Below are positions 1-64,000 of a stretch of 64,000 nucleotides of DNA, one piece after another. The notes beneath the pieces were generated by a model. That model did not search any database and was not told where the DNA came from. It saw only the letters and a list, made by a program, of their open reading frames with translations. This DNA comes from a bacterium D16-56 (GTDB lineage: Bacteria > Bacillota > Clostridia > Lachnospirales > Lachnospiraceae), in assembly GCA_003611875.1 (NCBI GenBank), contig RAYY01000003.1, positions 1 to 64,000 of the forward strand. Reading direction: 5' to 3'. Each line of letters opens with the position of its first letter. Within the stretch, counting starts at the first letter, position 1. The position numbers and the translations under genes were made by a program.

Positions 1-80
1 CGCCCTGTTTTTCCATAAAATCTTAACCTTTTCTGTCGAAAAAACCTTGCAATACAGCGAAAACAGTGCTATGATTACGA

Positions 81-129
81 GGTGATCTGAGTGCAACACA
101 ATTCTACATTGTGTTGCACTCAGATCACC
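81..129. repeat. Perfect 22-bp inverted repeat with a 5-nt loop
   Basis: Bases 81-102 are the exact reverse complement of 108-129, separated by TCTAC. There is no run of T on either side, so it is not a standard intrinsic terminator. It could form a cruciform or a very stable RNA hairpin. No second copy was noticed in the window. It may be a two-sided regulator site, a remnant of a mobile element end, or a processing signal. Confidence 0.85.
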
Positions 130-389
130 AATCACTTCCTTTTCAAACTATAACAATCTCAAGATTTACAATATTCAAAACCATTCAGAACATGAAACCG
201 AATCCTGCATTCTCCCGCCCCCTCTTTTAAGATAAAATCCATTCCTTAAAATCACCTATCAGCCAATGAATCCCATATCCTATCATTCCTATTTTCTATC
301 CATCACTGCTTAACCAAGCATTGAACCTGCAAATGGCACAAAAGAGCAACGGCCCATCATAACAACAGCGTCAAAAAAGCAAAAAACTA

Positions 390-420
390 TTGACTTGGAG
401 CCACTCCAGGTTGTTATAAT
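390..420 (+). promoter_or_regulatory. MerR-family-type promoter with 19-bp spacer and dyad
   Basis: A -35 box TTGACT (390-395) and a -10 box TATAAT (415-420) are 19 bp apart, and a dyad CTTGGAG-CCA-CTCCAGG fills the spacer. An over-long spacer with a centred dyad is the hallmark of promoters activated by MerR-family proteins, which untwist the DNA. AdhR-type MerR proteins of Firmicutes control aldo/keto reductases from very similar sites. The regulator itself is not in this window. Confidence 0.75.
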
Positions 421-493
421 AAAGATTATACGAGGCTCCCCTTCGTACAAGCATCATCGCAATACATAATAAAAAGTCAAGGAGTGGTCAGAC

Positions 494-1615
494 ATGGGTT
501 ATTTAGGTGAAGAAATCAAAAAGCTGGGTTTCGGTTTAATGCGTCTTCCTCAGAAGGACGGCGCGATTGATGTGGAACAGGTGAAAGAGATGGTAGATTT
601 ATTCCTGGATGCGGGTTTTACCTATTTTGATACGGCCTGGGCATATGCAGGAAGTGAAGACGCCATTCGTCAGGCGCTGGTAGAACGCTATCCAAGGGAT
701 TGCTATCAGCTTGCCACCAAAAATGCGGCTTGGATCAACTGTAAAACAAAGGAAGAAGCATATGCTCAGTTTGATACATCACTGGCACAGACAGGGGCCG
801 GGTATTTTGATTTTTACCTGCTTCATAATCTGGGTGAGCACAGGACCCGCTATTTTGATGAATATGATATGTGGAATTGGGTACAGGAGAAAAAGAAAGC
901 CGGTCTGATCCGGCATGTGGGATTTTCCTTTCATTCCACACCAGAGGAGCTGGAGGGGCTTTTAAATGCACACCCTGAGATGGAATTTGTCCAGCTTCAG
1001 ATCAATTATGCAGATTGGGATGATCCTTCCGTACAGTCCCGGCGCTGCTATGAAGTCGCCAGAAAACACGGCAAACCGGTTGTGATTATGGAGCCGGTGA
1101 AAGGCGGAATGTTAGCCACTCCTCCGGAAAGCGTGGAGAAAATTTTCAAAAGCTCAGAACCGGAAAGCTCTGCAGCATCCTGGGCCGTCCGTTTTGCCGC
1201 TGGTTTAGAAGGCATCATTACGGTTCTCTCCGGAATGAGCAATCTGGATCAGATGAAAGATAATTTGTCTTACATGAAATCTTTTTCCGGACTTACAGAA
1301 ACCCAGAAGGATGTCTTAAAACAGGCACAGGAAGAATTAAAGGCAATCCCACTGATTCCGTGTACATCCTGCAACTATTGCGCCAAGGTCTGCCCCATGA
1401 ATATCGGAATCTCCGGCTCATTTACGGCAATGAACTATTTGACTCTCTATCGAGACAAAAATGCGGCAAAAAGGCAGGAGGACTGGCTTGTAGGCGGCCA
1501 TAGCTTAAAGCGTGCCAATGAATGTATCAAATGCGGAAAATGTGAGGAGGCCTGTCCCCAGCACATTGCCATCCGTGACAATCTGGTGAAGGTCAGTGAA
1601 GCTTTACTGAATTAG
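494..1615 (+). CDS. Aldo/keto reductase with C-terminal 2x[4Fe-4S] ferredoxin domain
   Basis: A 373-residue protein. The N-terminal part is an aldo/keto reductase barrel with the usual catalytic set visible as Asp46, Tyr51, Lys76 and His111. The C-terminal part has two CxxCxxCxxxCP motifs, at Cys290-300 and Cys344-354, each able to hold a 4Fe-4S cluster. Family knowledge says such fusions are cytoplasmic oxidoreductases in anaerobes; the natural substrate is unknown. The start is set by AAGGAG upstream of the ATG. The gene stands alone between a MerR-type promoter and a strong terminator, so it looks like a monocistronic aldehyde or electrophile stress gene. That role is inferred from the promoter type. 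Confidence 0.9.
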   Translation: MGYLGEEIKKLGFGLMRLPQKDGAIDVEQVKEMVDLFLDAGFTYFDTAWAYAGSEDAIRQALVERYPRDCYQLATKNAAWINCKTKEEAYAQFDTSLAQTGAGYFDFYLLHNLGEHRTRYFDEYDMWNWVQEKKKAGLIRHVGFSFHSTPEELEGLLNAHPEMEFVQLQINYADWDDPSVQSRRCYEVARKHGKPVVIMEPVKGGMLATPPESVEKIFKSSEPESSAASWAVRFAAGLEGIITVLSGMSNLDQMKDNLSYMKSFSGLTETQKDVLKQAQEELKAIPLIPCTSCNYCAKVCPMNIGISGSFTAMNYLTLYRDKNAAKRQEDWLVGGHSLKRANECIKCGKCEEACPQHIAIRDNLVKVSEALLN

Positions 1616-1626
1616 AAATTGAAACA

Positions 1627-1695
1627 GGAGAATAAAATATATGGCTCCTTCCGGATCATAAGGCTTCTTACCGGAAGTGAGCCTTTTTATTCTCC
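1627..1695. terminator. Bidirectional terminator between convergent genes
   Basis: A long imperfect hairpin pairs GGAGAATAAA (1627-1636) with TTTATTCTCC (1686-1695), with an inner pairing GGCTC/GAGCC and TTCCGG/CCGGAA. A short T run follows GAGCC on the plus strand. It separates the aldo/keto reductase from the convergent ABC permease. Confidence 0.8.
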
Positions 1696-1718
1696 CTAAG
1701 GTTATCCCATGGCACACT

Positions 1719-2531
1719 CTAAAGCACATCCGAAAAATGCGGCCGCAATCTTTTAAAAACCTTCAGTCCCACAAGCCCTACTGCCAGCGTCACTGCCCAA
1801 AAATAGATGGTCAGCTTCGGCCTCATCCAAAACCAATCCCCGGTCAGCATACTGTCCCGATATCCTGCAGATATATAGTAAAAGGGATTCAGCTTCAAAA
1901 GAGTCACTGCCCAGGGCGCCCTATCTGCAAACATACTTTCATGATACATGATCGGTGTCAGCCACATTCCGAACTGAAGACATATACTGACAATCTGTGC
2001 CATATCTTTAAAAAACACATTTACCGCAGAAGTAAAATAACCAATCCCCAGCGCCAGCAGGGAAGCCGCCAGCGAATAGTATAAAAGCTGCACCCAGGTA
2101 AAAAATACATTCCACCGGTAAATCCCAAACATCAGCAGCATAATCAAAATAAAAAAGCCGTGAACCAGAAGACAGGAAAGCAGCTTAATAATCGGCAGGA
2201 TCTCCACCTGGAACACCACCTTTTTCACAAGATAATGATATTCCTGCAGACAACTGGTAATGCAGTTCAAAGTCTCGCTGAAAAAGAACCATGGCACAAT
2301 CCCCGGCACCAGCCACAGCACATATGGCGCTCCCGGAATCGGCGGAACGCTTTTCATCCCAACCTGGAAAATCAGAAAATAGATCAGCACAGTCACCATA
2401 GGCTGAACAAACATCCAGACAATGCCAAAATAGGAACCCACAAAACGCTTTCTAAAATCTGCCTTGGACAAATCCCATATCATCCTCCGCTTTCTGATGA
2501 TCTCCTCCAGCAGTGAAACCACATACGCCAT
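1719..2531 (-). CDS. Polysaccharide ABC-2 type export permease (Wzm/TagG-like)
   Basis: About 270 residues from the chosen ATG, which follows GAAGGAAG; an earlier in-frame start would add 25 basic residues. The protein has about six hydrophobic segments and the ABC-2 membrane layout of O-antigen and teichoic acid exporters, with an amphipathic N-terminus (RKRRMIWDLSKADFRKR) typical of Wzm/TagG. Its role would be to move a lipid-linked polysaccharide across the membrane together with an ATPase. No Wzt/TagH-type ATPase lies next to it or anywhere else in the window, so the partner must be elsewhere. It lies downstream of rfbC, probably in the same transcript. Confidence 0.85.
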   Translation of the reverse strand: MAYVVSLLEEIIRKRRMIWDLSKADFRKRFVGSYFGIVWMFVQPMVTVLIYFLIFQVGMKSVPPIPGAPYVLWLVPGIVPWFFFSETLNCITSCLQEYHYLVKKVVFQVEILPIIKLLSCLLVHGFFILIMLLMFGIYRWNVFFTWVQLLYYSLAASLLALGIGYFTSAVNVFFKDMAQIVSICLQFGMWLTPIMYHESMFADRAPWAVTLLKLNPFYYISAGYRDSMLTGDWFWMRPKLTIYFWAVTLAVGLVGLKVFKRLRPHFSDVL

Positions 2532-2574
2532 CGTCCCTTCTTCCTTTCTTGTTCGATTCCCTGTTCTTTTCTCT

Positions 2575-2662
2575 CTGCAGAGCCTTTTAGCTGTGACCCC
2601 CTCCATCCTGCTTAGGAACGATTCCGAAATCCTGCCTTAGGAATGGTTCCAAGGCTCTGCAG
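2575..2662 (-). repeat. Intercistronic inverted repeat enclosing two tandem 24-nt repeats
   Basis: Between rfbC and the permease, CTGCAGAGCCTT (2575-2586) pairs with AAGGCTCTGCAG (2651-2662). The loop contains two near-identical 24-nt copies (2605-2628 and 2629-2652) with the core CTTAGGAA. A related copy lies at 5431-5449 upstream of mdcG. It may be an RNA stem that tunes downstream expression, or a dispersed intergenic repeat. Confidence 0.55.
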
Positions 2663-2721
2663 CCCCATTCACGTTTTCTTCCAGCCAAAACCGCTTAGCC
2701 AAAGCCCCATCCCTCCCCGCA

Positions 2722-3276
2722 TCAAAACCGGAAGGTATCTGCCAGGCCGCCCCACTTGGTATCCTTATCAGAAATAATCAGCTCCACGCCCTCCTGAGGG
2801 GGCCATTGAATGCCAATCTCCGGGTCATTCCATGCCAGGCCGCCTTCGTCTCCCGGACGGTAAAAGTCCGTACATTTATAGGCAAACTCCGCCTCATCAG
2901 ACAACACCAGAAAACCATGGGCAAAGCCTTGCGATACATAAAACATCTTCTTGTTCTCCCCGCTGAGCCGCACACCGAACCACTTTCCAAAGGTTTTGGA
3001 ATCTGCCCGAAGATCCACTGCCACATCAAACACCTCTCCACGCAGCACCCGCACCAGCTTTCCCTGGGGGAACTGCTTCTGATAATGAAGCCCACGCAGC
3101 ACCCCCCGCACGGACATGGACTGATTGTCCTGCACAAATTCCATATTCAGTCCTGCTTCCCTGAAATCATTCTGATTATAAGTTTCCACAAAATATCCAC
3201 GTTCATCCTGAAATACGGTGGGCTCAATCACATACAGCCCTTCAATCTCACAGGCTGTGACTTTAATCTTTCCCAT
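2722..3276 (-). CDS. rfbC: dTDP-4-dehydrorhamnose 3,5-epimerase
   Basis: A 184-residue single-domain cupin of the RmlC/RfbC family, normal length. It epimerises dTDP-4-keto-6-deoxyglucose at C3 and C5 on the route to dTDP-L-rhamnose, in the cytoplasm. The RGLHYQ motif holds His64, the expected general base, and YKCTDFY (133-139) matches the substrate-side tyrosine region. The other rhamnose genes (rfbA, rfbB, rfbD) are absent from the window. Several rhamnosyltransferase-like GT2 enzymes are encoded at 16.2-30 kb, so rhamnose is a likely glycan component. A clear promoter lies directly upstream. Confidence 0.93.
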   Translation of the reverse strand: MGKIKVTACEIEGLYVIEPTVFQDERGYFVETYNQNDFREAGLNMEFVQDNQSMSVRGVLRGLHYQKQFPQGKLVRVLRGEVFDVAVDLRADSKTFGKWFGVRLSGENKKMFYVSQGFAHGFLVLSDEAEFAYKCTDFYRPGDEGGLAWNDPEIGIQWPPQEGVELIISDKDTKWGGLADTFRF

Positions 3277-3351
3277 TGTTCATTCCTCTTTTCTTTTTCT
3301 GAAAATGAAATACACCTATTTTTGTTTCCAATTTTTCTCACCAGCTATACT

Positions 3352-3380
3352 ATAATACTACGAACTGGTTCCTTTGTCAA
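3352..3380 (-). promoter_or_regulatory. Sigma-A promoter for rfbC
   Basis: Read on the minus strand, TTGACA (3375-3380) and TATTAT (3352-3357) are 17 bp apart. The start site would fall about 70 bases upstream of the rfbC start codon, which makes rfbC and the permease a separate transcript from the mad operon behind it. Confidence 0.75.
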
Positions 3381-3400
3381 AAAAAGATTAGGTGAAATGA

Positions 3401-3431
3401 ATTTAAGGGATGCTGTGTGCATCCCTTAAAT
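3401..3431 (-). terminator. Hairpin terminating the mad operon
   Basis: A perfect 13-bp stem, ATTTAAGGGATGC (3401-3413) with GCATCCCTTAAAT (3419-3431), has a 5-nt loop. It lies just past the madM stop codon. The following T-rich tract on the minus strand is weak, so it may act partly as a 3'-end stabiliser. Confidence 0.65.
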
Positions 3432-3470
3432 CCTTTTGTATAGAAATTATTATAGAAAGAAGATATCTGT

Positions 3471-4226
3471 TTAAAAAATCACGTTTACTGCCAATGACAA
3501 AATAGTAGGCGTCAGCAAACATCCAAGCCCTGTATAAAAGGTGGCAACCATCGCCCCATACGGAACCAGAGAAGCATCGGTAGCTGCCAGACCGCCTGCA
3601 ACGCCGCTGGTAGAACCGATCAGCCCTCCGAAAATCATAGCTCCTGTAGGGTTATTTACCTTCAGCTTTTCCGCTACAAGCGGAGTCAGGATCATTGCCA
3701 CCACGGATTTAACTACCCCTGCTGCAATAGATAAAGCGATGACATCCGAACTGACCCCAAGAGCGGCTCCTGTCACCGGGCCTACTACAAAGGTTTCAAC
3801 GCCTCCGCCAATGGTAGCAAGCTCTGCCGGATCCCGATAACCCATAAGCCATGCCACAGCAACCCCAATTACAAAAGAAAATACAATTCCCACTAACAGG
3901 GCAACCGTACCTGCAAGTCCTGCCTTTTTCAGATTGTCGATCTTTACCCCATAGGCAGTGGAAACAATGGTGTAGTCACGCATCATTCCGCCTCCCAAAA
4001 GCCCGACTCCTCCAAAAATGGCAATGTCTGAAATCCCTTTTTCCCCGCCTGTCAATTTTCCCCCAATAAACGCAACCACCAGGGCAATCATAATCGCAAT
4101 GGCAGAGCCCATCCGTTTCTGCTTAATCAGACCAGCAAAGGTATAGCTGACCCACATGATGACTGCTACCAGAATAAAAGCTCCTACCAGGCCATAGGAT
4201 GTAGCCATTGATGTAAAAATCTTCAT
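3471..4226 (-). CDS. madM: Malonate transporter subunit MadM
   Basis: A 251-residue, highly hydrophobic protein with about eight to nine membrane segments and glycine-rich motifs (GGVGLLGGGMMRDYT, GGVETFVVGPVTGAALG) typical of MadM. With MadL it forms a two-component malonate carrier, known from Malonomonas rubra and Pseudomonas as an H+- or Na+-coupled importer. The start ATG overlaps the madL stop by 4 bases (ATGA), so the two are translationally coupled. It is the last gene of the mad operon and is followed by the 3401-3431 hairpin. Confidence 0.92.
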   Translation of the reverse strand: MKIFTSMATSYGLVGAFILVAVIMWVSYTFAGLIKQKRMGSAIAIMIALVVAFIGGKLTGGEKGISDIAIFGGVGLLGGGMMRDYTIVSTAYGVKIDNLKKAGLAGTVALLVGIVFSFVIGVAVAWLMGYRDPAELATIGGGVETFVVGPVTGAALGVSSDVIALSIAAGVVKSVVAMILTPLVAEKLKVNNPTGAMIFGGLIGSTSGVAGGLAATDASLVPYGAMVATFYTGLGCLLTPTILSLAVNVIF

Positions 4227-4621
4227 TCCTTATTCACCCCCGCATATTCAGTCTCCGAACCGCTGTCCTTTGCCAGTTTAGATAAAACCGGAATCAAGAC
4301 CAGGGATCCTACTGTTGCCACTACACCTGCCACAATAGGAATCACCCCTTCTGTAACTGCTGAGTACACATTCTGGTTCATGGACATGGCAACCACTACC
4401 GGAATATACAAAGCACTCAAAAATTGAATCCCGCCTTCTGTCTTTTTCAACAATCCTGTACCCTTTTTTTCCAGATAAGCGCAAAGCGCCACAATCAAAA
4501 CCATGGCAAAGCCTACGCCCCCCACATCGCTGTCAAGTCCCAACGCAGTTCCCAGAAGGCGCCCGATATAGGAGCCGATAAACATACACGCCCCAATAAT
4601 TCCCAATCCAAAAATTTCCAT
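4223..4621 (-). CDS. madL: Malonate transporter subunit MadL
   Basis: About 132 residues with four predicted membrane segments; it opens MEIFGLGIIGACMFIGSYIG, typical of MadL. The ATG at 4621 follows GAGGAGG and was preferred over a start 12 codons upstream. It works with MadM to bring malonate into the cell for decarboxylation. It overlaps madM by 4 bases. About 97 bases separate it from mdcG upstream; no gene was seen there. Confidence 0.92.
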   Translation of the reverse strand: MEIFGLGIIGACMFIGSYIGRLLGTALGLDSDVGGVGFAMVLIVALCAYLEKKGTGLLKKTEGGIQFLSALYIPVVVAMSMNQNVYSAVTEGVIPIVAGVVATVGSLVLIPVLSKLAKDSGSETEYAGVNKE

Positions 4622-4718
4622 ACTGAATCCTCCTCGTATTTCAGTAATGCCCCTCACATCTGTTCAGCGGCAAATTGTCAGAAGGTATCTTAAAACCACT
4701 TTACCTTTTCCTTCTTTA

Positions 4719-5417
4719 TTAAAACATGCTGTTCTCTCTGTCTAGTATTTTCACATCATACAGACCCTTTCCGAGAAATGTCTTCTTATTCTCCAAAATT
4801 TCCTTCAGCTTTACCCCAAAACCGTTTATGTCCACCTCTGCGTCAAAACGAACTCCCAAATCTTTCTCCAGCTTTTCAAGCTCCTGAGCAAATCCTTTCA
4901 AATCCCCTTTCTGTCCTGCCCGGATGTAAAGATCAAAATCCGAATCCTGATTCCGGTATGGACGCTTTGTCACCCAGCCTAATGCAGTAGAGCCATACAA
5001 GCCTGCTTCCAGATCAAACCGCTGGGCTGCCCTGAAGATCGGCTCCAGCTCTGGATAATAGCTGCACAGCCGGTCACATGCGCTCCCTGCACAAAGCTCA
5101 AAAGGAGAACAGCTTTTCCAGACGGTTTCCTCTGGCACATATGCCTGCATACGCATTCTGCTGCCGTTTTGATACTCCCAATGGGAAAAGCCTGCCAGCC
5201 AAAATCCTGCTTTCGGCTCAGGCTGGCGGCAGATAATCCCCGGCACCTCCACATCCTGTACCAAAAGCTTTTTCCATGCATTAGTTTTTTGGTCATCCTC
5301 CTCCCATGGCCACAGAAGAATATGCTCTGCCGCATACTGTCTTCCCTCTGGTGTGATCCAAATCAAAGTATGACGATTCCATTCCCTTCTGCCATCCTCT
5401 GTTTTACCCTTTTCCAT
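4719..5417 (-). CDS. mdcG: Malonate decarboxylase holo-ACP synthase (phosphoribosyl-dephospho-CoA transferase)
   Basis: A 232-residue protein of the MdcG family. It attaches the 2'-(5''-phosphoribosyl)-3'-dephospho-CoA arm to the serine of the malonate decarboxylase carrier protein. The signature GSTALGW (142-148) is followed by RPYRNQDSDFDLYI, whose Asp160 and Asp162 form the nucleotidyltransferase-like DxD pair; a second acidic patch DAEVD lies near 192-196. The N-terminal third diverges from proteobacterial MdcG. The start follows an AGGAAAGGGG ribosome site. The enzyme that makes the prosthetic-group precursor (MdcB/CitG type) is not encoded in this window. Confidence 0.88.
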   Translation of the reverse strand: MEKGKTEDGRREWNRHTLIWITPEGRQYAAEHILLWPWEEDDQKTNAWKKLLVQDVEVPGIICRQPEPKAGFWLAGFSHWEYQNGSRMRMQAYVPEETVWKSCSPFELCAGSACDRLCSYYPELEPIFRAAQRFDLEAGLYGSTALGWVTKRPYRNQDSDFDLYIRAGQKGDLKGFAQELEKLEKDLGVRFDAEVDINGFGVKLKEILENKKTFLGKGLYDVKILDRENSMF

Positions 5418-5508
5418 ATGGATCCCCCTTTCCTGCTTTAGAACGATTTGAGAATTCTTGTATTTGTTATCTTTTTAACAAACAAGAAAGGAAAACTACT
5501 TCTCTGCT

Positions 5509-6579
5509 TCATCGCTCCTTCAGCCATACTGGATCTGACTTTCCCCTGGACTGATAATCCATCTGTGCCTGCAAAAGCTCGTCAAACAACTGAGTTTTCA
5601 CTGGTCCTTCCACAAGCCATTCTTCTCCCTTCGGATTACGGATCAAAAGCTGAGTGGCCTTTGCCCCAAACTCCAAATCCTGATCCAGAGAAAGAAGCTT
5701 TGCCTTCAGACGCAGAATCGTTTTAGCCAGCCGCCTTGCCGTAGGCAGACCATTGGCTGTAGTCTTCTTTAAGATCGTCTCACACTCTGTATTATGACGT
5801 TTTCTGGAATACGTAAGAATCTTCCCTTCCGGATTGCACACATGGCCTTTCTCTGACACGGCAAAACAGTCTCCTGTGGATAGCCCTCCCACAAACAGAT
5901 CCTGATATTCCTCCTCTCGTGGAATCAGAATCAAATCCTTTCTCAGCGGGACTCCGTCCAGAGTCAAAAATCCAAATTCCTGGCAGCCGTACAGGTCATG
6001 AACCTTTCCGTCCACTTCCTTTACCGCGTCTAAAAGCTCCATGTCCAAAGGTGTGCCTGCCGCTAAGAATACACAGCCCCTGGGAAATTCCTCCAGCAAT
6101 CCCATTCCTTTTGCATCCTCAATCGCTCTTTTTAAAAACGAAGACTCCCCTGTCACAGCCTGGGGTTTCTTCTCACACATAGCAAGGATAAAAGCGGCCC
6201 GCTCAGAACGCATAAGAAATTCGGTTTTTACTTCCAGGGCATTTAAAGCCGCCTTGGAAAACACACTAACCAGAGGCGGATAGCTGATCAGCATTCTGCA
6301 GCCCTTTTCCAGTCCTGCCAGGGAAAACAGCTCCCTGGCAGCCTCAATCCTTCCTGGTATTTCGTTATGGGTAACTCCTACCAGATTCTGAAATGCCATT
6401 GTTCCTGTAGTAGTGGTAATATAAGCAAAGTTATAAGGTGTATGGATTTCTTCAATCACGTGAGCGCCTGTAGGGCCATGGATCCCTTTTTCCTTCAGAC
6501 CGCGCCGCTCCATCTCCTCCAAAGCAGGCGCTGTCCCAAATTCTTCCACAAATGTTCTCAGTTCACGGATCTTATCCAT
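5509..6579 (-). CDS. madH: Acetate:malonate-decarboxylase-ACP ligase (MadH-like)
   Basis: About 356 residues. The motifs SYPPLV and DLYGCQEFGFLTLDG are those of adenylate-forming enzymes related to phenylacetate-CoA ligase. In the sodium-pump type of malonate decarboxylase, MadH acetylates the carrier protein thiol with acetate and ATP so that the catalytic cycle can start. Its place between madD and mdcG supports that role. The ATG at 6579 follows AAGGAGGAG; a GTG five codons upstream lies over the ribosome site and was rejected. The protein is short for an adenylating enzyme and seems to lack the usual C-terminal lid domain. The function is assigned from family and context. Confidence 0.75.
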   Translation of the reverse strand: MDKIRELRTFVEEFGTAPALEEMERRGLKEKGIHGPTGAHVIEEIHTPYNFAYITTTTGTMAFQNLVGVTHNEIPGRIEAARELFSLAGLEKGCRMLISYPPLVSVFSKAALNALEVKTEFLMRSERAAFILAMCEKKPQAVTGESSFLKRAIEDAKGMGLLEEFPRGCVFLAAGTPLDMELLDAVKEVDGKVHDLYGCQEFGFLTLDGVPLRKDLILIPREEEYQDLFVGGLSTGDCFAVSEKGHVCNPEGKILTYSRKRHNTECETILKKTTANGLPTARRLAKTILRLKAKLLSLDQDLEFGAKATQLLIRNPKGEEWLVEGPVKTQLFDELLQAQMDYQSRGKSDPVWLKER

Positions 6580-6669
6580 ACGCTCCTCCTTCACACTCCC
6601 GCTAAATATGAGATTTTATACCAGATCCTTTGCCATCCAGCACAGCCTAAATGCTGATCCCCTGTTTTG

Positions 6670-7542
6670 TCAAATATACTGCTCCTCCACCCTGGCAAAT
6701 TCATCATACATCATTTGAATTACCCTATAGCGGGTCTCTCTTCCGCCTCTTTCCTTCCCCAAAGTGCCGCGCCCCCAGGGCCCGCACTTCTCAGAATTGC
6801 CCTCTGCATTACACTTGTAGATCTCGGTAATGTGACGGTCAATGGTCTCCTTCATATCATCTACATTATGCACCAGTTCTTCCAGGCCGCCCAGCTTGTA
6901 GAAAAATCCTGCCCCTGATGCAAATACCGGATTGGTTTTGGAAAGCTCTGTAAGGGACTCAATATCTCTCTTTGTGATACGGGCAATTCCTGCCAGAGGC
7001 ATAACGTGGATCATGGTCTGAAATTCCTCAGACAGAGACAAAATATGGTCTGCCTGCAGGCCATGACATAAAAATGCTCCGCTGATCGCTCTCCCAATAA
7101 TCATAGCCACAATAGGATGTCCGTGCTGCCTGGCCTCTGCCAGGGAAAGCTGGTAGGCTCCTGTTGCCTTATTCATACCAAAAAGCTCCTCCACCTTCCC
7201 TGGACCGTTTCCTGGAGTATCTACAATCAGAACCAACGGCCGCTTTTCTTCCTGAGGCTTATTTTTATCCAGCTCAATCATTTTATATACAGCAGTAGCC
7301 ATTTTATAGGCTTCCTCCATACCGATAACGCCGGAATATACAACCGGGAACCTGGGATTTCTTACCATGGCGTCATTGGCGATCACCTCTACCTTGCGTC
7401 CTTTTAAAGATCCGGTTCCGATCACAGCGCCCGGACCGATATCCGGCAATGTGTATTCATCAATCTTCCCTTCCACAAAGGAACCTTCATCTAAAATCAT
7501 GGAAATGGCTTTTCTGCCTTTTCCCAGCATTGTCATCCCCAT
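6670..7542 (-). CDS. madD: Malonyl-S-ACP:biotin carboxyltransferase subunit MadD (gamma)
   Basis: A 290-residue crotonase-fold carboxyltransferase subunit related to MdcE. Visible motifs include LVDTPGNGPGKVEE-like and GRAISGAFLCHGLQAD stretches typical of this family. With MadC it moves the carboxyl group of malonyl-S-ACP to biotin on MadF. The ATG follows AAGGAGGT. The gene lies 5 bases after madC, so the subunits are made from adjacent coupled frames. It acts in the cytoplasm, docked on the membrane pump. Confidence 0.9.
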   Translation of the reverse strand: MGMTMLGKGRKAISMILDEGSFVEGKIDEYTLPDIGPGAVIGTGSLKGRKVEVIANDAMVRNPRFPVVYSGVIGMEEAYKMATAVYKMIELDKNKPQEEKRPLVLIVDTPGNGPGKVEELFGMNKATGAYQLSLAEARQHGHPIVAMIIGRAISGAFLCHGLQADHILSLSEEFQTMIHVMPLAGIARITKRDIESLTELSKTNPVFASGAGFFYKLGGLEELVHNVDDMKETIDRHITEIYKCNAEGNSEKCGPWGRGTLGKERGGRETRYRVIQMMYDEFARVEEQYI

Positions 7543-7547
7543 ATTAG

Positions 7548-8507
7548 TTACCTCCTTGGCCTTCTTTTTGCTTCCCGGATAAATTCATCGTAAAACTGAT
7601 CCTGGATCTGATCGCTCTTTTTGTTTCCAAAGTATGCCCACACATCGGTCGCATCCTTGAAATTATTTTCTGCTGCTATCTTCACCAATTCCAGTTGTTC
7701 TTCCACCAGCTTCAGACTTCCGATGCAGCGATGGCTCTGAATCTCGTCATAAGACATTTTCAAGGCTTCTCCTACCTGCTTGTGGAATGCGCCGATTGAA
7801 TCCCGAACCAGATAGGCTGCATCCCGCATGATGTATTTATGCTTTCCGCCGGTGATCCGGTATATCAGGCTCTTATCCGATGCATCAAATTCCTTTTTCC
7901 CCATGGCCTCCTCGATTACCTCCGGACCTGTCAGGCCAATTCTGCCCCTGTCACTCATAATCACCATATCGGTTGCCACGACAACAAACCCCATGCCGCC
8001 AAAGCATCCTACTTTACTGCCTACCAGTCCGATCACCGGAATCTTGCCCCGGCAATGCTGGATCTGTTCCATAACCTCCGCGTGAGCTAATAGTCCTGCA
8101 TTTGCCTCATGGAGACGAACGCCGCCGGTCTCAAAGGAAATCACCACAGCCGGAACCCGGCTCTCAAAATCATTCGGATATTTCTCCTTAATTTTTTCAT
8201 AGCTCTGTCTGGCAAGACGGAAGGCAGCCACCATCTTGGCTCCGTGGACCTCTCCCACAGCGCCTCCGATAAAACGCCCTTCCTGAGATATCACAAATAC
8301 CGGGCGTTTCCCGATCTTTCCTACCCCGGTCACAACCCCATCATCAAAAGATACAGCCTCTCCTAAAATCGGAAGATGAGGGCTGGTCATCTTATCAATG
8401 GGAGCCAAAAGCTCCGTAAAAGTACCCTTATCCACCAGATTAACCGCCCGTTCTCTGGCCGTGGACTCATAAAAGCTTCTCTCCTGCATCTCCTCCCATT
8501 TTCTCAC
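7548..8507 (-). CDS. madC: Malonyl-S-ACP:biotin carboxyltransferase subunit MadC (beta)
   Basis: A 319-residue acyl-CoA carboxyltransferase-type subunit (MdcD/MadC family), with the typical stretch FETGGVRLHEANAGLLAHAE and the oxyanion-forming GGMG region. It pairs with MadD. The best start is a GTG at 8507 that overlaps the madE stop (GTGA) and has AAAGGAG about 10 bases ahead; an internal ATG at 8489 has a ribosome site too close to work well. The overlap with madE suggests coupled translation of carrier and transferase. Confidence 0.9.
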   Translation of the reverse strand: MRKWEEMQERSFYESTARERAVNLVDKGTFTELLAPIDKMTSPHLPILGEAVSFDDGVVTGVGKIGKRPVFVISQEGRFIGGAVGEVHGAKMVAAFRLARQSYEKIKEKYPNDFESRVPAVVISFETGGVRLHEANAGLLAHAEVMEQIQHCRGKIPVIGLVGSKVGCFGGMGFVVVATDMVIMSDRGRIGLTGPEVIEEAMGKKEFDASDKSLIYRITGGKHKYIMRDAAYLVRDSIGAFHKQVGEALKMSYDEIQSHRCIGSLKLVEEQLELVKIAAENNFKDATDVWAYFGNKKSDQIQDQFYDEFIREAKRRPRR

Positions 8508-8833
8508 GATTCCACGTCTCCTTTCGCCTCAAATAACGCCTGCTTTAACCGCATATGGACGATAAACGGTGTTGCATTATTATCATTGATCTCCATGTGG
8601 AGATTTCCAATCTTAGTATCTGCTACAAATTTTCCCAGTACCTTCTCCCACACCTGATCAAAACCAGTTACTGGTGTTACCACTTTTACAGTCACTCTTC
8701 CGTCCTGTTTCCTCCGTTCCATTAAAACTTCCATATCACCGGAACCAACCACCCCGCTGTGGAACCATTCCGGGGTAAAGGATGTGAAATTCTTTTCCGG
8801 CTTAAATGAGAAATTCAGCTCCTGTAATGCCAT
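8504..8833 (-). CDS. madE: Malonate decarboxylase acyl carrier protein (delta)
   Basis: About 109 residues from the ATG that follows AGAGGAG. It is the MdcC/MadE carrier protein, not a normal fatty-acid ACP. Ser31 in the motif GVVGSGDMEV is the expected attachment point for the phosphoribosyl-dephospho-CoA arm added by MdcG. Malonate is bound to the thiol of that arm by MadA, and the carboxyl group is then removed by MadC/MadD. The gene overlaps madC by 4 bases. Confidence 0.9.
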   Translation of the reverse strand: MALQELNFSFKPEKNFTSFTPEWFHSGVVGSGDMEVLMERRKQDGRVTVKVVTPVTGFDQVWEKVLGKFVADTKIGNLHMEINDNNATPFIVHMRLKQALFEAKGDVES

Positions 8834-8884
8834 GATCGTTCTCCTCTCCCGCTTTTTTTGCATCTATCTTCTTGCTGTTTTGCT

Positions 8885-8938
8885 CAGGATATGCCCGGAC
8901 CTTTTGTTGTCCATGTCAAAGCCTGAAGGCATATCCTG
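8885..8938 (-). other. Intercistronic stem-loop between madA and madE
   Basis: CAGGATATGCC (8885-8895) pairs exactly with GGCATATCCTG (8928-8938); the 32-nt loop holds a second small stem GGAC/GTCC. It fills most of the unusually long 145-base gap in an otherwise tight operon. It probably sets mRNA stability or processing, so that the carrier protein and the large subunit are made in different amounts. This role is inferred. Confidence 0.6.
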
Positions 8939-8978
8939 CTTTTTGTACAGTTCCGTTAGAAGTTGATTATGAAGCTGT

Positions 8979-10646
8979 TTACCAGCTACGGAATTTTGCC
9001 GGCGGATGATAAAGCCCCCCTGACCACTCTACCAGGTCACGAACATTTTTCGCTGCCAGCATACTGCGGTTGGCGCGGGACAGATCGATACCCAGATCCT
9101 CCGGTGTCTTTACGATTCCCTTTTTCCGGAGTGCTTTCGTCTCCTCCGGCTTTTCTTCCAGACCCACCTCCGTAAAGCCCGCTACGGCGCGGATCGCAGC
9201 CATCCGTTCCTCCAAGGAGCTGCATTTATGAAGATAAGCAATCCCTTCCTCTGTTACGATATGGGTCAGATCATCTCCGTAAATCATAACCGGCGGAATG
9301 GCAAGGTTCGCCGCCTCTGCCAGATTCCATGCATCCAGCTTATCCACAAACCCTGGGGCCATTTTCTCACGGAAGGTTTCCTGAAGCTGTACCACCAGCC
9401 TTCTTCCCCTTGGCAGATCGCCGATAAGAGAACGCTGAAGCCCATCCTCCTGACCGCACTTGATCCACGCTTCAGAGGAATGACGTCTTCCCTTGGGGTC
9501 GCATCCCATATTAGGAGCGCCGCCAAAGCCGGCAATACGGGATGCTGTCGCCGTACTGCTGTTGCCGTACTTGTCAATCTGCAGGGTTCCTCCGATAAAT
9601 AAATCGATCCCATAGTGTCCGGCAGCCTGGCAGTAAGTACGATTCGAACGCAGGCTGTCGTCCGGTCCTATAAAGAATACGTCTGACCGTGCCGCCACAT
9701 AATCCGCCATTCCGGATTCACCGCCAAAGCTGTGAATGGACTCCACCCATCCGCTCTCAATGGCAGGAATCAAAGTGGGATGAGGATTCAATGCAAAATA
9801 TTTGCAGATTTTTCCTTTCAGCCCCAGTTCTTCGCCATAGGTAGGAAGCAGAAGCTCAATGGCAGCCGTATCAAAACCAACACCATGATTCAGGCTCTGG
9901 ATCCCGTACTCAGCATAGATCCCTTTAATGACCATCATGGCACGCAGAACCTGAGAGTCCGTAATATTAGCCGGATCTCTGGTAAACAACGGTTCAACAT
10001 AGAAGGGCTGAGGCGCCTGTATAACAAAGTCCACCCAATCCCCTGGAATATCCACCCTGGGCACCTTATCCACGATCTCATTTACCTGGGCAATAACGAT
10101 TCCCTGTTTAAACTTGGTTGCCTCAATCACAACCGGTGTATCCTCTGTATTAAAGCCTGTATAAAGATTTCCCTCTTTGTCTGCAGAAACTGCTACCGTA
10201 AGCGCTACCCTGGGCGTCAGGTCGATAAAATACCGCCCGAACAGCTCCAGATAGGTGTGGATAGCGCCTATCTCAATCTTTCCTTCTTTCACAAATTGGG
10301 CCAGACGGTTGGCTTGAGAGCCTGCATAAGAAAAATCCACCTTGCTGGCAATCTTCTTCTCAAATACATCCAGATGGCTTGGCAAAGAAATTGCCGACTG
10401 GATCATATGTAGATGATGCACCTGCTCTCTGTCTACCTTGCACAGACAGTCTGCCAGAAAATCTGCCTGCTTTTGATTATCTCCCTCAATTGTCACCTTG
10501 TCATAAGGCTTAATCACGGTTTCTAATAGTTTCACCGCATTGGAGGCTTCCACGATCTTTCCGATCTTCACCAGGGGAATTGCTTCCCGGATCCGCTCCA
10601 TCCGGTCACGTTTCAGCGAATCCCATCTTTTTCTGTTTCCTTCCAT
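8979..10646 (-). CDS. madA: Acetyl-S-ACP:malonate ACP transferase (malonate decarboxylase alpha)
   Basis: A 555-residue protein of normal MdcA/MadA length, CoA-transferase-like. It exchanges acetate on the carrier protein for malonate, giving malonyl-S-ACP and free acetate. The stretch GFGGAPNMGCDPKGRRHSS (about 385-405) is a family hallmark, as is the N-terminal WDSLKRDRMERI region. The start follows AGGAGGAG. It lies 13 bases after madB in the operon. Confidence 0.93.
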   Translation of the reverse strand: MEGNRKRWDSLKRDRMERIREAIPLVKIGKIVEASNAVKLLETVIKPYDKVTIEGDNQKQADFLADCLCKVDREQVHHLHMIQSAISLPSHLDVFEKKIASKVDFSYAGSQANRLAQFVKEGKIEIGAIHTYLELFGRYFIDLTPRVALTVAVSADKEGNLYTGFNTEDTPVVIEATKFKQGIVIAQVNEIVDKVPRVDIPGDWVDFVIQAPQPFYVEPLFTRDPANITDSQVLRAMMVIKGIYAEYGIQSLNHGVGFDTAAIELLLPTYGEELGLKGKICKYFALNPHPTLIPAIESGWVESIHSFGGESGMADYVAARSDVFFIGPDDSLRSNRTYCQAAGHYGIDLFIGGTLQIDKYGNSSTATASRIAGFGGAPNMGCDPKGRRHSSEAWIKCGQEDGLQRSLIGDLPRGRRLVVQLQETFREKMAPGFVDKLDAWNLAEAANLAIPPVMIYGDDLTHIVTEEGIAYLHKCSSLEERMAAIRAVAGFTEVGLEEKPEETKALRKKGIVKTPEDLGIDLSRANRSMLAAKNVRDLVEWSGGLYHPPAKFRSW

Positions 10647-10659
10647 CTGTTTTCTCCTC

Positions 10660-11886
10660 CTACTGGAACAACATCAGCAAAAACCCTGCTGCCACGGCAG
10701 AACCGATAACGCCGGCCACATTAGGACCCATGGCATGCATCAGCAAAAAGTTGGTGGGGTTTGCCTTTCTTCCCTCTACCTGCGATACACGGGCTGCCAT
10801 CGGCACTGCAGACACACCTGCGGAACCGATCAGCGGATTGATTTTTCCGCCTGTAATGAGATACATCAGCTTGCCTAACATAACGCCGCCTGCCGTAGAA
10901 AATGCAAAGGCAGTAAGGCCAAGACCAACGATTGCAAGAGTCTGTATCTGTAAGAACTGTTCGCCGTTGGCAGTAGCGCCCACGGTCGTTCCGATCATAA
11001 TCGTAACAATATTGCTCAATGCATTCTGAGCCGTATCACTGAGACGATCCGTAACGCCGCTCTCACGGAACAGATTGCCCAGCATCAGCATGCCGATCAA
11101 AGGCGCTACAGACGGCAGCATCAATACGCAGAATACGGTACAGGCAATCGGAAACACGATCTTTTCGGATTTGGACACCTGACGAAGCTGGCTCATTTTC
11201 ACCTTGCGCTCCTTCTCGGTGGTCAGAAGACGCATGATCGGCGGCTGAATCAGAGGAATCAAAGCCATGTAAGAATAAGCGGCAACAGCAATGGGTCCCA
11301 GAAGCTCCGGCGCCAGCTTACTGGTAAGGAAAATCGCGGTAGGACCGTCGGCTCCGCCGATAATCGCAATGGAAGCCGCCTGCTCCGGGGAAAAGATTCC
11401 AATACCGATCGCAATCATAAACGCTACATAAATACCAAACTGAGCCGCCGCACCCAGCAGCAGGCTGATAGGATTGGCCAGCAAAGGCCCAAAATCTGTC
11501 ATTGCTCCTACTGCCATAAAGATCAGACAGGGGAAGATGGAGCTTTTTACCCCCATATAAATAATCCGAAGCACACCGGAATCGTACCAGTGGGCACTGG
11601 CAAGCTCTGCAAGAGCTGCCTGAATCTCTCCCTGAGAGCCGCTTTCCACTGCAGCAGCAAGACCGACCTGAGCAGCATCCTGAGCGTCATACATCAGCCC
11701 CGCCAGAGGCAGATTGGCCAGCATCATTCCAAAAGAAATCGGAAGTAAAAGAAGCGGCTCAAACTTTTTCACAATCGCCATATAAAGCAGCACAAAAGAT
11801 ACGAGCAGCATAATGGCCTGTCTGGAGGTTATGGCGGCAAATCCGGAGCTTTGTATTGTGTTTATCAATACTTCAACAATATTCAT
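10660..11886 (-). CDS. madB: Sodium-translocating carboxybiotin decarboxylase beta subunit MadB
   Basis: A 408-residue polytopic protein of the OadB/GcdB/MmdB/MadB family. It decarboxylates carboxybiotin on MadF and uses the energy to export Na+. The signature [10 protein letters not shown] is present, with Asp180 the counterpart of the essential Na+-site aspartate. Further conserved stretches are [11 protein letters not shown] in the cytoplasmic loop and ATANGEQFL and [12 protein letters not shown] near the C-terminus. Its presence marks this as the energy-conserving type of malonate decarboxylase and not the soluble Mdc type. The start follows AGGAGGAG. Confidence 0.93.
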
Positions 11887-11916
11887 AGTAAATCTCCTCC
11901 TTCCATCAGCCTTCGT

Positions 11917-12390
11917 TTAATTCAAAACTACCAGCACATCCCCCGTATCTACTGTAGTACCCTGTGACACCAGGATCTGTTTCACCACGCCTGCCTGAGG
12001 CGCCACGATCTCATTTTCCATCTTCATTGCTTCTACCACCAACAGGCAGTCACCGGCATTTACACTCTGTCCTACCGAGGAGGTAATGGAAAGTACCTTG
12101 CCGGGCATGGGACATTCTACCTGCACATCTGCACCGCCTGCCGGGGCTGCTGCGGGAGCGGGAGCTGCCATCGGGGCTGCTGCAGGAGCCGGAGCTGCCA
12201 TGGGAGCTGCTGCCATAGGTGCTGCCTGCATCTGGGGCATCTGCGGGGCCATAGGAGCCGGAGCTGCCATCATCGGCATTCCCGGATTCATCATCATAGG
12301 CTGATTCATCGGCATTCCCTGTCCCATTGCTCCTGCTTTTTCAATATCCACCTCATAAACCTTCTGGTTCATACGTACAATATACTTCAT
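11917..12390 (-). CDS. madF: Biotin carrier protein MadF with a Met/Pro/Ala-rich linker
   Basis: About 157 residues. The C-terminal 75 residues form a biotinyl domain with the VEAMKMENE motif; the biotinylated residue is Lys123, 34 from the C-terminus as usual. An N-terminal strand (MKYIVRMNQKVYEVDIEKA) is joined to it by a linker first rich in Met and Pro (MPMNQPMMMNPGMPMM) and then in Ala-Pro. The linker lets biotin swing between the MadCD transferase and MadB. The ATG at 12390 follows GGAGG. The methionine density is unusual for this family. Confidence 0.93.
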   Translation of the reverse strand: MKYIVRMNQKVYEVDIEKAGAMGQGMPMNQPMMMNPGMPMMAAPAPMAPQMPQMQAAPMAAAPMAAPAPAAAPMAAPAPAAAPAGGADVQVECPMPGKVLSITSSVGQSVNAGDCLLVVEAMKMENEIVAPQAGVVKQILVSQGTTVDTGDVLVVLN

Positions 12391-12442
12391 CTCGATTTCC
12401 TCCACATTTATTTTTCCTATTTCCATCTTTTTGTTATACGGG

Positions 12443-12817
12443 CTACTGCACTCTCACAACTGACTGGAACACTACCTGCTCCATAGGCAAGCCGGATTCT
12501 TCCAGAACCACTGCCATAATTACTGCCAGATCATCGTCCTCCTCTGAACTCATCAATCCCTGTGCTGCCGGCTGAATCGCAGGAGCTGCCGGAGCAGGAG
12601 CTGCGGAAGAGGCTGCCTTGGGAGCGGCTGGCGCCGGCGCGGGCTTTGGCGCTGGTTCCTTCTTCGGTTCTTCCTTCCCTTTCACAACCGTTGCCAGGAT
12701 TTTAGACATCACCTGGATGAATACGGCCAGGATTGCCAATTCCAGCAAAACGATTGCCATTCCTGTAATAGAAATCACAACCGCATCTCCCAGATTAATT
12801 GCCTGTCCTGCTAACAT
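12443..12817 (-). CDS. OadG-family sodium pump decarboxylase gamma-type subunit
   Basis: A 124-residue protein with one N-terminal membrane segment (VISITGMAIVLLELAILAVF, about 14-33), an Ala-Pro-rich charged linker and a C-terminal segment DLAVIMAVVLEES. This is the layout of OadG/MmdD small subunits, which help assemble and stabilise the membrane pump. It is the first gene of the mad operon, with a strong ACGGAGGTGATC ribosome site. I do not recall an equivalent from the Malonomonas rubra mad cluster, so this may be a lineage-specific part of the pump. Confidence 0.85.
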   Translation of the reverse strand: MLAGQAINLGDAVVISITGMAIVLLELAILAVFIQVMSKILATVVKGKEEPKKEPAPKPAPAPAAPKAASSAAPAPAAPAIQPAAQGLMSSEEDDDLAVIMAVVLEESGLPMEQVVFQSVVRVQ

Positions 12818-13042
12818 GTGATCACCTCCGTTTCATATGTAATAAATTTTCCAAAGCAATAGGAATGATTCAGGAAAAAAGCAGACTTTACTAACGTTAT
12901 TTTTTTAACAAATCCGCCAGAAAAAAATTTTGCCTGGTTTAACTGTAAAATCCAGTTATTTTTCTGTTATTTTGACGATTTATTAACACAGTCTCCTTAA
13001 AACCTTTGTCATGTTTCCCACTTCTTATTATGTATTATAGCC

Positions 13043-13071
13043 TTGACTTGTCATAACGTCCAATATATAAT
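13043..13071 (+). promoter_or_regulatory. Sigma-A promoter of the LysR gene
   Basis: TTGACT (13043-13048) and TATAAT (13066-13071) are 17 bp apart. The start site would be near 13078, about 40 bases before the start codon. Confidence 0.75.
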
Positions 13072-13084
13072 AGGTCATATATCA

Positions 13085-13100
13085 ATAACATTTTTGTTAT
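13085..13100. promoter_or_regulatory. Candidate LysR operator
   Basis: The dyad ATAAC-N6-GTTAT fits the T-N11-A pattern of LysR-family sites. It lies just past the LysR gene's own start site, a place expected for autorepression. Assignment is by position and symmetry only. Confidence 0.5.
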
Positions 13101-13118
13101 AAATAAGGAGATTCTTTC

Positions 13119-14000
13119 ATGATAGACTTAAACTCTCTGACTTACTTTAAAAAGGTTGCCGAGCTGCAGCATTTCACCCTGGCAGCAGAAGAACTGCGGG
13201 TTGCTCAGCCTTCTCTGAGCCGTACCATCTCTCGGTTGGAGCAATCCCTGGGCGTCCAGCTTTTTGACCGCGCCGGAAGAAATGTCACCTTAAATCCCTA
13301 TGGCGAGATCGTGCTCCGGCACACGAACCGGATTCTTCAGGAGCTTTTTGACATTGAACGTGAGCTTGCGGATTACTCGGACCAGTCTCATCAGCTGGTC
13401 ACATTGTCTCTATATGCAGCCTCCAAGCTGTTCCCTCAGATGGTGACTGCTTTTAAACACAAGCATCCCCTAATCCGCCTCAAGGTCATTCAGGAAAGCC
13501 CCAGCCCTGATGTTTCGGAAGAATGCGACCTGACCCTTTCCTCCTCCATCTATCCCCTGAGCTCTCCTAATACAATCACTTTATTTGCAGAAGATATCCT
13601 TCTTGCACTGCCGGACTCCAGCCCTTTGGCCAACCGCCCTTTTGTGGATCTGATTGAGGTTTCCCACGAAAAGTTTATATGCCTCCACAAAGGAAAAAGC
13701 CTCCGCAAGATCACAGATACCTATTGTCAGATTGCCGGATTTGAACCAACTGTGGTTCTGGAAAGCGATAGTCCTGAGATTGTGCGTGAGCTGATTCACG
13801 CCGGAATCGGAATTGCCTTTATCCCCTCCATTACCTGGCGGGGAATGGAAACCAAAAATCTGGTTCTGCTTCCGATTCATTTTCCTCAATGCAAACGGTA
13901 TATCCAGCTTTCCTGGAGAAGCGACGGATATCTCCCTTCTGCTGCTGTTATATTTCGGGATTTTATGAAAGAATATTTTCGAGATTTTAGAAAATCTTAA
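13119..14000 (+). CDS. LysR-family regulator of malonate utilisation (MdcR-like)
   Basis: A 293-residue LysR-type regulator. The winged helix-turn-helix covers about residues 1-60 (FTLAAEELRVAQPSLSRTISRLEQSLGVQLFDR), followed by a periplasmic-binding-like effector domain. It is transcribed away from the mad operon across a shared control region, the usual arrangement for an activator that senses the pathway substrate, here probably malonate. The ribosome site is AAGGAG. Its stop codon lies inside the left arm of a terminator hairpin. Confidence 0.88.
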   Translation: MIDLNSLTYFKKVAELQHFTLAAEELRVAQPSLSRTISRLEQSLGVQLFDRAGRNVTLNPYGEIVLRHTNRILQELFDIERELADYSDQSHQLVTLSLYAASKLFPQMVTAFKHKHPLIRLKVIQESPSPDVSEECDLTLSSSIYPLSSPNTITLFAEDILLALPDSSPLANRPFVDLIEVSHEKFICLHKGKSLRKITDTYCQIAGFEPTVVLESDSPEIVRELIHAGIGIAFIPSITWRGMETKNLVLLPIHFPQCKRYIQLSWRSDGYLPSAAVIFRDFMKEYFRDFRKS

Positions 14001-14053
14001 ATTCCGGTGAACCAATCACCCACTGTCAGGCAATTCATTCACCGGAATTTAAG
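13996..14053. terminator. Terminator shared by LysR gene and the glycan operon
   Basis: CTTAAATTCCGGTGAA (13996-14011) pairs perfectly over 16 bp with TTCACCGGAATTTAAG (14038-14053), followed by a short T run on the plus strand. It lies between convergent genes and probably stops both transcripts. Confidence 0.75.
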
Positions 14054-14098
14054 CAATTTTCAGACACATTTTAGAAAAAAACGCAAAACCACTTTCCT

Positions 14099-15763
14099 CT
14101 ACAGCCTCATGCTCACCACCCCAAAAATCCGCAGCGCAGCATACCCTGCCCCGCAGCACATTCCATACAGTACCCTCCGGTTCCCGTTTCTGGTCAGAAC
14201 CAGCGTATCATTTTTAAAGCTCATGAAAAGCACCGGAAGAAACGGCAGAAAATATCTGCCCTGCACACCGCTGATGACGTTAGACCCCAAGGGTGTCCAG
14301 CCAAGCAGCATGGAAAGCATGACGGCGCCTGTACAGGAAAGGCACAGTGCCCAAACCCACAGACGTCTTCCGCCTGTGAGAACCATAGCTTCCCCCGGCT
14401 TTCGAAAGGCAAGATACAAAAGCCCTGCCGTAAAGCCCATTACCAGCACATACGGCACATCCAGCACAGGATCCAGATTGCCCAGATAAGCGCCGATCAT
14501 AGTCAGGTGGTATTGCTCTGCCTGCCACATAAGCGTATTCATGAAAATACGCATGGTCTGATAGGGCTGATGAAGCAGCGTCCCCAAGGTGTATCCGGTT
14601 TCCTCTGCCCAGACAATATAATTTTCCGTGTCCGGCGCCACATAGGCGCTTACCGTTTGTCCGTTGACCACTGACATGGCCAGAACCCACGCTCCCAGCA
14701 CACAGCAGGCAGACAGCAGCCAGTGCCTCCATCCGCCAAACTTTCTCACCGGAATCAGAAGACAAAGTCCCATAAATACTCCATAGACCATCTTGCAGGG
14801 TCCCACAAGAGCCATCACCAGGGTCAGAATTGCCACATCCTTTCCTTTTACCTGATCAGCAGCATACGCCAGATGGAGACAGCAGGATGTAAAATAGAAA
14901 ATCCACGCCATAATCCACACATCATAAGAAAAGGATGCAGACAAATGCAGGGTCATAGGAAGGACTGCCACACCGAAAAGAACCTCCTTTCCAAAAGGAA
15001 GCCTTTTCATAGCAAGCCAGGTCACTGCCACAAAAAACAGCAGGTTGCAGATTCGCCCCAGATAAACCAGCCACAGACTGTTCAGATTCAGAATTCTGGC
15101 CAGGGAAACCCCCATTGCCTGGGGAATATAGGCAGCCGGTATGGTCTTCACCGGCGGGTAAGGGGAAATCGCTGTCTTTTCCAGCACCTCCCCTGGAAGC
15201 TGCCCTTCCTCTGACACTCTCTCCCAAAATTTCTCATGAATCAGCCGATAAACGGCCTCTGTCAGCGGCCTGCCTAAAACTACTGCCTCCTTCTGATTCT
15301 CCTGCTCTTTTTTCCTCAGATATCCGTCTTGGAGCTCATACTCATAATCTCCGTAAATATCCTCCAAAAACCAATCCTGTGCTCGCACCAGCACATGTCC
15401 GTCCTCACTGTTGGCCGGCTGCCCCAGCATGTGGCTGGAAAGCTGATAGGCGCTGATATAATGGCTGATTTCATCCGGCCCAGACAACGGCGGAAGTACA
15501 AAAAGATACAAAAGCCCTAAAAGCAGTCCGGCCAGGGGATAGATTTCTTCCAGCCCTTTTTCCCGCCCTTTGGTTCCTCCTAAGAAATGCCACCCCAACA
15601 ATCCTCCGCTTCCCAATACCAAGACTGCCAGTGCCAGATAATTGCCGGTCAGCCATCTGTCACCACATGCCTGTACACTCATCTGCACCTCACTCAGATG
15701 CCAGAAGCACATGACAAGTAATGCCGCCATTCCTGCCATCCAGGTCTTATTTATTTTCTTCAT
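14099..15763 (-). CDS. DUF2142 family multi-pass membrane protein
   Basis: About 554 residues with a dozen or so membrane segments. The loop motif PPLSGPDEISHY after the first segments is the DUF2142 signature and resembles the acidic motif of GT-C glycosyltransferases, so it may transfer sugars from a lipid carrier on the outer face of the membrane. The ATG at 15763 follows AAAGGAG and overlaps the end of the DUF2304 gene by 17 bases; an upstream start would add 56 very basic residues and is unlikely. It is the last gene of the glycan operon. The precise reaction is unknown. Confidence 0.8.
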   Translation of the reverse strand: MKKINKTWMAGMAALLVMCFWHLSEVQMSVQACGDRWLTGNYLALAVLVLGSGGLLGWHFLGGTKGREKGLEEIYPLAGLLLGLLYLFVLPPLSGPDEISHYISAYQLSSHMLGQPANSEDGHVLVRAQDWFLEDIYGDYEYELQDGYLRKKEQENQKEAVVLGRPLTEAVYRLIHEKFWERVSEEGQLPGEVLEKTAISPYPPVKTIPAAYIPQAMGVSLARILNLNSLWLVYLGRICNLLFFVAVTWLAMKRLPFGKEVLFGVAVLPMTLHLSASFSYDVWIMAWIFYFTSCCLHLAYAADQVKGKDVAILTLVMALVGPCKMVYGVFMGLCLLIPVRKFGGWRHWLLSACCVLGAWVLAMSVVNGQTVSAYVAPDTENYIVWAEETGYTLGTLLHQPYQTMRIFMNTLMWQAEQYHLTMIGAYLGNLDPVLDVPYVLVMGFTAGLLYLAFRKPGEAMVLTGGRRLWVWALCLSCTGAVMLSMLLGWTPLGSNVISGVQGRYFLPFLPVLFMSFKNDTLVLTRNGNRRVLYGMCCGAGYAALRIFGVVSMRL

Positions 15764-16208
15764 CGTCTCCTTTGGCATAACCGTCTCCTGTGATTTTCTC
15801 GTTTCTCGGTACAATACCGTGAAATCCCGCCTGGCTTTCCTCTGTCTGACCTTCCGCTGCCCGGCCTTCCTCTGCCCGAATCCGTTCCTCCAGCGCCATC
15901 CTCTGAACCAGCTCCTTGATCTTGGTCTCAAGCTGGGAAATGTGAATGGTCATATAAAACACCTTCAGAATCAAAATAAAAATAGCAAACAGAAAAAGGA
16001 AATTAGCCGTAGAATAGATTCCAAGGCAATGCGCTATAAAATCTGCTGCCTGCGTAAAAACACTGAACACGACCAATACCAGAGCCAGAATGATCCAGAA
16101 AATCGCGCTTTCAATCTGCACCTTGGACTGCCGGATTTCCCGCATCATCTGAAAAAATGTTGCCACAGACACCAGAATCAACGCCGCCCGCAAGGTTATC
16201 GTCATCAT
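15747..16208 (-). CDS. DUF2304 family small membrane protein
   Basis: A 153-residue protein with three hydrophobic segments (about 5-22, 37-55, 67-92) and a charged, probably coiled-coil C-terminus (SQLETKIKELVQRMALEERIRAEE). DUF2304 proteins often sit beside DPM-like or GT2 glycosyltransferases in cell-wall glycan loci and may anchor or help them. Its start overlaps the upstream GT2 gene by 4 bases and its end overlaps the DUF2142 gene. Confidence 0.82.
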   Translation of the reverse strand: MMTITLRAALILVSVATFFQMMREIRQSKVQIESAIFWIILALVLVVFSVFTQAADFIAHCLGIYSTANFLFLFAIFILILKVFYMTIHISQLETKIKELVQRMALEERIRAEEGRAAEGQTEESQAGFHGIVPRNEKITGDGYAKGDDEENK

Positions 16209-17215
16209 AGATCGGCTCTCTCCTTTTTACCCCAAAATTCTTTATTTGTGCTGCACCATAATACCAGCGGACGCGGCAATACACGATATAATTTTCCCAG
16301 CCGATACCCCGCGTATTTACAGGCGCTTCCCATAATCAACACAGGGAGCTGCTCTGGCTGTCCCTGTTTTAACATCTGTTTTGCAGCAGTCTTTATCATG
16401 CGGATGCCTTCCCCCTCTGATGGAACCCCCAAAAAGACCTCCGGATGATCTGCCTGGGATACTGCCAGATCAAAATTGCGCCGGAACTGCTGCATCCATG
16501 TCAGATTGTGAGAATGAATCACCCTGGCCTCGGATGCGTAGGCAATGCCGTATCCTGCCTTAACTGCCCCTGCTGCAAAAATCATGTCCTCATTAAAAAT
16601 CGCAGGGCTGACAAATCCTCCCAGCTTCTCAAAAGCCTCTCTCTGATAGGCACAGCACACATTGGAAGCAAAATAGGTTTTAATCCCCAGACGGGAAAGA
16701 TCTGCACGGGTTTTTACACAGCCCTCCTTCGGATAATTAAAGCTCCTGGTATACCGCTCCACTGCCTGACAGTCCTGATCCGGAAGCTGTCTTGCATATG
16801 CCATGGCCATGGTTTCTCCGTTTGGCCCTTTCTGGCTCAGAGCCGCTACAAGCCGTTCCACAAGCCGTCTTCCCTTTGGAACCGCGTCGTCTGTCATAAA
16901 GATCAGAATATCCCCCTTTAAAAGTCCTGCCCCCATGTTCCTGGTTCCGCCATGATCAAAATGTTCTTTTTCAATATGGTGAATCTCCAGATTGTCCGCC
17001 TTCCCCACAAGCTCCGGCTTCCAATATTTTTCCTCTGTATTCACCACAAGGATTCTGCTTACCGGAAAGGTCTGTTCCCTCAGCCTTTCAAGCAGACGCG
17101 CAAACCTCTGATCCGGCTTATAGACCGGAATCATCACCTCCACCACCGGTCTTCCCTGCCCGTCTCCCATGTTTGTTGTTAACCCGCTATGTTCTAAATG
17201 ATCTTCCTTCCTCAA
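16205..17215 (-). CDS. GT2 glycosyltransferase, rhamnosyltransferase-like
   Basis: About 337 residues from a TTG start that has AAGGAGG seven bases ahead; an in-frame ATG at 17239 lacks a ribosome site and another at 17170 has only a weak one. Motifs are those of GT-A rhamnosyltransferases: HGGTRNMG, FMTDDA (metal-binding acidic pair), NVCCAYQREAF and NEDM. It should add a deoxysugar, perhaps rhamnose, to a lipid-linked glycan in the cytoplasm. It overlaps the flippase gene upstream and DUF2304 downstream, so the three are coupled. Confidence 0.82.
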   Translation of the reverse strand: MRKEDHLEHSGLTTNMGDGQGRPVVEVMIPVYKPDQRFARLLERLREQTFPVSRILVVNTEEKYWKPELVGKADNLEIHHIEKEHFDHGGTRNMGAGLLKGDILIFMTDDAVPKGRRLVERLVAALSQKGPNGETMAMAYARQLPDQDCQAVERYTRSFNYPKEGCVKTRADLSRLGIKTYFASNVCCAYQREAFEKLGGFVSPAIFNEDMIFAAGAVKAGYGIAYASEARVIHSHNLTWMQQFRRNFDLAVSQADHPEVFLGVPSEGEGIRMIKTAAKQMLKQGQPEQLPVLIMGSACKYAGYRLGKLYRVLPRPLVLWCSTNKEFWGKKERADL

Positions 17216-18509
17216 ACCGCTTCCTCCTTCCAACCCCATAACAGATCCACGCCCCTGCCGTAAATCCTGCCGCCATGACCGCCATCAGCGCCAGATAGGC
17301 AAATGCCGCTCCCTTAATTCCGTCCTGCTTAACCATAGCCGGAGCCAGCACAAAAGCCAGTACAGCCAGCACCATATAAATTCCGAATATTACCCTTTGT
17401 CTGCGCAGAATCACCAAAACATAATAATAAAAATTCAATATGGCATAAAAGCTGCCTCCCAGCACTACCAGTACAAAAGCTCCATGACAGCCGGTAAGGC
17501 TTCCCGCATAGGATGCCCCCAAAAGTCCTTCCAAAATGCCTAAAACCGGCCTTCCCAGAATCCATGCCAGCGCCACGGCCAGAATACTCAAAACCCCGAT
17601 AATCCCTGAAATCCCACACAGCAGTCTTACAAATTCTCGGTATTTTCCCTTCTCCCAATCCTCGGTAAGATAAGTGAGCACCGGACGAATCACAAAGCCT
17701 GACGCCAGATTAATTACAGAAGTGGGCATAAAAATCACATTAAAATACCCTGACGCCACATCGTCCATATAGGCGTCAATGGCATACTTTGCCGCAGAAA
17801 AAATATAAAAATCAAGAAACACGGACACAAACAGCAAAAAGGTTGCCTTTGTCAGCGGCACCGTCCGTTCCATGCTTCCTTTTATATCCACAGAAGGCAA
17901 ACGTCTTCTTACCGGAATATCAAAGACAGCCACCCCTGCAAGCTGGGCTGTCACTGCCGCCCCGCAGGCCCATACCAGCGGACAGCCTGCCAGCAGCACA
18001 GACAAAAACACTCCCACAGACAAAACCGTCCGAAAGGTATTGGATTTTCCTGTAAGATAAAGATTTCCCGTGCGCTGAAATTCTGATTCATACACATCGG
18101 CAAATCCGTCAACCACCTTATAACACACCAGAAGAAAAATCACCCCAGCCTTCCATGGCGTATATCCATAAGCCCAAAGAAACGCTGCCCCTGCTGCCAA
18201 CGCAGCAAAGCAGGTCAGACACCGATGAAGCAGATAATCTCCAAACCGGTATTCTCCCGCCCCGTCTGTCACCTGGAAGGGCCGAATCCCAAAGTATGCA
18301 AGAATAAACATCTGCTGCCCGAATGTGCTGAAGCCAAAGGCAAACACACCTCCCTGTTCCTTTCCCACGATCCGCATTACTAAAAAAGAAAGAACCATAC
18401 TGGCAAAGGCATAGCAGAAGCTTCCTGCCATATTCCAGAGAATATTCTGTTTTTCTTTATTTTTCCCTGTCCTCATCAGCAGGGCCGCCCATTTATCCAC
18501 AAGGCTCAT
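17187..18509 (-). CDS. Polysaccharide flippase, MATE/MOP superfamily (Wzx-like)
   Basis: A 440-residue protein with about 12 membrane segments and the MOP-family N-terminus (NILWNMAGSFCYAFASMVLSF). Such proteins move lipid-linked sugar repeat units to the outer face of the membrane. This is one of two flippases in the locus (the other is at 22690-24162). The two differ in sequence, so they may serve different glycans or different stages. Confidence 0.85.
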   Translation of the reverse strand: MSLVDKWAALLMRTGKNKEKQNILWNMAGSFCYAFASMVLSFLVMRIVGKEQGGVFAFGFSTFGQQMFILAYFGIRPFQVTDGAGEYRFGDYLLHRCLTCFAALAAGAAFLWAYGYTPWKAGVIFLLVCYKVVDGFADVYESEFQRTGNLYLTGKSNTFRTVLSVGVFLSVLLAGCPLVWACGAAVTAQLAGVAVFDIPVRRRLPSVDIKGSMERTVPLTKATFLLFVSVFLDFYIFSAAKYAIDAYMDDVASGYFNVIFMPTSVINLASGFVIRPVLTYLTEDWEKGKYREFVRLLCGISGIIGVLSILAVALAWILGRPVLGILEGLLGASYAGSLTGCHGAFVLVVLGGSFYAILNFYYYVLVILRRQRVIFGIYMVLAVLAFVLAPAMVKQDGIKGAAFAYLALMAVMAAGFTAGAWICYGVGRRKRFEEGRSFRT

Positions 18510-18634
18510 GCCGTATTTCCATTCCTTTCTCCTGTCTGCCAGCTCCCCTGATGTCTCCTGAATCCCTTCTTCCAGCCCACGAAATTCAGCCCCTTAAAGC
18601 ATTCCAGCCGAACATGTCAAAACACGAGCAGGCT

Positions 18635-19330
18635 TCACCTCTTCCGGAAATTCTGAATCAGCAAAATCGACAGCAGCATCCTGACCATATACCGCACTGC
18701 AACCACTGGTTTTAAATAGCTCTCACCGCCCAGACGCTCTCCGATCTCCACCGGAATCTCTGACACTCTTGCCCCCTGCTTTAAAAGGTAAGAGACCGTA
18801 TCCGGCTCTGGCCCATAATTTAAATTCAGTGCAAACTCCCCAATCATCCTTCGGTTAAACATCCGCATCCCGGAGGTAGGGTCCGCCACCCTCACCCCGG
18901 TGGTTATCCGAATGGCTCCTGCCAGCAGACGGCTTCCCACCATACGGATAGAATACCCCTTGGCCTTGTCCAGGAATCGGCTTCCGATCACAATATCAAA
19001 GCCCTCCTCCATCTTCCTCTTCATCGGAAGAATATACTCCGGGCGGTGCTGTCCGTCTCCGTCAAACTGAACGGCACAGGCGTATCCTCGGTAATAGGCA
19101 TATTTCATACCGGCCTGAAAACACCCTGCCAGCCCTAAGTTTACCGGAAGGTCCAGCAGACAATACCCATGCTCCCTGCAGATTTGTCTGGTCTTATCCG
19201 TAGAACCGTCATTGACCACCACATAATCAAGCTCCGGGTAATCTCGGATCAGCTCCTCCACTACCAGTTCAATATTTGCTTCCTCATTATAAGCTGGTAT
19301 CACCACCAGCACCTTATCCAACTGTTCCAT
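18635..19330 (-). CDS. DPM1-like GT2 polyprenyl-phosphate glycosyltransferase
   Basis: A 231-residue GT-A enzyme. Motifs VVIPAYNEEANIELV, VVNDGSTDKTRQIC and QFDGDGQHRPEYI match dolichol-phosphate mannosyltransferase relatives, which put a hexose on polyprenyl phosphate. It has no C-terminal membrane segments. The product could serve as donor for the GT-C-like membrane proteins in the locus (DUF2142 at 14099-15763 and the GT39-like protein at 26085-27713); that link is inferred. Confidence 0.87.
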   Translation of the reverse strand: MEQLDKVLVVIPAYNEEANIELVVEELIRDYPELDYVVVNDGSTDKTRQICREHGYCLLDLPVNLGLAGCFQAGMKYAYYRGYACAVQFDGDGQHRPEYILPMKRKMEEGFDIVIGSRFLDKAKGYSIRMVGSRLLAGAIRITTGVRVADPTSGMRMFNRRMIGEFALNLNYGPEPDTVSYLLKQGARVSEIPVEIGERLGGESYLKPVVAVRYMVRMLLSILLIQNFRKR

Positions 19331-19366
19331 GCTCTGTCTCCAATTGCCTTACTGCTTCACGCAGAA

Positions 19367-19448
19367 TAAATTTTCCTATGCAAGGCGGCTGAATGAGGCG
19401 ATGCCGGAAGCATCGTCAATGGAAGCCAGCCCAGCAGATGGAAATTTA
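19367..19448. other. Structured intergenic element with nested stems
   Basis: Within a 151-base gap, an outer pairing TAAATTTTCC (19367-19376) with GGAAATTTA (19440-19448) encloses a GGCT/AGCC pairing and a 6-bp hairpin CGATGC/GCATCG (19399-19415). The nested layout suggests a folded RNA or a dispersed intergenic repeat. No T run marks it as a terminator. Confidence 0.45.
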
Positions 19449-19481
19449 GACAAGTGAAATATAAGGTTAATTATAGTTGAA

Positions 19482-20597
19482 TCATACTAGTATCAAATCA
19501 CAAATTCTGTCCACGATCTCCGGATCCAGCTCCGCATACAGCGGAAGGGTCAGCACCTGCCTGGATATCCGTGCCGCCACCGGCGTTTCCTTCTCGTCAA
19601 ACAATCCACGATAACAGGCATAGCTGTTGATACACGGATAAAAATACTTCCGGGCATGAATATCCGCCCTGGCCAGCTCCTCAAAAACCTGATCACGATT
19701 CTTTTTATATCCGTCAAATACCACCGGCATATAGGCATAATTGCTGCGTACTCTGGGATTTTCCGAGCACAGGCAGATTCCCTCTGTGTTGGAAAGCCGT
19801 TTCCTGTAATGGTCTGCCAGCCTTTTTCTCTTGGCAATCTCCTGATCAATATGCCGCAGATTGCACAGTCCCATGGCTGCCTGAAACTCATTCATCTTTC
19901 CATTGGCTCCCACATACTCTACGCTCTCACTGTTCATAATACCAAAATTTTTAAGCTGGTACAGCCTGTCAGCCAGCCCGGGATCCCGGTATGACACAGC
20001 CCCTCCCTCTATGCTGTGAAACACCTTGGTGGCATGAAAGCTAAACATGGAAAGATCGCCCAGCTCTGCCACCCCCCGCCCGTCAAGCTCCTCTCCAAAC
20101 GTGTGCGCGGCATCATAAATCACCTTCAGTCCATGCCTGTCTGCAATCTCCTGGATCCGATCCACATCGCAGAGATTTCCATATACATGAACCGGCAAAA
20201 TAGCACACGTATTTTCTGTAATCCGATCTTCCAGCCTCTCTGCATCCAATGTATAATTTTCCGGATCAATATCTCCAAATACCGGCGTCAGCCCGTTTCT
20301 CACAATCGCATGGGTGGTAGAGGCAAAGCTGAAGGGCGTGGTAATCACCTCACCCTTTAAGCCAAGGGCCTGCAGAGCCAGCTCCAGCGCCATATGCCCG
20401 TTGACAAACAATTCCAGATTTTGAGTTTTCAAATAGATCTTAAGCTGTCTCTTCAGCTCCTCGTGATAATCCCCCATATTAGTCAGCCATGCGCTCTCCC
20501 ATAAGGGCTTTAACATCTCCACATATTCCTCCAGCGGCGGCAGGGATGACCGAGTAACCGCTATGGGGCCTTTTATGTTTTTCCCTTTTTCTCTCAT
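19482..20597 (-). CDS. DegT/DnrJ/EryC1/StrS family aminotransferase
   Basis: A 371-residue PLP enzyme of the sugar aminotransferase family. The region SFHATKVFHSIEGGAV contains the PLP lysine of the family, and TTPFSFASTTHAI and FGDIDPENYTLD are typical. It would add an amino group to a nucleotide-activated keto sugar such as a dTDP-4-keto-6-deoxyhexose. RfbC at 2.7 kb acts on the same class of dTDP-keto sugar. The start follows GAGGAAAG. It lies 38 bases after the ATP-grasp gene in the operon. Confidence 0.88.
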   Translation of the reverse strand: MREKGKNIKGPIAVTRSSLPPLEEYVEMLKPLWESAWLTNMGDYHEELKRQLKIYLKTQNLELFVNGHMALELALQALGLKGEVITTPFSFASTTHAIVRNGLTPVFGDIDPENYTLDAERLEDRITENTCAILPVHVYGNLCDVDRIQEIADRHGLKVIYDAAHTFGEELDGRGVAELGDLSMFSFHATKVFHSIEGGAVSYRDPGLADRLYQLKNFGIMNSESVEYVGANGKMNEFQAAMGLCNLRHIDQEIAKRKRLADHYRKRLSNTEGICLCSENPRVRSNYAYMPVVFDGYKKNRDQVFEELARADIHARKYFYPCINSYACYRGLFDEKETPVAARISRQVLTLPLYAELDPEIVDRICDLILV

Positions 20598-20635
20598 AGA
20601 TCTTTCCTCTTTCCACTCAATCCCCTTGTACTATC

Positions 20636-21652
20636 TCAATGCTGCACCAGAATCTGTATATCCTTCAAAGCCCTGACTCCTGCCTGCGCCTTCAGATACC
20701 GTTCCTCCGGCTCCCTTTCGGACGCCCACATGACCAGGGCATAGGGAAGGTGAAGCCCTGCCGCATGGCTGAATGGGTATCCTCCCCCAAATCGTGCATT
20801 CATCTCCAACACATAATATTGCCCTTGGGATTCCAAGATATCCACATCCAGGTTTCCCGGATGGCCCAGAAGCTTGGACAAATGTTTCCCTGTCCGCTCC
20901 AGCTTTGGTGAGCTTATGGTAATGGCCGCATCCGTCTCTCCTGCCCGCATATTGACCTTTTCCTTAACCACCACAGTCCTGCAGGCTCCCTTTAAATCAT
21001 TGACCACATCCATGCCCAGCTCCCTGCCCGTGATCTTCTCCTGAATGATCACACAGCTCTCCCTTTCCTGGGCTGCCTCATATTTCAAATAGCTGTTCTG
21101 GATTTCACGGCAGATTTTTCTGTGGAATATTCTCAGCTCCTCCTCGTCGTCCGCCTGATAGACGGACAAAGATCCCATCCCCCACCGAGGCTTCAGAATC
21201 AAGGGATAGGATGCCTGTCCTTCTTTAATTGCCCAAAGGGCGGCTTCCCTGTCCAGCCAGCTCTCAGGAGTTGAGATCCCCTCTGCCTGAAGGGCTCTGC
21301 AGGTCTTCCATTTATCATTGCAGATCTCAATCGCTGCAGGCTCTGCTGTCACCACCCTTGTGCCCTGGTCTCTAAATACTTCCTTGTTCCTGGAAAGTAT
21401 GGGAAGATCTATATCAAATAAAGGCATCAGCAGATCGATCTCCCATTTTTTACAATAATCCAGCAAAAACGGAATGTATTCCGAATCATAGATCAAAGGG
21501 GTGATCACCTGACGGTCCGCCGCAAAAAATGCCGGACTGCTCTCACTGTTGGCTGCATGAACCAGCCCGGTAAACCCAGCCATCCTAAGAGCCTCTTTAA
21601 AATAATTTACCAGATAAGTCCTCCGTCCCGCACTTGTCAGCAGAATATTCAT
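20636..21652 (-). CDS. ATP-grasp enzyme, carbamoyl-phosphate-synthase-like
   Basis: About 338 residues. It starts MNILLTSAGRRTYLVNYF, the pre-ATP-grasp Rossmann-like domain of a family common in polysaccharide loci. The ATP-grasp core follows, with ILKPRWGMGS and a C-terminal LEMNARFGGGYPFSHAAG motif that holds the Mg-ATP ligands. Such enzymes ligate a carboxylate to an amine, so it may modify an amino sugar or amino acid substituent; the adjacent aminotransferase supports this. The ATG overlaps the stop of the upstream GT2 gene (ATGA). Confidence 0.82.
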   Translation of the reverse strand: MNILLTSAGRRTYLVNYFKEALRMAGFTGLVHAANSESSPAFFAADRQVITPLIYDSEYIPFLLDYCKKWEIDLLMPLFDIDLPILSRNKEVFRDQGTRVVTAEPAAIEICNDKWKTCRALQAEGISTPESWLDREAALWAIKEGQASYPLILKPRWGMGSLSVYQADDEEELRIFHRKICREIQNSYLKYEAAQERESCVIIQEKITGRELGMDVVNDLKGACRTVVVKEKVNMRAGETDAAITISSPKLERTGKHLSKLLGHPGNLDVDILESQGQYYVLEMNARFGGGYPFSHAAGLHLPYALVMWASEREPEERYLKAQAGVRALKDIQILVQH

Positions 21653-22653
21653 CCCATTTTTCCTCTTTTCCTGTAAGCTGCTTCTGCCAGCCACCCATAC
21701 AGCCTTGGAAACCGCAGCTCCAGACAAATATAAAACCTTGTCCGCCAGGTCAGCTCCCGAAAATAATCTCGATATTTTTTATTTGTCACCACACTATAGC
21801 ACCGGGTGTTTACCTTTGTCAAATACCAGATTCTCCTGGCAGCCCTTTTTACTTCCTGATGAAACCTCCTGTCTGTTGCCTTGTCAAAAGCCTGGTAGGT
21901 CCGTTTCATGGACTCACAGTATTGTCTCTGTTTTTCTACGTAATCTCCGGTCTTTTCCTGTACAGTCCAGGATGCGGCCACACCCACACGGTAAACGCTC
22001 ATATCCTGGTTCATATAATAGCAGTACCCCTCTGCTGCTGCCATAAGCTGCAGAGGTATATCTCCCACCGGACAGTCTACATAGTAAGAGGGAAGGCATT
22101 TTACCAGCCGGGCAGGAAAAACCATGGATGCTGTGGCATAGCCGCAGGATTTGTCAATCACCTGCCGCGAGGATATTCTTCTGCTCCTTCTGCAGGGCCG
22201 CATCCGCCTGTCAGAATGCGAGCCGTCCACAGTCAGAATCCTGGCGCTGTGGATACATAGGCTGCAGCCTGGATGGCTTTCCAAATAATCCACCTGACGC
22301 TGCAGCTTCTCTGAATCTGTCCAGTAATCATCCCCCTCACACATGGCAATATACTTTCCTCTTGCCCTGGGAAAATTAAACGCTCCGCTGGGATTGGTAA
22401 CACCTCTTGAATACTGGTTTTCCTCACTTAGCCACGGCCGAATCTTCTCCGGACAGCGCCGGGCATATTCCTGAATTATGTCCGGCGTCCTGTCCGTAGA
22501 GGCGTCGTCATAGATCACAATCTCAAAAGGGAATTTGGTCTTCTGCTTCAAAAACCCTTCCAAGGCATCTTGTATAAAATTTTCATGGTTATATGTGAGA
22601 CAGCAGATACTTACAAACGGAGTCTCTCTGTTCTCCTGGTTTTCGTTTCCCAT
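21649..22653 (-). CDS. GT2 glycosyltransferase
   Basis: A 334-residue GT-A enzyme. The N-terminal core shows VSICCLTYNHENFIQDAL, VIYDDASTDRTPDII and CEGDDYWTD (metal-binding DD). The C-terminal 120 residues are basic and without recognised motifs. It adds one sugar to the growing lipid-linked glycan; donor and acceptor cannot be read from sequence. It is translationally coupled to the ATP-grasp gene and preceded by the second flippase. Confidence 0.85.
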   Translation of the reverse strand: MGNENQENRETPFVSICCLTYNHENFIQDALEGFLKQKTKFPFEIVIYDDASTDRTPDIIQEYARRCPEKIRPWLSEENQYSRGVTNPSGAFNFPRARGKYIAMCEGDDYWTDSEKLQRQVDYLESHPGCSLCIHSARILTVDGSHSDRRMRPCRRSRRISSRQVIDKSCGYATASMVFPARLVKCLPSYYVDCPVGDIPLQLMAAAEGYCYYMNQDMSVYRVGVAASWTVQEKTGDYVEKQRQYCESMKRTYQAFDKATDRRFHQEVKRAARRIWYLTKVNTRCYSVVTNKKYRDYFRELTWRTRFYICLELRFPRLYGWLAEAAYRKRGKMG

Positions 22654-22689
22654 ATTTTTCCTTTCTCATTCCTTTTCTTATGGCCTTCT

Positions 22690-24162
22690 TTACTCCTCTA
22701 TGATATTCTGTTTCCTGCTGTTCACCCTGTCCTGTACCAGACAAACCAGATACCGAAAGCTTTCTGCCTGAAATATGGCCGCCAGTACCGCATAGCATCC
22801 TACTCCAAAGCCAATCTGCAGGCACAGCTTTATCCAAGCTCCCTGCGGAAGCGCCAATCCCAGCCCATACACGCAGCCCGCCATCGCAAGGGACAGCCCG
22901 GCAGACGGCAGAATATCTGCCCACTGGGTCCCGATTCCGTAGCCCAGCAGTCTTTTGTTGGGCCAGGAATTGACAAAGGTGCAAAAAAAGTCCAGCACTG
23001 CCTTGATCGATACCAGCACCAATGGTCCAAACTGAATCCCCACCAAAAGCCCCATAAGTCCCATGGCCTTTTTAATTATCTCCAGCTTTAAAAACACATC
23101 GCTCCTCCCTGCTGCGTTTATGGCCTGGAGATTGGTAATATGAATCGGCCAAAAAGAATATGCCACACATAAAATCCTCAAATAGGGAACACATGACAGC
23201 CATTTTTCTCCCAGAAGGGCCAGCACCAGGGTATCCGCCACCGCGCACAGCCCAAACAGCATAGGCAAAATTAAAAAGGAGCTGATCCGCACTGCACGAC
23301 GAACCATATGACACATCTTTTCCGGCGATCCCTGGCAGGAAGAAAAGGCCGGAAGCAGCACAGACTGAATCGCAGCCCCCAGATTATTTACGATCAGCTT
23401 TGGGAACTGATCCCCCCGGTTGTATATTCCTAAAATCTCTTCATTATATATCTTTCCCATAATAAGTCCATACAGATTATTAAATAAGGTGTCAATGAGA
23501 GATGCTGTCAAAAGCTTCCATCCAAAGGCAAACAGTACTGCAAGACGTTTCCATGCAAACAAAAATGCCGGATGCCAGGAAACCATAAAAAACAAGACCA
23601 GCATCAGCGAAAAATAATAGATCACCTGCTGCCCTACCATAGCCCATACGCCAAACCCTGTATATGCCATCCAAATGCTGACTGCTCCCGAAACCACGGA
23701 TGCGGTCAGTGTTGACAAAAACAAGCCGCGAAATTCCAGCTTTCTGGAAACATAAGCTGTCTGTACGGAGATCACCGCCCCCGGAAACAGCACCAGCGCC
23801 AACACCCGGACAATTTTTTCCAGCACCTGAATCTGATAAAACCTGGCAATAGCCGGAGCCGCCCCATAAAGCACACAATACATAACGCCAGATGCCAGCA
23901 GCCCGAAATAAAATACAGAAGAAAAGTCTTTTTCATCCGCATGCTGCTTCTGCACTAAAGCAGTGCTGAACCCATTCTGAACAATCACATTGGCGATGGT
24001 TATGAAAATCATAATAATTCCCACCACGCCATACTCTGCCGGCGACAAAAGCCTTGCCAGAAGAATCGCAATCACAAACTGAATTCCCTGGGCCCCTCCG
24101 TTTTCCAAAAGCTTCCAGAACAACCCGTCTGCCACTTTTTGCTTTAACTTTACTTCTGTCAT
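22690..24162 (-). CDS. Polysaccharide flippase (WzxC/MOP family)
   Basis: About 490 residues, roughly 12-14 membrane segments. The N-terminus KVADGLFWKLLENGGAQGIQ and the stretch ARLLSPAEYGVVGI are typical of the WzxC-like branch. It should carry an undecaprenyl-linked oligosaccharide across the membrane. The ATG at 24162 follows GAGG; 28 further residues from an upstream start are not supported. It heads a minus-strand operon running to 14099. Confidence 0.87.
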   Translation of the reverse strand: MTEVKLKQKVADGLFWKLLENGGAQGIQFVIAILLARLLSPAEYGVVGIIMIFITIANVIVQNGFSTALVQKQHADEKDFSSVFYFGLLASGVMYCVLYGAAPAIARFYQIQVLEKIVRVLALVLFPGAVISVQTAYVSRKLEFRGLFLSTLTASVVSGAVSIWMAYTGFGVWAMVGQQVIYYFSLMLVLFFMVSWHPAFLFAWKRLAVLFAFGWKLLTASLIDTLFNNLYGLIMGKIYNEEILGIYNRGDQFPKLIVNNLGAAIQSVLLPAFSSCQGSPEKMCHMVRRAVRISSFLILPMLFGLCAVADTLVLALLGEKWLSCVPYLRILCVAYSFWPIHITNLQAINAAGRSDVFLKLEIIKKAMGLMGLLVGIQFGPLVLVSIKAVLDFFCTFVNSWPNKRLLGYGIGTQWADILPSAGLSLAMAGCVYGLGLALPQGAWIKLCLQIGFGVGCYAVLAAIFQAESFRYLVCLVQDRVNSRKQNIIEE

Positions 24163-24244
24163 AATTTTACAATCCTCGTTTTTACGGCCTGATTTTATGA
24201 TTTCAAGTAAAAATATCCTTACGTTTCTCTTGCCAATACCTTTC

Positions 24245-24273
24245 ATTTTACAATATTCCCCAGAAATTGTAAA
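24245..24273 (-). promoter_or_regulatory. Candidate promoter for the minus-strand glycan operon
   Basis: On the minus strand TTTACA (24268-24273) and TAAAAT (24245-24250) are 17 bp apart, about 85 bases ahead of the flippase start codon. Confidence 0.5.
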
Positions 24274-24342
24274 TCATATATGGAATTTTTCCGATAAATG
24301 TGTTAAATTATCATTGGATACTATTTTAGGAGGTCTATATTT

Positions 24343-25881
24343 ATGAACAGCAGAAAAAAAATACGGCTGGCATTCTTTTTATCCGGCGTCTTAAGCCTTA
24401 GCTCTGCTTTCTGCGCATTCGCAGAAAACGGCGTCGGTCCCGCTTTTGACCCACGTTACAATCCTGATATGGAGGCACCTGCAGAAAGCCAGGCCCCGGA
24501 AACCGTCGGTCCCACAGAAAGTCCGGTTATTGACACCTCAGTTTCCGACACAGAGGTCAGTGTTCCCGAAACACAGTCTCCGGAGACCCAGTCCCCGGAA
24601 ACCCAGACACCTGATACCACATCTCCGGAAACCCAGACACCGGAAACGGAACCCCCGGACACCCAGCCTTCGGAAACGGAAGCTCCGGTTACAGAGACTC
24701 AGACTCCTGCAGCCGTCAGCCCGCAGCCACGTCTGCAGACTACCCTGCTTTTAAGCCGCCAGCAGTGGTCTCAGCCCTATATCAATGACCAGTGGTGCGG
24801 TACTGGCGACGAAACCTTTTACTCCATTTCCATTTTTATGGAATATGCCATCGGCAATCTTTATTACCGCGCCTACACGGCCAGCAACGGCTGGACCAAC
24901 TGGGCCATGAACGGGCAGCAGACGGCCATTCCGGCGGACATGGCTCCCATTGAAGCGCTTCAGCTCCGTTTTGACGGCCCTGTTTTGGACGAGTATGACC
25001 TTTTCTATTCTGCCGTGTTGATGGACGGAACTGCTACCGGATGGGCAAAGAATGGAATGTCAGTAGGTTCCATGAACCAAAACAATCCCATTAAGGCCCT
25101 TCGTATGGCTTTCTTCCGTAAAGCGGACCCGGCAGACATTACGGTGGGTGATGCTTTGATTTCCGTTCATACAGACGGCATCCAGTATATTGACGGACAG
25201 CTTCGCTATATCCACGGAGATGGCTCTAACTATACAGGATGGGCATGGAATGAGAGCCAGCGCTATTACTTTGTAGATTCTTATCCTGTAACCGGCTGGC
25301 AGTACATAGACGGTTACAAATATTACTTTGCAGAGGACGGCAAGCTTGTAGAGGATTTAGAGCCCATTATAGGAGCTCAGGGACCTTATCTCATCAAGAT
25401 CAATAAGGAGATGAACACCACTACCATCTATGTGGCAGACGGAGCCAACGGATATATTATCCCCTTAAAGTCCTTCCTGTGTTCCTGCGGCGATGATACC
25501 CCGGTAGGTACGTTTAAAACTCCGGAGAAATACCGGTGGCGTCTTATGAACAGCGGTGTTTCCTGTCAGTATGCCACCAGGCTTGGAGCCGGCTTAAGCT
25601 TTTTGCTGCACTCCATTATCTATGATGTGCAGGATATCAACACCATGTGGCCGGAGACCTACAACTATCTGGGAGTCGCCCGTTCGGCAGGATGTATCCG
25701 TTTCACCTCAGGTGATGCCAAATGGATTTATGACCACTGCCCCATCGGAACCACGGTGCAGGTGTACAATTCTCCGATTGCCGGACCTTATGACCGTCCC
25801 ACTATTGCCGCTGTCATTCCGTCTACCCAGCGCTGGGATCCCACTGACCCCATCGCATTAGCTCAGTTTGGACAGCAGTAA
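24343..25881 (+). CDS. Secreted L,D-transpeptidase with Pro/Glu/Thr-rich stalk and wall-binding segment
   Basis: A 512-residue exported protein. A signal peptide covers about residues 1-27 (RLAFFLSGVLSLSSAFCAFA). Residues about 45-125 are a stalk of repeated SPETQ/TPETE-type pentads. A middle segment holds aromatic wall-binding-like repeats (SQRYYFVDSYPVTGWQYIDG). The YkuD catalytic domain is at the C-terminus with HSIIYD and SAGCIRF, which supplies the catalytic cysteine. It should make 3-3 crosslinks in peptidoglycan or attach proteins to it. It is the only plus-strand gene inside the glycan locus and has its own terminator. Confidence 0.9.
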   Translation: MNSRKKIRLAFFLSGVLSLSSAFCAFAENGVGPAFDPRYNPDMEAPAESQAPETVGPTESPVIDTSVSDTEVSVPETQSPETQSPETQTPDTTSPETQTPETEPPDTQPSETEAPVTETQTPAAVSPQPRLQTTLLLSRQQWSQPYINDQWCGTGDETFYSISIFMEYAIGNLYYRAYTASNGWTNWAMNGQQTAIPADMAPIEALQLRFDGPVLDEYDLFYSAVLMDGTATGWAKNGMSVGSMNQNNPIKALRMAFFRKADPADITVGDALISVHTDGIQYIDGQLRYIHGDGSNYTGWAWNESQRYYFVDSYPVTGWQYIDGYKYYFAEDGKLVEDLEPIIGAQGPYLIKINKEMNTTTIYVADGANGYIIPLKSFLCSCGDDTPVGTFKTPEKYRWRLMNSGVSCQYATRLGAGLSFLLHSIIYDVQDINTMWPETYNYLGVARSAGCIRFTSGDAKWIYDHCPIGTTVQVYNSPIAGPYDRPTIAAVIPSTQRWDPTDPIALAQFGQQ

Positions 25882-25893
25882 ATTCTTTCCATA

Positions 25894-25953
25894 TATGCTC
25901 CTTGAGCATACACAAGGCTGCCTCACCTATACCGTGCGGCAGCCTTGTGTTTT
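25894..25953 (+). terminator. Terminator of the L,D-transpeptidase gene
   Basis: CACAAGGCTGCC (25911-25922) pairs with GGCAGCCTTGTG (25938-25949) and is followed by TTTT. A smaller hairpin TATGCTC/GAGCATA precedes it. Confidence 0.88.
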
Positions 25954-25968
25954 AGATATTGCTTGTCT

Positions 25969-26047
25969 TTTTCTCCGAAAATGCCCTCAAAAATCAGTTA
26001 CATAGCCCGCTATGCGCCTGAGCTTTGAGGGCGCTCTCGAAGAAAAA
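25969..26047. other. Imperfect inverted-repeat element with inner CATAGC/GCTATG stem
   Basis: TGCCCTCAAA (25982-25991) pairs with TTTGAGGGCG (26024-26033), extended outward by TTTTTC/GAAAAA, and the middle holds a perfect stem CATAGC-CC-GCTATG (26001-26014). It lies between the convergent transpeptidase and GT39-like genes. It could terminate the minus-strand operon or be a dispersed intergenic repeat. Confidence 0.5.
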
Positions 26048-26084
26048 TCCTTCACACTATTAACAGTTATTTCTGGACGGCTCC

Positions 26085-27713
26085 TTATTCCAGCAGATAA
26101 GTTTCCGAAAGCTCGTGAGAATAGAGCCTGCGGTTTCTTTTAAAGCCTCCCTTCTCCTGAAGCCGTTTTATCACAGCCTCTCCGTCATACCCGCTGCTCC
26201 AAAATTCATTTGTATCCACATACACAATAATTCCCTTTTCCCAGTCCCTCCCCTCCCGGATTTCCCCGACCCGGTCAATCTGTTCCTCCGGCATCACATA
26301 AACGCCATGAAAGCCAGAAAGCTCGATCAGATCCTGCGTCAAGGGAGCATTTTCGTAATTGTCAATATAAACACAATCAAGATCCCCATATCTGGCGGCC
26401 AAATCCGTCCGCTCCTCATTTTCCGGATACAGATACTGTACATGTCCCTGCAAATATCCCATTCCATAAAGGACTGTCAGAAACACTGCTGCTCCGATAT
26501 ACAATCTTTGGGCTGCTTTTCCTGTTCCCATACACCAGCCAGTCAGACGTATCCCCCACCATACTGCCAGGATCGTCATCAGGGGATAGAGATTGTAGAT
26601 ATACCGTGCTCCTGGCACCACTGCTGCCCAGGACACTGCCAAAAAAGAAAAGCAGAAGGCCAATGTCAGAATCACTGCCGCCTTATCCTCCGGCGCCAAA
26701 GCTGCTGCCTTTCTCTTTGTCTTCCTGGTCTTATCTCCATATCCTTTTTTCAGCCTCGCCCACACACAGTATACAGCAGCAGCCACCGTCAAAACAGCCG
26801 TCTCTCGAATCCTTCCCCCCAAAAAGTCCATGTTGATACTGGAAATATAGGAGATCAGGTTTGTTGCCAGCATACCTCCGGCAGCAAGGTTGCTTCTTGT
26901 CTTTTCCGCCACAAACTCATCCTGTCGGGTAAGCTGATGAATGCAGGCCGGGAAAACACCGATCATTGCCCCCACAGCTCCAAAAAGGCAGACAGAATAA
27001 ATTGCCGCTTCCTTCCATTTCTTCTGCGCCAGCTTCCACAGCACATAAAATCCCGAAAGAAAAAAGGCCAGGAATACAAAATAATATTGGGTCAAAAGAC
27101 CAAGAAAAGTCGCCAGACAGATCCCTGCCAGAAATCGGGCCTTTTGTCCGTCCCGAATCATTCTCACATGAAGATAAATGCTGACGCTTGTGAGGAAGGT
27201 GGACAGCATATACATCCGAATATAGATTCCGGTACTGATCCCTCCGGCAGAAAGGCCCCAAAGCATCATAGCCGCTGCTGCTGCCCGCCGATTTTTCATA
27301 AGAAGGTCTGCTGTCAAAAATATCATTGCCAGACAGCCTCCATAAAATATCAGATTGAGAATCATTCCCTGCCAGGTTCCATAGGTATCTGGAGTAAAGG
27401 AGCAGACCGTATGCAAAAGCGCATAAAAAAGCGGCGGATGTACATCCTGTGCCTGGTTGTACCAAACCGAACCATAGGAAAATCCCTGCCCTGGCTGGAC
27501 GGTCATATATTCCATCAGCTCTCTGCCATCCACCCAACGCCCAAAAACATCCTTGGATACCACAAATGGCTCATAATAGCTGTTGGACAATCCCCAGGAA
27601 TAGATTTCATCAATAAAATATCCCTTTTTCTGGGTCGTAAACAGCAAGAGCACGAAAATCTGCAGAACAATCAGGAGAGCCAGCCGCTGCCGCCAGTCTT
27701 TCAGATATCTCAC
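26085..27713 (-). CDS. GT39/ArnT-like membrane glycosyltransferase
   Basis: A 542-residue protein with a basic N-terminus, about 11 membrane segments and a soluble C-terminal domain of roughly 120 residues. The first outside loop has the acidic motif YFIDEIYSWGL, as in GT-C enzymes that use polyprenyl-phosphate sugars. It starts with a GTG that overlaps the stop of the upstream PLP gene (GTGA) and has an excellent GAAGGAGG site. It may transfer a sugar delivered by the DPM1-like enzyme (18635-19330). Specific donor and acceptor are unknown. Confidence 0.8.
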   Translation of the reverse strand: MRYLKDWRQRLALLIVLQIFVLLLFTTQKKGYFIDEIYSWGLSNSYYEPFVVSKDVFGRWVDGRELMEYMTVQPGQGFSYGSVWYNQAQDVHPPLFYALLHTVCSFTPDTYGTWQGMILNLIFYGGCLAMIFLTADLLMKNRRAAAAAMMLWGLSAGGISTGIYIRMYMLSTFLTSVSIYLHVRMIRDGQKARFLAGICLATFLGLLTQYYFVFLAFFLSGFYVLWKLAQKKWKEAAIYSVCLFGAVGAMIGVFPACIHQLTRQDEFVAEKTRSNLAAGGMLATNLISYISSINMDFLGGRIRETAVLTVAAAVYCVWARLKKGYGDKTRKTKRKAAALAPEDKAAVILTLAFCFSFLAVSWAAVVPGARYIYNLYPLMTILAVWWGIRLTGWCMGTGKAAQRLYIGAAVFLTVLYGMGYLQGHVQYLYPENEERTDLAARYGDLDCVYIDNYENAPLTQDLIELSGFHGVYVMPEEQIDRVGEIREGRDWEKGIIVYVDTNEFWSSGYDGEAVIKRLQEKGGFKRNRRLYSHELSETYLLE

Positions 27714-28654
27714 TGCCGCACCTCCTTCACTTTGCTATTCAAATAATCAAAATAAAGGGGAAGCCCTCCTGTATGAAGGAAAAGGACATGCTCCATGCCT
27801 TCTCCCTGCTTCTTCAGCCACCTTAGCATTCCTGTATATGCCTTCCCCGTATAGATGGGATCCAAGGCAATTCCATTGTCCTCCATCATCTGCCGGATCC
27901 CGGCTTCAATCTCCTCATCATATTTTCCATATCCGCCGCATCGATATTCGGTTTCAAAACAGATATCCTCCCTGCCCTCTCCGGCATATCGGCGAACGCC
28001 TGCCACTCCTGATTCCAGGTCCCGTGCCACGGAAATGCCTATGATTTTCTCCCTGCCGCCATTTTCCCATTTTCCCGCAAGAAGCCCTCCTTGCGTCATT
28101 CCGGTACCGCTGGCAAGAAAGATTGCGTCAAAGCTTATCTGATTCTGCTCCTGCCAATCCAATATTTCCCGGTATGCTTTTCGATAGGCGGTTCTGGCCG
28201 CAGCCTCATTTCCCTTGCCGTACATATTTCCATAAATATAATAGGGATGAAACCCTTGCTCCCTTAAGCTCTGCAGGGTATGACTTACTGTATCCGCCAC
28301 CTTCTCCTTACTGCACGGCATCCTTTCTATCCCCATTTGGCTGATCATGGCAGCATTAAATCCGTCCCTTTCTCCTTTCTCCTCAGAGGAAAGAATCCGA
28401 CAGGGAATGTTTTGGCTCCTGCAAAGAGCAGATACTACCCGGTTCAAATTGGAGCTTCGGCTTCCGTAGGACACCATAAAGTCAGCTCCCAGCTTCTCCA
28501 TGTCCTCTAAAAATGCCGCCCCGATCCGACACTTGTTTCCTCCAAAGCAAAATCCCAGCAAGTCATCCCTCTTTATGAACAGCTTCTGTCCGCCTGAAAG
28601 CTTCCCCAGATACTGAATGGGCGTGGGCTCCAAAAATCTTTTTATTGTTTTCAT
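27710..28654 (-). CDS. PLP-dependent D-cysteine desulfhydrase / ACC-deaminase family protein
   Basis: A 314-residue fold-type II PLP enzyme. FIKRDDLLGFCFGGNKCR carries the PLP lysine in GGNK, and SYGSRSSNLNRVVSALC and FLASGTGMTQGGLLAGK form the cofactor pocket. Relatives deaminate D-cysteine or 1-aminocyclopropane-1-carboxylate, or act on other small amino acids. It is embedded among glycosyltransferases and coupled to the GT39-like gene, which suggests a part in making or recycling an amino-acid substituent of the glycan. That is inference; a stand-alone catabolic role is possible. Confidence 0.8.
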   Translation of the reverse strand: MKTIKRFLEPTPIQYLGKLSGGQKLFIKRDDLLGFCFGGNKCRIGAAFLEDMEKLGADFMVSYGSRSSNLNRVVSALCRSQNIPCRILSSEEKGERDGFNAAMISQMGIERMPCSKEKVADTVSHTLQSLREQGFHPYYIYGNMYGKGNEAAARTAYRKAYREILDWQEQNQISFDAIFLASGTGMTQGGLLAGKWENGGREKIIGISVARDLESGVAGVRRYAGEGREDICFETEYRCGGYGKYDEEIEAGIRQMMEDNGIALDPIYTGKAYTGMLRWLKKQGEGMEHVLFLHTGGLPLYFDYLNSKVKEVRQ

Positions 28655-28661
28655 GGTTCTC

Positions 28662-29540
28662 TTATTTCCTTCTTTCTCCTCCGAAAATCATCCGAAACAC
28701 CCGCACCTCCATGCGGATTCCCCAAAACCACAGTCTTGCCGCCCACTCCTGTAAAGGATTGACAGAAAGATAATGCTTCATATAATAGAGGGTGCTCTGC
28801 TCCCGAATCCGCTGCCTTTCCAGCTCCTGATGAAATGACTTGCCGATAGACACCGAATGATCGTGACGGTAATGTTCTGTCAGAAGCAGAACTGTCCGAT
28901 ACCCCAAAGCCTTCATCCGGTCAGCCAGCACCATCTCCTCCTGATACAGAAAAATCCCCTCATCATACCCGCCGCACTCTGCAAATGCCTTTCCGTCCAC
29001 CATCAGCATAGACCCATGAACCACATCCACATAGACAGCCTTCTTTCCCTCCAGTTTTTCCTTGGGATAAGAAAGAGCACGGCCAAACAACCGTCTGCTG
29101 ACAGGTCCCATCCATAAAAGCTGCCCCAAAAACCCATGGCTTCTCCAGCCATTGAGAGAGCTGCCATAATTTCGATCCTCCATGGCGGCCGCCGCTACCC
29201 CCACATGAGGATGTCCGGAAAAAATCCGCGCCAATTTCAAGATACAGGATTCCGTAAAAAACACATCCGGATTGGCAATCACCACATGAGTAGCTTTGTT
29301 TTTCTCCATGGCAAAGCGGACTCCCAGATTGTTTCCTGCCCCATAGCCCTGATTGCTGCCTGCGCGGATCAGATCCGTCTTCCCGCCTTCCAGGCGCTTT
29401 AAACGCTGCCAGGAATCATCGGTAGAAGCATTGTCTACCACCACGATCCTGTCCAGGCAGCCATAATTTTCAATCCCTCTTACCAGCTTTTCCACTGTTT
29501 CGGCATCATTATAGTTTAATACCACACAATTGATCTTCAT
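28662..29540 (-). CDS. GT2 glycosyltransferase, rhamnosyltransferase-like
   Basis: About 292 residues. Motifs VVLNYNDAETVEKL, VVVDNASTDDSW, GYGAGNNLGVRFA, VIANPDVFF and GSMLMVDGKAF with YQEEMVLADR are those of the WbbL-type rhamnosyltransferase branch. The ATG at 29540 sits six bases past AAAGGAAGG; another ATG at 29546 overlaps the upstream stop but lies on top of the ribosome site. It acts in the cytoplasm on a lipid-linked glycan. Confidence 0.85.
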   Translation of the reverse strand: MKINCVVLNYNDAETVEKLVRGIENYGCLDRIVVVDNASTDDSWQRLKRLEGGKTDLIRAGSNQGYGAGNNLGVRFAMEKNKATHVVIANPDVFFTESCILKLARIFSGHPHVGVAAAAMEDRNYGSSLNGWRSHGFLGQLLWMGPVSRRLFGRALSYPKEKLEGKKAVYVDVVHGSMLMVDGKAFAECGGYDEGIFLYQEEMVLADRMKALGYRTVLLLTEHYRHDHSVSIGKSFHQELERQRIREQSTLYYMKHYLSVNPLQEWAARLWFWGIRMEVRVFRMIFGGERRK

Positions 29541-29542
29541 GG

Positions 29543-31738
29543 TCATCCTTCCTTTGGAATCGTCACGCACTGGGCCATGGTCTGAATCCAGGAGCTTTTA
29601 TAAAAACGGTTTCTCACAATACTCACAAGCCTTCCTGCCGGCGTCCTGTCCGGCAGCCTGATAAACGCCTTGAGAACCTGTTTCTGAGGCTCTGTCAGCC
29701 TTTTTCCGAACATTTTTCCAAATGCCCTGGCCTGACCGAACATCTGACAATAATTTTCTCTGACCTGCTCTCCCCTGGCGCTGCGTTCCTTCAGATCCTC
29801 CAGGCTTCCTGTCTTCCTTGCGCCTAACACATTGTGTCCATGCTGGCGATACAAGGAAAGAGGTTCTTTCACACAGGATATCTCCCCAAAGCAGGAAGCA
29901 CAAAGCCCGATCCACCAGTCATGCATAAAACATGCCTTTGGAACCCTTCCTGCCATCTCTGCCAAGGTTCGGTTCATCATCATGGCGCCCCCGGTTACGG
30001 GATTTTCCACCAGAATCTCTGAAAAAGAAAGCCGGTCCGGATTGGAATGGCCATACTGAAAAAAGCTGGGGCTGACCAGCCTTAGCCTGTCATCCACCAC
30101 CTGCATATCCGAAAACACCAGGGTCGGGCAATCCGGCTTTTCCATCTCTTTCATCCTCCTGAGAAGTCTCTCCGCCTTGTAAGGAAGCCATTTATCATCC
30201 TGATCACATAGCATCACATAATCTGCGTCTGCCTGGGACATAAGCCAGAAAAAATTCATGGCAGACTTTGGGATTTGTTTTTTTCTGTCCTGAAACTGCC
30301 CCTCTTTCACCCGGTGATTTAAAAAAATCCGGTCCGGGTAAATCCTTTTATACCGGTCCAGAATTTCCCTGGTTCCGTCCACAGAACCATCATCCGAAAC
30401 CAGGATCTGAATGCCGGGAACCGTCTGGGCTAAAATGGAGTCCAACTGTTCTTCTATATATGCAGCTCCCTGAAAGGAAGCCAGCAATACCAGGATCCGA
30501 TCCCCGCCCTCACATTTTTGTTCCTTCTGCTCCCCTTTCCCTTTTGCCGCCATATCCTTCTCATCCTTCGCGCCGGCGCCGTTTTCCTGGACTTTTGGCA
30601 TTTTCTGGCCTTGCGGCTTCTTCTGGTCTTTTGGCAGCTCCTGGTCTTTTGGCAGCTCCTGGTCTTTTGGCAGCTCCTGGTCTTTTGGCAGCTCCCGGTC
30701 TTTTGGCAGCTCCCGGCCTTGCGGCAGCTCCTGATCCCAAACTCTGCCGCTTTCATTCGAGGATATTCCTTTCCGCGCCTCGATCACCTTCATTCCCAGC
30801 CCCCTGCTGATCATCCGCCTTATGGGAGGACAGATTACAGTCACATAATCCATCAAATGATAGGCCAGCATATACCCTTCTTTTCCCTTTTCCCTTTCTT
30901 CTCCGGCCCAGGGAGTCAAAGCCAAGGCCTGCTCATAATACTTTCGGTAATGGTTTCGGTTTCCCCTGATCCAGGGTCGTTCATCCCCCATGTAATGAAT
31001 CAAAACCGGACATCGTTTCGCTGCCTTAAAAGCCGCCTTTCCTGCAAGCTCATAGGTTTTGGAATACCGTATCAGCTCTCTGTAAGAAAAATATCGATAA
31101 TTGGTAAAAAAATTATATTTGGGCGGCAGATAAAAGATTTCCCCTTTCAGAGCCCCATTGATGGTATCCTGATCACAGGCAAAAAGGCTCCCCCCTCTGC
31201 CCTTGTAAAAAGCAAGCAGCCTGCCCTCTGCATCCTGCTGCCGCCATCTTTTCAAGTCAATCAGCAAAACTCCGGAATTGACATAGGGATCCTGATCTCC
31301 CAGTCCAATGTCCTGCTTGACCTCCCTGTAAATCGTAGGTTCCATGACAGCCCCCACAAGCTTCCCCTTCAGATCCATTCTCCAAAGCCTTCCAAAAGGC
31401 TGTACAGCCACTGTATCACAGTCCAAATACAATATTCTTCGGATGTTCTCCGGCAAAAGTCTTCCCACAAACAGCCTTCCCATGGCACTGATATCAAATC
31501 CTCGTGTATGCACCCGGAAATCAAAATAATCTCTGATATTATCAAACTCAATCCATTTCATCTCCCTGTCATACCTGTTTGCCACAGATTCCAGCTTCTC
31601 TCTGCTGTCCATTTTAATTCCCATAGAAAGCACATAGACAACAAGCCTTTTCTCTTTTTTATTTTGTTCGAACACAGAAGCCATGGAAGCCGCCATGTGT
31701 TTCACATAATTTTCATTTGAAGCATAGACGATGTTCAT
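29543..31738 (-). CDS. Bifunctional GT8-GT2 glycosyltransferase fusion with repeat linker
   Basis: A 731-residue two-domain enzyme. Residues about 1-280 are a GT8 retaining transferase (MNIVYASNENYVKHMAASM, metal-binding YLDCDTVAV with Asp106 and Asp108, and HYMGDERPW near 255). Residues about 410-731 are a GT2 inverting domain (LLASFQGAAYIEEQLDSIL, VSDDGSVDGTREI, YVMLCDQDDKW). They are joined by a hydrophilic linker with a hexapeptide repeat ELPKDQ (about 337-372). One protein probably adds two successive sugars of different linkage. The start follows CAGGAGG. Confidence 0.85.
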   Translation of the reverse strand: MNIVYASNENYVKHMAASMASVFEQNKKEKRLVVYVLSMGIKMDSREKLESVANRYDREMKWIEFDNIRDYFDFRVHTRGFDISAMGRLFVGRLLPENIRRILYLDCDTVAVQPFGRLWRMDLKGKLVGAVMEPTIYREVKQDIGLGDQDPYVNSGVLLIDLKRWRQQDAEGRLLAFYKGRGGSLFACDQDTINGALKGEIFYLPPKYNFFTNYRYFSYRELIRYSKTYELAGKAAFKAAKRCPVLIHYMGDERPWIRGNRNHYRKYYEQALALTPWAGEEREKGKEGYMLAYHLMDYVTVICPPIRRMISRGLGMKVIEARKGISSNESGRVWDQELPQGRELPKDRELPKDQELPKDQELPKDQELPKDQKKPQGQKMPKVQENGAGAKDEKDMAAKGKGEQKEQKCEGGDRILVLLASFQGAAYIEEQLDSILAQTVPGIQILVSDDGSVDGTREILDRYKRIYPDRIFLNHRVKEGQFQDRKKQIPKSAMNFFWLMSQADADYVMLCDQDDKWLPYKAERLLRRMKEMEKPDCPTLVFSDMQVVDDRLRLVSPSFFQYGHSNPDRLSFSEILVENPVTGGAMMMNRTLAEMAGRVPKACFMHDWWIGLCASCFGEISCVKEPLSLYRQHGHNVLGARKTGSLEDLKERSARGEQVRENYCQMFGQARAFGKMFGKRLTEPQKQVLKAFIRLPDRTPAGRLVSIVRNRFYKSSWIQTMAQCVTIPKEG
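30623..30730 (-). repeat. 18-nt tandem repeat in the GT8-GT2 linker
   Basis: Six in-frame copies of an 18-base unit run head to tail. The four at 30623-30694 are identical, the fifth has one change and the sixth a few. They encode ELPKDQ/ELPKDR. Because the unit is a multiple of three, copy-number change would alter linker length and keep the frame. Confidence 0.9.
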
Positions 31739-31758
31739 GGAAAACCTCCTGGTCTGAT

Positions 31759-32859
31759 CTAAATTCCCTTTTCCTTAATATGTCCAAGGGCAGAAGCAAT
31801 TACCTTATCCATATCATAATATTTATACTCTGCCAGACGCCCTCCAAAGATCACATTCTTCTCCCCGGCAGCCAGTCCGGCATACTGCTTATAAAGATTC
31901 TGATTCTTCTCATCATTTACCGTATAATAAGCTTCCATGCCCTCCTCCCAGGCAGCCGGATACTCACGGGTAATGACTGTCTTTGGCTGTGTCCCAAACT
32001 CAAAATGCTTGTGTTCAATAATCCGTGTATAGGGAGTCTCCCGGTCCGTATAATTAACCACCGCCACCCCCTGATAATTTTCCGTATCCAATATTTCTGT
32101 CTCAAACCGCAGGCTTCTGTACTCCAGCTTTCCAAACTGATACTGGAAATAAGCGTCAATGGCTCCTGTATAGATAATTTTCTCTCCCAGCTTATCGTAA
32201 TAATCCTTATGCTGCAGATAATCAATCCCTGTATGAATGGTACAGTCCTCAAAAAGCTTGTCCATGATCACATTATACCCGCCTATGGGAATCCCCTGAT
32301 ACCGGTCATTAAAATAATTGTTGTCATAGGTAAAGCGCACCGGAAGCCGCTTAATAATAAAAGCAGGCAGCTCCCGGCAGTCCCGTCCCCACTGCTTCTC
32401 CGTGTATCCTTTTACCAGCTTCTCATAAATATCCGTTCCTACCAGGCTGATGGCCTGCTCCTCCAGATTCTTAGGTTCTCCGGTTATGACCCCTTTCTGC
32501 TTTTCGATCATAAGCCTTGCCTCTTCGGGAGTACTGACCCCCCACATTTTACTGAAGGTATTCATATTAAAGGGCATATTAAACATTTCACCCTTATAAT
32601 TGGCCACAGGACTGTTGGTATAACGGTTAAACTCTGCCAGCCCGTTTACATAGTCCCATACCTCCCGGTCGCTGGTATGGAAAATATGAGCCCCATATCG
32701 GTGTACATGGATTCCCTCCATATCCTCACAGTAAACATTGCCCCCGATATGGTCCCGCTTCTCCACCACCAGACACTGCCGCCCTCTTTTCCTGGCCTCA
32801 TACGCCCACACCCCGGCATACAACCCGCTTCCCACTAACACATAATCATATTTCTTCAT
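31759..32859 (-). CDS. glf: UDP-galactopyranose mutase
   Basis: A 366-residue flavoenzyme of normal Glf length. It interconverts UDP-galactopyranose and UDP-galactofuranose in the cytoplasm. The N-terminal FAD site VLVGSGLYAGVWA and VEKRDHIGGNVY are clear, as are the family stretches YTEKQWGRDCRELP, IPIGGYN and the C-terminal FGGRLAEYKYYDMD. Its presence predicts galactofuranose in the surface glycan, perhaps added by the adjacent GT8-GT2 enzyme or a GT2. It lies 20 bases upstream of the fusion gene. Confidence 0.94.
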   Translation of the reverse strand: MKKYDYVLVGSGLYAGVWAYEARKRGRQCLVVEKRDHIGGNVYCEDMEGIHVHRYGAHIFHTSDREVWDYVNGLAEFNRYTNSPVANYKGEMFNMPFNMNTFSKMWGVSTPEEARLMIEKQKGVITGEPKNLEEQAISLVGTDIYEKLVKGYTEKQWGRDCRELPAFIIKRLPVRFTYDNNYFNDRYQGIPIGGYNVIMDKLFEDCTIHTGIDYLQHKDYYDKLGEKIIYTGAIDAYFQYQFGKLEYRSLRFETEILDTENYQGVAVVNYTDRETPYTRIIEHKHFEFGTQPKTVITREYPAAWEEGMEAYYTVNDEKNQNLYKQYAGLAAGEKNVIFGGRLAEYKYYDMDKVIASALGHIKEKGI

Positions 32860-32920
32860 AAAAATATTCCTGCCTTCTCTTTCTTTTCACAGCCTGTTTT
32901 TATAATCACTTCAGCTGCTT

Positions 32921-33208
32921 CTATCTATCAATGTTATTCCCTGTTTCCTGACAGACTGCCCTGACCTCTCCGCTTTTAACCAGCCTTTCCTTCTCCTGCC
33001 TTGTAAGCTTCTTTATTTGATACTCCCTCCGCATTGCCTCCTGCCTGGTAGCAAATTCCTCAAAATACACCAGCTTCACAGGCCGCCTGCCGCGGGTATA
33101 CTTTGCCCCCCGCCCCTCATTGTGGGCCTTCACCCGCTCCTGAAGATGGTTTGTCCATCCACAATACAGACTGCCGTCAGCACACTGCAGAAGATAAGTA
33201 TAATTCAT
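32921..33208 (-). CDS. GIY-YIG domain protein (YhbQ/UPF0213 type)
   Basis: A 95-residue single-domain GIY-YIG protein. YTYLLQCADGSLYCGWT holds the GIY-YIG-like core and RVKAHNEGRGAKYTRGRRP the conserved Arg and His region. Family members are small nucleases or nuclease-like proteins of poorly known role, probably in DNA repair. It has no evident link to the glycan genes on either side. The start follows a GTAGGGG site. The 170 bases upstream hold no gene. Confidence 0.85.
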   Translation of the reverse strand: MNYTYLLQCADGSLYCGWTNHLQERVKAHNEGRGAKYTRGRRPVKLVYFEEFATRQEAMRREYQIKKLTRQEKERLVKSGEVRAVCQETGNNIDR

Positions 33209-33378
33209 CCCCTACATTCCCTCCGTCCCCTTTTTCAGCTGTCCTAAATCCTTATACCTTATATACTAAGGATCTGTTCAAAAATAACCTTTGATATTTG
33301 TATCAGTCTTATCATACACGATTCCTAAAAAGATTACCAGTCATTTAACATCATTCACAAGCATTCCGGCGACAAGGG

Positions 33379-34413
33379 TTACACAAACACCTTCAGCCAC
33401 CCAAACCCTTTCCTTTCCGACATACATGCCATTGCCCATGCAAACAAAACCATGGGAACCAGAACGGACACGGTAATCCCTTTCTTTGTAGCCGGAAGGG
33501 GATTCCACTTAGATGTCCAAACATAGAAATGAAAAAAATACACATGGGACAAATAAACCCACTGGCTCACAGCCCGCAGCCGGGAGTACACCTTACGGTC
33601 TCTCCACCGAACCTCTGAGGCTGCCCCGAAAATACAAAAAGCAGCCGGAGCTGACAGAAACACCATATTGGTATTGCTGCACCGGCGAATCTCCCACAGC
33701 ATCATGACCACAAAAAAAATGCTTCCCGCCAAAGCCGGAAAAAACGGAATCCGCCTGTCTGTCTTTGCAAACCAAAGTCCCAGAGCCACAAAAAAGAATC
33801 CGTAAAATATCCCGTTGCGCATGGTCATAAAGTACCGAACATACACCCTCAAAAGCTCCTGCATTTTCATAGGAAGCTGTTCATTCCAATACCAATTATC
33901 TCCTATACATCCCAGAAAGAACAACCCACCTCCGATGACCAAAAGCTGCCAGATCCTCATCCCCTTCTCATAAGCAGCTCCCACTAAAAAGCAGGCTGCC
34001 AAAAGCGCCGGAAGATACCAGAGCTGTACTGTAGTACTGCAGAAGAAAAAGGATTGTATATATTTCAAAACCGCTGCTCCCACATTCCGCTCCTGTCCAT
34101 GAATCCAATTGTAATAATCAATGGGCAGATAAAGAACAGACCACAGTAAGTATAATCTTAAAATCCGGCCGCAATATTGCAGTACTGCCCTTCGTCCTGC
34201 CTCCGGCTGCTGCCGGTCCACCTTCCTGAAAAGAAAAAATCCGGCGGTGATAAAAAATACCGGCACCGCCAGATTGGAAAGCCAGGCTCCAATAACCAGG
34301 CGCCACTTGCTTTCCTCAGGATAAAAGATCTGAATCATGTGCCGGGCCGCCACCAGCACAGCCAGCACAGCCTTTGTCACATCCAATCCATTATATTGTC
34401 TTTTTTCCACCAT
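33379..34413 (-). CDS. Membrane acyltransferase, acyltransferase-3 family
   Basis: A 344-residue protein with about 10 membrane segments. The first segment carries the typical VAARHMIQIFYP motif with the catalytic-type histidine. Members transfer O-acetyl or other acyl groups onto surface polysaccharides from the cytoplasmic side. It probably decorates the glycan made by the neighbouring operon. The start follows GGGAGTGGG. Confidence 0.82.
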   Translation of the reverse strand: MVEKRQYNGLDVTKAVLAVLVAARHMIQIFYPEESKWRLVIGAWLSNLAVPVFFITAGFFLFRKVDRQQPEAGRRAVLQYCGRILRLYLLWSVLYLPIDYYNWIHGQERNVGAAVLKYIQSFFFCSTTVQLWYLPALLAACFLVGAAYEKGMRIWQLLVIGGGLFFLGCIGDNWYWNEQLPMKMQELLRVYVRYFMTMRNGIFYGFFFVALGLWFAKTDRRIPFFPALAGSIFFVVMMLWEIRRCSNTNMVFLSAPAAFCIFGAASEVRWRDRKVYSRLRAVSQWVYLSHVYFFHFYVWTSKWNPLPATKKGITVSVLVPMVLFAWAMACMSERKGFGWLKVFV

Positions 34414-34463
34414 TTTCCCACTCCCTGCTATTCCTAAAATATAACGGTCCTCTCAGACAAATA

Positions 34464-35738
34464 TTAATCCAGAAATGTCACGGCTTTACATGGGGTCCGA
34501 TAATTATAGGGAGAAATAATAATACCTGTGGTGGAGTTGCTGGCATGAATCACTTGGCCTCCCCCTATGTATAATGCCACATGGTTAATATAGCTTCCGC
34601 TGGCATAAAACAGCAGATCTCCCGGCTGAGCCGCCTCAATGGCAATCTCCCGCCCATTGGCCGCCTGATCGCGGGAGCTGCGTCCCGTCGTGATTCCAAA
34701 ATTCGCGAACACACCCTGAGTAAATCCGGAACAATCTGTCCCATTTGTCAGGCTGCTTCCCCCGTAAACATAGGGATTTCCCAAAAACTGCTTGGCATAC
34801 GCCACAATCGCTGTTCTGGCAGCAGATGCTACTGCCGAGGAGCCAGGAGCAGGCCCCCCTGCGCCTCCGGGGCCAGATACCGGCGTTCCCGTACCTGCCT
34901 GTCCGGAAACCGGCGCTCCTGCGCCCCCAGGCGCCTGAATGACAGGCGCCGAGGTCTGCTGGGAATTATCACTTTGTTCCGGATTGGCTGCAATCAAAAT
35001 CTCCTGGCTTCCAGAGCCGGAATTTATATTCTCTGAACCTCCGGAGCCGGCATTCATATTTTCTGACTGTCGGGCAAGCTGCAGTGCCGCAATCGCATTA
35101 ACTGCCTCCTGCCTTCTCTGATTCTCCTCTGCCAGTCTCTGCCGTTCTTCCTCCAGGGAAACTGCCTGGTCAAACTCTACCTGGGTTTTGCAATAATCCA
35201 CAGACACATATCCCACCAGATCCGCATCAACCTCAACCTTATAAAACCCGCCTTCCTCTCCCTGCACCACATACCGTGCTCCCTGAGAAAGCACCGTCAG
35301 CACAGCGCTTTCCAGATTCGGCTGTTCCCGCAGGCGCAGGCTTTCCGTCTGAATGGTTACGAATTCCCGCCCAATCGACCGGGCTAACTGCTCTGCTGCC
35401 TCTCCGGTGATAAAATACTGTGCCTTTATATATCCTGTCACCGTGCCGGACTGGATCCGATACCAGGTTCCTCCTTCTCCCTGCACAGTCTCCTGTATCA
35501 CGGCGGCACAATTGTTATAAATTTTTCCTACAATCCGGCTGGATGTATTGGCCTGCTCCCGGATATTCACATAGTCCGTTACCTGAGACACCGCGATATT
35601 CGAATAATCTTCTTGGGCTGTCACAACCGTTACCGGATGAAGGACCTTTTCCACATCCGCATAGACAGAGATTGTGCCTGCCATAAAAATACAAAGAAAG
35701 CCTGCTGCCAGTACCCTCCAGTTCCTCCTCATTCGCAT
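34464..35738 (-). CDS. Secreted NlpC/P60 peptidoglycan hydrolase with two SH3-like domains
   Basis: A 424-residue exported protein. The signal peptide is about residues 1-27 (RNWRVLAAGFLCIFMAGTISVYA). Two bacterial SH3 domains follow (about 50-110 and 125-185), then a coiled-coil-like stretch (EEERQRLAEENQRRQE), a Gly/Ser/Pro-rich linker, and a C-terminal NlpC/P60 domain with Cys in NGTDCSGF, His in YINHVALYIGG, and VIHAS. It should cut peptide stems of peptidoglycan. An ATG two codons downstream has better spacing to the AAGGAGG site and may be the real start. It lies 8 bases after trxB. Confidence 0.9.
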   Translation of the reverse strand: MRMRRNWRVLAAGFLCIFMAGTISVYADVEKVLHPVTVVTAQEDYSNIAVSQVTDYVNIREQANTSSRIVGKIYNNCAAVIQETVQGEGGTWYRIQSGTVTGYIKAQYFITGEAAEQLARSIGREFVTIQTESLRLREQPNLESAVLTVLSQGARYVVQGEEGGFYKVEVDADLVGYVSVDYCKTQVEFDQAVSLEEERQRLAEENQRRQEAVNAIAALQLARQSENMNAGSGGSENINSGSGSQEILIAANPEQSDNSQQTSAPVIQAPGGAGAPVSGQAGTGTPVSGPGGAGGPAPGSSAVASAARTAIVAYAKQFLGNPYVYGGSSLTNGTDCSGFTQGVFANFGITTGRSSRDQAANGREIAIEAAQPGDLLFYASGSYINHVALYIGGGQVIHASNSTTGIIISPYNYRTPCKAVTFLD

Positions 35739-35746
35739 ATGCCTCC

Positions 35747-36775
35747 TTAGTATTCTGTCAGATAACGCTCTGCACTGGTTACTGCATTGGCCCCGTCTGC
35801 CGCCGCAGTCACGATCTGGCGAAGCTGCTTTGTGCGCACATCCCCTGCCGCAAAGATGCCGGGAACCCCAGTATCCCCGCTTTCGTCTGCCTGAATATAT
35901 CCATGATCCAACTCTAAAAGCCCCTCAAACGCCTGGCTGTTGGGAGTAATTCCCACTGCAATAAACACCCCGTCCACATCCAGCCGGGATTCCTCTCCGG
36001 TCTTAACATTCTTAACAGCCACACCGCTCACCCGCTGCTCTCCCAAGATTTCCTCCACCACACTGTCCCAGACCACGGTAACATTGTCCAGGGAAAACAG
36101 CTTTTCCTGTAAAACCTTAGCTCCCCGCAGCTCATTGCGGCGGTGGATCAGATATACATGACTGCACAGCCGGGACAGAAAAACAGCATCCTCCAATGCC
36201 ACATCCCCTCCCCCTACCACAGCAGTCACCTTCTTTTTATAAAATGCTCCGTCACAGGTGGCACAGTAGCTGATGCCCCGTCCGGCCAGCTCCTTTTCTC
36301 CCGGCACCTCCAGACTGCGGTGAGTCGCCCCAGAGGCAATGATCACCGTCTTTGCCATATAATCGCCCTTTTTGCCGATTACCCTTTTCCACACCAGCTT
36401 GGAAGACTGGCGCAGCTCGGCAGCCTGCAGCTCTCCCATCTCCCCCGGTTCCTCCTGAAATGACGGATCCTCTCCTGTATCCGGCTTCAGATTCGCGCCT
36501 GCATCTGTCTCCAGAACGATCCTCTGAACCTCATCCTCTGCAAATTCCGCCTCCAGCTGGTCCGCATGCTGCCGGAACTTCATTCCTAAATCAAACCCGT
36601 TTATCCCCGGCAGCCCCGGATAATTATCTACCTCATACGTATTCAATACCTGGCCGCCGCTCATGGCAGCTTTTTCCAATACTAATGTATTCAGCCTGGC
36701 CCGCTGGGCATAAATAGCCGCTGCCAGACCGGCAGGGCCGGAACCAATAATAATCAAGTCGTATTTATTTGTCAT
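35747..36775 (-). CDS. trxB: Thioredoxin reductase with an inserted acidic loop
   Basis: About 342 residues against a usual 305-320. It has the FAD motif IIIGSGPAGLAAA, the redox pair CATC (Cys171 and Cys174), the NADPH motif VVGGGDVALEDA and the C-terminal GIFAAGDVR. It reduces thioredoxin with NADPH. The extra length is an insertion at about residues 91-130, just before the KTVIIASGATHR strand, rich in Glu, Pro and Gly. The ATG at 36775 was chosen; a TTG six codons upstream is possible. It is followed at 8 bases by the NlpC/P60 gene. Confidence 0.92.
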   Translation of the reverse strand: MTNKYDLIIIGSGPAGLAAAIYAQRARLNTLVLEKAAMSGGQVLNTYEVDNYPGLPGINGFDLGMKFRQHADQLEAEFAEDEVQRIVLETDAGANLKPDTGEDPSFQEEPGEMGELQAAELRQSSKLVWKRVIGKKGDYMAKTVIIASGATHRSLEVPGEKELAGRGISYCATCDGAFYKKKVTAVVGGGDVALEDAVFLSRLCSHVYLIHRRNELRGAKVLQEKLFSLDNVTVVWDSVVEEILGEQRVSGVAVKNVKTGEESRLDVDGVFIAVGITPNSQAFEGLLELDHGYIQADESGDTGVPGIFAAGDVRTKQLRQIVTAAADGANAVTSAERYLTEY

Positions 36776-36813
36776 TCCATACTCCGTTTCCAAGTCTTAC
36801 CTTTTTAGTGTTA

Positions 36814-36822
36814 AGTATATCA
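36814..36822 (-). promoter_or_regulatory. Extended -10 promoter for trxB
   Basis: On the minus strand the sequence TGATATACT combines an extended -10 TGn with TATACT, about 40 bases ahead of the trxB start. No good -35 box accompanies it, which fits an extended -10 promoter. Confidence 0.45.
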
Positions 36823-36912
36823 TAACTTTTTTTAAAGATACATACTCTTCCGTAAATTGTAATGGTTTTGTAAAATCTATGAAAACCTGGAACAAAAATC
36901 CTGTCATTTCTC

Positions 36913-38169
36913 TTACTTTTTGCCTGTTCTTTTTTTCCTCTTTGTATCTTGTGTTGTAAATCCTTCTATTTTGGCAAAGAAAAACATGCTCAAGCTTGCC
37001 TGAACGGATGGTTTTCCCTTTTTTTGATTTTTCAAACCTCTTTTGAGATAATTTCCTTTTTTAGAACGCTTTTTCCTCTTAGGGAAATTTTTTTTGGAAG
37101 AACCATTTGACTCATGGAAATATCGGTTTGCCTGAATCCCCCTCTCCCCTTGTATACGGATCTCCTCTTGAACGTCACTTTCCCTTTGAATGTCACTGTC
37201 CTCAAAAATATCACCCACCTCTGGAATATTCTTCATCCTCCCGATTCCATCTTCTCTCCCTAAATCGGCCTTCTCCTGCCATACCAGCGCCCCTTTTTCA
37301 TCCGTCTCCAGGCACATGCTCCCCTCAAACATGCTTCCATCCTCCGTCACCCGATACAGCTCATCCTTCCAAACTACCCACTGATTTCTGGCCATGGCTC
37401 CATTTTCATTGAGATAATACCATTTTCCGCTGTCATCTGTCTTCCAATTGCTGTATACCATCATTCCTGCTCCGTCAAACCAGTACCAATCCTCCCCATC
37501 TTGATACCAGTCATTACGTACCGGTTCGCCTGTATTCCCAAGATAAAACCGCCATCCGCCTTCCTCCTGAACCCACCCGGATTTTTTCTCTGGTATAGGA
37601 TTTATCACATTATAATATAAGGCAATGGTTTTGGCCTCAGCTTTTGCAAGCCGGTCAATATTATCTTCATTAAGCAGCCATCTCACAATCTGTGTATTGG
37701 TGTGAAAAGAATGCTCCAGAATCAATCCTGGAGTACCTACTGCTGTGGCTCCTCTAAGAACCCCATAATAATCTCCATTTTTTCCCCGCCTGTGTTCAAT
37801 CCTGGCCGGTTGTCTGGTTCCTATAACCTGCTCCACACACTGAGCCAGATCCATGCCTATTCCATCTGCGCTCCCATTAATTGCACAATATGCCGCCGGA
37901 TAATCTATTGAATCATTCACAATTGTCCCTACTGCATTGGTGTGATCTGATATAAATAATGCACATCCCTTTGACGCTGCCCCCCGGCTGTAAAGTCCTC
38001 TGTCACTGCTTTGATCCGACCTTGTCGTAATCACCTCAATCCCATATTCCTCCAAATACTTTTTCTGCAAAAGATGCAGCTTCCAGGTAAAATCCGACTC
38101 ATAATACCTGCTGTCTGCCGGACTTTGGTTGTACTTGCCGTAATGACCTGCATCTATACAAATCTTCAT
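36913..38169 (-). CDS. N-acetylmuramoyl-L-alanine amidase with wall-binding repeats and basic tail
   Basis: A 418-residue protein. Residues 1-190 are an amidase-3 type zinc domain with IDAGHYG, FISDHTNA and LILEHSFHTN supplying the metal ligands. Residues about 200-285 hold three to four choline/glucan-binding-type repeats (DWYQDGEDWYWFDGAG and GKWYYLNENGAM). The last 120 residues pass from an acidic stretch to a strongly basic Lys/Arg tail. There is no signal peptide; the catalytic domain begins at residue 2. That layout is common in phage endolysins, but no other phage genes are near. It may be released by lysis or by an unconventional route. Confidence 0.85.
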   Translation of the reverse strand: MKICIDAGHYGKYNQSPADSRYYESDFTWKLHLLQKKYLEEYGIEVITTRSDQSSDRGLYSRGAASKGCALFISDHTNAVGTIVNDSIDYPAAYCAINGSADGIGMDLAQCVEQVIGTRQPARIEHRRGKNGDYYGVLRGATAVGTPGLILEHSFHTNTQIVRWLLNEDNIDRLAKAEAKTIALYYNVINPIPEKKSGWVQEEGGWRFYLGNTGEPVRNDWYQDGEDWYWFDGAGMMVYSNWKTDDSGKWYYLNENGAMARNQWVVWKDELYRVTEDGSMFEGSMCLETDEKGALVWQEKADLGREDGIGRMKNIPEVGDIFEDSDIQRESDVQEEIRIQGERGIQANRYFHESNGSSKKNFPKRKKRSKKGNYLKRGLKNQKKGKPSVQASLSMFFFAKIEGFTTQDTKRKKRTGKK

Positions 38170-38294
38170 AACTGCAATCTCCTTTTTAAGACAATGCTGC
38201 CTTACAGGATCTTCCTTGTTCCTTTTCAGGCATACCTTACCATATGAAAAAAAATGACAGGTTGTTCCAAAACCTTTTTTTCATTTGTAAAATG

Positions 38295-38303
38295 TGGTAT
38301 AAT
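38295..38303 (+). promoter_or_regulatory. Extended -10 promoter for the SDR gene, with structured leader
   Basis: TGGTATAAT is a full extended -10. The leader of about 100 bases that follows contains two small hairpins, GCACAC/GTGTGC (38311-38326) and CACC/GGTG (about 38334-38350), before the AGGAG ribosome site. Confidence 0.55.
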
Positions 38304-38410
38304 TAAGGAAGCACACTGATGTGTGCGCAAAACATCACCCTGACAGGTGGTGACATTCTATAATAGGGAAAACAGCATTGTATGAAAGACATTAGACAGG
38401 AGATGATTTT

Positions 38411-39142
38411 ATGGCAAGAAAAACCGTTCTTGTAACAGGCGCTTCCCGGGGAATCGGGAAAGCCATTGCAGTAAAATTTGCAAAAAAAGGATACAATGTT
38501 ATCATCAACTGCGCCCACCGGGAGGCAGAGCTTTTGCAGGCACAGAAAGAGATTGAAAACTATCAGGTAAACTGCACTGCCTTTTTAGGAGACATGGGAA
38601 ACTTAGAAACCTGTGAAAATCTGTTCCACATCATTCGTAAACAGTACGGTACCTTGGATGTGCTGATCAACAACGCAGGCATTGCCTATATCGGTCTTTT
38701 ACAGGATATGTCTTCAGCTGACTGGGAACGGATTTTGAACACGAACTTAACCTCTGTCTTTAACTGCTGTAAGCTTGCCATTCCTATGATGCTGTCAGCA
38801 GGACAGGGCAAGATTATTAATATTTCCTCTGTATGGGGCAATGTAGGAGCTTCCTGTGAAGCGGCCTATTCTGCCACAAAAGGCGGCATCAATGCTCTTA
38901 CTAAAGCTCTTGCAAAGGAGTTGGCACCCAGCAACATTCAGGTAAACGCTGTGGCCTGCGGCGCCATTGACACAGAAATGAACCGTTGGATGGAAGAAGA
39001 TGAACTGATCGGCCTGGTAGACGAAATCCCTGCCGGACGCTTAGGCAAAGCAGAGGAAGTGGCGGATCTGGTCTATCATTTAGGCTACAAAAATGCTTAT
39101 CTGACCGGACAGGTGATCGGACTGGATGGCGGATGGACTTAA
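38411..39142 (+). CDS. Short-chain dehydrogenase/reductase (FabG-like)
   Basis: A 243-residue classical SDR. It has the cofactor motif VTGASRGIGKAIA, the structural NNAG, and the catalytic Ser, Tyr and Lys in ISSVWGNVGASCEAAYSATKGG. It resembles FabG/YmfI-type 3-oxoacyl reductases but lies outside any fatty-acid operon, so the substrate is open. The start follows an AGGAG site. It is a single-gene transcript with an extended -10 promoter and a hairpin downstream. Confidence 0.88.
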   Translation: MARKTVLVTGASRGIGKAIAVKFAKKGYNVIINCAHREAELLQAQKEIENYQVNCTAFLGDMGNLETCENLFHIIRKQYGTLDVLINNAGIAYIGLLQDMSSADWERILNTNLTSVFNCCKLAIPMMLSAGQGKIINISSVWGNVGASCEAAYSATKGGINALTKALAKELAPSNIQVNAVACGAIDTEMNRWMEEDELIGLVDEIPAGRLGKAEEVADLVYHLGYKNAYLTGQVIGLDGGWT

Positions 39143-39207
39143 AGCCGAACTACAATGTGAAGCCATCCGATCCATTTTATATCAATATATATTCCAACAT
39201 AAAAAAC

Positions 39208-39303
39208 GGGCCGTCGCAAATCTGGCAATGCTGCAATGTAAGGCCGTTATCTGAAAAATACAGATACCTTTCATTATAGAAATATGCCGTTTTGCGACAG
39301 CCC
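39208..39303. repeat. Inverted repeat with 13-bp arms, likely two-way terminator or MITE-like element
   Basis: GGGCCGTCGCAAA (39208-39220) pairs with TTTGCGACAGCCC (39291-39303) with one mismatch. T runs follow on both strands (AAAAAA on the left, TTTT on the right), and an inner stem TATCTG/CAGATA lies near 39249-39267. It separates the convergent SDR and small secreted-protein genes. A terminator is the simplest reading; the long 70-base loop also fits a miniature element. Confidence 0.55.
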
Positions 39304-39320
39304 CTTTTGGGATTTTCTGT

Positions 39321-39536
39321 CTATCTATATTTTATGTAAATCTCCTTCCGAGTATAATAATAGGGATTTTCTTCATTTACTCCCTGTAATTCCATCTTTG
39401 TATAATCATCTGCTATACTGTCAAAATTGCTCTTTTTATGTATGAGTAACTCCAAAGAAATCTTGTTATATCCGTTTTCCTTATAAAAATGCATTATCAT
39501 CTCTGCCGTGTAAGAACCATGCTCTTGTGTGTACCG
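39321..39536 (-). pseudogene. Open continuation of the small secreted protein past an in-frame TAG
   Basis: After the TAG at 39537-39539 the same frame stays open for 72 codons to a second TAG at 39321. It encodes a plausible protein segment (RYTQEHGSYTAEMIMHFYKE, later YYYTRKEIYIKYR). No ribosome site or start precedes it. The simplest view is one gene of about 160 codons broken by a TGG-to-TAG type change. Confidence 0.6.
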
Positions 39537-39803
39537 CTATCCATCCACTCCATCATGATGCCAGCCTGCTTTCATGGCTTTATTGGAATCATCAAAATAA
39601 TACCAATCCTCATTGCTATCTACATACCAGCCAGAATACTGATTTCCCTGTGAATCAGTCAGATAAATTGCCCCCCCCCGGTCCACAACCGTTCCTTCTG
39701 GTAATGCCTGACCTGCAGCATAGGCAAAACTGCTTCCGGTAAATGCCACGGCAGCAGATAAAGATGCTGCAGTCAGCCTTTTCATTAACCTTTTGTTACT
39801 CAT
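39537..39803 (-). CDS. Small secreted wall-binding-repeat protein, probably truncated
   Basis: An 88-residue protein with a signal peptide (about 1-30, LTAASLSAAVAFTGSSFAYA) and one to two aromatic wall-binding repeats (QYSGWYVDSNEDWYYFDDSN, MKAGWHH). It ends abruptly at TAG in the middle of a repeat, and the same frame continues open for 72 codons. A run of nine G (9 C on the plus strand, 39671-39679) early in the gene is a possible slippage site. It is likely a broken or phase-variable surface protein, related in style to the repeats of the amidase at 36.9 kb. Confidence 0.65.
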   Translation of the reverse strand: MSNKRLMKRLTAASLSAAVAFTGSSFAYAAGQALPEGTVVDRGGAIYLTDSQGNQYSGWYVDSNEDWYYFDDSNKAMKAGWHHDGVDG

Positions 39804-39848
39804 TAAATGTACTCCTCTCTAAACTTATTTTTCATGATAAGCATATTC

Positions 39849-40349
39849 TTAAAACCTCCGTATCTGATCCTCCCCGTCATCCGTATTCTCAATCTTTCTG
39901 ATGATCACATAATAGCTGTAGGCATCATTGGCCTTTACCAGCACCCGGTCTCCTACCTTCCTGTGCAGAACCGCTTTCCCAAGAGGAGACTCTGTACTAA
40001 TCATATGATTCATAGAGTTTCCTCGTATACTTGTAACCAGCTTATAGGTTTCCTCCTCGTCATCATCCTCCATATACAAGGTCACCGTATTATTCAGACC
40101 AACCTCATCCTCCTTTGATTCCTCAGAAATAAGAACCGCGTTTTTCAACATATTCTCCAGATACCGAATCCGGCTTTCATTCTGGTTTTTCTCCCGTTTA
40201 GCTGCGTGATACTCAAAGTTCTCGCTTAAATCCCCATGCGCCCGGGCTTCTTTCACAGCCTCCAGACAGTCCTTTCGCACTACCAGCTTCCGATGTTCGA
40301 TTTCTTCCTGAATCTTCCTCACATCACTCTTTGTCAGCTTCTCCCGCAT
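39849..40349 (-). CDS. GreA/GreB-family transcription elongation factor
   Basis: About 166 residues. The N-terminal coiled coil includes the conserved ARAHGDLSENFEYHAAKREK, whose acidic residues at the tip enter the RNA polymerase channel, and a C-terminal FKBP-like domain follows (ESPLGKAVLHRKVGDRV). It rescues backtracked polymerase by stimulating transcript cleavage. The ATG at 40349 follows AAAGGAG; 16 more residues upstream are not supported. The C-terminal end is slightly longer than usual. Confidence 0.85.
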   Translation of the reverse strand: MREKLTKSDVRKIQEEIEHRKLVVRKDCLEAVKEARAHGDLSENFEYHAAKREKNQNESRIRYLENMLKNAVLISEESKEDEVGLNNTVTLYMEDDDEEETYKLVTSIRGNSMNHMISTESPLGKAVLHRKVGDRVLVKANDAYSYYVIIRKIENTDDGEDQIRRF

Positions 40350-40584
40350 ATACTCCTTTTCTCCTCTCCACTTACCCTTAAGTCCATCCCCAGGCATGAT
40401 TTCCCTGCATCTTTATCCCTCTCGGCATATCACCTATTTTATCTTCTTCCCACCTCTTTTTCAAGCTGTTTCCATTTTTTGTCAGTAAAATTCCTAAAAA
40501 TCAACCAATACTATATAAGGCAGCAAAATCATCCCCAATACTAGGAAACCACCAAAACATCAAAAAGGAGGAACCTTTTCACTC

Positions 40585-41673
40585 ATGAGACTTTTAAAGC
40601 AAAAAAACTTTTTAAAACCGAAAAACACAGACAAACCAATGAATGGCCCTTCACGATGTTTTGTCTCCATCTTTGCTATGTCCCTCTTTTTGTCTGCTGC
40701 CTTTCTCCTGGCTGGCTGCAGCGCTGCTTCTCACAAAAGGATAATCAGAATCGGCCATAACCAGTCCACCAGCCATCCGACCCACATTGCCCTGACTGCC
40801 TTCCAGGATTACATCCATCAAAATCTGGGGGATCGTTATGTGGTGGAAGTCTATCCCAGTGAACTTTTAGGTTCCCAGACAGACATGGTACAGCTTACCC
40901 AGACAGGAGCCATTGACTACTGTATTGCCAGCAATGCCATCTTAGAAACCTTCAGCAAAAATTATGAGATCTTCAATCTCCCTTACCTGTTTGCCAGCAC
41001 AGAATCCTACCATCACGCTATGGATGATTCTTCTTTGACAGCTCCGATCTTTACTGCAACAGAAAAAGCCGGTTTTACTGCTGTCACCTGGCTCGATGCA
41101 GGTACCCGGAATTTTTATACGGTTAACAAGCCCATCCAAAGCCCTGCCGATTTAAAGGGCTTAAAAATCCGTGTCCAGCAATCTCCCACCAATATTGAAA
41201 TGATGCGCCTCTTAGGCGGCTCTGCCACTCCCATGGGCTTTGGCGATGTCTATACGGCACTTCAGTCTAACATCATCGACGGCGCCGAAAACAATGAGAT
41301 GGCGCTGACGGACAACGGACATGGAGATGTGTGCAAATATTACTCCTATGACATGCATCAAATGGTCCCGGATATTCTGATCGGAAACAACGTCTTTATC
41401 GAAAGTCTCACAGATGAGGAGCGTATGATCTTTGAGGAAGGCTACCGCCTGGTAAATCAGGTACAGCGTCAGGAATGGGTAAACGCAGTCAGTGCAGCCA
41501 TAGAAAAAGCCGCCAATCAGCAGAAGGTGCAATTTCTGTATCCGGATCAGGCTCCCTTTGTGAATGCCTGCTCTCCTCTCCATCAATCCGTATTAGAGAA
41601 CAACCCTGCCATCCGCCCCATCTACGACGTGATTCAGGAATACAACAAGCAATACCCAACCACTACAGAATAG
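40585..41673 (+). CDS. TRAP transporter solute-binding lipoprotein, DctP family
   Basis: A 362-residue protein with an unusually long N-terminus, then a membrane segment ending in a lipobox (LLAGC, Cys45), so it is membrane-anchored outside. The DctP domain shows GLKIRVQQSPTNIEMMRLLG, where the arginine binds the ligand carboxylate, and DVYTALQSNIIDGAENN. That last motif is common in binding proteins for sugar acids such as uronates and diketogulonate. It is the first gene of a dctPQM set. Ribosome site GGAGG lies a little far (13 bases) from the ATG. Confidence 0.88.
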   Translation: MRLLKQKNFLKPKNTDKPMNGPSRCFVSIFAMSLFLSAAFLLAGCSAASHKRIIRIGHNQSTSHPTHIALTAFQDYIHQNLGDRYVVEVYPSELLGSQTDMVQLTQTGAIDYCIASNAILETFSKNYEIFNLPYLFASTESYHHAMDDSSLTAPIFTATEKAGFTAVTWLDAGTRNFYTVNKPIQSPADLKGLKIRVQQSPTNIEMMRLLGGSATPMGFGDVYTALQSNIIDGAENNEMALTDNGHGDVCKYYSYDMHQMVPDILIGNNVFIESLTDEERMIFEEGYRLVNQVQRQEWVNAVSAAIEKAANQQKVQFLYPDQAPFVNACSPLHQSVLENNPAIRPIYDVIQEYNKQYPTTTE

Positions 41674-41682
41674 GAGGTCTGT

Positions 41683-42210
41683 ATGAATCCCCTAAGAAAG
41701 CTTTTAAACCAAGTTTTACATGTACTGGCAGGCGGCAGCTTCCTGGCCATGACTGCTCTGACCTGCTGGCAGGTTCTGACCCGCTATGTCCTGAAAAATC
41801 CATCCTCCTGGTCTGAGGAGCTGGTATCCTATTTATTTGCCTGGATGGCTCTTTTAGGAGCTTCCCTGGTAGCAGGCGAACGAGGCCACATGAACATTCC
41901 CCTTCTTATGGACCGGATGGGACCTGCGGCCAGAAAATCCCTGGCCGTCTTTTCGGAGATTGTGGCCTGTCTCTTTGCCGGAATCATTCTGGTATTCGGA
42001 GGCATCCAAATTACCAGTCTGGCCATGGGACAGATGACCTCCTCCCTGGGGATTGCTATCGGTATCTTTTACATTGTACTTCCCTTAAGCGGCATTTTAA
42101 ATATCATTTACACTATTTTAAATATTGTGGAAATTCTCACAGGAAAAATCAGCTTAGACCCTGTCAACGAGACCATCCAAAATGCTCAAAAGATCGGAAA
42201 GGAGGCATAA
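41683..42210 (+). CDS. TRAP transporter small permease, DctQ family
   Basis: A 175-residue protein with four membrane segments. TCWQVLTRYVLKNPSSWSEEL is the typical DctQ signature after the first segment. It forms the transporter core with the large subunit encoded next. It lies 9 bases after the binding-protein gene, with AGGAGG ahead of the start. Confidence 0.88.
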   Translation: MNPLRKLLNQVLHVLAGGSFLAMTALTCWQVLTRYVLKNPSSWSEELVSYLFAWMALLGASLVAGERGHMNIPLLMDRMGPAARKSLAVFSEIVACLFAGIILVFGGIQITSLAMGQMTSSLGIAIGIFYIVLPLSGILNIIYTILNIVEILTGKISLDPVNETIQNAQKIGKEA

Positions 42211-42213
42211 TTT

Positions 42214-43518
42214 ATGGCAATTCAGGCTTTACTCATTATCCTCGCAGTCCTTGCAGTCCTTCTGGCTGTGGGGGTGCCCATCTCCTATGCTATCGGTATT
42301 TCCTCATTGGCCGCCATCCTGCAGGTAGTACCCCTGGATGTATCCGTTCTCACTGCTTCCCAGAGAATCTTTGTGGGAATGAGCAAATTCAGCCTGACGG
42401 CAATCCCGTTTTTTATTCTGGCAGGTAATCTGATGAACCAGGGCGGCATTGCCAGACGCCTGGTAGATTTTGTACTGGCGCTTTTAGGAAAGCTTCCCGG
42501 TTCTCTGCTTGTAACCAATGTGGGAGCCAACGCACTATTCGGGGCAATCTCCGGCTCCGCGGCTGCGGCGGCCGCGGCCGTGGGCAGTATGGTACGGGAA
42601 GGCGAAGAAGATCAAGGCTATAATCCAGCATTATGTGCTGCCACCAACGGAGCCTCTGCTCCCTCTGGTCTTCTGATTCCTCCTTCCAATGCTCTTATCA
42701 CCTATTCCTTAGTATCCGGGGGCACTTCGGTGGCAGCTCTGTTTTTGGCCGGGTATCTTCCCGGCGTGATCTGGGCAGCCTGCTGCATCCTGGTGGCTGT
42801 TGTAATAGCAAAGCGAAATGGTTATCAGGGCATCCCCGGAAAATTTGATTGGAAAAATCTTCTGTCAGCAACCTTAAACGCCATTCCCGCCCTGTCCTTG
42901 ATCGTCGTTGTCATTGGCGGCATCATTGCAGGAGTTTTCACTGCCACAGAGGGTTCTGCCATCGCTGTCGTGTACGCTCTGATCCTAAGCATCTGCTATC
43001 GTAATCTTTCCCTAAAGACCTTCTGGCAGATCGTGGTAGACAGCGCCAAAATGAGCGGCATGATCGTATTTTTGATCGGTGTGTCCAATATTATGGGATG
43101 GGTGATGGCCTTCACCCAGATTCCCCAGGCCATCTCTGCTGCCCTTTTAGGGCTCACAGACAACCGGGTTATCCTTCTTCTTATCATGAATGGGATTCTT
43201 CTGATTTCCGGAACCTTTATGGATGTAACACCTGCCATCCTGATCTTCACCCCCCTGTTCCTTCCGGTGGTCAAGACCTTTGGCATGCACCCGGTTCAAT
43301 TTGGCCTGATTCTTGTGTATAATCTTTGCATTGGGAATATCACACCGCCAGTGGGAAACACCCTGTTTGTGGCCATCAAGGTGGGCAAAACCACCCTGGC
43401 AAAGGTCATGCCCTACATGCTTTTATATTATGGAGCCATCTTAACCGGACTAATGCTAGTCACCTATGTCTCTGCTATCACCTTGGGGCTTCCCATGGCA
43501 GCAGGGATGATCGGATAA
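42214..43518 (+). CDS. TRAP transporter large permease, DctM family
   Basis: A 434-residue protein with about 12 membrane segments. It carries typical DctM stretches PFFILAGNLMNQGGIARRLV, SGSAAAAAAAVGSM and LIPPSNALITYS. It couples Na+ entry to uptake of a carboxylate held by the binding protein. It lies 3 bases after dctQ and is followed by a weak hairpin near 43532-43560. Confidence 0.9.
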   Translation: MAIQALLIILAVLAVLLAVGVPISYAIGISSLAAILQVVPLDVSVLTASQRIFVGMSKFSLTAIPFFILAGNLMNQGGIARRLVDFVLALLGKLPGSLLVTNVGANALFGAISGSAAAAAAAVGSMVREGEEDQGYNPALCAATNGASAPSGLLIPPSNALITYSLVSGGTSVAALFLAGYLPGVIWAACCILVAVVIAKRNGYQGIPGKFDWKNLLSATLNAIPALSLIVVVIGGIIAGVFTATEGSAIAVVYALILSICYRNLSLKTFWQIVVDSAKMSGMIVFLIGVSNIMGWVMAFTQIPQAISAALLGLTDNRVILLLIMNGILLISGTFMDVTPAILIFTPLFLPVVKTFGMHPVQFGLILVYNLCIGNITPPVGNTLFVAIKVGKTTLAKVMPYMLLYYGAILTGLMLVTYVSAITLGLPMAAGMIG

Positions 43519-43646
43519 GGGATATAAAAACCAGACACAAGGTTCATCCGGCGGAGCCTGTGCCTTTCTAAGCAAGCAAAAATCCCATTAACCCAAACAA
43601 TTCTCAAGCATTTATACCGATTCCAGGAAAACACCAGAATCGCAGC

Positions 43647-43663
43647 AATTTATAGGATGAATT
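43647..43663 (+). promoter_or_regulatory. Shared 17-bp operator, copy A
   Basis: The sequence AATTTATAGGATGAATT is an interrupted palindrome (AATTnAT-N3-ATnAATT). It is identical to a copy upstream of the dctP gene at 54.4 kb on the other strand (54526-54542). It lies about 23 bases ahead of the -35 box of the redox operon. A second, diverged copy sits past the -10 box. Confidence 0.7.
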
Positions 43664-43685
43664 TAATTTATTTTTTCATAATTCC

Positions 43686-43714
43686 TTGATTTTCCCGGAT
43701 TTCCATGGTATATT
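43686..43714 (+). promoter_or_regulatory. Promoter of the redox/isomerase operon
   Basis: TTGATT (43686-43691) and TATATT (43709-43714) are 17 bp apart. Operator copies flank it on both sides, 75 bp apart, which could allow repression by looping. Confidence 0.65.
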
Positions 43715-43720
43715 AATATA

Positions 43721-43737
43721 TATTTATAGGATGATTG
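43721..43737 (+). promoter_or_regulatory. Shared operator, copy B
   Basis: TATTTATAGGATGATTG matches copy A at 14 of 17 positions. It covers the expected transcription start, the same relative place as copy C at the 54.5 kb promoter. Confidence 0.6.
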
Positions 43738-43766
43738 TACTTTCAAAACAAGTTAGGAGGTTATAC

Positions 43767-45221
43767 ATGGAACAATTTGATGTTCTTGTGATTGGTGCAG
43801 GTGTGGTGGGAAGCGCCATCGCCAGAGAGCTGACCCAGTTTAAGCTGAAAATCGGAGTTCTGGAAAAAAATCTGGATGTGTGCTACGAGACCAGCGGACG
43901 GAACTCTGCCGTAGTACACGGAGGCTTTGCCTACGATGAAGGCACCTTAAAGGCCAGGCTCTGTGTGGAGGGAAACCGGGAAATGACAAAGCTTTCCCAG
44001 GAGCTTGACTTTACCTTTCTCCGGTGCGGCAAGGTTCTCGTAGGAAAAACAGAAGATGATCTTGCCGCCCTAAAGCGTACCATAGCCCAGGGAGAAAGAA
44101 ACGGAGCAGCAAATTTAAAGTTGATCGATAAGGAGGAGCTTCACCGTCTGGTCCCTGCTGCCGTGGGAGAATTTGCCATGTATTCCCCCAATTCCGGCAT
44201 CCTGGATCCCTTTGGCTACACCATTGCCCTGGCAGAAAACGCAGCACAGAACGGCGCCCGCTATTTTTTTGATCAAGAGGTAACATCCATCTCCCGGCAG
44301 GATGGTTTCTATCAGATAACCACCAGCCACGGCGCCTTTCGAACCCGCTGGATCGTCAACAGCGCCGGCCTTGGCTGCGGAAAAATCTCAGACATGCTGG
44401 GAATCTCCGGCTACCATGTGATCGGCTCTAAGGGGGACTATATTATTCTGGACCGCCGCACAGGCTCCAAGCTTCCCATGCCCATTTATCCGGTTCCCTC
44501 AAACACCTACATGGGCATCCATGTGACCAACACAACCGATGGAAATGTAATCATCGGACCCAATGCAGAGCTGGTCACGGATTTTTCCTACTATGGAGTT
44601 CCCCAGTCCAATATGGATTATCTGGCAGAAAGCGCTTTCCGGATCTGGCCTCATATCCACAAGGCAGACTACATACGCAACTACTCCGGCATTCTGCCCA
44701 AATGGGTGGATGATAACGGAGTGATCCAGGATTTTAAGATCGAGATTCGCCCGGAATTGGCTCCCAATGCAGTAAACCTGGTAGGCATCGAGTCTCCCGG
44801 CCTGACGGCCGCCGTACCCATTGGGCGTATGGTAACAGAGATGATGAAGGAATATGAGAACTTCCCCCTCAATCCAGAGTTTCAGCCAAAGCGTACCGGT
44901 ATTCTCCGATTTGAGGCGCAGGATGACCAGACCAAGGCCCGGCTGATTGCCGAAAATCCTGATTATGGAGAAATCATCTGCCGCTGTGAGAAGGTTTCCA
45001 AGGCCGAGATTCTCCAGGCAATCCACAACCCCTTGGGCGTCTCCACTGTTACCGGCATAAAATACCGCACCCGTTCCATGATGGGACGCTGCCAAGGAGG
45101 TTATTGTCAGATGCGCATAGCAAAGCTGCTGGAGGAGGAACTGGGGATTCTCCCTCAGAAGCTTCGGTACGCCCACAGAGATTCCTGGATATTTACAGGA
45201 ACCGTCAGAAAGGAGGTTTGA
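43767..45221 (+). CDS. GlpA/LhgO-like FAD-dependent dehydrogenase with C-terminal [2Fe-2S] domain
   Basis: About 484 residues. The N-terminal FAD site is VLVIGAGVVGSAIARELTQ, followed by the DAO-type fold with TSGRNSAVVHGGF. A C-terminal BFD-like domain has CRCEKV and GRCQGGYC, giving four cysteines for an iron-sulfur cluster. Relatives oxidise glycerol-3-phosphate or 2-hydroxy acids. The ATG at 43767 follows TAGGAGG; 27 more upstream residues are unlikely. With the next two genes it forms the known GlpA-like, GlpB-like, DUF1667 trio. In this setting the substrate may be another hydroxy acid and not glycerol-3-phosphate. Confidence 0.87.
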   Translation: MEQFDVLVIGAGVVGSAIARELTQFKLKIGVLEKNLDVCYETSGRNSAVVHGGFAYDEGTLKARLCVEGNREMTKLSQELDFTFLRCGKVLVGKTEDDLAALKRTIAQGERNGAANLKLIDKEELHRLVPAAVGEFAMYSPNSGILDPFGYTIALAENAAQNGARYFFDQEVTSISRQDGFYQITTSHGAFRTRWIVNSAGLGCGKISDMLGISGYHVIGSKGDYIILDRRTGSKLPMPIYPVPSNTYMGIHVTNTTDGNVIIGPNAELVTDFSYYGVPQSNMDYLAESAFRIWPHIHKADYIRNYSGILPKWVDDNGVIQDFKIEIRPELAPNAVNLVGIESPGLTAAVPIGRMVTEMMKEYENFPLNPEFQPKRTGILRFEAQDDQTKARLIAENPDYGEIICRCEKVSKAEILQAIHNPLGVSTVTGIKYRTRSMMGRCQGGYCQMRIAKLLEEELGILPQKLRYAHRDSWIFTGTVRKEV

Positions 45222-45225
45222 ACAT

Positions 45226-46461
45226 ATGGAAACACATGACGTTGTGATTGTAGGGGGAGGTCCTGCCGGCCTGGCCGCCGCCGCAGAGCTGCACAAAAAC
45301 GGAATTCCGGACATTCTTCTTGTAGAGCGGGAAAAGACCATGGGCGGGATTCTCCGCCAGTGTATCCACGATGGCTTCGGCATGACCCGTTTCCGCCGCA
45401 GCCTAAGCGGTCCTGAATATGCCAAAGCCTTTATTGACCAGGTTTTTGCACTTTCCGTTCCTTTCCTTACCGACACCACGGTCCTTGACATCACCAGGGA
45501 CAAGGTAGTCACCCTGGCTTCCCGGGACGGCCTGAAAAAGCTTCAGGCCAAAGCAGTGATTTTGACCATGGGCTGCCGGGAACGGACCCGGGGCGCCCTT
45601 GGAATACCAGGAGAACGACCTGCCGGCGTGTTTACTGCAGGGGTGGCTCAAAGCTATATTAACCTTTACAACCATATGGTGGGAAGGGAGGTCATTATCC
45701 TTGGCTCTGGAGACATCGGCATGATTATGGCCAGGCGCCTTACCCTGGAAGGGGCCCATGTCCAGGCAGTCTTTGAGATCCAGCCTGTTCCCAGCGGCCT
45801 TCCCAGAAATATCCGCCAATGTCTGGATGATTATCATATCCCTCTGTATTTAAGCCACACCATCACAGCCATTCACGGCAGAGAGCGAGTAACCGGCGTA
45901 ACGGTCTCCCAGGTAGATGAGACCTTAAAGCCCATTCCCGGAACGGAAAAAGAATACTCCTGCGACACTCTTATCCTGTCTGTAGGCTTGATTCCGGAAA
46001 ACGAGCTTTCCATTGACGCGGGAATCCGGCTGGATGACCGGACCCGGGGCGCGGTTGTGGATGAGCATTATCAGACAAGCCAGGACGGGTTTTTCGCCGC
46101 CGGAAACGTACTTCACGTTCACGACCTGGTGGATTTCGTGTCCTTGGAAGCCGAGAAGCTGGCAAAGAGTGTTGCCCAATATGTGAAAAACAGCTCCCTG
46201 CCCCCGTGCCCTGTCCCGGTAAAAGCTGGCCTTGGCATCCGGTATGCCCTTCCTCAAAAAATCAGCGGCCTGGAGGATGTAACCCTCTCCATGCGGGTCA
46301 ACGGTCCATTTCATGACTGTGCTGTTTTTGTGAAACAGGGAAATGAGGTATTAGCCTGTCGGCAGATGAAAAAGGCGCTTCCGGCGGAAATGATCCAGAT
46401 CCATCTTCCCAAAAACGGAATCCGGGGAACCGAAGAAATCGAGGTGAGTGTGGTATGTTAA
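45226..46461 (+). CDS. FAD/NAD(P)-dependent oxidoreductase (GlpB/HcnB-like partner subunit)
   Basis: A 411-residue pyridine-nucleotide-disulfide-type oxidoreductase without a redox CxxC at the usual place. FAD site VIVGGGPAGLAAAAELHKNG, second nucleotide site VIILGSGDIGMIMARRL, and the family stretch GCRERTRGALGIPGERPAGV are clear. It would pass electrons from the upstream dehydrogenase to an acceptor. It lies 4 bases after that gene and overlaps the DUF1667 gene, so all three subunits are coupled. Confidence 0.87.
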   Translation: METHDVVIVGGGPAGLAAAAELHKNGIPDILLVEREKTMGGILRQCIHDGFGMTRFRRSLSGPEYAKAFIDQVFALSVPFLTDTTVLDITRDKVVTLASRDGLKKLQAKAVILTMGCRERTRGALGIPGERPAGVFTAGVAQSYINLYNHMVGREVIILGSGDIGMIMARRLTLEGAHVQAVFEIQPVPSGLPRNIRQCLDDYHIPLYLSHTITAIHGRERVTGVTVSQVDETLKPIPGTEKEYSCDTLILSVGLIPENELSIDAGIRLDDRTRGAVVDEHYQTSQDGFFAAGNVLHVHDLVDFVSLEAEKLAKSVAQYVKNSSLPPCPVPVKAGLGIRYALPQKISGLEDVTLSMRVNGPFHDCAVFVKQGNEVLACRQMKKALPAEMIQIHLPKNGIRGTEEIEVSVVC

Positions 46462-46820
46462 AGGAATTTACTTGTATCCTCTGCCCCAACGGATGCGAAA
46501 TTCAGGCAGAGCTGGATGAAAAAAATACAGTCCAATCCATAAACGGAGCCAACTGCCAGGGAGGTATCAGCTATGTCCGTCAGGAGATTACGGATCCTCA
46601 GCGGACCATTTCCAGCTCCATACTGGTAAAGGGCGGGGCTCTCCCTCTTGTCAGCGTCCGTCTAACCAAACCAGTACCGAAAAATTCTATTTTTCATGTC
46701 ATGGAGCAAATCAAGTCTGTCACCCTTACTGCCCCGGTCCGCACAGGAGATGTAATTCTGTCTAATGTACTTGGCCTTGGCAGCGATGTGATCGCAACAA
46801 AAGATGTGGAGGAAATCTGA
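46455..46820 (+). CDS. DUF1667 small iron-sulfur-type protein
   Basis: A 121-residue protein with CILCPNGC near the N-terminus (Cys7, Cys10, Cys14) and a fourth cysteine at 34, a likely metal or iron-sulfur site. DUF1667 proteins almost always follow GlpA- and GlpB-like flavoproteins and probably form the third subunit of the complex. It overlaps both neighbours by a few bases (ATGTTAA and TGATG). Confidence 0.88.
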   Translation: MLKEFTCILCPNGCEIQAELDEKNTVQSINGANCQGGISYVRQEITDPQRTISSSILVKGGALPLVSVRLTKPVPKNSIFHVMEQIKSVTLTAPVRTGDVILSNVLGLGSDVIATKDVEEI

Positions 46821-47863
46821 TGTATCAGCGAGAATATAACAAGAAAGTACGGGTGGGAATCGTAGGCGCCGGTTCCCATACATACCGGAATCTTCTTCCG
46901 GCTCTCCACTTTCTCCCTGCAGAGCTGGTTGCCATCTGCAACCGAAGCGAAGAACGCTTAAACCGCACCATTGCCGAGTATCATTGTAATGGCTACACCT
47001 GTCCTGAAGAAATGTATGAAAAGGAGCAGCTGGATGGAGTCATCATGGCAGTCTCTCCCTTCCTGCACCCAAAGCTGGCCTGTGAAGCCTTGGCCCACAA
47101 TCTTCATGTTTTCATCGAAAAACCAGCTGCTGCCAGCATGGATGGCATAAGGGAAATGATATCTGCCTCTGAAAAACACAAAAAGCACGTTGTGGTTGGC
47201 TATAAAAAAGCCTTTATGCCAGCCACCTGCAAGGTGACAGAAATCCTGGAAAGCGGACTTTATCCGGATATGAGCAGCATCCTGGCAATCTACCCTATCT
47301 ACATGCCAAAGGATGGACCTGCCTCCTTAAAGTCCGGAGAGTTCAGCGAATGGCTGAAAAACTGCAGCCATCCCTTATCCTTCATGCTTCAGGCTGCCGG
47401 CCCGGTAAAAAGCGTCCAGGCCCTGATCAACGAGCGGGGCTTTGGGGTGGTTCAGCTCCGATTCCAAAACGGAGTCATTGGCAATCTCCACCTGGCTGCC
47501 GGTGAAAAGCCGGCCCGGGATGAGTACAAAATATATGGAAAGGGATGGTCCATTGAGGTTGACTGCAGCAGCAGAGTCACTTTGCACCGGGGTATTCCCT
47601 CCTATGAATATGACTATGCCTCCTCCTTTGCCTCCCCTGGCTTTGAAGGGGGAGACCTGGTATGGGAGCCAGTCACCTGCCAGGCAAGCCCTGAAAATAA
47701 AGCGCTGTTTGTGCAGGGCATGGTTCAGGAACTGGAATATTTCTGTAATTGTATCCTCACGGATCAATCCCCCCAAAAAGGCTCCCTGGCTTTTGCCGGA
47801 GAGATTACAGAGATCTTTCAGGCTGCCCTGCTATCAAACGGAAAGGAGATTTGTATTCCATGA
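46820..47863 (+). CDS. Gfo/Idh/MocA family NAD(P)-dependent dehydrogenase
   Basis: A 347-residue protein. The N-terminal Rossmann domain has VGIVGAGSHTYRNLLPAL and the conserved EKPAA (Glu-Lys-Pro) motif in HVFIEKPAAASMDGI, followed by the GYKKAFMPAT region. Members oxidise or epimerise sugars, inositols or sugar acids. It is coupled to both neighbours (TGATG ahead, ATGA behind), so it belongs to the same pathway as the redox trio and the isomerase. The exact substrate is not clear. Confidence 0.87.
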   Translation: MYQREYNKKVRVGIVGAGSHTYRNLLPALHFLPAELVAICNRSEERLNRTIAEYHCNGYTCPEEMYEKEQLDGVIMAVSPFLHPKLACEALAHNLHVFIEKPAAASMDGIREMISASEKHKKHVVVGYKKAFMPATCKVTEILESGLYPDMSSILAIYPIYMPKDGPASLKSGEFSEWLKNCSHPLSFMLQAAGPVKSVQALINERGFGVVQLRFQNGVIGNLHLAAGEKPARDEYKIYGKGWSIEVDCSSRVTLHRGIPSYEYDYASSFASPGFEGGDLVWEPVTCQASPENKALFVQGMVQELEYFCNCILTDQSPQKGSLAFAGEITEIFQAALLSNGKEICIP

Positions 47864-48678
47864 ATGAACTGCAAAGGCAATATGCCTATCCTCTCTGTAT
47901 CCAGCTAACAATAGGCGAATCCATCTATGAACCAGAATTTATCAAGCTTTTGGAGCTTTTAAAGGTTCATGGCTTTTACGGCGTGGAGTTAAATTCCATT
48001 GATTTTGAGAGCCTTCCTCCCCTTGAGCTGAAATCTCTTTTGGATCAGTATGATCTTCGCCTGACAATGGTCGCTTCCGGCGCCTATGCGAAACGCCATG
48101 GCCTTTCTATCTCCCATGAGGATGAGTCCATTCGGATCCAGAGTGTAAAGGCCCTTAGTCAAATGATTGATTTTGCAGGCGCCATAGACGCTGGTGTGGT
48201 CTGCGGCTTTATCAAGGGAGACGGAAACGGAAATCCGGATATCTGCCGGTCTCAAATAAAAAAATCCTTAAAGGAGCTAAAAGCCGGCGGATATTTCCAT
48301 AAGGCTCCTGTATACATAGAGGCCACCAACCACTATGAAGCCCTTCTTGCCAACACCTTGGAGGATGCCGCCTCATTTACCATAAATATCGGTGAGTCTT
48401 TCTTCATTCTCCCCGATACCTACCACATGAACATAGAGGAAGCCAATATCTATGCCGCCCTTCAAAAGCACCAGGGACTGTACCACAATGTCCATCTATC
48501 TGATAACAACCGGTATTATCCTGGCTTTGGAGCCATAGATTTCCCCGGGATCCTGCGTTTTTTAAAAGCCATTGGCTATGAGGGGACCATTTCCATTGAA
48601 GGAAGGAATTATGGCGCCATTACAGATGATATTCAATATAGCGCCAACTATTTAAAAGCCCTCACCCCACTGCTGTAA
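47860..48678 (+). CDS. TIM-barrel sugar isomerase/epimerase (AP endonuclease family 2)
   Basis: About 272 residues from the ATG that overlaps the upstream stop (ATGA) and follows AAAGGAG. The metal-binding positions of the xylose-isomerase-like fold can be seen in VYIEATNHYE, LPDTYHMN, NVHLSDNNR and SIEGRNYG. It probably isomerises or epimerises the keto product made by the Gfo/Idh/MocA enzyme, a pairing common in inositol and sugar-acid pathways. Confidence 0.86.
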   Translation: MNELQRQYAYPLCIQLTIGESIYEPEFIKLLELLKVHGFYGVELNSIDFESLPPLELKSLLDQYDLRLTMVASGAYAKRHGLSISHEDESIRIQSVKALSQMIDFAGAIDAGVVCGFIKGDGNGNPDICRSQIKKSLKELKAGGYFHKAPVYIEATNHYEALLANTLEDAASFTINIGESFFILPDTYHMNIEEANIYAALQKHQGLYHNVHLSDNNRYYPGFGAIDFPGILRFLKAIGYEGTISIEGRNYGAITDDIQYSANYLKALTPLL

Positions 48679-48748
48679 ACCGATCTGACAACCTGGCAGG
48701 CGCCGCAAAGCGGTACGTGCCGATACCAATCTGTTTAAGAAGAAACAA

Positions 48749-48773
48749 GGGTGAAAGAAAATCATTTTCACCC
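48749..48773 (+). other. Intercistronic hairpin ahead of the aldo/keto reductase gene
   Basis: GGGTGAAA (48749-48756) pairs with TTTCACCC (48766-48773) in the 138-base gap. No T run follows, so it is more likely an mRNA stabiliser or attenuator than a full terminator. Confidence 0.5.
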
Positions 48774-48816
48774 ATACCTGCTTGTGCTGTGAGGCATGCA
48801 AAGAATGGAGGAAAAA

Positions 48817-49668
48817 ATGAAGAATATTCAGGATTTAATCACACTCTCCAACGGAGTGAACATTCACTGTATGGGATATGGAACCTGGAGAACCCCGGCC
48901 GGCGACGAGACAACCACAGCCGTAAAAAATGCTATTGAATGTGGCTTCCGCCATATTGATACTGCCCAGCTTTACGGCAACGAGGAGAGCGTAGGGGAGG
49001 GCATCCGAGCTTCCCAAATCAAACGACAGGAAATTTTTCTTACCACTAAGCTAAAAAACAGCGATCAAGGTTACGATGCCACCTTAAAAGCCTTTGAAGG
49101 CAGCTTAAAACGGCTGAAGGCAGAATATCTGGATCTCTACCTGATCCACTGGCCCGTGCCGGTTCTGTTTAAGGACAACTGGAGGGAGGTCAGCCGCGCA
49201 ACCTGGAAGGCCATGGAGCGTCTGTATGACGAGAAGCTCATCCGCGCCATTGGCCTGAGCAATTTCCTTCCTCACCACATCAAGAACATTGCAAATTTTG
49301 CCAATGTAGCCCCTGTGGTGGACCAGCTTGAGATTCACCCCTGCTTTACGCAAAGAGAGACTGTAAAATACTGCCAGGAGCACAACATTCAGGTTCAGGC
49401 ATGGAGTCCTCTGGGCCACGGCACCATTCTGCAAAATGAGGTTCTGGGCACCATTGCTGCCTCCCATGGCAAAACCCCTGCACAGATAGCCCTTCGATGG
49501 GAGCTTCAGCAGAATATCATCCCCATCTCCAAGTCCATGAAGCCTTCCCGTATGAAGGAAAACGCAGATGTGTTTGACTTTACACTCTCACCAGAAGAAA
49601 TGGACAGAATTTTCGCTCTGGGAGAGGATGGAAGAACCGGGCCAAATCCGGATCATATTGATTTCTGA
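48817..49668 (+). CDS. Aldo/keto reductase
   Basis: About 283 residues. It is a standard barrel with FRHIDTAQLYGNEESVG (Asp and Tyr), TTKLKN (Lys) and YLIHWPVP (His) as the catalytic set, and PISKSMKPSRMKENADVF for NADPH binding. It likely reduces an aldehyde or keto sugar of the island. The ATG at 48817 follows GGAGG; seven more upstream codons are possible but less likely. Last gene of the plus-strand operon, followed by a strong terminator. Confidence 0.9.
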   Translation: MKNIQDLITLSNGVNIHCMGYGTWRTPAGDETTTAVKNAIECGFRHIDTAQLYGNEESVGEGIRASQIKRQEIFLTTKLKNSDQGYDATLKAFEGSLKRLKAEYLDLYLIHWPVPVLFKDNWREVSRATWKAMERLYDEKLIRAIGLSNFLPHHIKNIANFANVAPVVDQLEIHPCFTQRETVKYCQEHNIQVQAWSPLGHGTILQNEVLGTIAASHGKTPAQIALRWELQQNIIPISKSMKPSRMKENADVFDFTLSPEEMDRIFALGEDGRTGPNPDHIDF

Positions 49669-49701
49669 TTCGATGAAAATTTTTTCCGTGTGAAAATGCA
49701 C

Positions 49702-49758
49702 AAAAAGGCTGCTGTAAAATCGGGTGTATCGATCACCCGGGTTTACAGCAGCCTTTTT
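49702..49758. terminator. Bidirectional terminator of the two converging catabolic operons
   Basis: AAAAAGGCTGCTGTAAA (49702-49718) pairs perfectly with TTTACAGCAGCCTTTTT (49742-49758), with an inner GGGTG/CACCC-type stem. A and T runs flank it, so it works in both directions. Confidence 0.93.
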
Positions 49759-49790
49759 TGTATCTGTTCTGCAATATACCCTTTCCATCT

Positions 49791-50546
49791 TTACATGGTC
49801 ATCCCACCGTCAATAGAAATAATACTTCCCGTCATAAATCCCGCCTTTTCGCTGGCAGCAAAAAGAACAGCTTGGGCAATTTCTTCTGGTTCGCCCAAAC
49901 GCCCCATAGGCTGCCGTCCGCAAAATTGCTTCATTGCCAGCTCTGGGTCCGGGGATGTGCGGATCCGCTCCCTGAGAGAAGGTGTCAAGGTTGTTCCTGG
50001 GCACACACAATTTACCTGAATGTTGTAGTGACACAGCTCTAAGGCCATGGCCTTTGTCATTGCGATCACCGCACCCTTGCTGGCTGAATATGCCAGACGA
50101 TTTGTATGACCCTTTATCCCTGCCACAGACGACACATGGACGATCCGCCCTCCTCCCTGCTTCTTCATAATCTTAACGGCTCCCTGTGACATAAAAAAGG
50201 TGCCCATCACATTTACATTCCATGTTTTTTGAAAATCCTCAAAGGTAGTATCCTCAATGGTGCCTCCCAGAACGATCCCTGCATTATTCACCAGCACATC
50301 TAATTTTCCATAGGTCTGCACCGCCAGACCAAGCACTCTGTCGGCATCCCCCCTGTCCGAGATATCCCCCTGAGCAAAAAGGCTTTCTCCTCCATTGCCA
50401 TGAATATCCTCGGCAACCTGCCGGGCAGATTCCGAGACCGAATTGCAGACCACCTTTGCCCCCTTTTGGGCAAAGGCCCGGGCACAAGCCGCCCCGATTC
50501 CCGCCCCTGCTCCGGTTATCAGTATCACCTTATCCTGAAATTCCAC
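49791..50546 (-). CDS. Short-chain dehydrogenase/reductase
   Basis: A 251-residue classical SDR. Cofactor motif ITGAGAGIGAACARAF, NNAG in VLVNNAGIVLGG, catalytic Ser, Tyr and Lys in VSSVAGIKGHTNRLAYSASKG, and the C-terminal SIISIDGG. It probably oxidises a sugar alcohol or hydroxy acid brought in by the adjacent TRAP transporter. It is the last gene of the minus-strand operon dctPQM-epimerase-SDR. Confidence 0.9.
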   Translation of the reverse strand: MEFQDKVILITGAGAGIGAACARAFAQKGAKVVCNSVSESARQVAEDIHGNGGESLFAQGDISDRGDADRVLGLAVQTYGKLDVLVNNAGIVLGGTIEDTTFEDFQKTWNVNVMGTFFMSQGAVKIMKKQGGGRIVHVSSVAGIKGHTNRLAYSASKGAVIAMTKAMALELCHYNIQVNCVCPGTTLTPSLRERIRTSPDPELAMKQFCGRQPMGRLGEPEEIAQAVLFAASEKAGFMTGSIISIDGGMTM

Positions 50547-50573
50547 ATTTCCCTCCGTTTTCTTAAAAGCTTC

Positions 50574-51254
50574 TTAAAATCCCCTTATCCGGTCAATACA
50601 GGCAGCATAATCTTCCTTCTGGAAAAACAGCTCCTGCTTTCCAAGAACATACCCCTCAATTCCGCAATTATGGTACAAATCCGAGATAACCTCTTTTGTG
50701 GCCCCGCCGTCCAGCAGCAGATGATAACTCAAGCCATGATCCTGCCGATATTGATTCAGCTCCACAAATTTCTCTCTGGTATATGGCATAAAGTCTCTTC
50801 CGGCAAATCCCGGATTCACCCCCATAACCATTACATAATCCGTAATGGGAAGCATACTTTTGACACCTTCCAGCGAAGTACAGGGATTTAACACCAGCCC
50901 CGTCTTTTTTCCCAGTCTCTGAATCTGTTCTAAGGTTGCAGAGGGAACCAGCTCTGATTCCGGGTGGATATAGATAATGTCAGCCCCTGCATTTGCCATC
51001 ATTTCCACATAACGGTGAGGCTCCATCACCATCATATGACAATCAATCAGTCTTCTTTTGCCCTGGTCCGTAATCCTGCGGATCATCTCCAGCTCCCTTA
51101 CGGACATTGCAAAATTAGGCACAAACCTTCCGTCCATAATGTCCACATGATAAATATCCATATCTGCGGCATCCAGCTTTTCAATCTCCTCCCGAATGTG
51201 GTCAATTGCCAGATTCAAAATCGAGGGACATAAAATCTTTCTTTTTTCTTCCAT
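50574..51254 (-). CDS. Ribulose-phosphate 3-epimerase family protein (Rpe/AlsE-like)
   Basis: About 226 residues. The start CPSILNLAIDHIREEIEKL, the metal-binding histidine and aspartate in YHVDIMDGRFVPNF and DCHMMVMEP, NPGFAGRDFMPYT and LLDGGA match the family. The usual HLMV is CHMM here, and the protein diverges from housekeeping Rpe, so D-allulose-6-phosphate epimerase or a related sugar-phosphate epimerase is possible. The start was put at the ATG nearest the conserved fold; starts further upstream lack ribosome sites. No kinase lies in the island to supply its phosphorylated substrate. Confidence 0.82.
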   Translation of the reverse strand: MEEKRKILCPSILNLAIDHIREEIEKLDAADMDIYHVDIMDGRFVPNFAMSVRELEMIRRITDQGKRRLIDCHMMVMEPHRYVEMMANAGADIIYIHPESELVPSATLEQIQRLGKKTGLVLNPCTSLEGVKSMLPITDYVMVMGVNPGFAGRDFMPYTREKFVELNQYRQDHGLSYHLLLDGGATKEVISDLYHNCGIEGYVLGKQELFFQKEDYAACIDRIRGF

Positions 51255-51315
51255 ACTTTCCGATTTCTCCTTTTTTACACTTGCCATGATGTAATTTCTG
51301 TTGTCTAAACCGCTG

Positions 51316-52599
51316 TTATCTGCCATACATCAGGTTGGGAATAAACATCACGGCATTGGGGAACAAGGTCAAGATAGCAGCCTCAAGCAGCACAAGTGCA
51401 ATCCAGGGCAGGCAGGCTTTTATGTAATCGTCCAGCTTTATATCCAATATCCCGCAAACCGTGTACATGGCCATGCCGACCGGCGGCGTCATATTTCCCA
51501 TGGTCACAACCGTGCAGAGAATCATACCGAATACCACCGGATCAATTCCAAAGCTTTGTACCATAGGAAGAAGGATGGGAGTTGTCAGAAGAATAATCAC
51601 CGATCCCTCCATAAACATACCGGCAATCACCAAAAGCAGCACAATTAATGACATAACAACCAACGGATTTGTGGTAAAACCCATAACCGCAGTAGTAAAC
51701 TTCTGGGGGAGCTTGTCAATGGGAATCCCATATCCAAACACACCAGACATGGACATCATAAACATAATGGAACCAATATCAATGATAGAATTCTTCATGG
51801 TCTGAAACAAAACCTTGGCTGTCAGCTTTTTATAGATAAACACACCCACAAAAATAGCATACACACAGGCAAAGGAGCCTACCTCTGTGGAGGTAAACAG
51901 TCCCATCCGTATGCCGACCAGAAGAATCAACGGAAAGATAACCGCCCAGATACATTCCTTTAAAAGACCCAGAATCTCCCTGGCAGACGCCCTTTTCTCC
52001 AAAGCCGGCTTTAGCCCATAGCGTCTTGATGCGATTGCCACCATGACCATCATAATCACCATCATCAGGGTACCCACAAAAATGCCGGCAGCAAACAATT
52101 TACCAATGGATACATTGCCCACTGTTCCGTAAGTAATCAATCCCACCCCAGGAGGAATCGTCGCTGTGATCAAGGCAGTAAAGGCAAGAACACACCCTGT
52201 AAATCCCTTGGGATATCCCTGTTTGATCATGTCCGGGCCAAGGACACGGGCCTCCATGGCCGCATCTGCATTGGCAGAGCCGGAGACACCGCCCATTAAA
52301 GTGGAAAGAACAACACTGACCTGAGCCAGCCCCCCGTTCATATGGCCGGTCAGAGCCATAGCCAGCTGAATCAGCTTTTCCGTAATTCCGGAGGCATTCA
52401 TCAAATTCCCTGCAAAAATAAACAGCGGCACTGCCAGCAGGGTGACATTCTGCACCTGAGTGACCGGAAGCTGGGGTACGGTTGTCAGGGGAATCTCCGG
52501 GTGCTGGAAAAAGTACAAAAGTCCCGAGAAAAATACGGAAAAGCCCACCGGAAGACCCAGGAACAGCAAAATAACAAATGCGGTAAATACAATTATCAT
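51316..52599 (-). CDS. TRAP transporter large permease, DctM family
   Basis: A 427-residue, roughly 12-segment membrane protein with VPLFIFAGNLMNASGITEKLI, GGVSGSANADAAMEARVLGPDM and TPPVGMAMYTVC, all typical of DctM. It is the membrane core of the second TRAP system of the island. It lies downstream of the small permease gene on the minus strand, separated by about 100 bases. Confidence 0.9.
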   Translation of the reverse strand: MIIVFTAFVILLFLGLPVGFSVFFSGLLYFFQHPEIPLTTVPQLPVTQVQNVTLLAVPLFIFAGNLMNASGITEKLIQLAMALTGHMNGGLAQVSVVLSTLMGGVSGSANADAAMEARVLGPDMIKQGYPKGFTGCVLAFTALITATIPPGVGLITYGTVGNVSIGKLFAAGIFVGTLMMVIMMVMVAIASRRYGLKPALEKRASAREILGLLKECIWAVIFPLILLVGIRMGLFTSTEVGSFACVYAIFVGVFIYKKLTAKVLFQTMKNSIIDIGSIMFMMSMSGVFGYGIPIDKLPQKFTTAVMGFTTNPLVVMSLIVLLLVIAGMFMEGSVIILLTTPILLPMVQSFGIDPVVFGMILCTVVTMGNMTPPVGMAMYTVCGILDIKLDDYIKACLPWIALVLLEAAILTLFPNAVMFIPNLMYGR

Positions 52600-52699
52600 A
52601 ACGACTCCTTTATCAGATGTCTCTACATTCTGTTATACTTTAAGAGCATACCTCTTTGTCAATGAATTCCATGCTTCTGCATTCTGCTCACAGGTAAAC

Positions 52700-53185
52700 C
52701 TACATTTCATCCTTTAGGTCTGTATGCAAAATATATCGATAATACAAATGTCTCAGCTCATTAATCATCATCATTATCATACTGCAGGGGAGGCTGGCTG
52801 ACACAAAGCTGTAGCTCAGCCATGGAATCGCCTGAAAAACCCGCGCCCTGGATGCAATCACAGATCTCATGCCATAGTAAAACAGAAAACCAATGGAAAA
52901 TATAATAATGGCATGTACCAGTATCTCACAAATCTTCTGCAAAAATCCCGGCAGCTTTGATGTGAGAATATCTACAACCACATGCCGTTTTATCCGAAAG
53001 ACAATATCCGCACTGATAAATGTACTCCAGGCAAAAAGCATAAGAGCCAGATCGTTCCCCCATCGAATCGGATGTCCGGCTGTTCTCATAACTGCTGCTA
53101 TAAAGATGATGGATACACTGGCGCCAAGCAAAATCATGGCCAGAATCACTTCGATATCACATATGCGTCTGTAAAACCTTTCCAA
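52700..53185 (-). CDS. TRAP transporter small permease, DctQ family (TTG start)
   Basis: About 161 residues with four membrane segments and the signature FSTFISADIVFRIKRHVVVD-type loop. The frame is open for 30 codons further upstream to an ATG at 53275, but that extension would be encoded by a hairpin (53202-53232). The TTG at 53185 has a perfect AGGAGG six bases ahead and gives the normal DctQ N-terminus LERFYRRICDIEVILA. I therefore prefer the TTG start. Confidence 0.82.
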   Translation of the reverse strand: MERFYRRICDIEVILAMILLGASVSIIFIAAVMRTAGHPIRWGNDLALMLFAWSTFISADIVFRIKRHVVVDILTSKLPGFLQKICEILVHAIIIFSIGFLFYYGMRSVIASRARVFQAIPWLSYSFVSASLPCSMIMMMINELRHLYYRYILHTDLKDEM

Positions 53186-53201
53186 TTTATACCTCCTGAC
53201 A

Positions 53202-53232
53202 AGGAGTCGGATGCCTGAGGCATCCAACTCCT
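53202..53232 (-). other. Strong stem-loop between dctP and dctQ
   Basis: AGGAGT-C-GGATGCC (53202-53215) pairs with GGCATCC-A-ACTCCT (53219-53232) around a 3-nt loop, with one mismatch. No T run follows on the minus strand. A stem at this place commonly protects the binding-protein mRNA, so that more binding protein than permease is made. Confidence 0.7.
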
Positions 53233-53324
53233 GTTGAATGATGTCACGACTCTGCTCTGCAGGATTCTCTGCCATAAGCGAGTCATTTTAAAGACAGGCT
53301 TCCTTCCACAGCGGACTCCCCATT

Positions 53325-54425
53325 TTACTGTTTGCCGATATCCTTGTAAACTGCTTCCTTCACTGCCGAAAGATTCAGAGCATCATAGGCTTTCTGGCTG
53401 TTTGCCTTAAATGCCTCCATGTCGATCTCATCCGGCCCGATAACCGTGATTCCTGCATCGATCATGGCCTGCTTACTGCCTGCGGTCTGCTCTGCAAGAG
53501 CAATGGTCTCCTCCTCACCGAACTTATTGCACTCGTCAATAAAAATCTTCTGATACTCCTCCGGCAGAGAATCCATCCACTCCTGGCTGACGATCATGGT
53601 ATTGATGGCAAAGAAATGTCCTGTCTCAATAACATAATCACAAACCTCATGAATCTTCAAATTCAGTGCATTATTGTAGGGAAGCTCACAGCCGTCCACA
53701 ACCTTGGTCTGAATACCTGTATATACCTCTCCAAGGCTCAGTGCCGCTGCCGTACATCCAAGGCTGTTGACAGACTCAACCCAGATAGGAGCCGGTGCCG
53801 TGCGGATCATCAGCCCCTTCAAATCATCCGGTTTATAAGCTGCCTTATTGGTAAACAAATGTCTTGGTCCCTGATCCCAGTCCCATGAGAAATTGCAGAT
53901 ATTATACTCATCTGCCAGCTTCTTATTCAGGTCAATGATCGTCTGGGAATCTCGCAGGGCAAATGCCTCCTCCTGATTGTCAATAAAATATGCCGCATTG
54001 CAGACAGAAAGGTCATTTACATAAGAACCAAGCCTTGCAAAGTCTGTCTGCCAGCCAATATTTGCTCCCTGACGGATCTGCTCAATAACATCCTCCTCGG
54101 TTCCCAACTGGGCGTTGGCATAAATCTCAATCTCAACCTCCCCGTTGGTTTTCTCCCGAACGGAATCTGCCCACTTCTGCATATAAATGTGAGGAAGATC
54201 CTGCTCTGTCAGAGTGTGTCCGAAACGCAGCACATACTTGGCCTCGCCTGCAGGGGCTGCTGCCTCTGTTTCTTCTTCCTTACCTGCTTCTTCTGCAGCA
54301 TTTGCTGCCTCTGCAGCCTTTGGCGCCTCAGTAGCCGGAGCCGAAGAACCTCCCCCGCCGCATCCTGCTGCCGAAAAAGCCACCATCGCTGCCATCGCTG
54401 CTGCCATACAACTTCTTTTTCTCAT
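53325..54425 (-). CDS. TRAP transporter solute-binding lipoprotein, DctP family
   Basis: A 366-residue protein. The signal peptide ends in a lipobox (SAAGC, Cys22), then an Ala/Glu-rich tether of about 40 residues, then the DctP domain starting YVLRFGHTLTEQDLPH. The ligand region reads GLMIRTAPAPIWVESVNSLG, with the carboxylate-binding arginine, and EVYTGIQTKVVDGCELP. It differs clearly from the binding protein at 40.6 kb, so the two systems probably take different, related acids. The start follows GAGGAGG. Two tandem promoters lie upstream. Confidence 0.9.
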   Translation of the reverse strand: MRKRSCMAAAMAAMVAFSAAGCGGGGSSAPATEAPKAAEAANAAEEAGKEEETEAAAPAGEAKYVLRFGHTLTEQDLPHIYMQKWADSVREKTNGEVEIEIYANAQLGTEEDVIEQIRQGANIGWQTDFARLGSYVNDLSVCNAAYFIDNQEEAFALRDSQTIIDLNKKLADEYNICNFSWDWDQGPRHLFTNKAAYKPDDLKGLMIRTAPAPIWVESVNSLGCTAAALSLGEVYTGIQTKVVDGCELPYNNALNLKIHEVCDYVIETGHFFAINTMIVSQEWMDSLPEEYQKIFIDECNKFGEEETIALAEQTAGSKQAMIDAGITVIGPDEIDMEAFKANSQKAYDALNLSAVKEAVYKDIGKQ

Positions 54426-54525
54426 TCTTGTTCCTCCTCATATGTTTTTTCGTAGCTTGTGAGCCTCTTTTGCCACAGGCTTCTTTATATAGAACCCTCT
54501 GCGGGATTGCTATTTTTCTCGTCAG

Positions 54526-54542
54526 AATTCATCCTATAAATT
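54526..54542 (-). promoter_or_regulatory. Shared 17-bp operator, copy C
   Basis: On the minus strand this reads AATTTATAGGATGAATT, identical to copy A at 43647-43663. It starts 10 bases past the -10 box of the proximal dctP promoter and covers the early transcribed region, a position typical for a repressor. Confidence 0.72.
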
Positions 54543-54552
54543 CTTTAAAGTG

Positions 54553-54581
54553 AGTATACTCTATTTTTACCTATATTTCAA
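54553..54581 (-). promoter_or_regulatory. Proximal promoter of the dctP operon
   Basis: On the minus strand TTGAAA (54576-54581) and TATACT (54553-54558) are 17 bp apart, close to the sigma-A consensus. Confidence 0.75.
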
Positions 54582-54720
54582 GAAGTAATTTTCTTTTTTC
54601 ACAAATTCTGCAAATTATTTCCTTTTAATTTTACGTTATTCACAATTTTTCTTTGTGTTTGCAGCGAATCCATCCGTTTTTTCATCAAACACCACCATCC
54701 GATCTTTTCCACTTTTTCAA

Positions 54721-54737
54721 AATTCATCCTTTATATT
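54721..54737 (-). promoter_or_regulatory. Shared operator, copy D
   Basis: It matches copy C at 15 of 17 positions. It lies about 19 bases past the -10 box of the distal minus-strand promoter, so each of the two dctP promoters has an operator just downstream. Confidence 0.65.
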
Positions 54738-54744
54738 ATCAAAA

Positions 54745-54763
54745 TGTATACTAGTATCATACA
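54745..54763. promoter_or_regulatory. 19-bp dyad overlapping the distal promoter
   Basis: TGTATACTAGTATCATACA has matching ends TGTAT/ATACA and overlaps the -10 box of the distal dctP promoter. It resembles GntR/FCD operators in symmetry and may bind the regulator encoded at 54926-55636. Confidence 0.5.
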
Positions 54764-54784
54764 CGACTGCGCATCATATGTCAA
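54756..54784 (-). promoter_or_regulatory. Distal promoter facing the dctP operon
   Basis: On the minus strand TTGACA (54779-54784) and TATGAT (54756-54761) are 17 bp apart. A transcript from here would have a leader of over 300 bases before dctP. Confidence 0.6.
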
Positions 54785-54807
54785 TAAGCATCCAACCCAG
54801 CCTGCCA

Positions 54808-54836
54808 TTGACACTCCTCTTTTTTGCTGTTATACT
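54808..54836 (+). promoter_or_regulatory. Promoter of the GntR/FCD regulator gene
   Basis: TTGACA (54808-54813) and TATACT (54831-54836) are 17 bp apart. The start site would be near 54843, about 80 bases before the chosen start codon. Confidence 0.72.
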
Positions 54837-54925
54837 TAATGTCATATTTATCTTCTGCGCAGATATGAACAGGAAAGATAACCCTTCCTCTTTATCTGCC
54901 AGTGATACGAACAGGAGTCCCCTTT

Positions 54926-55636
54926 ATGTCATACATAGTTTCCAGTCACCCCAACACTCTGAATCTTACACAAACCATATACAAACAGTTGAGAGAAGAT
55001 ATCTTCTCTATCCGGCTAATTCCCGGTGAGAAGCTAAGCGAAATGAAGCTGGCCTCTCAATATGGCTGCAGCCGCATTCCGGTTCGCGAGGCGCTGCATC
55101 AGCTTCGCCTGGAGGGCTGCATTGACTCCAGGCCCCAGATCGGCAGCTTTATTTCGTATATTGACTATGAAAATCTGGAGCAGGTGCGATATGTACGAGA
55201 ATGTCTGGAAACACAGGTTATGCTGAATGCCCTGCGGGAGAATGCCTATGATGATTCCATTGATGAGCTTCAGTCGCTATTAGATCAGCAGTGGAATGCC
55301 TACAAGAAGAAGGAATTGATTTTGGCTCATCAGTTAGATGATTTGTTTCATCTTTTTTTTCTCAAGCTGCCCCACAAAGAGTTTGTCCGTGATTATATGG
55401 GCGCTAACAACGTTCACTATCAGAGAGCCCGCTTCCTGGCCCTGAAATATGACCCAAGTCCGGAGGCCCTGGTATGGCAGCATCAGGCAATCCTGGATGC
55501 CGTAGCAGCCAGGGATGAGACCGCCCTGACAAAAGCCATTCACATTCATTTGAACAATCTTTATCGGGTCATTGATTCCTCCTCCGAGGAAATCAGAAAC
55601 TATATCCGCCATCATAAAAAGCCCGTCCGTGTTTAG
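54926..55636 (+). CDS. GntR-family regulator, FCD domain
   Basis: About 236 residues. The N-terminal winged helix (QTIYKQLREDIFSIRLIPGE, then LASQYGCSRIPVREALHQL) is the GntR fold; the C-terminal all-helical FCD domain holds the ligand and metal histidines (HQLDDLFHLFFLKL, QHQAILDA, HIHLNNLY). FCD regulators usually repress and are released by small acids. Divergent from dctP, it is the best candidate for binding the shared 17-bp operator. The ATG at 54926 follows AGGAG; a GTG eight codons upstream lies over that site. Confidence 0.88.
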   Translation: MSYIVSSHPNTLNLTQTIYKQLREDIFSIRLIPGEKLSEMKLASQYGCSRIPVREALHQLRLEGCIDSRPQIGSFISYIDYENLEQVRYVRECLETQVMLNALRENAYDDSIDELQSLLDQQWNAYKKKELILAHQLDDLFHLFFLKLPHKEFVRDYMGANNVHYQRARFLALKYDPSPEALVWQHQAILDAVAARDETALTKAIHIHLNNLYRVIDSSSEEIRNYIRHHKKPVRV

Positions 55637-55649
55637 CAGATGGGCTTTT
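55617..55649. terminator. Terminator shared by two convergent GntR genes
   Basis: AAAAGCCCGTC pairs with the AGATGGGCTTTT end (with small internal mismatches) across the GntR stop codon, with A and T runs on the flanks. It serves both converging genes. Confidence 0.75.
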
Positions 55650-55653
55650 CTTT

Positions 55654-56331
55654 TTATAGCTCCTGAAGGTATCGGTTCTGATTATACAAAAGATGATAGC
55701 TCATGGCCTGTCCGGCTTCGATGGGCTTTTGATCGCGAATGGCAATAAAGATATTTCTGTGGGAAACCAGGGTCTGCTGATATTCCTGTTTTTTTACTCC
55801 GGAGGAAAATTCTGCAATTCCCTTTGTGATAACCGGAATCAGCTCTGCTATCACCCTGTTGTGGGTACAATTTGCAATACAGGTATGAAACTCTCCGTCC
55901 TCCACAGAGAAATTACTGCGCTCAGTCATAGCCTGCTCCACGTTTTTTAACGCCTCCTCAAGACGGGCCAGCTCCTCCTCCGTCCGGTTCTGAGCGGCAA
56001 TGGAAGCAATCTGAGGCTCAATAATCACCCTGGCCTGAAGCAGATCCTCAATCAGCTTTTTCCTGTCATCCACCATAAAAAACCCCAGCGGATCATCGGA
56101 AATCCCGTTCTTGTCCGAGACAAAGGAACCGGCCCCCTGGCGTATTACCACAATATTCCTGGAAAGCAAAAGTCTTAAAGCCTCCCGCACCGTATTCCTT
56201 CCTACCCCCAAAAGCTTTGACAGCTCCATTTCTGTGGGCAGCTTATCCCCTGCTGTCAGATTATGATCCTTAATATACTGCAGGATATCCTCTGATGATT
56301 TTTCCACCCGCGTTTGTCCCGTAGCTCTCAT
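55654..56331 (-). CDS. GntR-family regulator, FadR/FCD subfamily
   Basis: A 225-residue regulator. The N-terminal helix-turn-helix reads KLPTEMELSKLLGVGRNTVREALRL-like, the FadR branch, and the FCD domain holds FHTCIANCTHNRVIAELIPV and SHRNIFIAI with ligand histidines. It converges on the first GntR gene. It may control the ABC-esterase island on its upstream side or the TRAP island downstream; no operator match decides this. Confidence 0.86.
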   Translation of the reverse strand: MRATGQTRVEKSSEDILQYIKDHNLTAGDKLPTEMELSKLLGVGRNTVREALRLLLSRNIVVIRQGAGSFVSDKNGISDDPLGFFMVDDRKKLIEDLLQARVIIEPQIASIAAQNRTEEELARLEEALKNVEQAMTERSNFSVEDGEFHTCIANCTHNRVIAELIPVITKGIAEFSSGVKKQEYQQTLVSHRNIFIAIRDQKPIEAGQAMSYHLLYNQNRYLQEL

Positions 56332-56372
56332 TTTCCCTCCCTGATTGCCATGATGTTCTGGTTTCCACTCTC

Positions 56373-56401
56373 ATTATACAACCACTTCCCGCATTTGTCA
56401 T
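56373..56401 (-). promoter_or_regulatory. Promoter of the second GntR gene
   Basis: On the minus strand ATGACA (56396-56401) and TATAAT (56373-56378) are 17 bp apart, about 40 bases ahead of the start codon. Confidence 0.65.
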
Positions 56402-56442
56402 TTCACAATTTCGTTCACTGGCCATAATATGTCATCTTCTGT

Positions 56443-56469
56443 AACAGTTCAAGGGGTATCTGAACTGTT
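56443..56469. other. Inverted repeat upstream of the GntR promoter
   Basis: AACAGTTCA (56443-56451) and TGAACTGTT (56461-56469) are exact complements with a 9-nt spacer and no T run. It could be an operator. Confidence 0.4.
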
Positions 56470-56564
56470 GCCATCTTCTATCTGCTGTCACCTAGTATAA
56501 CCCATTCTGAACGCCATTGCCTAAATTTCTGAAATAAGGAGCTGTTTTCTCTGAAAATCTCCGC

Positions 56565-56611
56565 AAAAGGGCGGAAAAGCAGCCGCTTTCCGGTTACTTT
56601 TCCGCCCTTTT
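56565..56611 (-). terminator. Terminator of the ABC-esterase operon
   Basis: AAAAGGGCGGAAAAG (56565-56579) pairs perfectly with CTTTTCCGCCCTTTT (56597-56611). It lies past the esterase stop codon and ends with a T run on the minus strand. Confidence 0.9.
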
Positions 56612-56683
56612 ATTTAATTCTATCAGTAATTTGCATAAACGGTCTACATAAACATGCCGCCTGAAAAATGCTGTCAGAACCAT

Positions 56684-57814
56684 TTAACCCTTCATATGCT
56701 TATCCGCATAATCCATATACAGATCCCAGTCATAATCATCCATGGTGTGCTCACCGGTCTTGTGATGATGCCCGATATGCCCTTCATGTAATGGCTGCTC
56801 CGGTTTAGGCCTCTCCCACTGAGAAAGTCCTTTCACTCCAAACAGCTGATACACTGGATCTGCCTGCACCAGACTCTCAAACTCAGATGCCGGATCTGCC
56901 CAGCTGTCGTTGCTCTTGGTGGAGGTATACACCAGCCTTGGCGCCATTAAAGCCACCAGCATATGCTGATCAAAAGGCATTTCATCCTCATGATCTGCAT
57001 ACTTCTGATAATTCCTGGCAAACCAGAAGGGGAATCGGTCAAGAATCTGCCGGATACTCTCCCCCGTCTTGCCTCTGGAAATGGCATCTCCGCTGTTCCC
57101 CGAACAACTGCTGACTGCCATAGCAAACCGCTCATCCTGAGCGCCGCACCACAGAGCAGTCTTTCCCCCTCTGGAATGCCCCACCACGGCCACCCGCTTC
57201 TCATCAATCATAGGATCCGTCTCAAAATAATCCATCACCCGGCTGGCTGCCCATGCCCACACGGTTATGGTTCCCCAGTCATCATCTGCCCGGTTATCTG
57301 CATATTCCGGAAACAGCCGATGAAAACCAGTTCGGAAGCCCTCCTCATAATCTGGCGCTACCTCATGGGTCCGAAAGGCCGCACAGGCATACCCGCGGGA
57401 AATAATCGTCTCCGCCGGATAAAAAGAGCTTAAAAGCTCACGGGCCGGATCACAGTTCATAGGTCCCCGGTTGCAGATTTCTACAAATGCAGGTACTGGC
57501 CCTGCAGCGCTGACCGGAATAAATACATCAAAGGTAAAGATAAAATGACGATCCTTTCGGATACTTTCCACTTCCACGGTTTTGCGGATCGCCCGTCCGT
57601 TCATAATGTTCTCTCCCTGCCTTACGGCAGTCACATGGATATCAATCTTTACATCACTCATATCCGGAAGACGTCCATACTCCTCCCTGCGCAGCATTTC
57701 CAAAATCTCCGGTCTGCGCTTATCCACCCACTCCTGCGCTGTAGCGATCCGGGTTTTGTCCTGACAGACAAACAGGGACGGAACATTTCTCTTATTTTCA
57801 GGCATCTTAACCAT
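56684..57814 (-). CDS. Glucuronoyl-esterase-like (CE15-type) alpha/beta hydrolase
   Basis: About 376 residues. The nucleophile motif is VVGHSRGGKTALW with Ser214, in the place and context of the GCSRxG motif of CE15 enzymes; the C-terminal GHIGHHHKTGEHTMDDYDW supplies the catalytic histidine. There is no signal peptide, so it works in the cytoplasm on an imported ester, perhaps a glucuronoyl ester or acetylated sugar. The ATG at 57814 follows AAAGGAG, 4 bases after the permease stop, so it is in one operon with the ABC importer. Confidence 0.8.
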   Translation of the reverse strand: MVKMPENKRNVPSLFVCQDKTRIATAQEWVDKRRPEILEMLRREEYGRLPDMSDVKIDIHVTAVRQGENIMNGRAIRKTVEVESIRKDRHFIFTFDVFIPVSAAGPVPAFVEICNRGPMNCDPARELLSSFYPAETIISRGYACAAFRTHEVAPDYEEGFRTGFHRLFPEYADNRADDDWGTITVWAWAASRVMDYFETDPMIDEKRVAVVGHSRGGKTALWCGAQDERFAMAVSSCSGNSGDAISRGKTGESIRQILDRFPFWFARNYQKYADHEDEMPFDQHMLVALMAPRLVYTSTKSNDSWADPASEFESLVQADPVYQLFGVKGLSQWERPKPEQPLHEGHIGHHHKTGEHTMDDYDWDLYMDYADKHMKG

Positions 57815-57818
57815 TTTC

Positions 57819-58865
57819 TTATTCTCCTTTTTGCCCCGAGCCCTTTCCCAATGCATACAGAATAATTCCATTACTGATAATCATTCTCACGATATCCGAA
57901 ATATTGCTCTCCGGTAGAATCACATTCGCAACCGGCAGCGACAAGGTCAATAACCCCTGGAACACCATAACCCCAAAAACCACATTAAAAATGGATGCCT
58001 TTTTGTTGGATGCCCCGCCGATTAAAACTGCTGCTACAGCCGAGAAGGACATCATCTTGGGAGAATCATAAAACTGCAGAAATCCAAAGCTTTGGGCATA
58101 TACTAAGATCCCGACAGCACCCAGCACCGTAGAGAGGGTGATGCCCCAAATCCTCATTTTATCTACATTAATTCCATTGGCCTCTGCCAGGCCAGGATTC
58201 TGACCTGCTGCCCGCATCATCATGCCGGTCTTGGAATTCATATAAAGATAAACCAAAAAGCACATGACAAACAGAAACAAAAATGTACCGGTAGGTATGG
58301 TCAGTCCGCCGATCTCAATTGGGTGGAACTCATCCAGAACCTTTGCCCAATAATCGGAAAGCACCACATCCTTCCGTACTCCACGCCCCATCTGCATCCG
58401 CAGAATCAGGTTATCCAAAGGAATAAACAGCCACACAATACACATTACAGAGATCATGGCAAAGCCCACATAGGTGGCAATCATCATCTCGGAGCCCTTT
58501 ACCCGGTTCATCAAAAGTCCATACAGGTATCCAAATACCAATGCAAAAGGAATGGAAAAGGCAATGGCAGCAAAAAACCCTGTAAATCCGGTCAGCTCCA
58601 TATTCAGGCTGATCAATCCGCCGATCAGTCCGCAGATAATGCCAATGGGAAGAGCAAAGTTCATGCCGGCGCCGCACACCATAATCGGCACCATGGTCAA
58701 AACCAGGACCCCGTTCATGGCCATCCTTGTCAATGCCTGTGAATACAAAGTCAAGGTATTTAAATGCAGAACCGGAACAAGAACTGCCACTGCCAGAAAA
58801 AATGTGATGGCCACGATTCTTGTGACACCAAAGCTCTCTATATATTTACTCATCTTGTTCTTCAT
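57819..58865 (-). CDS. Sugar-type ABC transporter permease (RbsC/BPD_transp_2 family)
   Basis: A 348-residue protein with about 9-10 membrane segments. It has the Gly/Ala-rich family stretch AVAAVLIGGASNKKASIFNV near the C-terminus and GLIGGLISLN in the middle, as in ribose and galactose permeases. It is the only permease of the system, so the channel is probably a homodimer. It lies 14 bases after the ATPase gene with a strong AGGAGG site. Confidence 0.88.
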   Translation of the reverse strand: MKNKMSKYIESFGVTRIVAITFFLAVAVLVPVLHLNTLTLYSQALTRMAMNGVLVLTMVPIMVCGAGMNFALPIGIICGLIGGLISLNMELTGFTGFFAAIAFSIPFALVFGYLYGLLMNRVKGSEMMIATYVGFAMISVMCIVWLFIPLDNLILRMQMGRGVRKDVVLSDYWAKVLDEFHPIEIGGLTIPTGTFLFLFVMCFLVYLYMNSKTGMMMRAAGQNPGLAEANGINVDKMRIWGITLSTVLGAVGILVYAQSFGFLQFYDSPKMMSFSAVAAVLIGGASNKKASIFNVVFGVMVFQGLLTLSLPVANVILPESNISDIVRMIISNGIILYALGKGSGQKGE

Positions 58866-58879
58866 CTTCCGTTCACCTC

Positions 58880-60460
58880 CTATGCATCCAGGCCGGACAT
58901 TAACAGACCAAACCGTTCATCTGAATCCTCCGGCTTTAATACTGCCTTTACTTTTCCGTCATATACCACGGCAATCCGGTCACACATGGACCGAAGTTCT
59001 GTCAGCTCACTGGATGTAATCACAATGGTAGTTCCCTTTTCCCGGTTCAGACTGACAAGATAATCCAGAATCACCTTCTTGGCTCCAATGTCAATTCCTC
59101 TGGTAGGCTCTGAAACAAATAACACCTCTGGTTCAAAGACAACCGCCCTGGCAATACAGACCTTTTGCTGATTTCCTCCACTTAGATCCTTAGGATATTG
59201 TTCGCAGCTTACACACTTGATTCCCAATTCTTCAATCATCGCGTCTGCCGTAGCCTTCATGCGTCCTTTATCTACCTGTTTGAAAAATCCGAAAGACCGG
59301 AAAAAACGATTTTTGATCTGCATGGCCAGCAGGCAGATATTCATCTTAATGCTTTCTTCTAAAAGAAGCCCGATTCCCCTTCTGTCCTCCGATACAAATC
59401 CGATTCCGTTTTTCAGAACTGCCAAAGGCTTTTTAAAAGGCAGCTTTTCTCCCTTATAAATCACTTCTCCCGAAGACGGATACAATCCTGCAATTCCATT
59501 GGCAATCGCCAGCTTTCCCTGGCCGGCCAGACCGCAGAAGCCTAAGATTTCTCCCTTATGTACATCAATGGTGATTCCCTTTGCCTTCTCTCCCGGCATA
59601 TTTACGTGAAGCCCCTTTATAGACAGCACGGTTTCCCGCTTTTTGATCTCCTCAGCCGGACGACCTGCCATAGAAGAAAAATCCACGTTTCTTCCAACCA
59701 TGGATTTGGCCAGTCCCGTGGCATCCGTCTGACCCCGCATCAGGGTTTCTACCAGCTCCCCGTCCCGTAAAACCACAATCTTGTCGGATATCTCCAGAAC
59801 CTCATTAAGCTTATGGCTGATGAAAATCACCGCCACCCCGGAAGCAGAGATCTCGCCAATGGTATCCAGAAGCCATTTAGACTCTACATCGGTCAGTACT
59901 GCAGTGGGCTCATCAAACACAATAAGCTTAATGTTCTTTTTGTCGATCTCTCTGGCAATCTCCACAAATTGTTTAAAGCCAACCGACATTCCTCCTACGG
60001 TTGTGGATGGACTCACCTCCAGATGGATCTTGTCCAGAGCAGTCTTAGTTTCTTTCTTCATGCTCTCTTTATCCAAAGTACACATGCTTTGTCCAAATAC
60101 ACGGCTGACCACATTCGGCTTTGTGATTTCCCGGTTTAGCTTTACATTCTCAGTAACCGTGTAGGCCGGAAGAAGCATAAATTCCTGATGGACCATTCCA
60201 ATCCCCAGATTCATAGCCTGCCTTGGGGATGTGATCCTTACCGGCTCTCCGTCCCAGCTAATCTCTCCCTGATATCCTCCTGTATTCACAATGCCCGGCA
60301 TTCCAAAAAGAATATTCATTAACGTAGATTTCCCGGCTCCGTTTTCTCCCACCAGGGAAACCACCTCTCCCGCAGACACCTGCAGATCCACTCCCTTGAG
60401 TACTCTGTTCCTGCCGAACTCCTTTTCTATTCCCTTCATTTCCAAAATTACATTCTGCAT
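58880..60460 (-). CDS. Sugar ABC transporter ATP-binding protein, tandem ATPase (RbsA/MglA-like)
   Basis: A 526-residue double ATPase. The first half has Walker A GENGAGKST and Walker B LIVFDEPTAVL with a degenerate signature (MSVGFKQ). The second half has a degenerate Walker A (GLAGQGKLAIA), a normal signature LSGGNQQKV and FVSEPTRGIDIGAKK. This asymmetry is normal for the carbohydrate CUT2 family, in which one site is catalytic. It powers import through the permease encoded next. Confidence 0.92.
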   Translation of the reverse strand: MQNVILEMKGIEKEFGRNRVLKGVDLQVSAGEVVSLVGENGAGKSTLMNILFGMPGIVNTGGYQGEISWDGEPVRITSPRQAMNLGIGMVHQEFMLLPAYTVTENVKLNREITKPNVVSRVFGQSMCTLDKESMKKETKTALDKIHLEVSPSTTVGGMSVGFKQFVEIAREIDKKNIKLIVFDEPTAVLTDVESKWLLDTIGEISASGVAVIFISHKLNEVLEISDKIVVLRDGELVETLMRGQTDATGLAKSMVGRNVDFSSMAGRPAEEIKKRETVLSIKGLHVNMPGEKAKGITIDVHKGEILGFCGLAGQGKLAIANGIAGLYPSSGEVIYKGEKLPFKKPLAVLKNGIGFVSEDRRGIGLLLEESIKMNICLLAMQIKNRFFRSFGFFKQVDKGRMKATADAMIEELGIKCVSCEQYPKDLSGGNQQKVCIARAVVFEPEVLFVSEPTRGIDIGAKKVILDYLVSLNREKGTTIVITSSELTELRSMCDRIAVVYDGKVKAVLKPEDSDERFGLLMSGLDA

Positions 60461-60509
60461 TCTTTTCTCCTAACACCCCGCAGAGCGGTATCTGTCTTGA
60501 TATGCAAAT

Positions 60510-60549
60510 GTGCCGTGACACAAAGCTTCAAAGCCCCACATCACAGCAC
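60510..60549 (-). other. Intercistronic stem-loop after the binding-protein gene
   Basis: GTGCCGTGA (60510-60518) pairs with TCACAGCAC (60541-60549), allowing one G-U pair in RNA, with a small inner GCTT/AAGC stem. It occupies the 119-base gap between the binding protein and ATPase genes and probably protects the binding-protein mRNA. Confidence 0.55.
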
Positions 60550-60579
60550 ATCTTATTCTTTGTCAACAGTGGTTCGAGC

Positions 60580-61815
60580 TTAGAAAACGTAAAGATCTCT
60601 TGCAACTGTAAACCAGTTCGGATACTCCTCTCCAGTCGTATCATTGGTGCAGTTATTAAATTTGGCGGTCTGATCGTAAATACTGCCAAGAAGCCGCTCA
60701 ACTTCTTCCACATCCGGTTTGCCGTCAACCTCATTAAGCTTGCCTTCACAGTAATCCATCGCATACTGGAACAGAAACTCCATCTCACAGCGAACCAGAG
60801 ATTTCTCCCAGCCGCCTACTCTGCCGTTCATGTTGTACTCACCCAGCTTCTCGGTGATCAGATCTGTCACATACTCCGCATCATATTTGTGTTCGTCGTC
60901 AATCTCCAGTCCAAGCGCTCCGGAGAATGCACTGAAAGGTGACGGGTCTGTATGACACGGATAAATGCCGCCGTTCTCAACAATCGTCTTCAGCATTGAC
61001 TCCTGAATGGTACTTACGGTTGCAAAATAAGCAATGTCTTTGGTTCCATACTGATCCATCAAAGACGGAATGCTTTCCAGCATAAACTGCTGGGCGCCGG
61101 TCACGCCTGCATCTCCCATGGGATCCGGCATTGTCACCTGCTCAAACGCAACGCCGTTTTCCTCACAGACCTTCTTCATGGATTCCAGATAGCGAACCTT
61201 CATGGAATTACTCATATGCCGTGCAAAACTATAAAAAATAAAATGCTTTGCCCCGGCATCCACAGCCATCTGCGCTACAGACTCGCCATACAGCTCCGGG
61301 TCGATGGTCAGCATAATGTCGCCAACCTTAGCCATCTCATATACGTCCTCATTTAAAGAGCCAAACAGAATCTTAATGTCAGGCCGCTCCTCCTTGATCT
61401 TGTTCACTGCAGCAATGGTCCCAATGTCTGCCGAGTCAAAAATCATTGCCTTTACATCCGGATCCATGGCAATGTTCAAGGCTTTGGAAATCGTAACCTC
61501 CTGTTCATTCTGAGGATCCTCCGGATATACGTCCATAACAAACTTATCTGCCCCATACTGCTCAATCAGCATCTCTGCCGTTCTGTAATATTCTTCGCGG
61601 GTTGCAAGGGGACTGATCATCAGGCCGATCTTGTAGCTCCCTGCCCCGGCAGCTTCTCCTGCCCCTTCTGAGCCTCCCTCTGCCCCTGCTGCATCTTCCT
61701 CTGCTTTCGTCGCTGCCGGCGTATCATTGGACGATGGCGTTGATCCCGAACCACATGCCACTAAACTTGCTGCCATTACTATAGCCGTTGCTGCTGCCAG
61801 AAATTTCTTCAACAT
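60580..61815 (-). CDS. DUF3798 ABC-type solute-binding lipoprotein
   Basis: About 411 residues. The signal peptide ends in a lipobox (SLVAC, Cys21), then an Ala/Glu/Gly-rich tether, then a periplasmic-binding fold starting YKIGLMISPLATREEYYRTA. It matches the DUF3798 family, whose ligands I do not know. The ABC ATPase and permease downstream are of carbohydrate type, so a sugar or sugar conjugate is likely. The ATG at 61815 follows AAGGAGG. The leader is about 150 bases long. Confidence 0.85.
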   Translation of the reverse strand: MLKKFLAAATAIVMAASLVACGSGSTPSSNDTPAATKAEEDAAGAEGGSEGAGEAAGAGSYKIGLMISPLATREEYYRTAEMLIEQYGADKFVMDVYPEDPQNEQEVTISKALNIAMDPDVKAMIFDSADIGTIAAVNKIKEERPDIKILFGSLNEDVYEMAKVGDIMLTIDPELYGESVAQMAVDAGAKHFIFYSFARHMSNSMKVRYLESMKKVCEENGVAFEQVTMPDPMGDAGVTGAQQFMLESIPSLMDQYGTKDIAYFATVSTIQESMLKTIVENGGIYPCHTDPSPFSAFSGALGLEIDDEHKYDAEYVTDLITEKLGEYNMNGRVGGWEKSLVRCEMEFLFQYAMDYCEGKLNEVDGKPDVEEVERLLGSIYDQTAKFNNCTNDTTGEEYPNWFTVARDLYVF

Positions 61816-61947
61816 TCTCTTATCCTCCTTGTATAATTTGTACCGGCATGAGCCGCTTCGCGTCACCTGCCAAGTCGTTGGAACGCATTCTGGCTGTAAA
61901 GCTTTATTTCAAAAGCATTCCTCCTATGATTTGTTGGTAACTTTTAC

Positions 61948-61959
61948 AAGACATGTCTT
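61948..61959. promoter_or_regulatory. Candidate LacI-family operator
   Basis: AAGACATGTCTT is a perfect 12-bp palindrome, extended by near-symmetric ACA/TGT flanks. It lies about 14 bases past the -10 box, where a bound repressor would block transcription. The LacI-type regulator encoded next door is the likely ligand-responsive protein. Confidence 0.55.
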
Positions 61960-61972
61960 TTGTAGTAATTTC

Positions 61973-62001
61973 ATTGTAACACAATTCGCCAAAAATTTCA
62001 A
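61973..62001 (-). promoter_or_regulatory. Promoter of the ABC-esterase operon
   Basis: On the minus strand TTGAAA (61996-62001) and TACAAT (61973-61978) are 17 bp apart. Confidence 0.7.
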
Positions 62002-62205
62002 CAAAATATTTACACGAATTTATCTTTTTTGTTACGCTTTAAAAACGCTTATTTCACCATTTTATCTATTATATCCCGCTATTTTCATTCTTTATAATTC
62101 AATTTTATTTACTTGAATTTATAAATTCGGACAGAATTTTATCATAACACGGTCGTCACCCCTCTTACCGGATCAGGCTTTACATTACAAAAATCCATGG
62201 CGCGC

Positions 62206-62231
62206 AAAAAAAGAAGCTGTCCCCAGCTTCT
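62206..62231 (-). terminator. Terminator of the LacI-family gene
   Basis: On the minus strand AGAAGCTG pairs with CAGCTTCT around a 4-nt loop and is followed by a run of seven T. It is a textbook intrinsic terminator. Confidence 0.92.
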
Positions 62232-62266
62232 CCTCTCTGTCTGCCAAAATCTCTCTCCATCTCTTT

Positions 62267-63265
62267 CTATGTACTTCCCCGGATAATCAGCTTTCCTTTG
62301 TACAAACGGCTTTCCGGCTGCTTTCCGTTCACCATCTGAATTAACGCCTTCGACAGCTCCTGAGCAAAAAAACCAATCTCCGTATCAATCGTTGTAAGCT
62401 CCGGCGTCGTGATATAGGAGCTGGCAATATTGCCCCATCCTACCATGGCCACATCCTCCGGAACCCGCAGACTGCACTTTTTCACATACTGCATCACCTG
62501 AGCTGCCATATGGTCGTCACTGGCAAAAAAGGCAGTGGGCCTTTCCTCTGCCGGATAAGCTGTCAGCATATTACACACATCATCCAGGATACTCTGCTCG
62601 TTCTGTGTATGAACACAGAAAAAATCCGGATTTACCGGAATCCCATTTGCCTTCAGTGTATCTGTATAAGCCTGAGCGCGGAAATCATCGCCGCCCACGC
62701 CTCCGGTCTTATATTTTAAAGGCGGAATACAGGCAATCCGCCTATGGCCTTTCAAAATCAGATAATTGATGGTTTTCCTGACACCGTCATAAAGATCAGG
62801 TGCCCGCACTACGATCCTGGGGTCTAATCCCTCATAGCTGCGGCTCTGGTATAAGATAAGAGGGATCCCGCTGTCTACAATCCGGTTTAACTGTTCTGCC
62901 GAGAATCCGTTGCTTGCCATAAACATAGCATCAAACCGGCCTTCAATCAGCTTTCCTATAAAGGCATCCTCTTTTCTGCTGAAAAAAAGACTGGGATAGT
63001 AACCCTGATCAAAAAGCTCGGAAGAAAGGGTTCCATACAGCTCGTCCTGCAGTGTATCCCCCACCAGAGCAATCTGGCTGGAGCGATTGGTTCTAAGACC
63101 CTTTGCAAATATATTCGGCGTGTAATTCAACTCCTCCACAGCCTTTAAAACAGCCTTCCGCTTCTGTTCGCTTACATAGTTGGAATTGTTCATGACATAA
63201 GAGACAACCGCCGGGGACACTCCAGCTTTTTTGGCAACATCATTGCGGGTTACTTTCCGATTCAT
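62267..63265 (-). CDS. LacI-family transcriptional regulator
   Basis: About 332 residues. The N-terminal helix-turn-helix and hinge read VTRNDVAKKAGVSPAVVSYV and NYTPNIFAKGLR, followed by a periplasmic-binding-like sugar domain. It is expected to repress the adjacent ABC-esterase operon until its sugar ligand appears. The ATG at 63265 was preferred over a GTG four codons upstream. It has its own terminator, so it is a separate transcript. Confidence 0.9.
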   Translation of the reverse strand: MNRKVTRNDVAKKAGVSPAVVSYVMNNSNYVSEQKRKAVLKAVEELNYTPNIFAKGLRTNRSSQIALVGDTLQDELYGTLSSELFDQGYYPSLFFSRKEDAFIGKLIEGRFDAMFMASNGFSAEQLNRIVDSGIPLILYQSRSYEGLDPRIVVRAPDLYDGVRKTINYLILKGHRRIACIPPLKYKTGGVGGDDFRAQAYTDTLKANGIPVNPDFFCVHTQNEQSILDDVCNMLTAYPAEERPTAFFASDDHMAAQVMQYVKKCSLRVPEDVAMVGWGNIASSYITTPELTTIDTEIGFFAQELSKALIQMVNGKQPESRLYKGKLIIRGST

Positions 63266-63387
63266 TCCTGATCTCACTTTCTTTCTGGCAATACCTTTCT
63301 TCTTTAAATCTTGTCAACCAGAACTGTTATCATTTTACCAGATGAAAGTCAGAAAATCAAATGGTTACACTTCTTTTTTACAGCAGT

Positions 63388-64000
63388 TCAGACACCCTCT
63401 GAGCGATTACTTTTTTTCAAATATACATACCAATATACCGCCCCCACAAAGCCAGCCCCTCCTGCCATATTTCCCAAAGTAACCGGAAGCAGATTTCGAA
63501 TCAAAAAGCTTCCCCACGTCAGGCCAGACACATCCAAGGCAGCAAGCGCCTTATAGGCAGGATCCGCCATGGCAAAAAGTCCTGCCGGGCAATAAAACAT
63601 ATTAGCCACACTGTGCTCAAAGCCGCAGACCACAAACACCACAATGGGATAAAACAGCACAATCACCTTCCCTGCCGCGTCTTTCGCAGAAAAGCTTGTC
63701 CACACAGCCAGGCAAACTAAAAGATTACAGAGAATCCCCTTCAAAAAGGCGTCCAGAAAAGGCATGGAAGCCTTTGCCGCCGCCGTCTCAATGACCATTG
63801 CCGCCAACTGTCCATGATATAGGCTAAGCTGGTGGCTGGCTGCCGCCATCCAGGCAACGAGTACGCTTCCCACAAAATTCCCCAAATATACGATCACCCA
63901 GTTTTTCACCATGGCGGCACCTGTAATCTCCTTTTCCAGCGCCGGGATAATCAACAGGCAGTTGCCGGTAAACAGCTCGCTGCCAGCCAAAAGCACCAGG
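63388..64000 (-). CDS. Formate/nitrite transporter family protein, N-terminus cut off by the window edge
   Basis: At least 204 codons of a FocA/NirC-family channel; the first part, usually about 50-70 residues, lies beyond the right edge. Visible family features are AGSELFTGNCLLI, the asparagine-rich NLLVCLAVW segment with the following loop, and CGFEHSVANMFYCPAGL, which carries the pore histidine. It should pass formate, nitrite or a similar small anion. There is no evident link to the LacI island. Confidence 0.88.
   Translation of the reverse strand, partial: LVLLAGSELFTGNCLLIIPALEKEITGAAMVKNWVIVYLGNFVGSVLVAWMAAASHQLSLYHGQLAAMVIETAAAKASMPFLDAFLKGILCNLLVCLAVWTSFSAKDAAGKVIVLFYPIVVFVVCGFEHSVANMFYCPAGLFAMADPAYKALAALDVSGLTWGSFLIRNLLPVTLGNMAGGAGFVGAVYWYVYLKKSNRSEGV

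Follow-up and report, generated by a model that had tools for sequence, protein, structure and literature searches.

A 17-mer repeated at two operons

The 17-mer AATTTATAGGATGAATT occurs twice, without a mismatch, in the 64,000-nucleotide stretch of DNA analyzed here (the window): at 43647-43663 on the plus strand, ahead of an operon for redox proteins, and at 54526-54542 on the minus strand, ahead of the second of the TRAP transporter operons. The locus raises the question of whether the repeat is an operator that joins the two operons in one regulon and, if so, which of two adjacent GntR-type regulators binds it. An earlier note on this DNA had described the repeat and two diverged copies, and mismatch counts together with a whole-genome search confirm this description: 43721-43737 departs from the 17-mer at three positions and 54721-54737 at two, and in the assembly (5,542,728 bases, 202 contigs) the exact sequence is limited to the two window copies. 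The underlying dyad, AATTyAT-3-ATrAATT, is imperfect in all copies. The features of the redox operon and its promoter are as follows.

43647..43663, plus strand: O1, exact 17-mer, predicted upstream GntR2-type operator; 22 bp upstream of the -35; score 27.0; identical in the sister genome G309, where the flanks have diverged
43686..43714, plus strand: predicted redox operon promoter, TTGATT-17-TATATT with TG ahead of the -10; equivalent in 16 of 16 genomes
43721..43737, plus strand: O2, predicted operator covering the likely transcription start; begins 6 bp past the -10 and lies 74 bp from O1; score 18.0
43767..45221, plus strand: FAD-dependent oxidoreductase with a DAO and a BFD-like [2Fe-2S] domain, opening the redox operon (domain search, orthologs)
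45226..46461, plus strand: pyridine-nucleotide-disulphide-type FAD oxidoreductase (domain search)
46455..46820, plus strand: DUF1667 protein (domain search)
46820..49668, plus strand: Gfo/Idh/MocA oxidoreductase, xylose-isomerase-like TIM barrel protein and aldo-keto reductase, probably part of the redox operon

The best NCBIfam match of the TIM barrel protein, 5-keto-L-gluconate epimerase IolO, falls under its cut-off. On the opposite strand, the TRAP operon carries two predicted promoters.

49791..54425, minus strand: second TRAP operon, with DctP (53325-54425), DctQ (52700-53275), DctM (51316-52599), a ribulose-phosphate 3-epimerase family protein (50574-51326) and an SDR (49791-50546)
54526..54542, minus strand: exact 17-mer, predicted GntR2-type operator, 10 bp after the P2 -10; score 27.0; identical in G309
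54553..54581, minus strand: predicted TRAP promoter P2, TTGAAA-17-TATACT, its -10 overlapping a GTATAC box (54554-54559)
54721..54737, minus strand: weaker predicted GntR2-type operator, 18 bp after the P1 -10; score 16.5; present in G309 with one more mismatch
54746..54751, strand not assigned: probable GntR1 box formed by the GTATAC core of ATGTATACTAGTAT; 4 bp past the -10 of P1
54756..54784, minus strand: predicted TRAP promoter P1, TTGACA-17-TATGAT

Three of the four sites thus lie past a -10, as previously noticed, and O1 lies upstream of a -35; the window promoters are no more than consensus matches, and each region holds about as many of them as its shuffles do.

Allowing up to three mismatches, the window holds five matches to the 17-mer where 0.34 are expected, a number reached in 0 of 100 shuffles, which bears out the earlier view that the repeat is unlikely to be accidental. 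The fifth match, at 33202 on the minus strand, overlaps the start codon of an open reading frame of 95 aa and has a matrix score of 15.4. An independent matrix, trained on 28 sites that come from 14 other genomes, places the four sites first among 127,968 window positions; they alone reach a score of 16, while 60 simulated sequences of 64 kb average 0.08 such positions. An exact copy is also found in G262 in an unrelated setting, as might be expected of a chance or duplicated sequence with no regulatory role, but the exact 17-mer is found in just 2 of 397 family genomes, stays intact amid diverged flanks in G309, and belongs to a set of four sites that the independent matrix recovers in full, so that this explanation deserves almost no credence. 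Four related strings of 11-14 letters (one no true piece of the 17-mer) turned up by literature search in 5 papers, all on other subjects by title.

At up to three mismatches the whole genome, window included, has 35 matches against 24 for the reversed pattern, and therefore this tail is mostly chance. A frame check of L003-L030, which make up 28 of these loci and include three window sites, asked for any stop-to-stop frame of at least 100 codons on either strand, a loose measure that window sites 43721 and 54721 pass too; four loci lay outside any such frame, with matrix scores of 11.7 or lower, and the match at C128:1264 (11.8) lies just ahead of a start codon. The six matches outside the window that score at least 15 are each within a long reading frame, among them C33:22387 (21.0), C157:50608 (18.3), C202:10704 (17.7) and C168:18296 (17.1). 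Site 54721 is weak, and gene-internal matches elsewhere in the genome reach equal or higher scores.

Two candidate regulators

Two genes for GntR-family proteins lie beyond the TRAP promoters.

54926..55636, plus strand: GntR1 (GntR + FCD), the candidate of the earlier note; probably binds GTATAC boxes rather than the 17-mer
55654..56331, minus strand: GntR2 (GntR + FCD), probable binder of the 17-mer

GntR2 is a GntR-family protein of the FCD (FadR) type, matching PF00392 with 63.3 bits (cut-off 27) and PF07729 with 83.3 bits (cut-off 24.3), and lies below the NCBIfam cut-offs for NanR (113.3 of 260), LldR (96.4 of 311), UxuR (74.6 of 442) and ExuR (50 of 396). Among solved structures it matches chain 8pqm over the DNA-binding domain only (E 9.3e-06), and this code occurs twice in the LutR paper (PMC11734750). 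In the window GntR1 stands between GntR2 and the TRAP operon, and GntR2, 10 kb from the redox operon, adjoins neither operon start.

Comparison across genomes points to GntR2. Within the genus, GntR2 (E up to 1e-55) and the redox ortholog (72-88% identity, E below 1e-240) are present in the same 13 of 24 genomes, which are related and hence not 24 independent trials. Seventeen GntR2 homologs were found in genus and family, of which 12 are no more than about 2 kb from the redox genes and 16 belong to genomes whose redox promoter has a site pair; the remaining one, from G110, is the most distant (44%), and the ORFs listed near it include no redox genes. In all 16 genomes examined that carry both GntR2 and the redox genes, 17-mer-like sites stand as a pair on either side of the redox promoter. 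Redox orthologs without a site number 3 of 19 (G253, G215 and G353); G253 and G215 belong, by handle, to the family draw, where the GntR2 search listed no match for either, and the family search for redox orthologs missed the known one in G033, so that absence there is weak evidence.

Whole-genome scatter of the motif was assessed with consensus patterns. At up to one mismatch, the degenerate consensus gave 44 matches in the 16 genomes with a site pair against 4 for the reversed pattern. Seventeen of the 44 are at neither the redox nor the TRAP promoters, exceeding the 4 of the reversed control; the 14 inspected are all inside reading frames, the others being G205:C12 and two on G033:C14. In 11 control genomes of the genus that lack GntR2 there were 5 matches against 4 for the reversed pattern, and these are treated as chance (two fall within frames, one where two TRAP genes meet and two outside listed frames). 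Upstream of GntR2 itself no site scoring at least 16 was found that would indicate autoregulation.

The earlier note had favored GntR1, the nearest divergent regulator, as the binder, and GntR1 does adjoin the TRAP sites and has an ortholog (89-90%) in G309, where all four sites recur. However, it is present in only 2 of 24 genus genomes, and a match to it is absent from 13 of the 16 site-pair genomes (thresholds 1e-30 in the genus and 1e-40 in the family), the other three being the window's own genome, G309 and G205. In G205 the two regulators are on different contigs: the site pair is at the GntR2 locus (L080), and 20 kb around GntR1 (L040) held no site scoring at least 13. Three distant GntR1 homologs (40-47%), which adjoin epimerase and TRAP genes, likewise have no 17-mer-like site of that score in the 15-20 kb searched at each, L041 holding two four-mismatch matches that both score below 13. 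These loci instead carry GTATAC boxes (4, 3 and 2 in 493, 427 and 284 bp), as does the window at both TRAP promoters (54554 and 54746). On the distant homologs and the co-occurrence we reject GntR1 as binder of the 17-mer and regard that assignment as very improbable.

The 17-mer might also belong to a third regulator, unlinked but shared by these genomes. GntR2 is apart from the redox operon in the window and in G309 and about 8 kb away in G317, and its binding to the 17-mer is a prediction; against this stand its shared occurrence with the redox ortholog in the genus and its proximity to the redox genes in most genomes, and we give an unlinked regulator only a slim chance.

Arrangement of the redox sites

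At all 16 redox promoters O2 is predicted to begin 6-7 bp past the -10 of a promoter of the form TTGNNN-17-hexamer, as identified with a score weighted towards an initial TTG and a spacer of 17 bp. The variation lies upstream: gaps from O1 to the -35 are 12-13, 22-24, 42 and, in G205, 95 bp, giving O1-O2 spacings of 64-148 bp. These fall into four classes of 6, 7, 9 or 14 turns, with a resultant of 0.96 at 10.5 bp; simulation gives p 0.007, or 0.02 when the best period from 10 to 11 is allowed, and a quickly built tree, in which several branches are weak, requires at least five changes of spacing class. At 195 bp apart (197 in G309), the two TRAP sites are out of phase with the redox pairs. 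Helical phasing of the redox sites is suggestive only.

Steps of 10 bp could also be read as keeping an activator-type O1 on one face of the promoter, where GntR2 would contact RNA polymerase without looping, and the steps do fall between O1 and the -35 while the distance from the -10 to O2 is held. Yet O2, over the start site, is in the position of a repressor, a gap of 95 bp is far for direct contact, and both TRAP promoters have their site downstream of the -10; we consider activation from O1 unlikely, if the most serious of the alternatives.

Proposed regulation

The 17-mer is probably, on comparative sequence evidence, the operator of GntR2 (consensus WATTYATRGGATGAATW), through which the redox and TRAP operons would be repressed together. 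The sites, promoter-like elements, conservation, co-occurrence and spacing are read from sequence, and from them we infer binding, repression, looping and an effector. GntR2 would be an FCD-type GntR repressor that uses a LutR-like operator at both operons. On the redox promoter, one dimer would cover the start site at O2 and a second would bind upstream of the -35 at O1, the two together blocking the promoter, possibly by looping of the DNA between them; an acid effector would lift the block by releasing GntR2. The operator would also lie past both promoters of the TRAP/epimerase/dehydrogenase operon in this species and its sister, and uptake and oxidation would therefore be switched together. 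Through the GTATAC boxes at or next to its two -10 regions, the TRAP operon may in addition be controlled, independently, by GntR1.

The single regulon of redox and second TRAP operons proposed previously is supported, both by retention of the four sites in G309 and by G314, where the GntR2, redox, TRAP, epimerase, SDR and Gfo/Idh genes form one run behind one site-pair promoter, with no GntR1 match in that genome. More tentatively, and with somewhat less than even confidence, two FCD repressors of different operator type would act on the TRAP promoters, the redox operon being under GntR2 alone with its sites phased for a short loop. If true, this would give uptake a two-signal logic, and genome sequence alone would suffice to recognize, by the phased sites, a short repression loop of an FCD regulator.

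The analysis moves the probable ownership of the operator from one of two neighboring repressors to the other, and links an uncharacterized FAD/[2Fe-2S] oxidoreductase operon with a TRAP uptake operon as one probable pathway, of which G314 would be the merged form. Judging by the names of the domains, the substrate may be a hydroxy acid or a sugar acid. For the study of looping by FCD regulators, the analysis supplies a predicted operator of 17 bp and a set of inter-operator spacings that vary in nature.

Comparison with known systems

The closest parallel is LutR, a regulator that is likewise of the FCD type and whose binding is modulated by L-lactate. In Bacillus subtilis this GntR-family repressor of lactate utilization is described as binding the operator TCATC-N1-GATGA downstream of the promoters of its targets, the oxidation operon lutABC and the lactate permease gene lutP (PMC11734750). 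The window consensus, TYATR-N1-GATGA from 28 sites, has the same right half and spacing, with TYATR in place of TCATC on the left, and the operator is again downstream of predicted promoters, by 6-7 bp at the redox operon (16/16) and by 10 and 18 bp at the TRAP operon. The 17-mer differs in its degenerate left half-site, its AAT/ATT flanks and a second site upstream of the promoter, and the targets are DAO/BFD, Pyr_redox and DUF1667 proteins with a TRAP transporter rather than lutABC and lutP.

Operators of the FadR subfamily, which is part of the same protein family, are summarized as NyGTM-N0-1-KACNy (PMC4494728). The GTATAC boxes, at 54554, 54746 and the three distant GntR1 loci, fit this pattern, whereas the 28-site matrix of the 17-mer is without the central GT...AC core. 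For Atu1419 of Agrobacterium fabrum, an FCD protein of the VanR group, the published account gives ATGTATACAT boxes, one pair 190 bp apart, and a tetramer seen looping DNA (PMC7797058). The candidate GntR1 boxes ATGTATACTAG and GAGTATACTC, at the two TRAP promoters, are 192 bp apart (194 in G309), but are less symmetric.

A probable 17-bp operator shared by two operons

The sequence AATTTATAGGATGAATT occurs exactly at 43647-43663 (+) and 54526-54542 (-) in the window; the earlier note's claim that an identical 17-mer lies at two distant operons was borne out, these being the only exact copies in the whole genome. Diverged copies start at 43721 (three mismatches) and 54721 (two mismatches). With up to three mismatches allowed, the window contains five matches against 0.34 expected, and the whole genome 35 against 24 with the reversed pattern. 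Among 397 family genomes the exact 17-mer is present in two, the window's own and G262, where it (L050 1501-1517) lies directly upstream of a gene pair that we take to be Phd/Doc-like; the G262 copy is probably due to chance. The features concerned are as follows:

43647-43663 and 43721-43737, sites O1 and O2, flanking a redox promoter-like element, TTGATT-17-TATATT
From 43767 (+), redox operon: an FAD oxidoreductase with a BFD-like [2Fe-2S] domain, then Pyr_redox and DUF1667 proteins, followed by Gfo/Idh, TIM-barrel and aldo-keto reductase proteins
49791-54425 (-), second TRAP operon, behind sites 54526 and 54721: TRAP transporter, epimerase and short-chain dehydrogenase (SDR) genes
54554-54559 and 54746-54751, GTATAC boxes, one per TRAP promoter, lying at the -10 or beside it
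54926-55636, GntR1, FCD-type GntR protein beside the TRAP operon
55654-56331, GntR2, FCD-type GntR protein beside the TRAP operon

Two promoter-like elements read into the TRAP operon; the -10 box of one is followed after 10 bp by site 54526, that of the other after 18 bp by site 54721. Between the end of the first TRAP operon (40585-43518) and O1 there are 128 bp, and with up to three mismatches allowed no 17-mer-like site belongs to this operon itself. The protein adjoining GntR2 (56684-57871) matches a glucuronyl esterase family (PF22244).

Conservation of the motif in a related genome, proposed earlier as a check, was found in G309, which retains all four sites; the copies corresponding to 43647 and 54526 show no change, and the sequence flanking the former has diverged. 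A matrix built from 28 sites in 14 genomes, excluding the window's genome and G309, has the consensus WATTYATRGGATGAATW and scores at least 16 at only four of 127,968 window positions: 43647 and 54526 (27.0 each), 43721 (18.0) and 54721 (16.5). However, six gene-internal matches elsewhere in the same genome score 15.9 to 21.0.

Promoter architecture

Under a scoring that favours TTG and a spacer of 17, all 16 redox promoters have TTGNNN-17-hexamer as their best element, and in each of them O2 begins 6-7 bp beyond the -10. The gap from O1 to the -35 is 12-13, 22-24, 42 or 95 bp, giving O1-O2 distances of 64-65, 74-76, 95 and 148 bp, or approximately 6, 7, 9 and 14 helical turns of 10.5 bp. On a quick tree the spacing class must have changed five times or more. 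This phase pattern would fit cooperative binding or looping between O1 and O2, and is also compatible with O1 being an activator-type site. The TRAP site pair, 195 bp apart (197 in G309), is out of phase with the redox pairs. At six loci (L087, L089, L090, L091, L094, L095) O2 is followed about 38-42 bp further on by a third site-like sequence, a weaker one (e.g., AATTTATATGATGTATT), which falls in the opening codons of the redox gene and may be coding sequence only.

Distribution of the two regulators

At E up to 1e-55, GntR2 has matches in 13 of the 24 genomes of the genus and in five of the 299 from the family (window's genome in both counts). Redox orthologs (E below 1e-240) are found in the same 13 genus genomes, a coincidence with a chance of 4e-7 were the genomes independent, which, being related, they are not. 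When the threshold for the redox protein is loosened to 1e-150, 15 of the 24 match, the two extra having only 50-54% homologs. A site pair at the redox promoter accompanies 16 of 17 distinct GntR2 homologs (that of G303, on a contig edge, was assigned upstream of its redox gene by synteny with G306); no pair was found in G110, whose GntR2 homolog is 44% identical and has none of the redox genes among its listed neighbours. In 12 of the 17 the distance from GntR2 to the redox genes is about 2 kb or less, the exceptions being the window, G309, G317 (about 8 kb), G301 (contig break) and G110. No site scoring at least 13 was seen at four distant redox homologs (49-54%), and none scoring at least 14 at 3 of 19 closer orthologs (G253, G215 and G353; 63-73%); of these three, the family search for GntR2 covered G253 and G215 and gave no match in either.

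Among neighbouring genes, proteins presumed from sequence to be UxuA and UxuB adjoin GntR2 in G205 (L080 6287-9236). In G269 the redox genes are followed by a gene (L081 13741-14991) whose product has a lactate racemase N-terminal domain (PF09861), and in G316 by one for a protein of similar appearance.

GntR1, which the earlier note favoured as the binder of the 17-mer, has matches at E up to 1e-40 in four of the 299 genomes from the family and at E up to 1e-30 in two of the 24 from the genus; each count includes the window's genome. Three distant homologs adjoin a TRAP operon and the gene for an epimerase that is 77-82% identical to the window's; these loci (15-20 kb) have no site scoring at least 13, but carry four, three and two GTATAC boxes between GntR1 and the epimerase (e.g., AAACTAGTATACAGTTT), which argues against that assignment. 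In G205 the two regulators occupy separate loci, and 17-mer-like sites occur only at that of GntR2. The window has ten GTATAC sequences, of which two fall in the GntR1-TRAP intergenic region. Both are retained in G309; they resemble the boxes at the distant loci and are probable GntR1 operators.

A merged gene run in G314

The earlier proposal that both operons serve one pathway finds its best support in G314 (L077 9041-18744), where the gene for GntR2 and those for the redox, TRAP, epimerase, SDR and Gfo/Idh proteins lie in a single run behind a site-bearing promoter (site scores 22.3 and 18.6). Identities to the window are 75-79% for the TRAP binding protein, 78% for DctM, 84% for the epimerase, 60% for the SDR and 42% for Gfo/Idh. 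GntR2 was placed there by homology search, the ORF list showing an overlapping frame; no DctQ gene was recognised among the listed ORFs, and the genome has no GntR1 match. Of the 24 genus genomes, three encode the TRAP binding protein, and all three also have GntR2.

Comparison with known regulators

Atu1419 is reported to bind ATGTATACAT boxes, one pair of which is 190 bp apart, and to loop the DNA (PMC7797058); the distance between the two GTATAC boxes at the window's TRAP promoters is 192 bp (194 bp in G309). GntR2 passed no named NCBIfam regulator cut-off among the matches listed and is therefore filed only as an FCD GntR regulator. For LutR of B. subtilis, the operator is reported as TCATC-N1-GATGA, positioned downstream of promoters (PMC11734750), and the window consensus has the same spacing and the same right half. 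GntR2 probably has a LutR-like mode of action.
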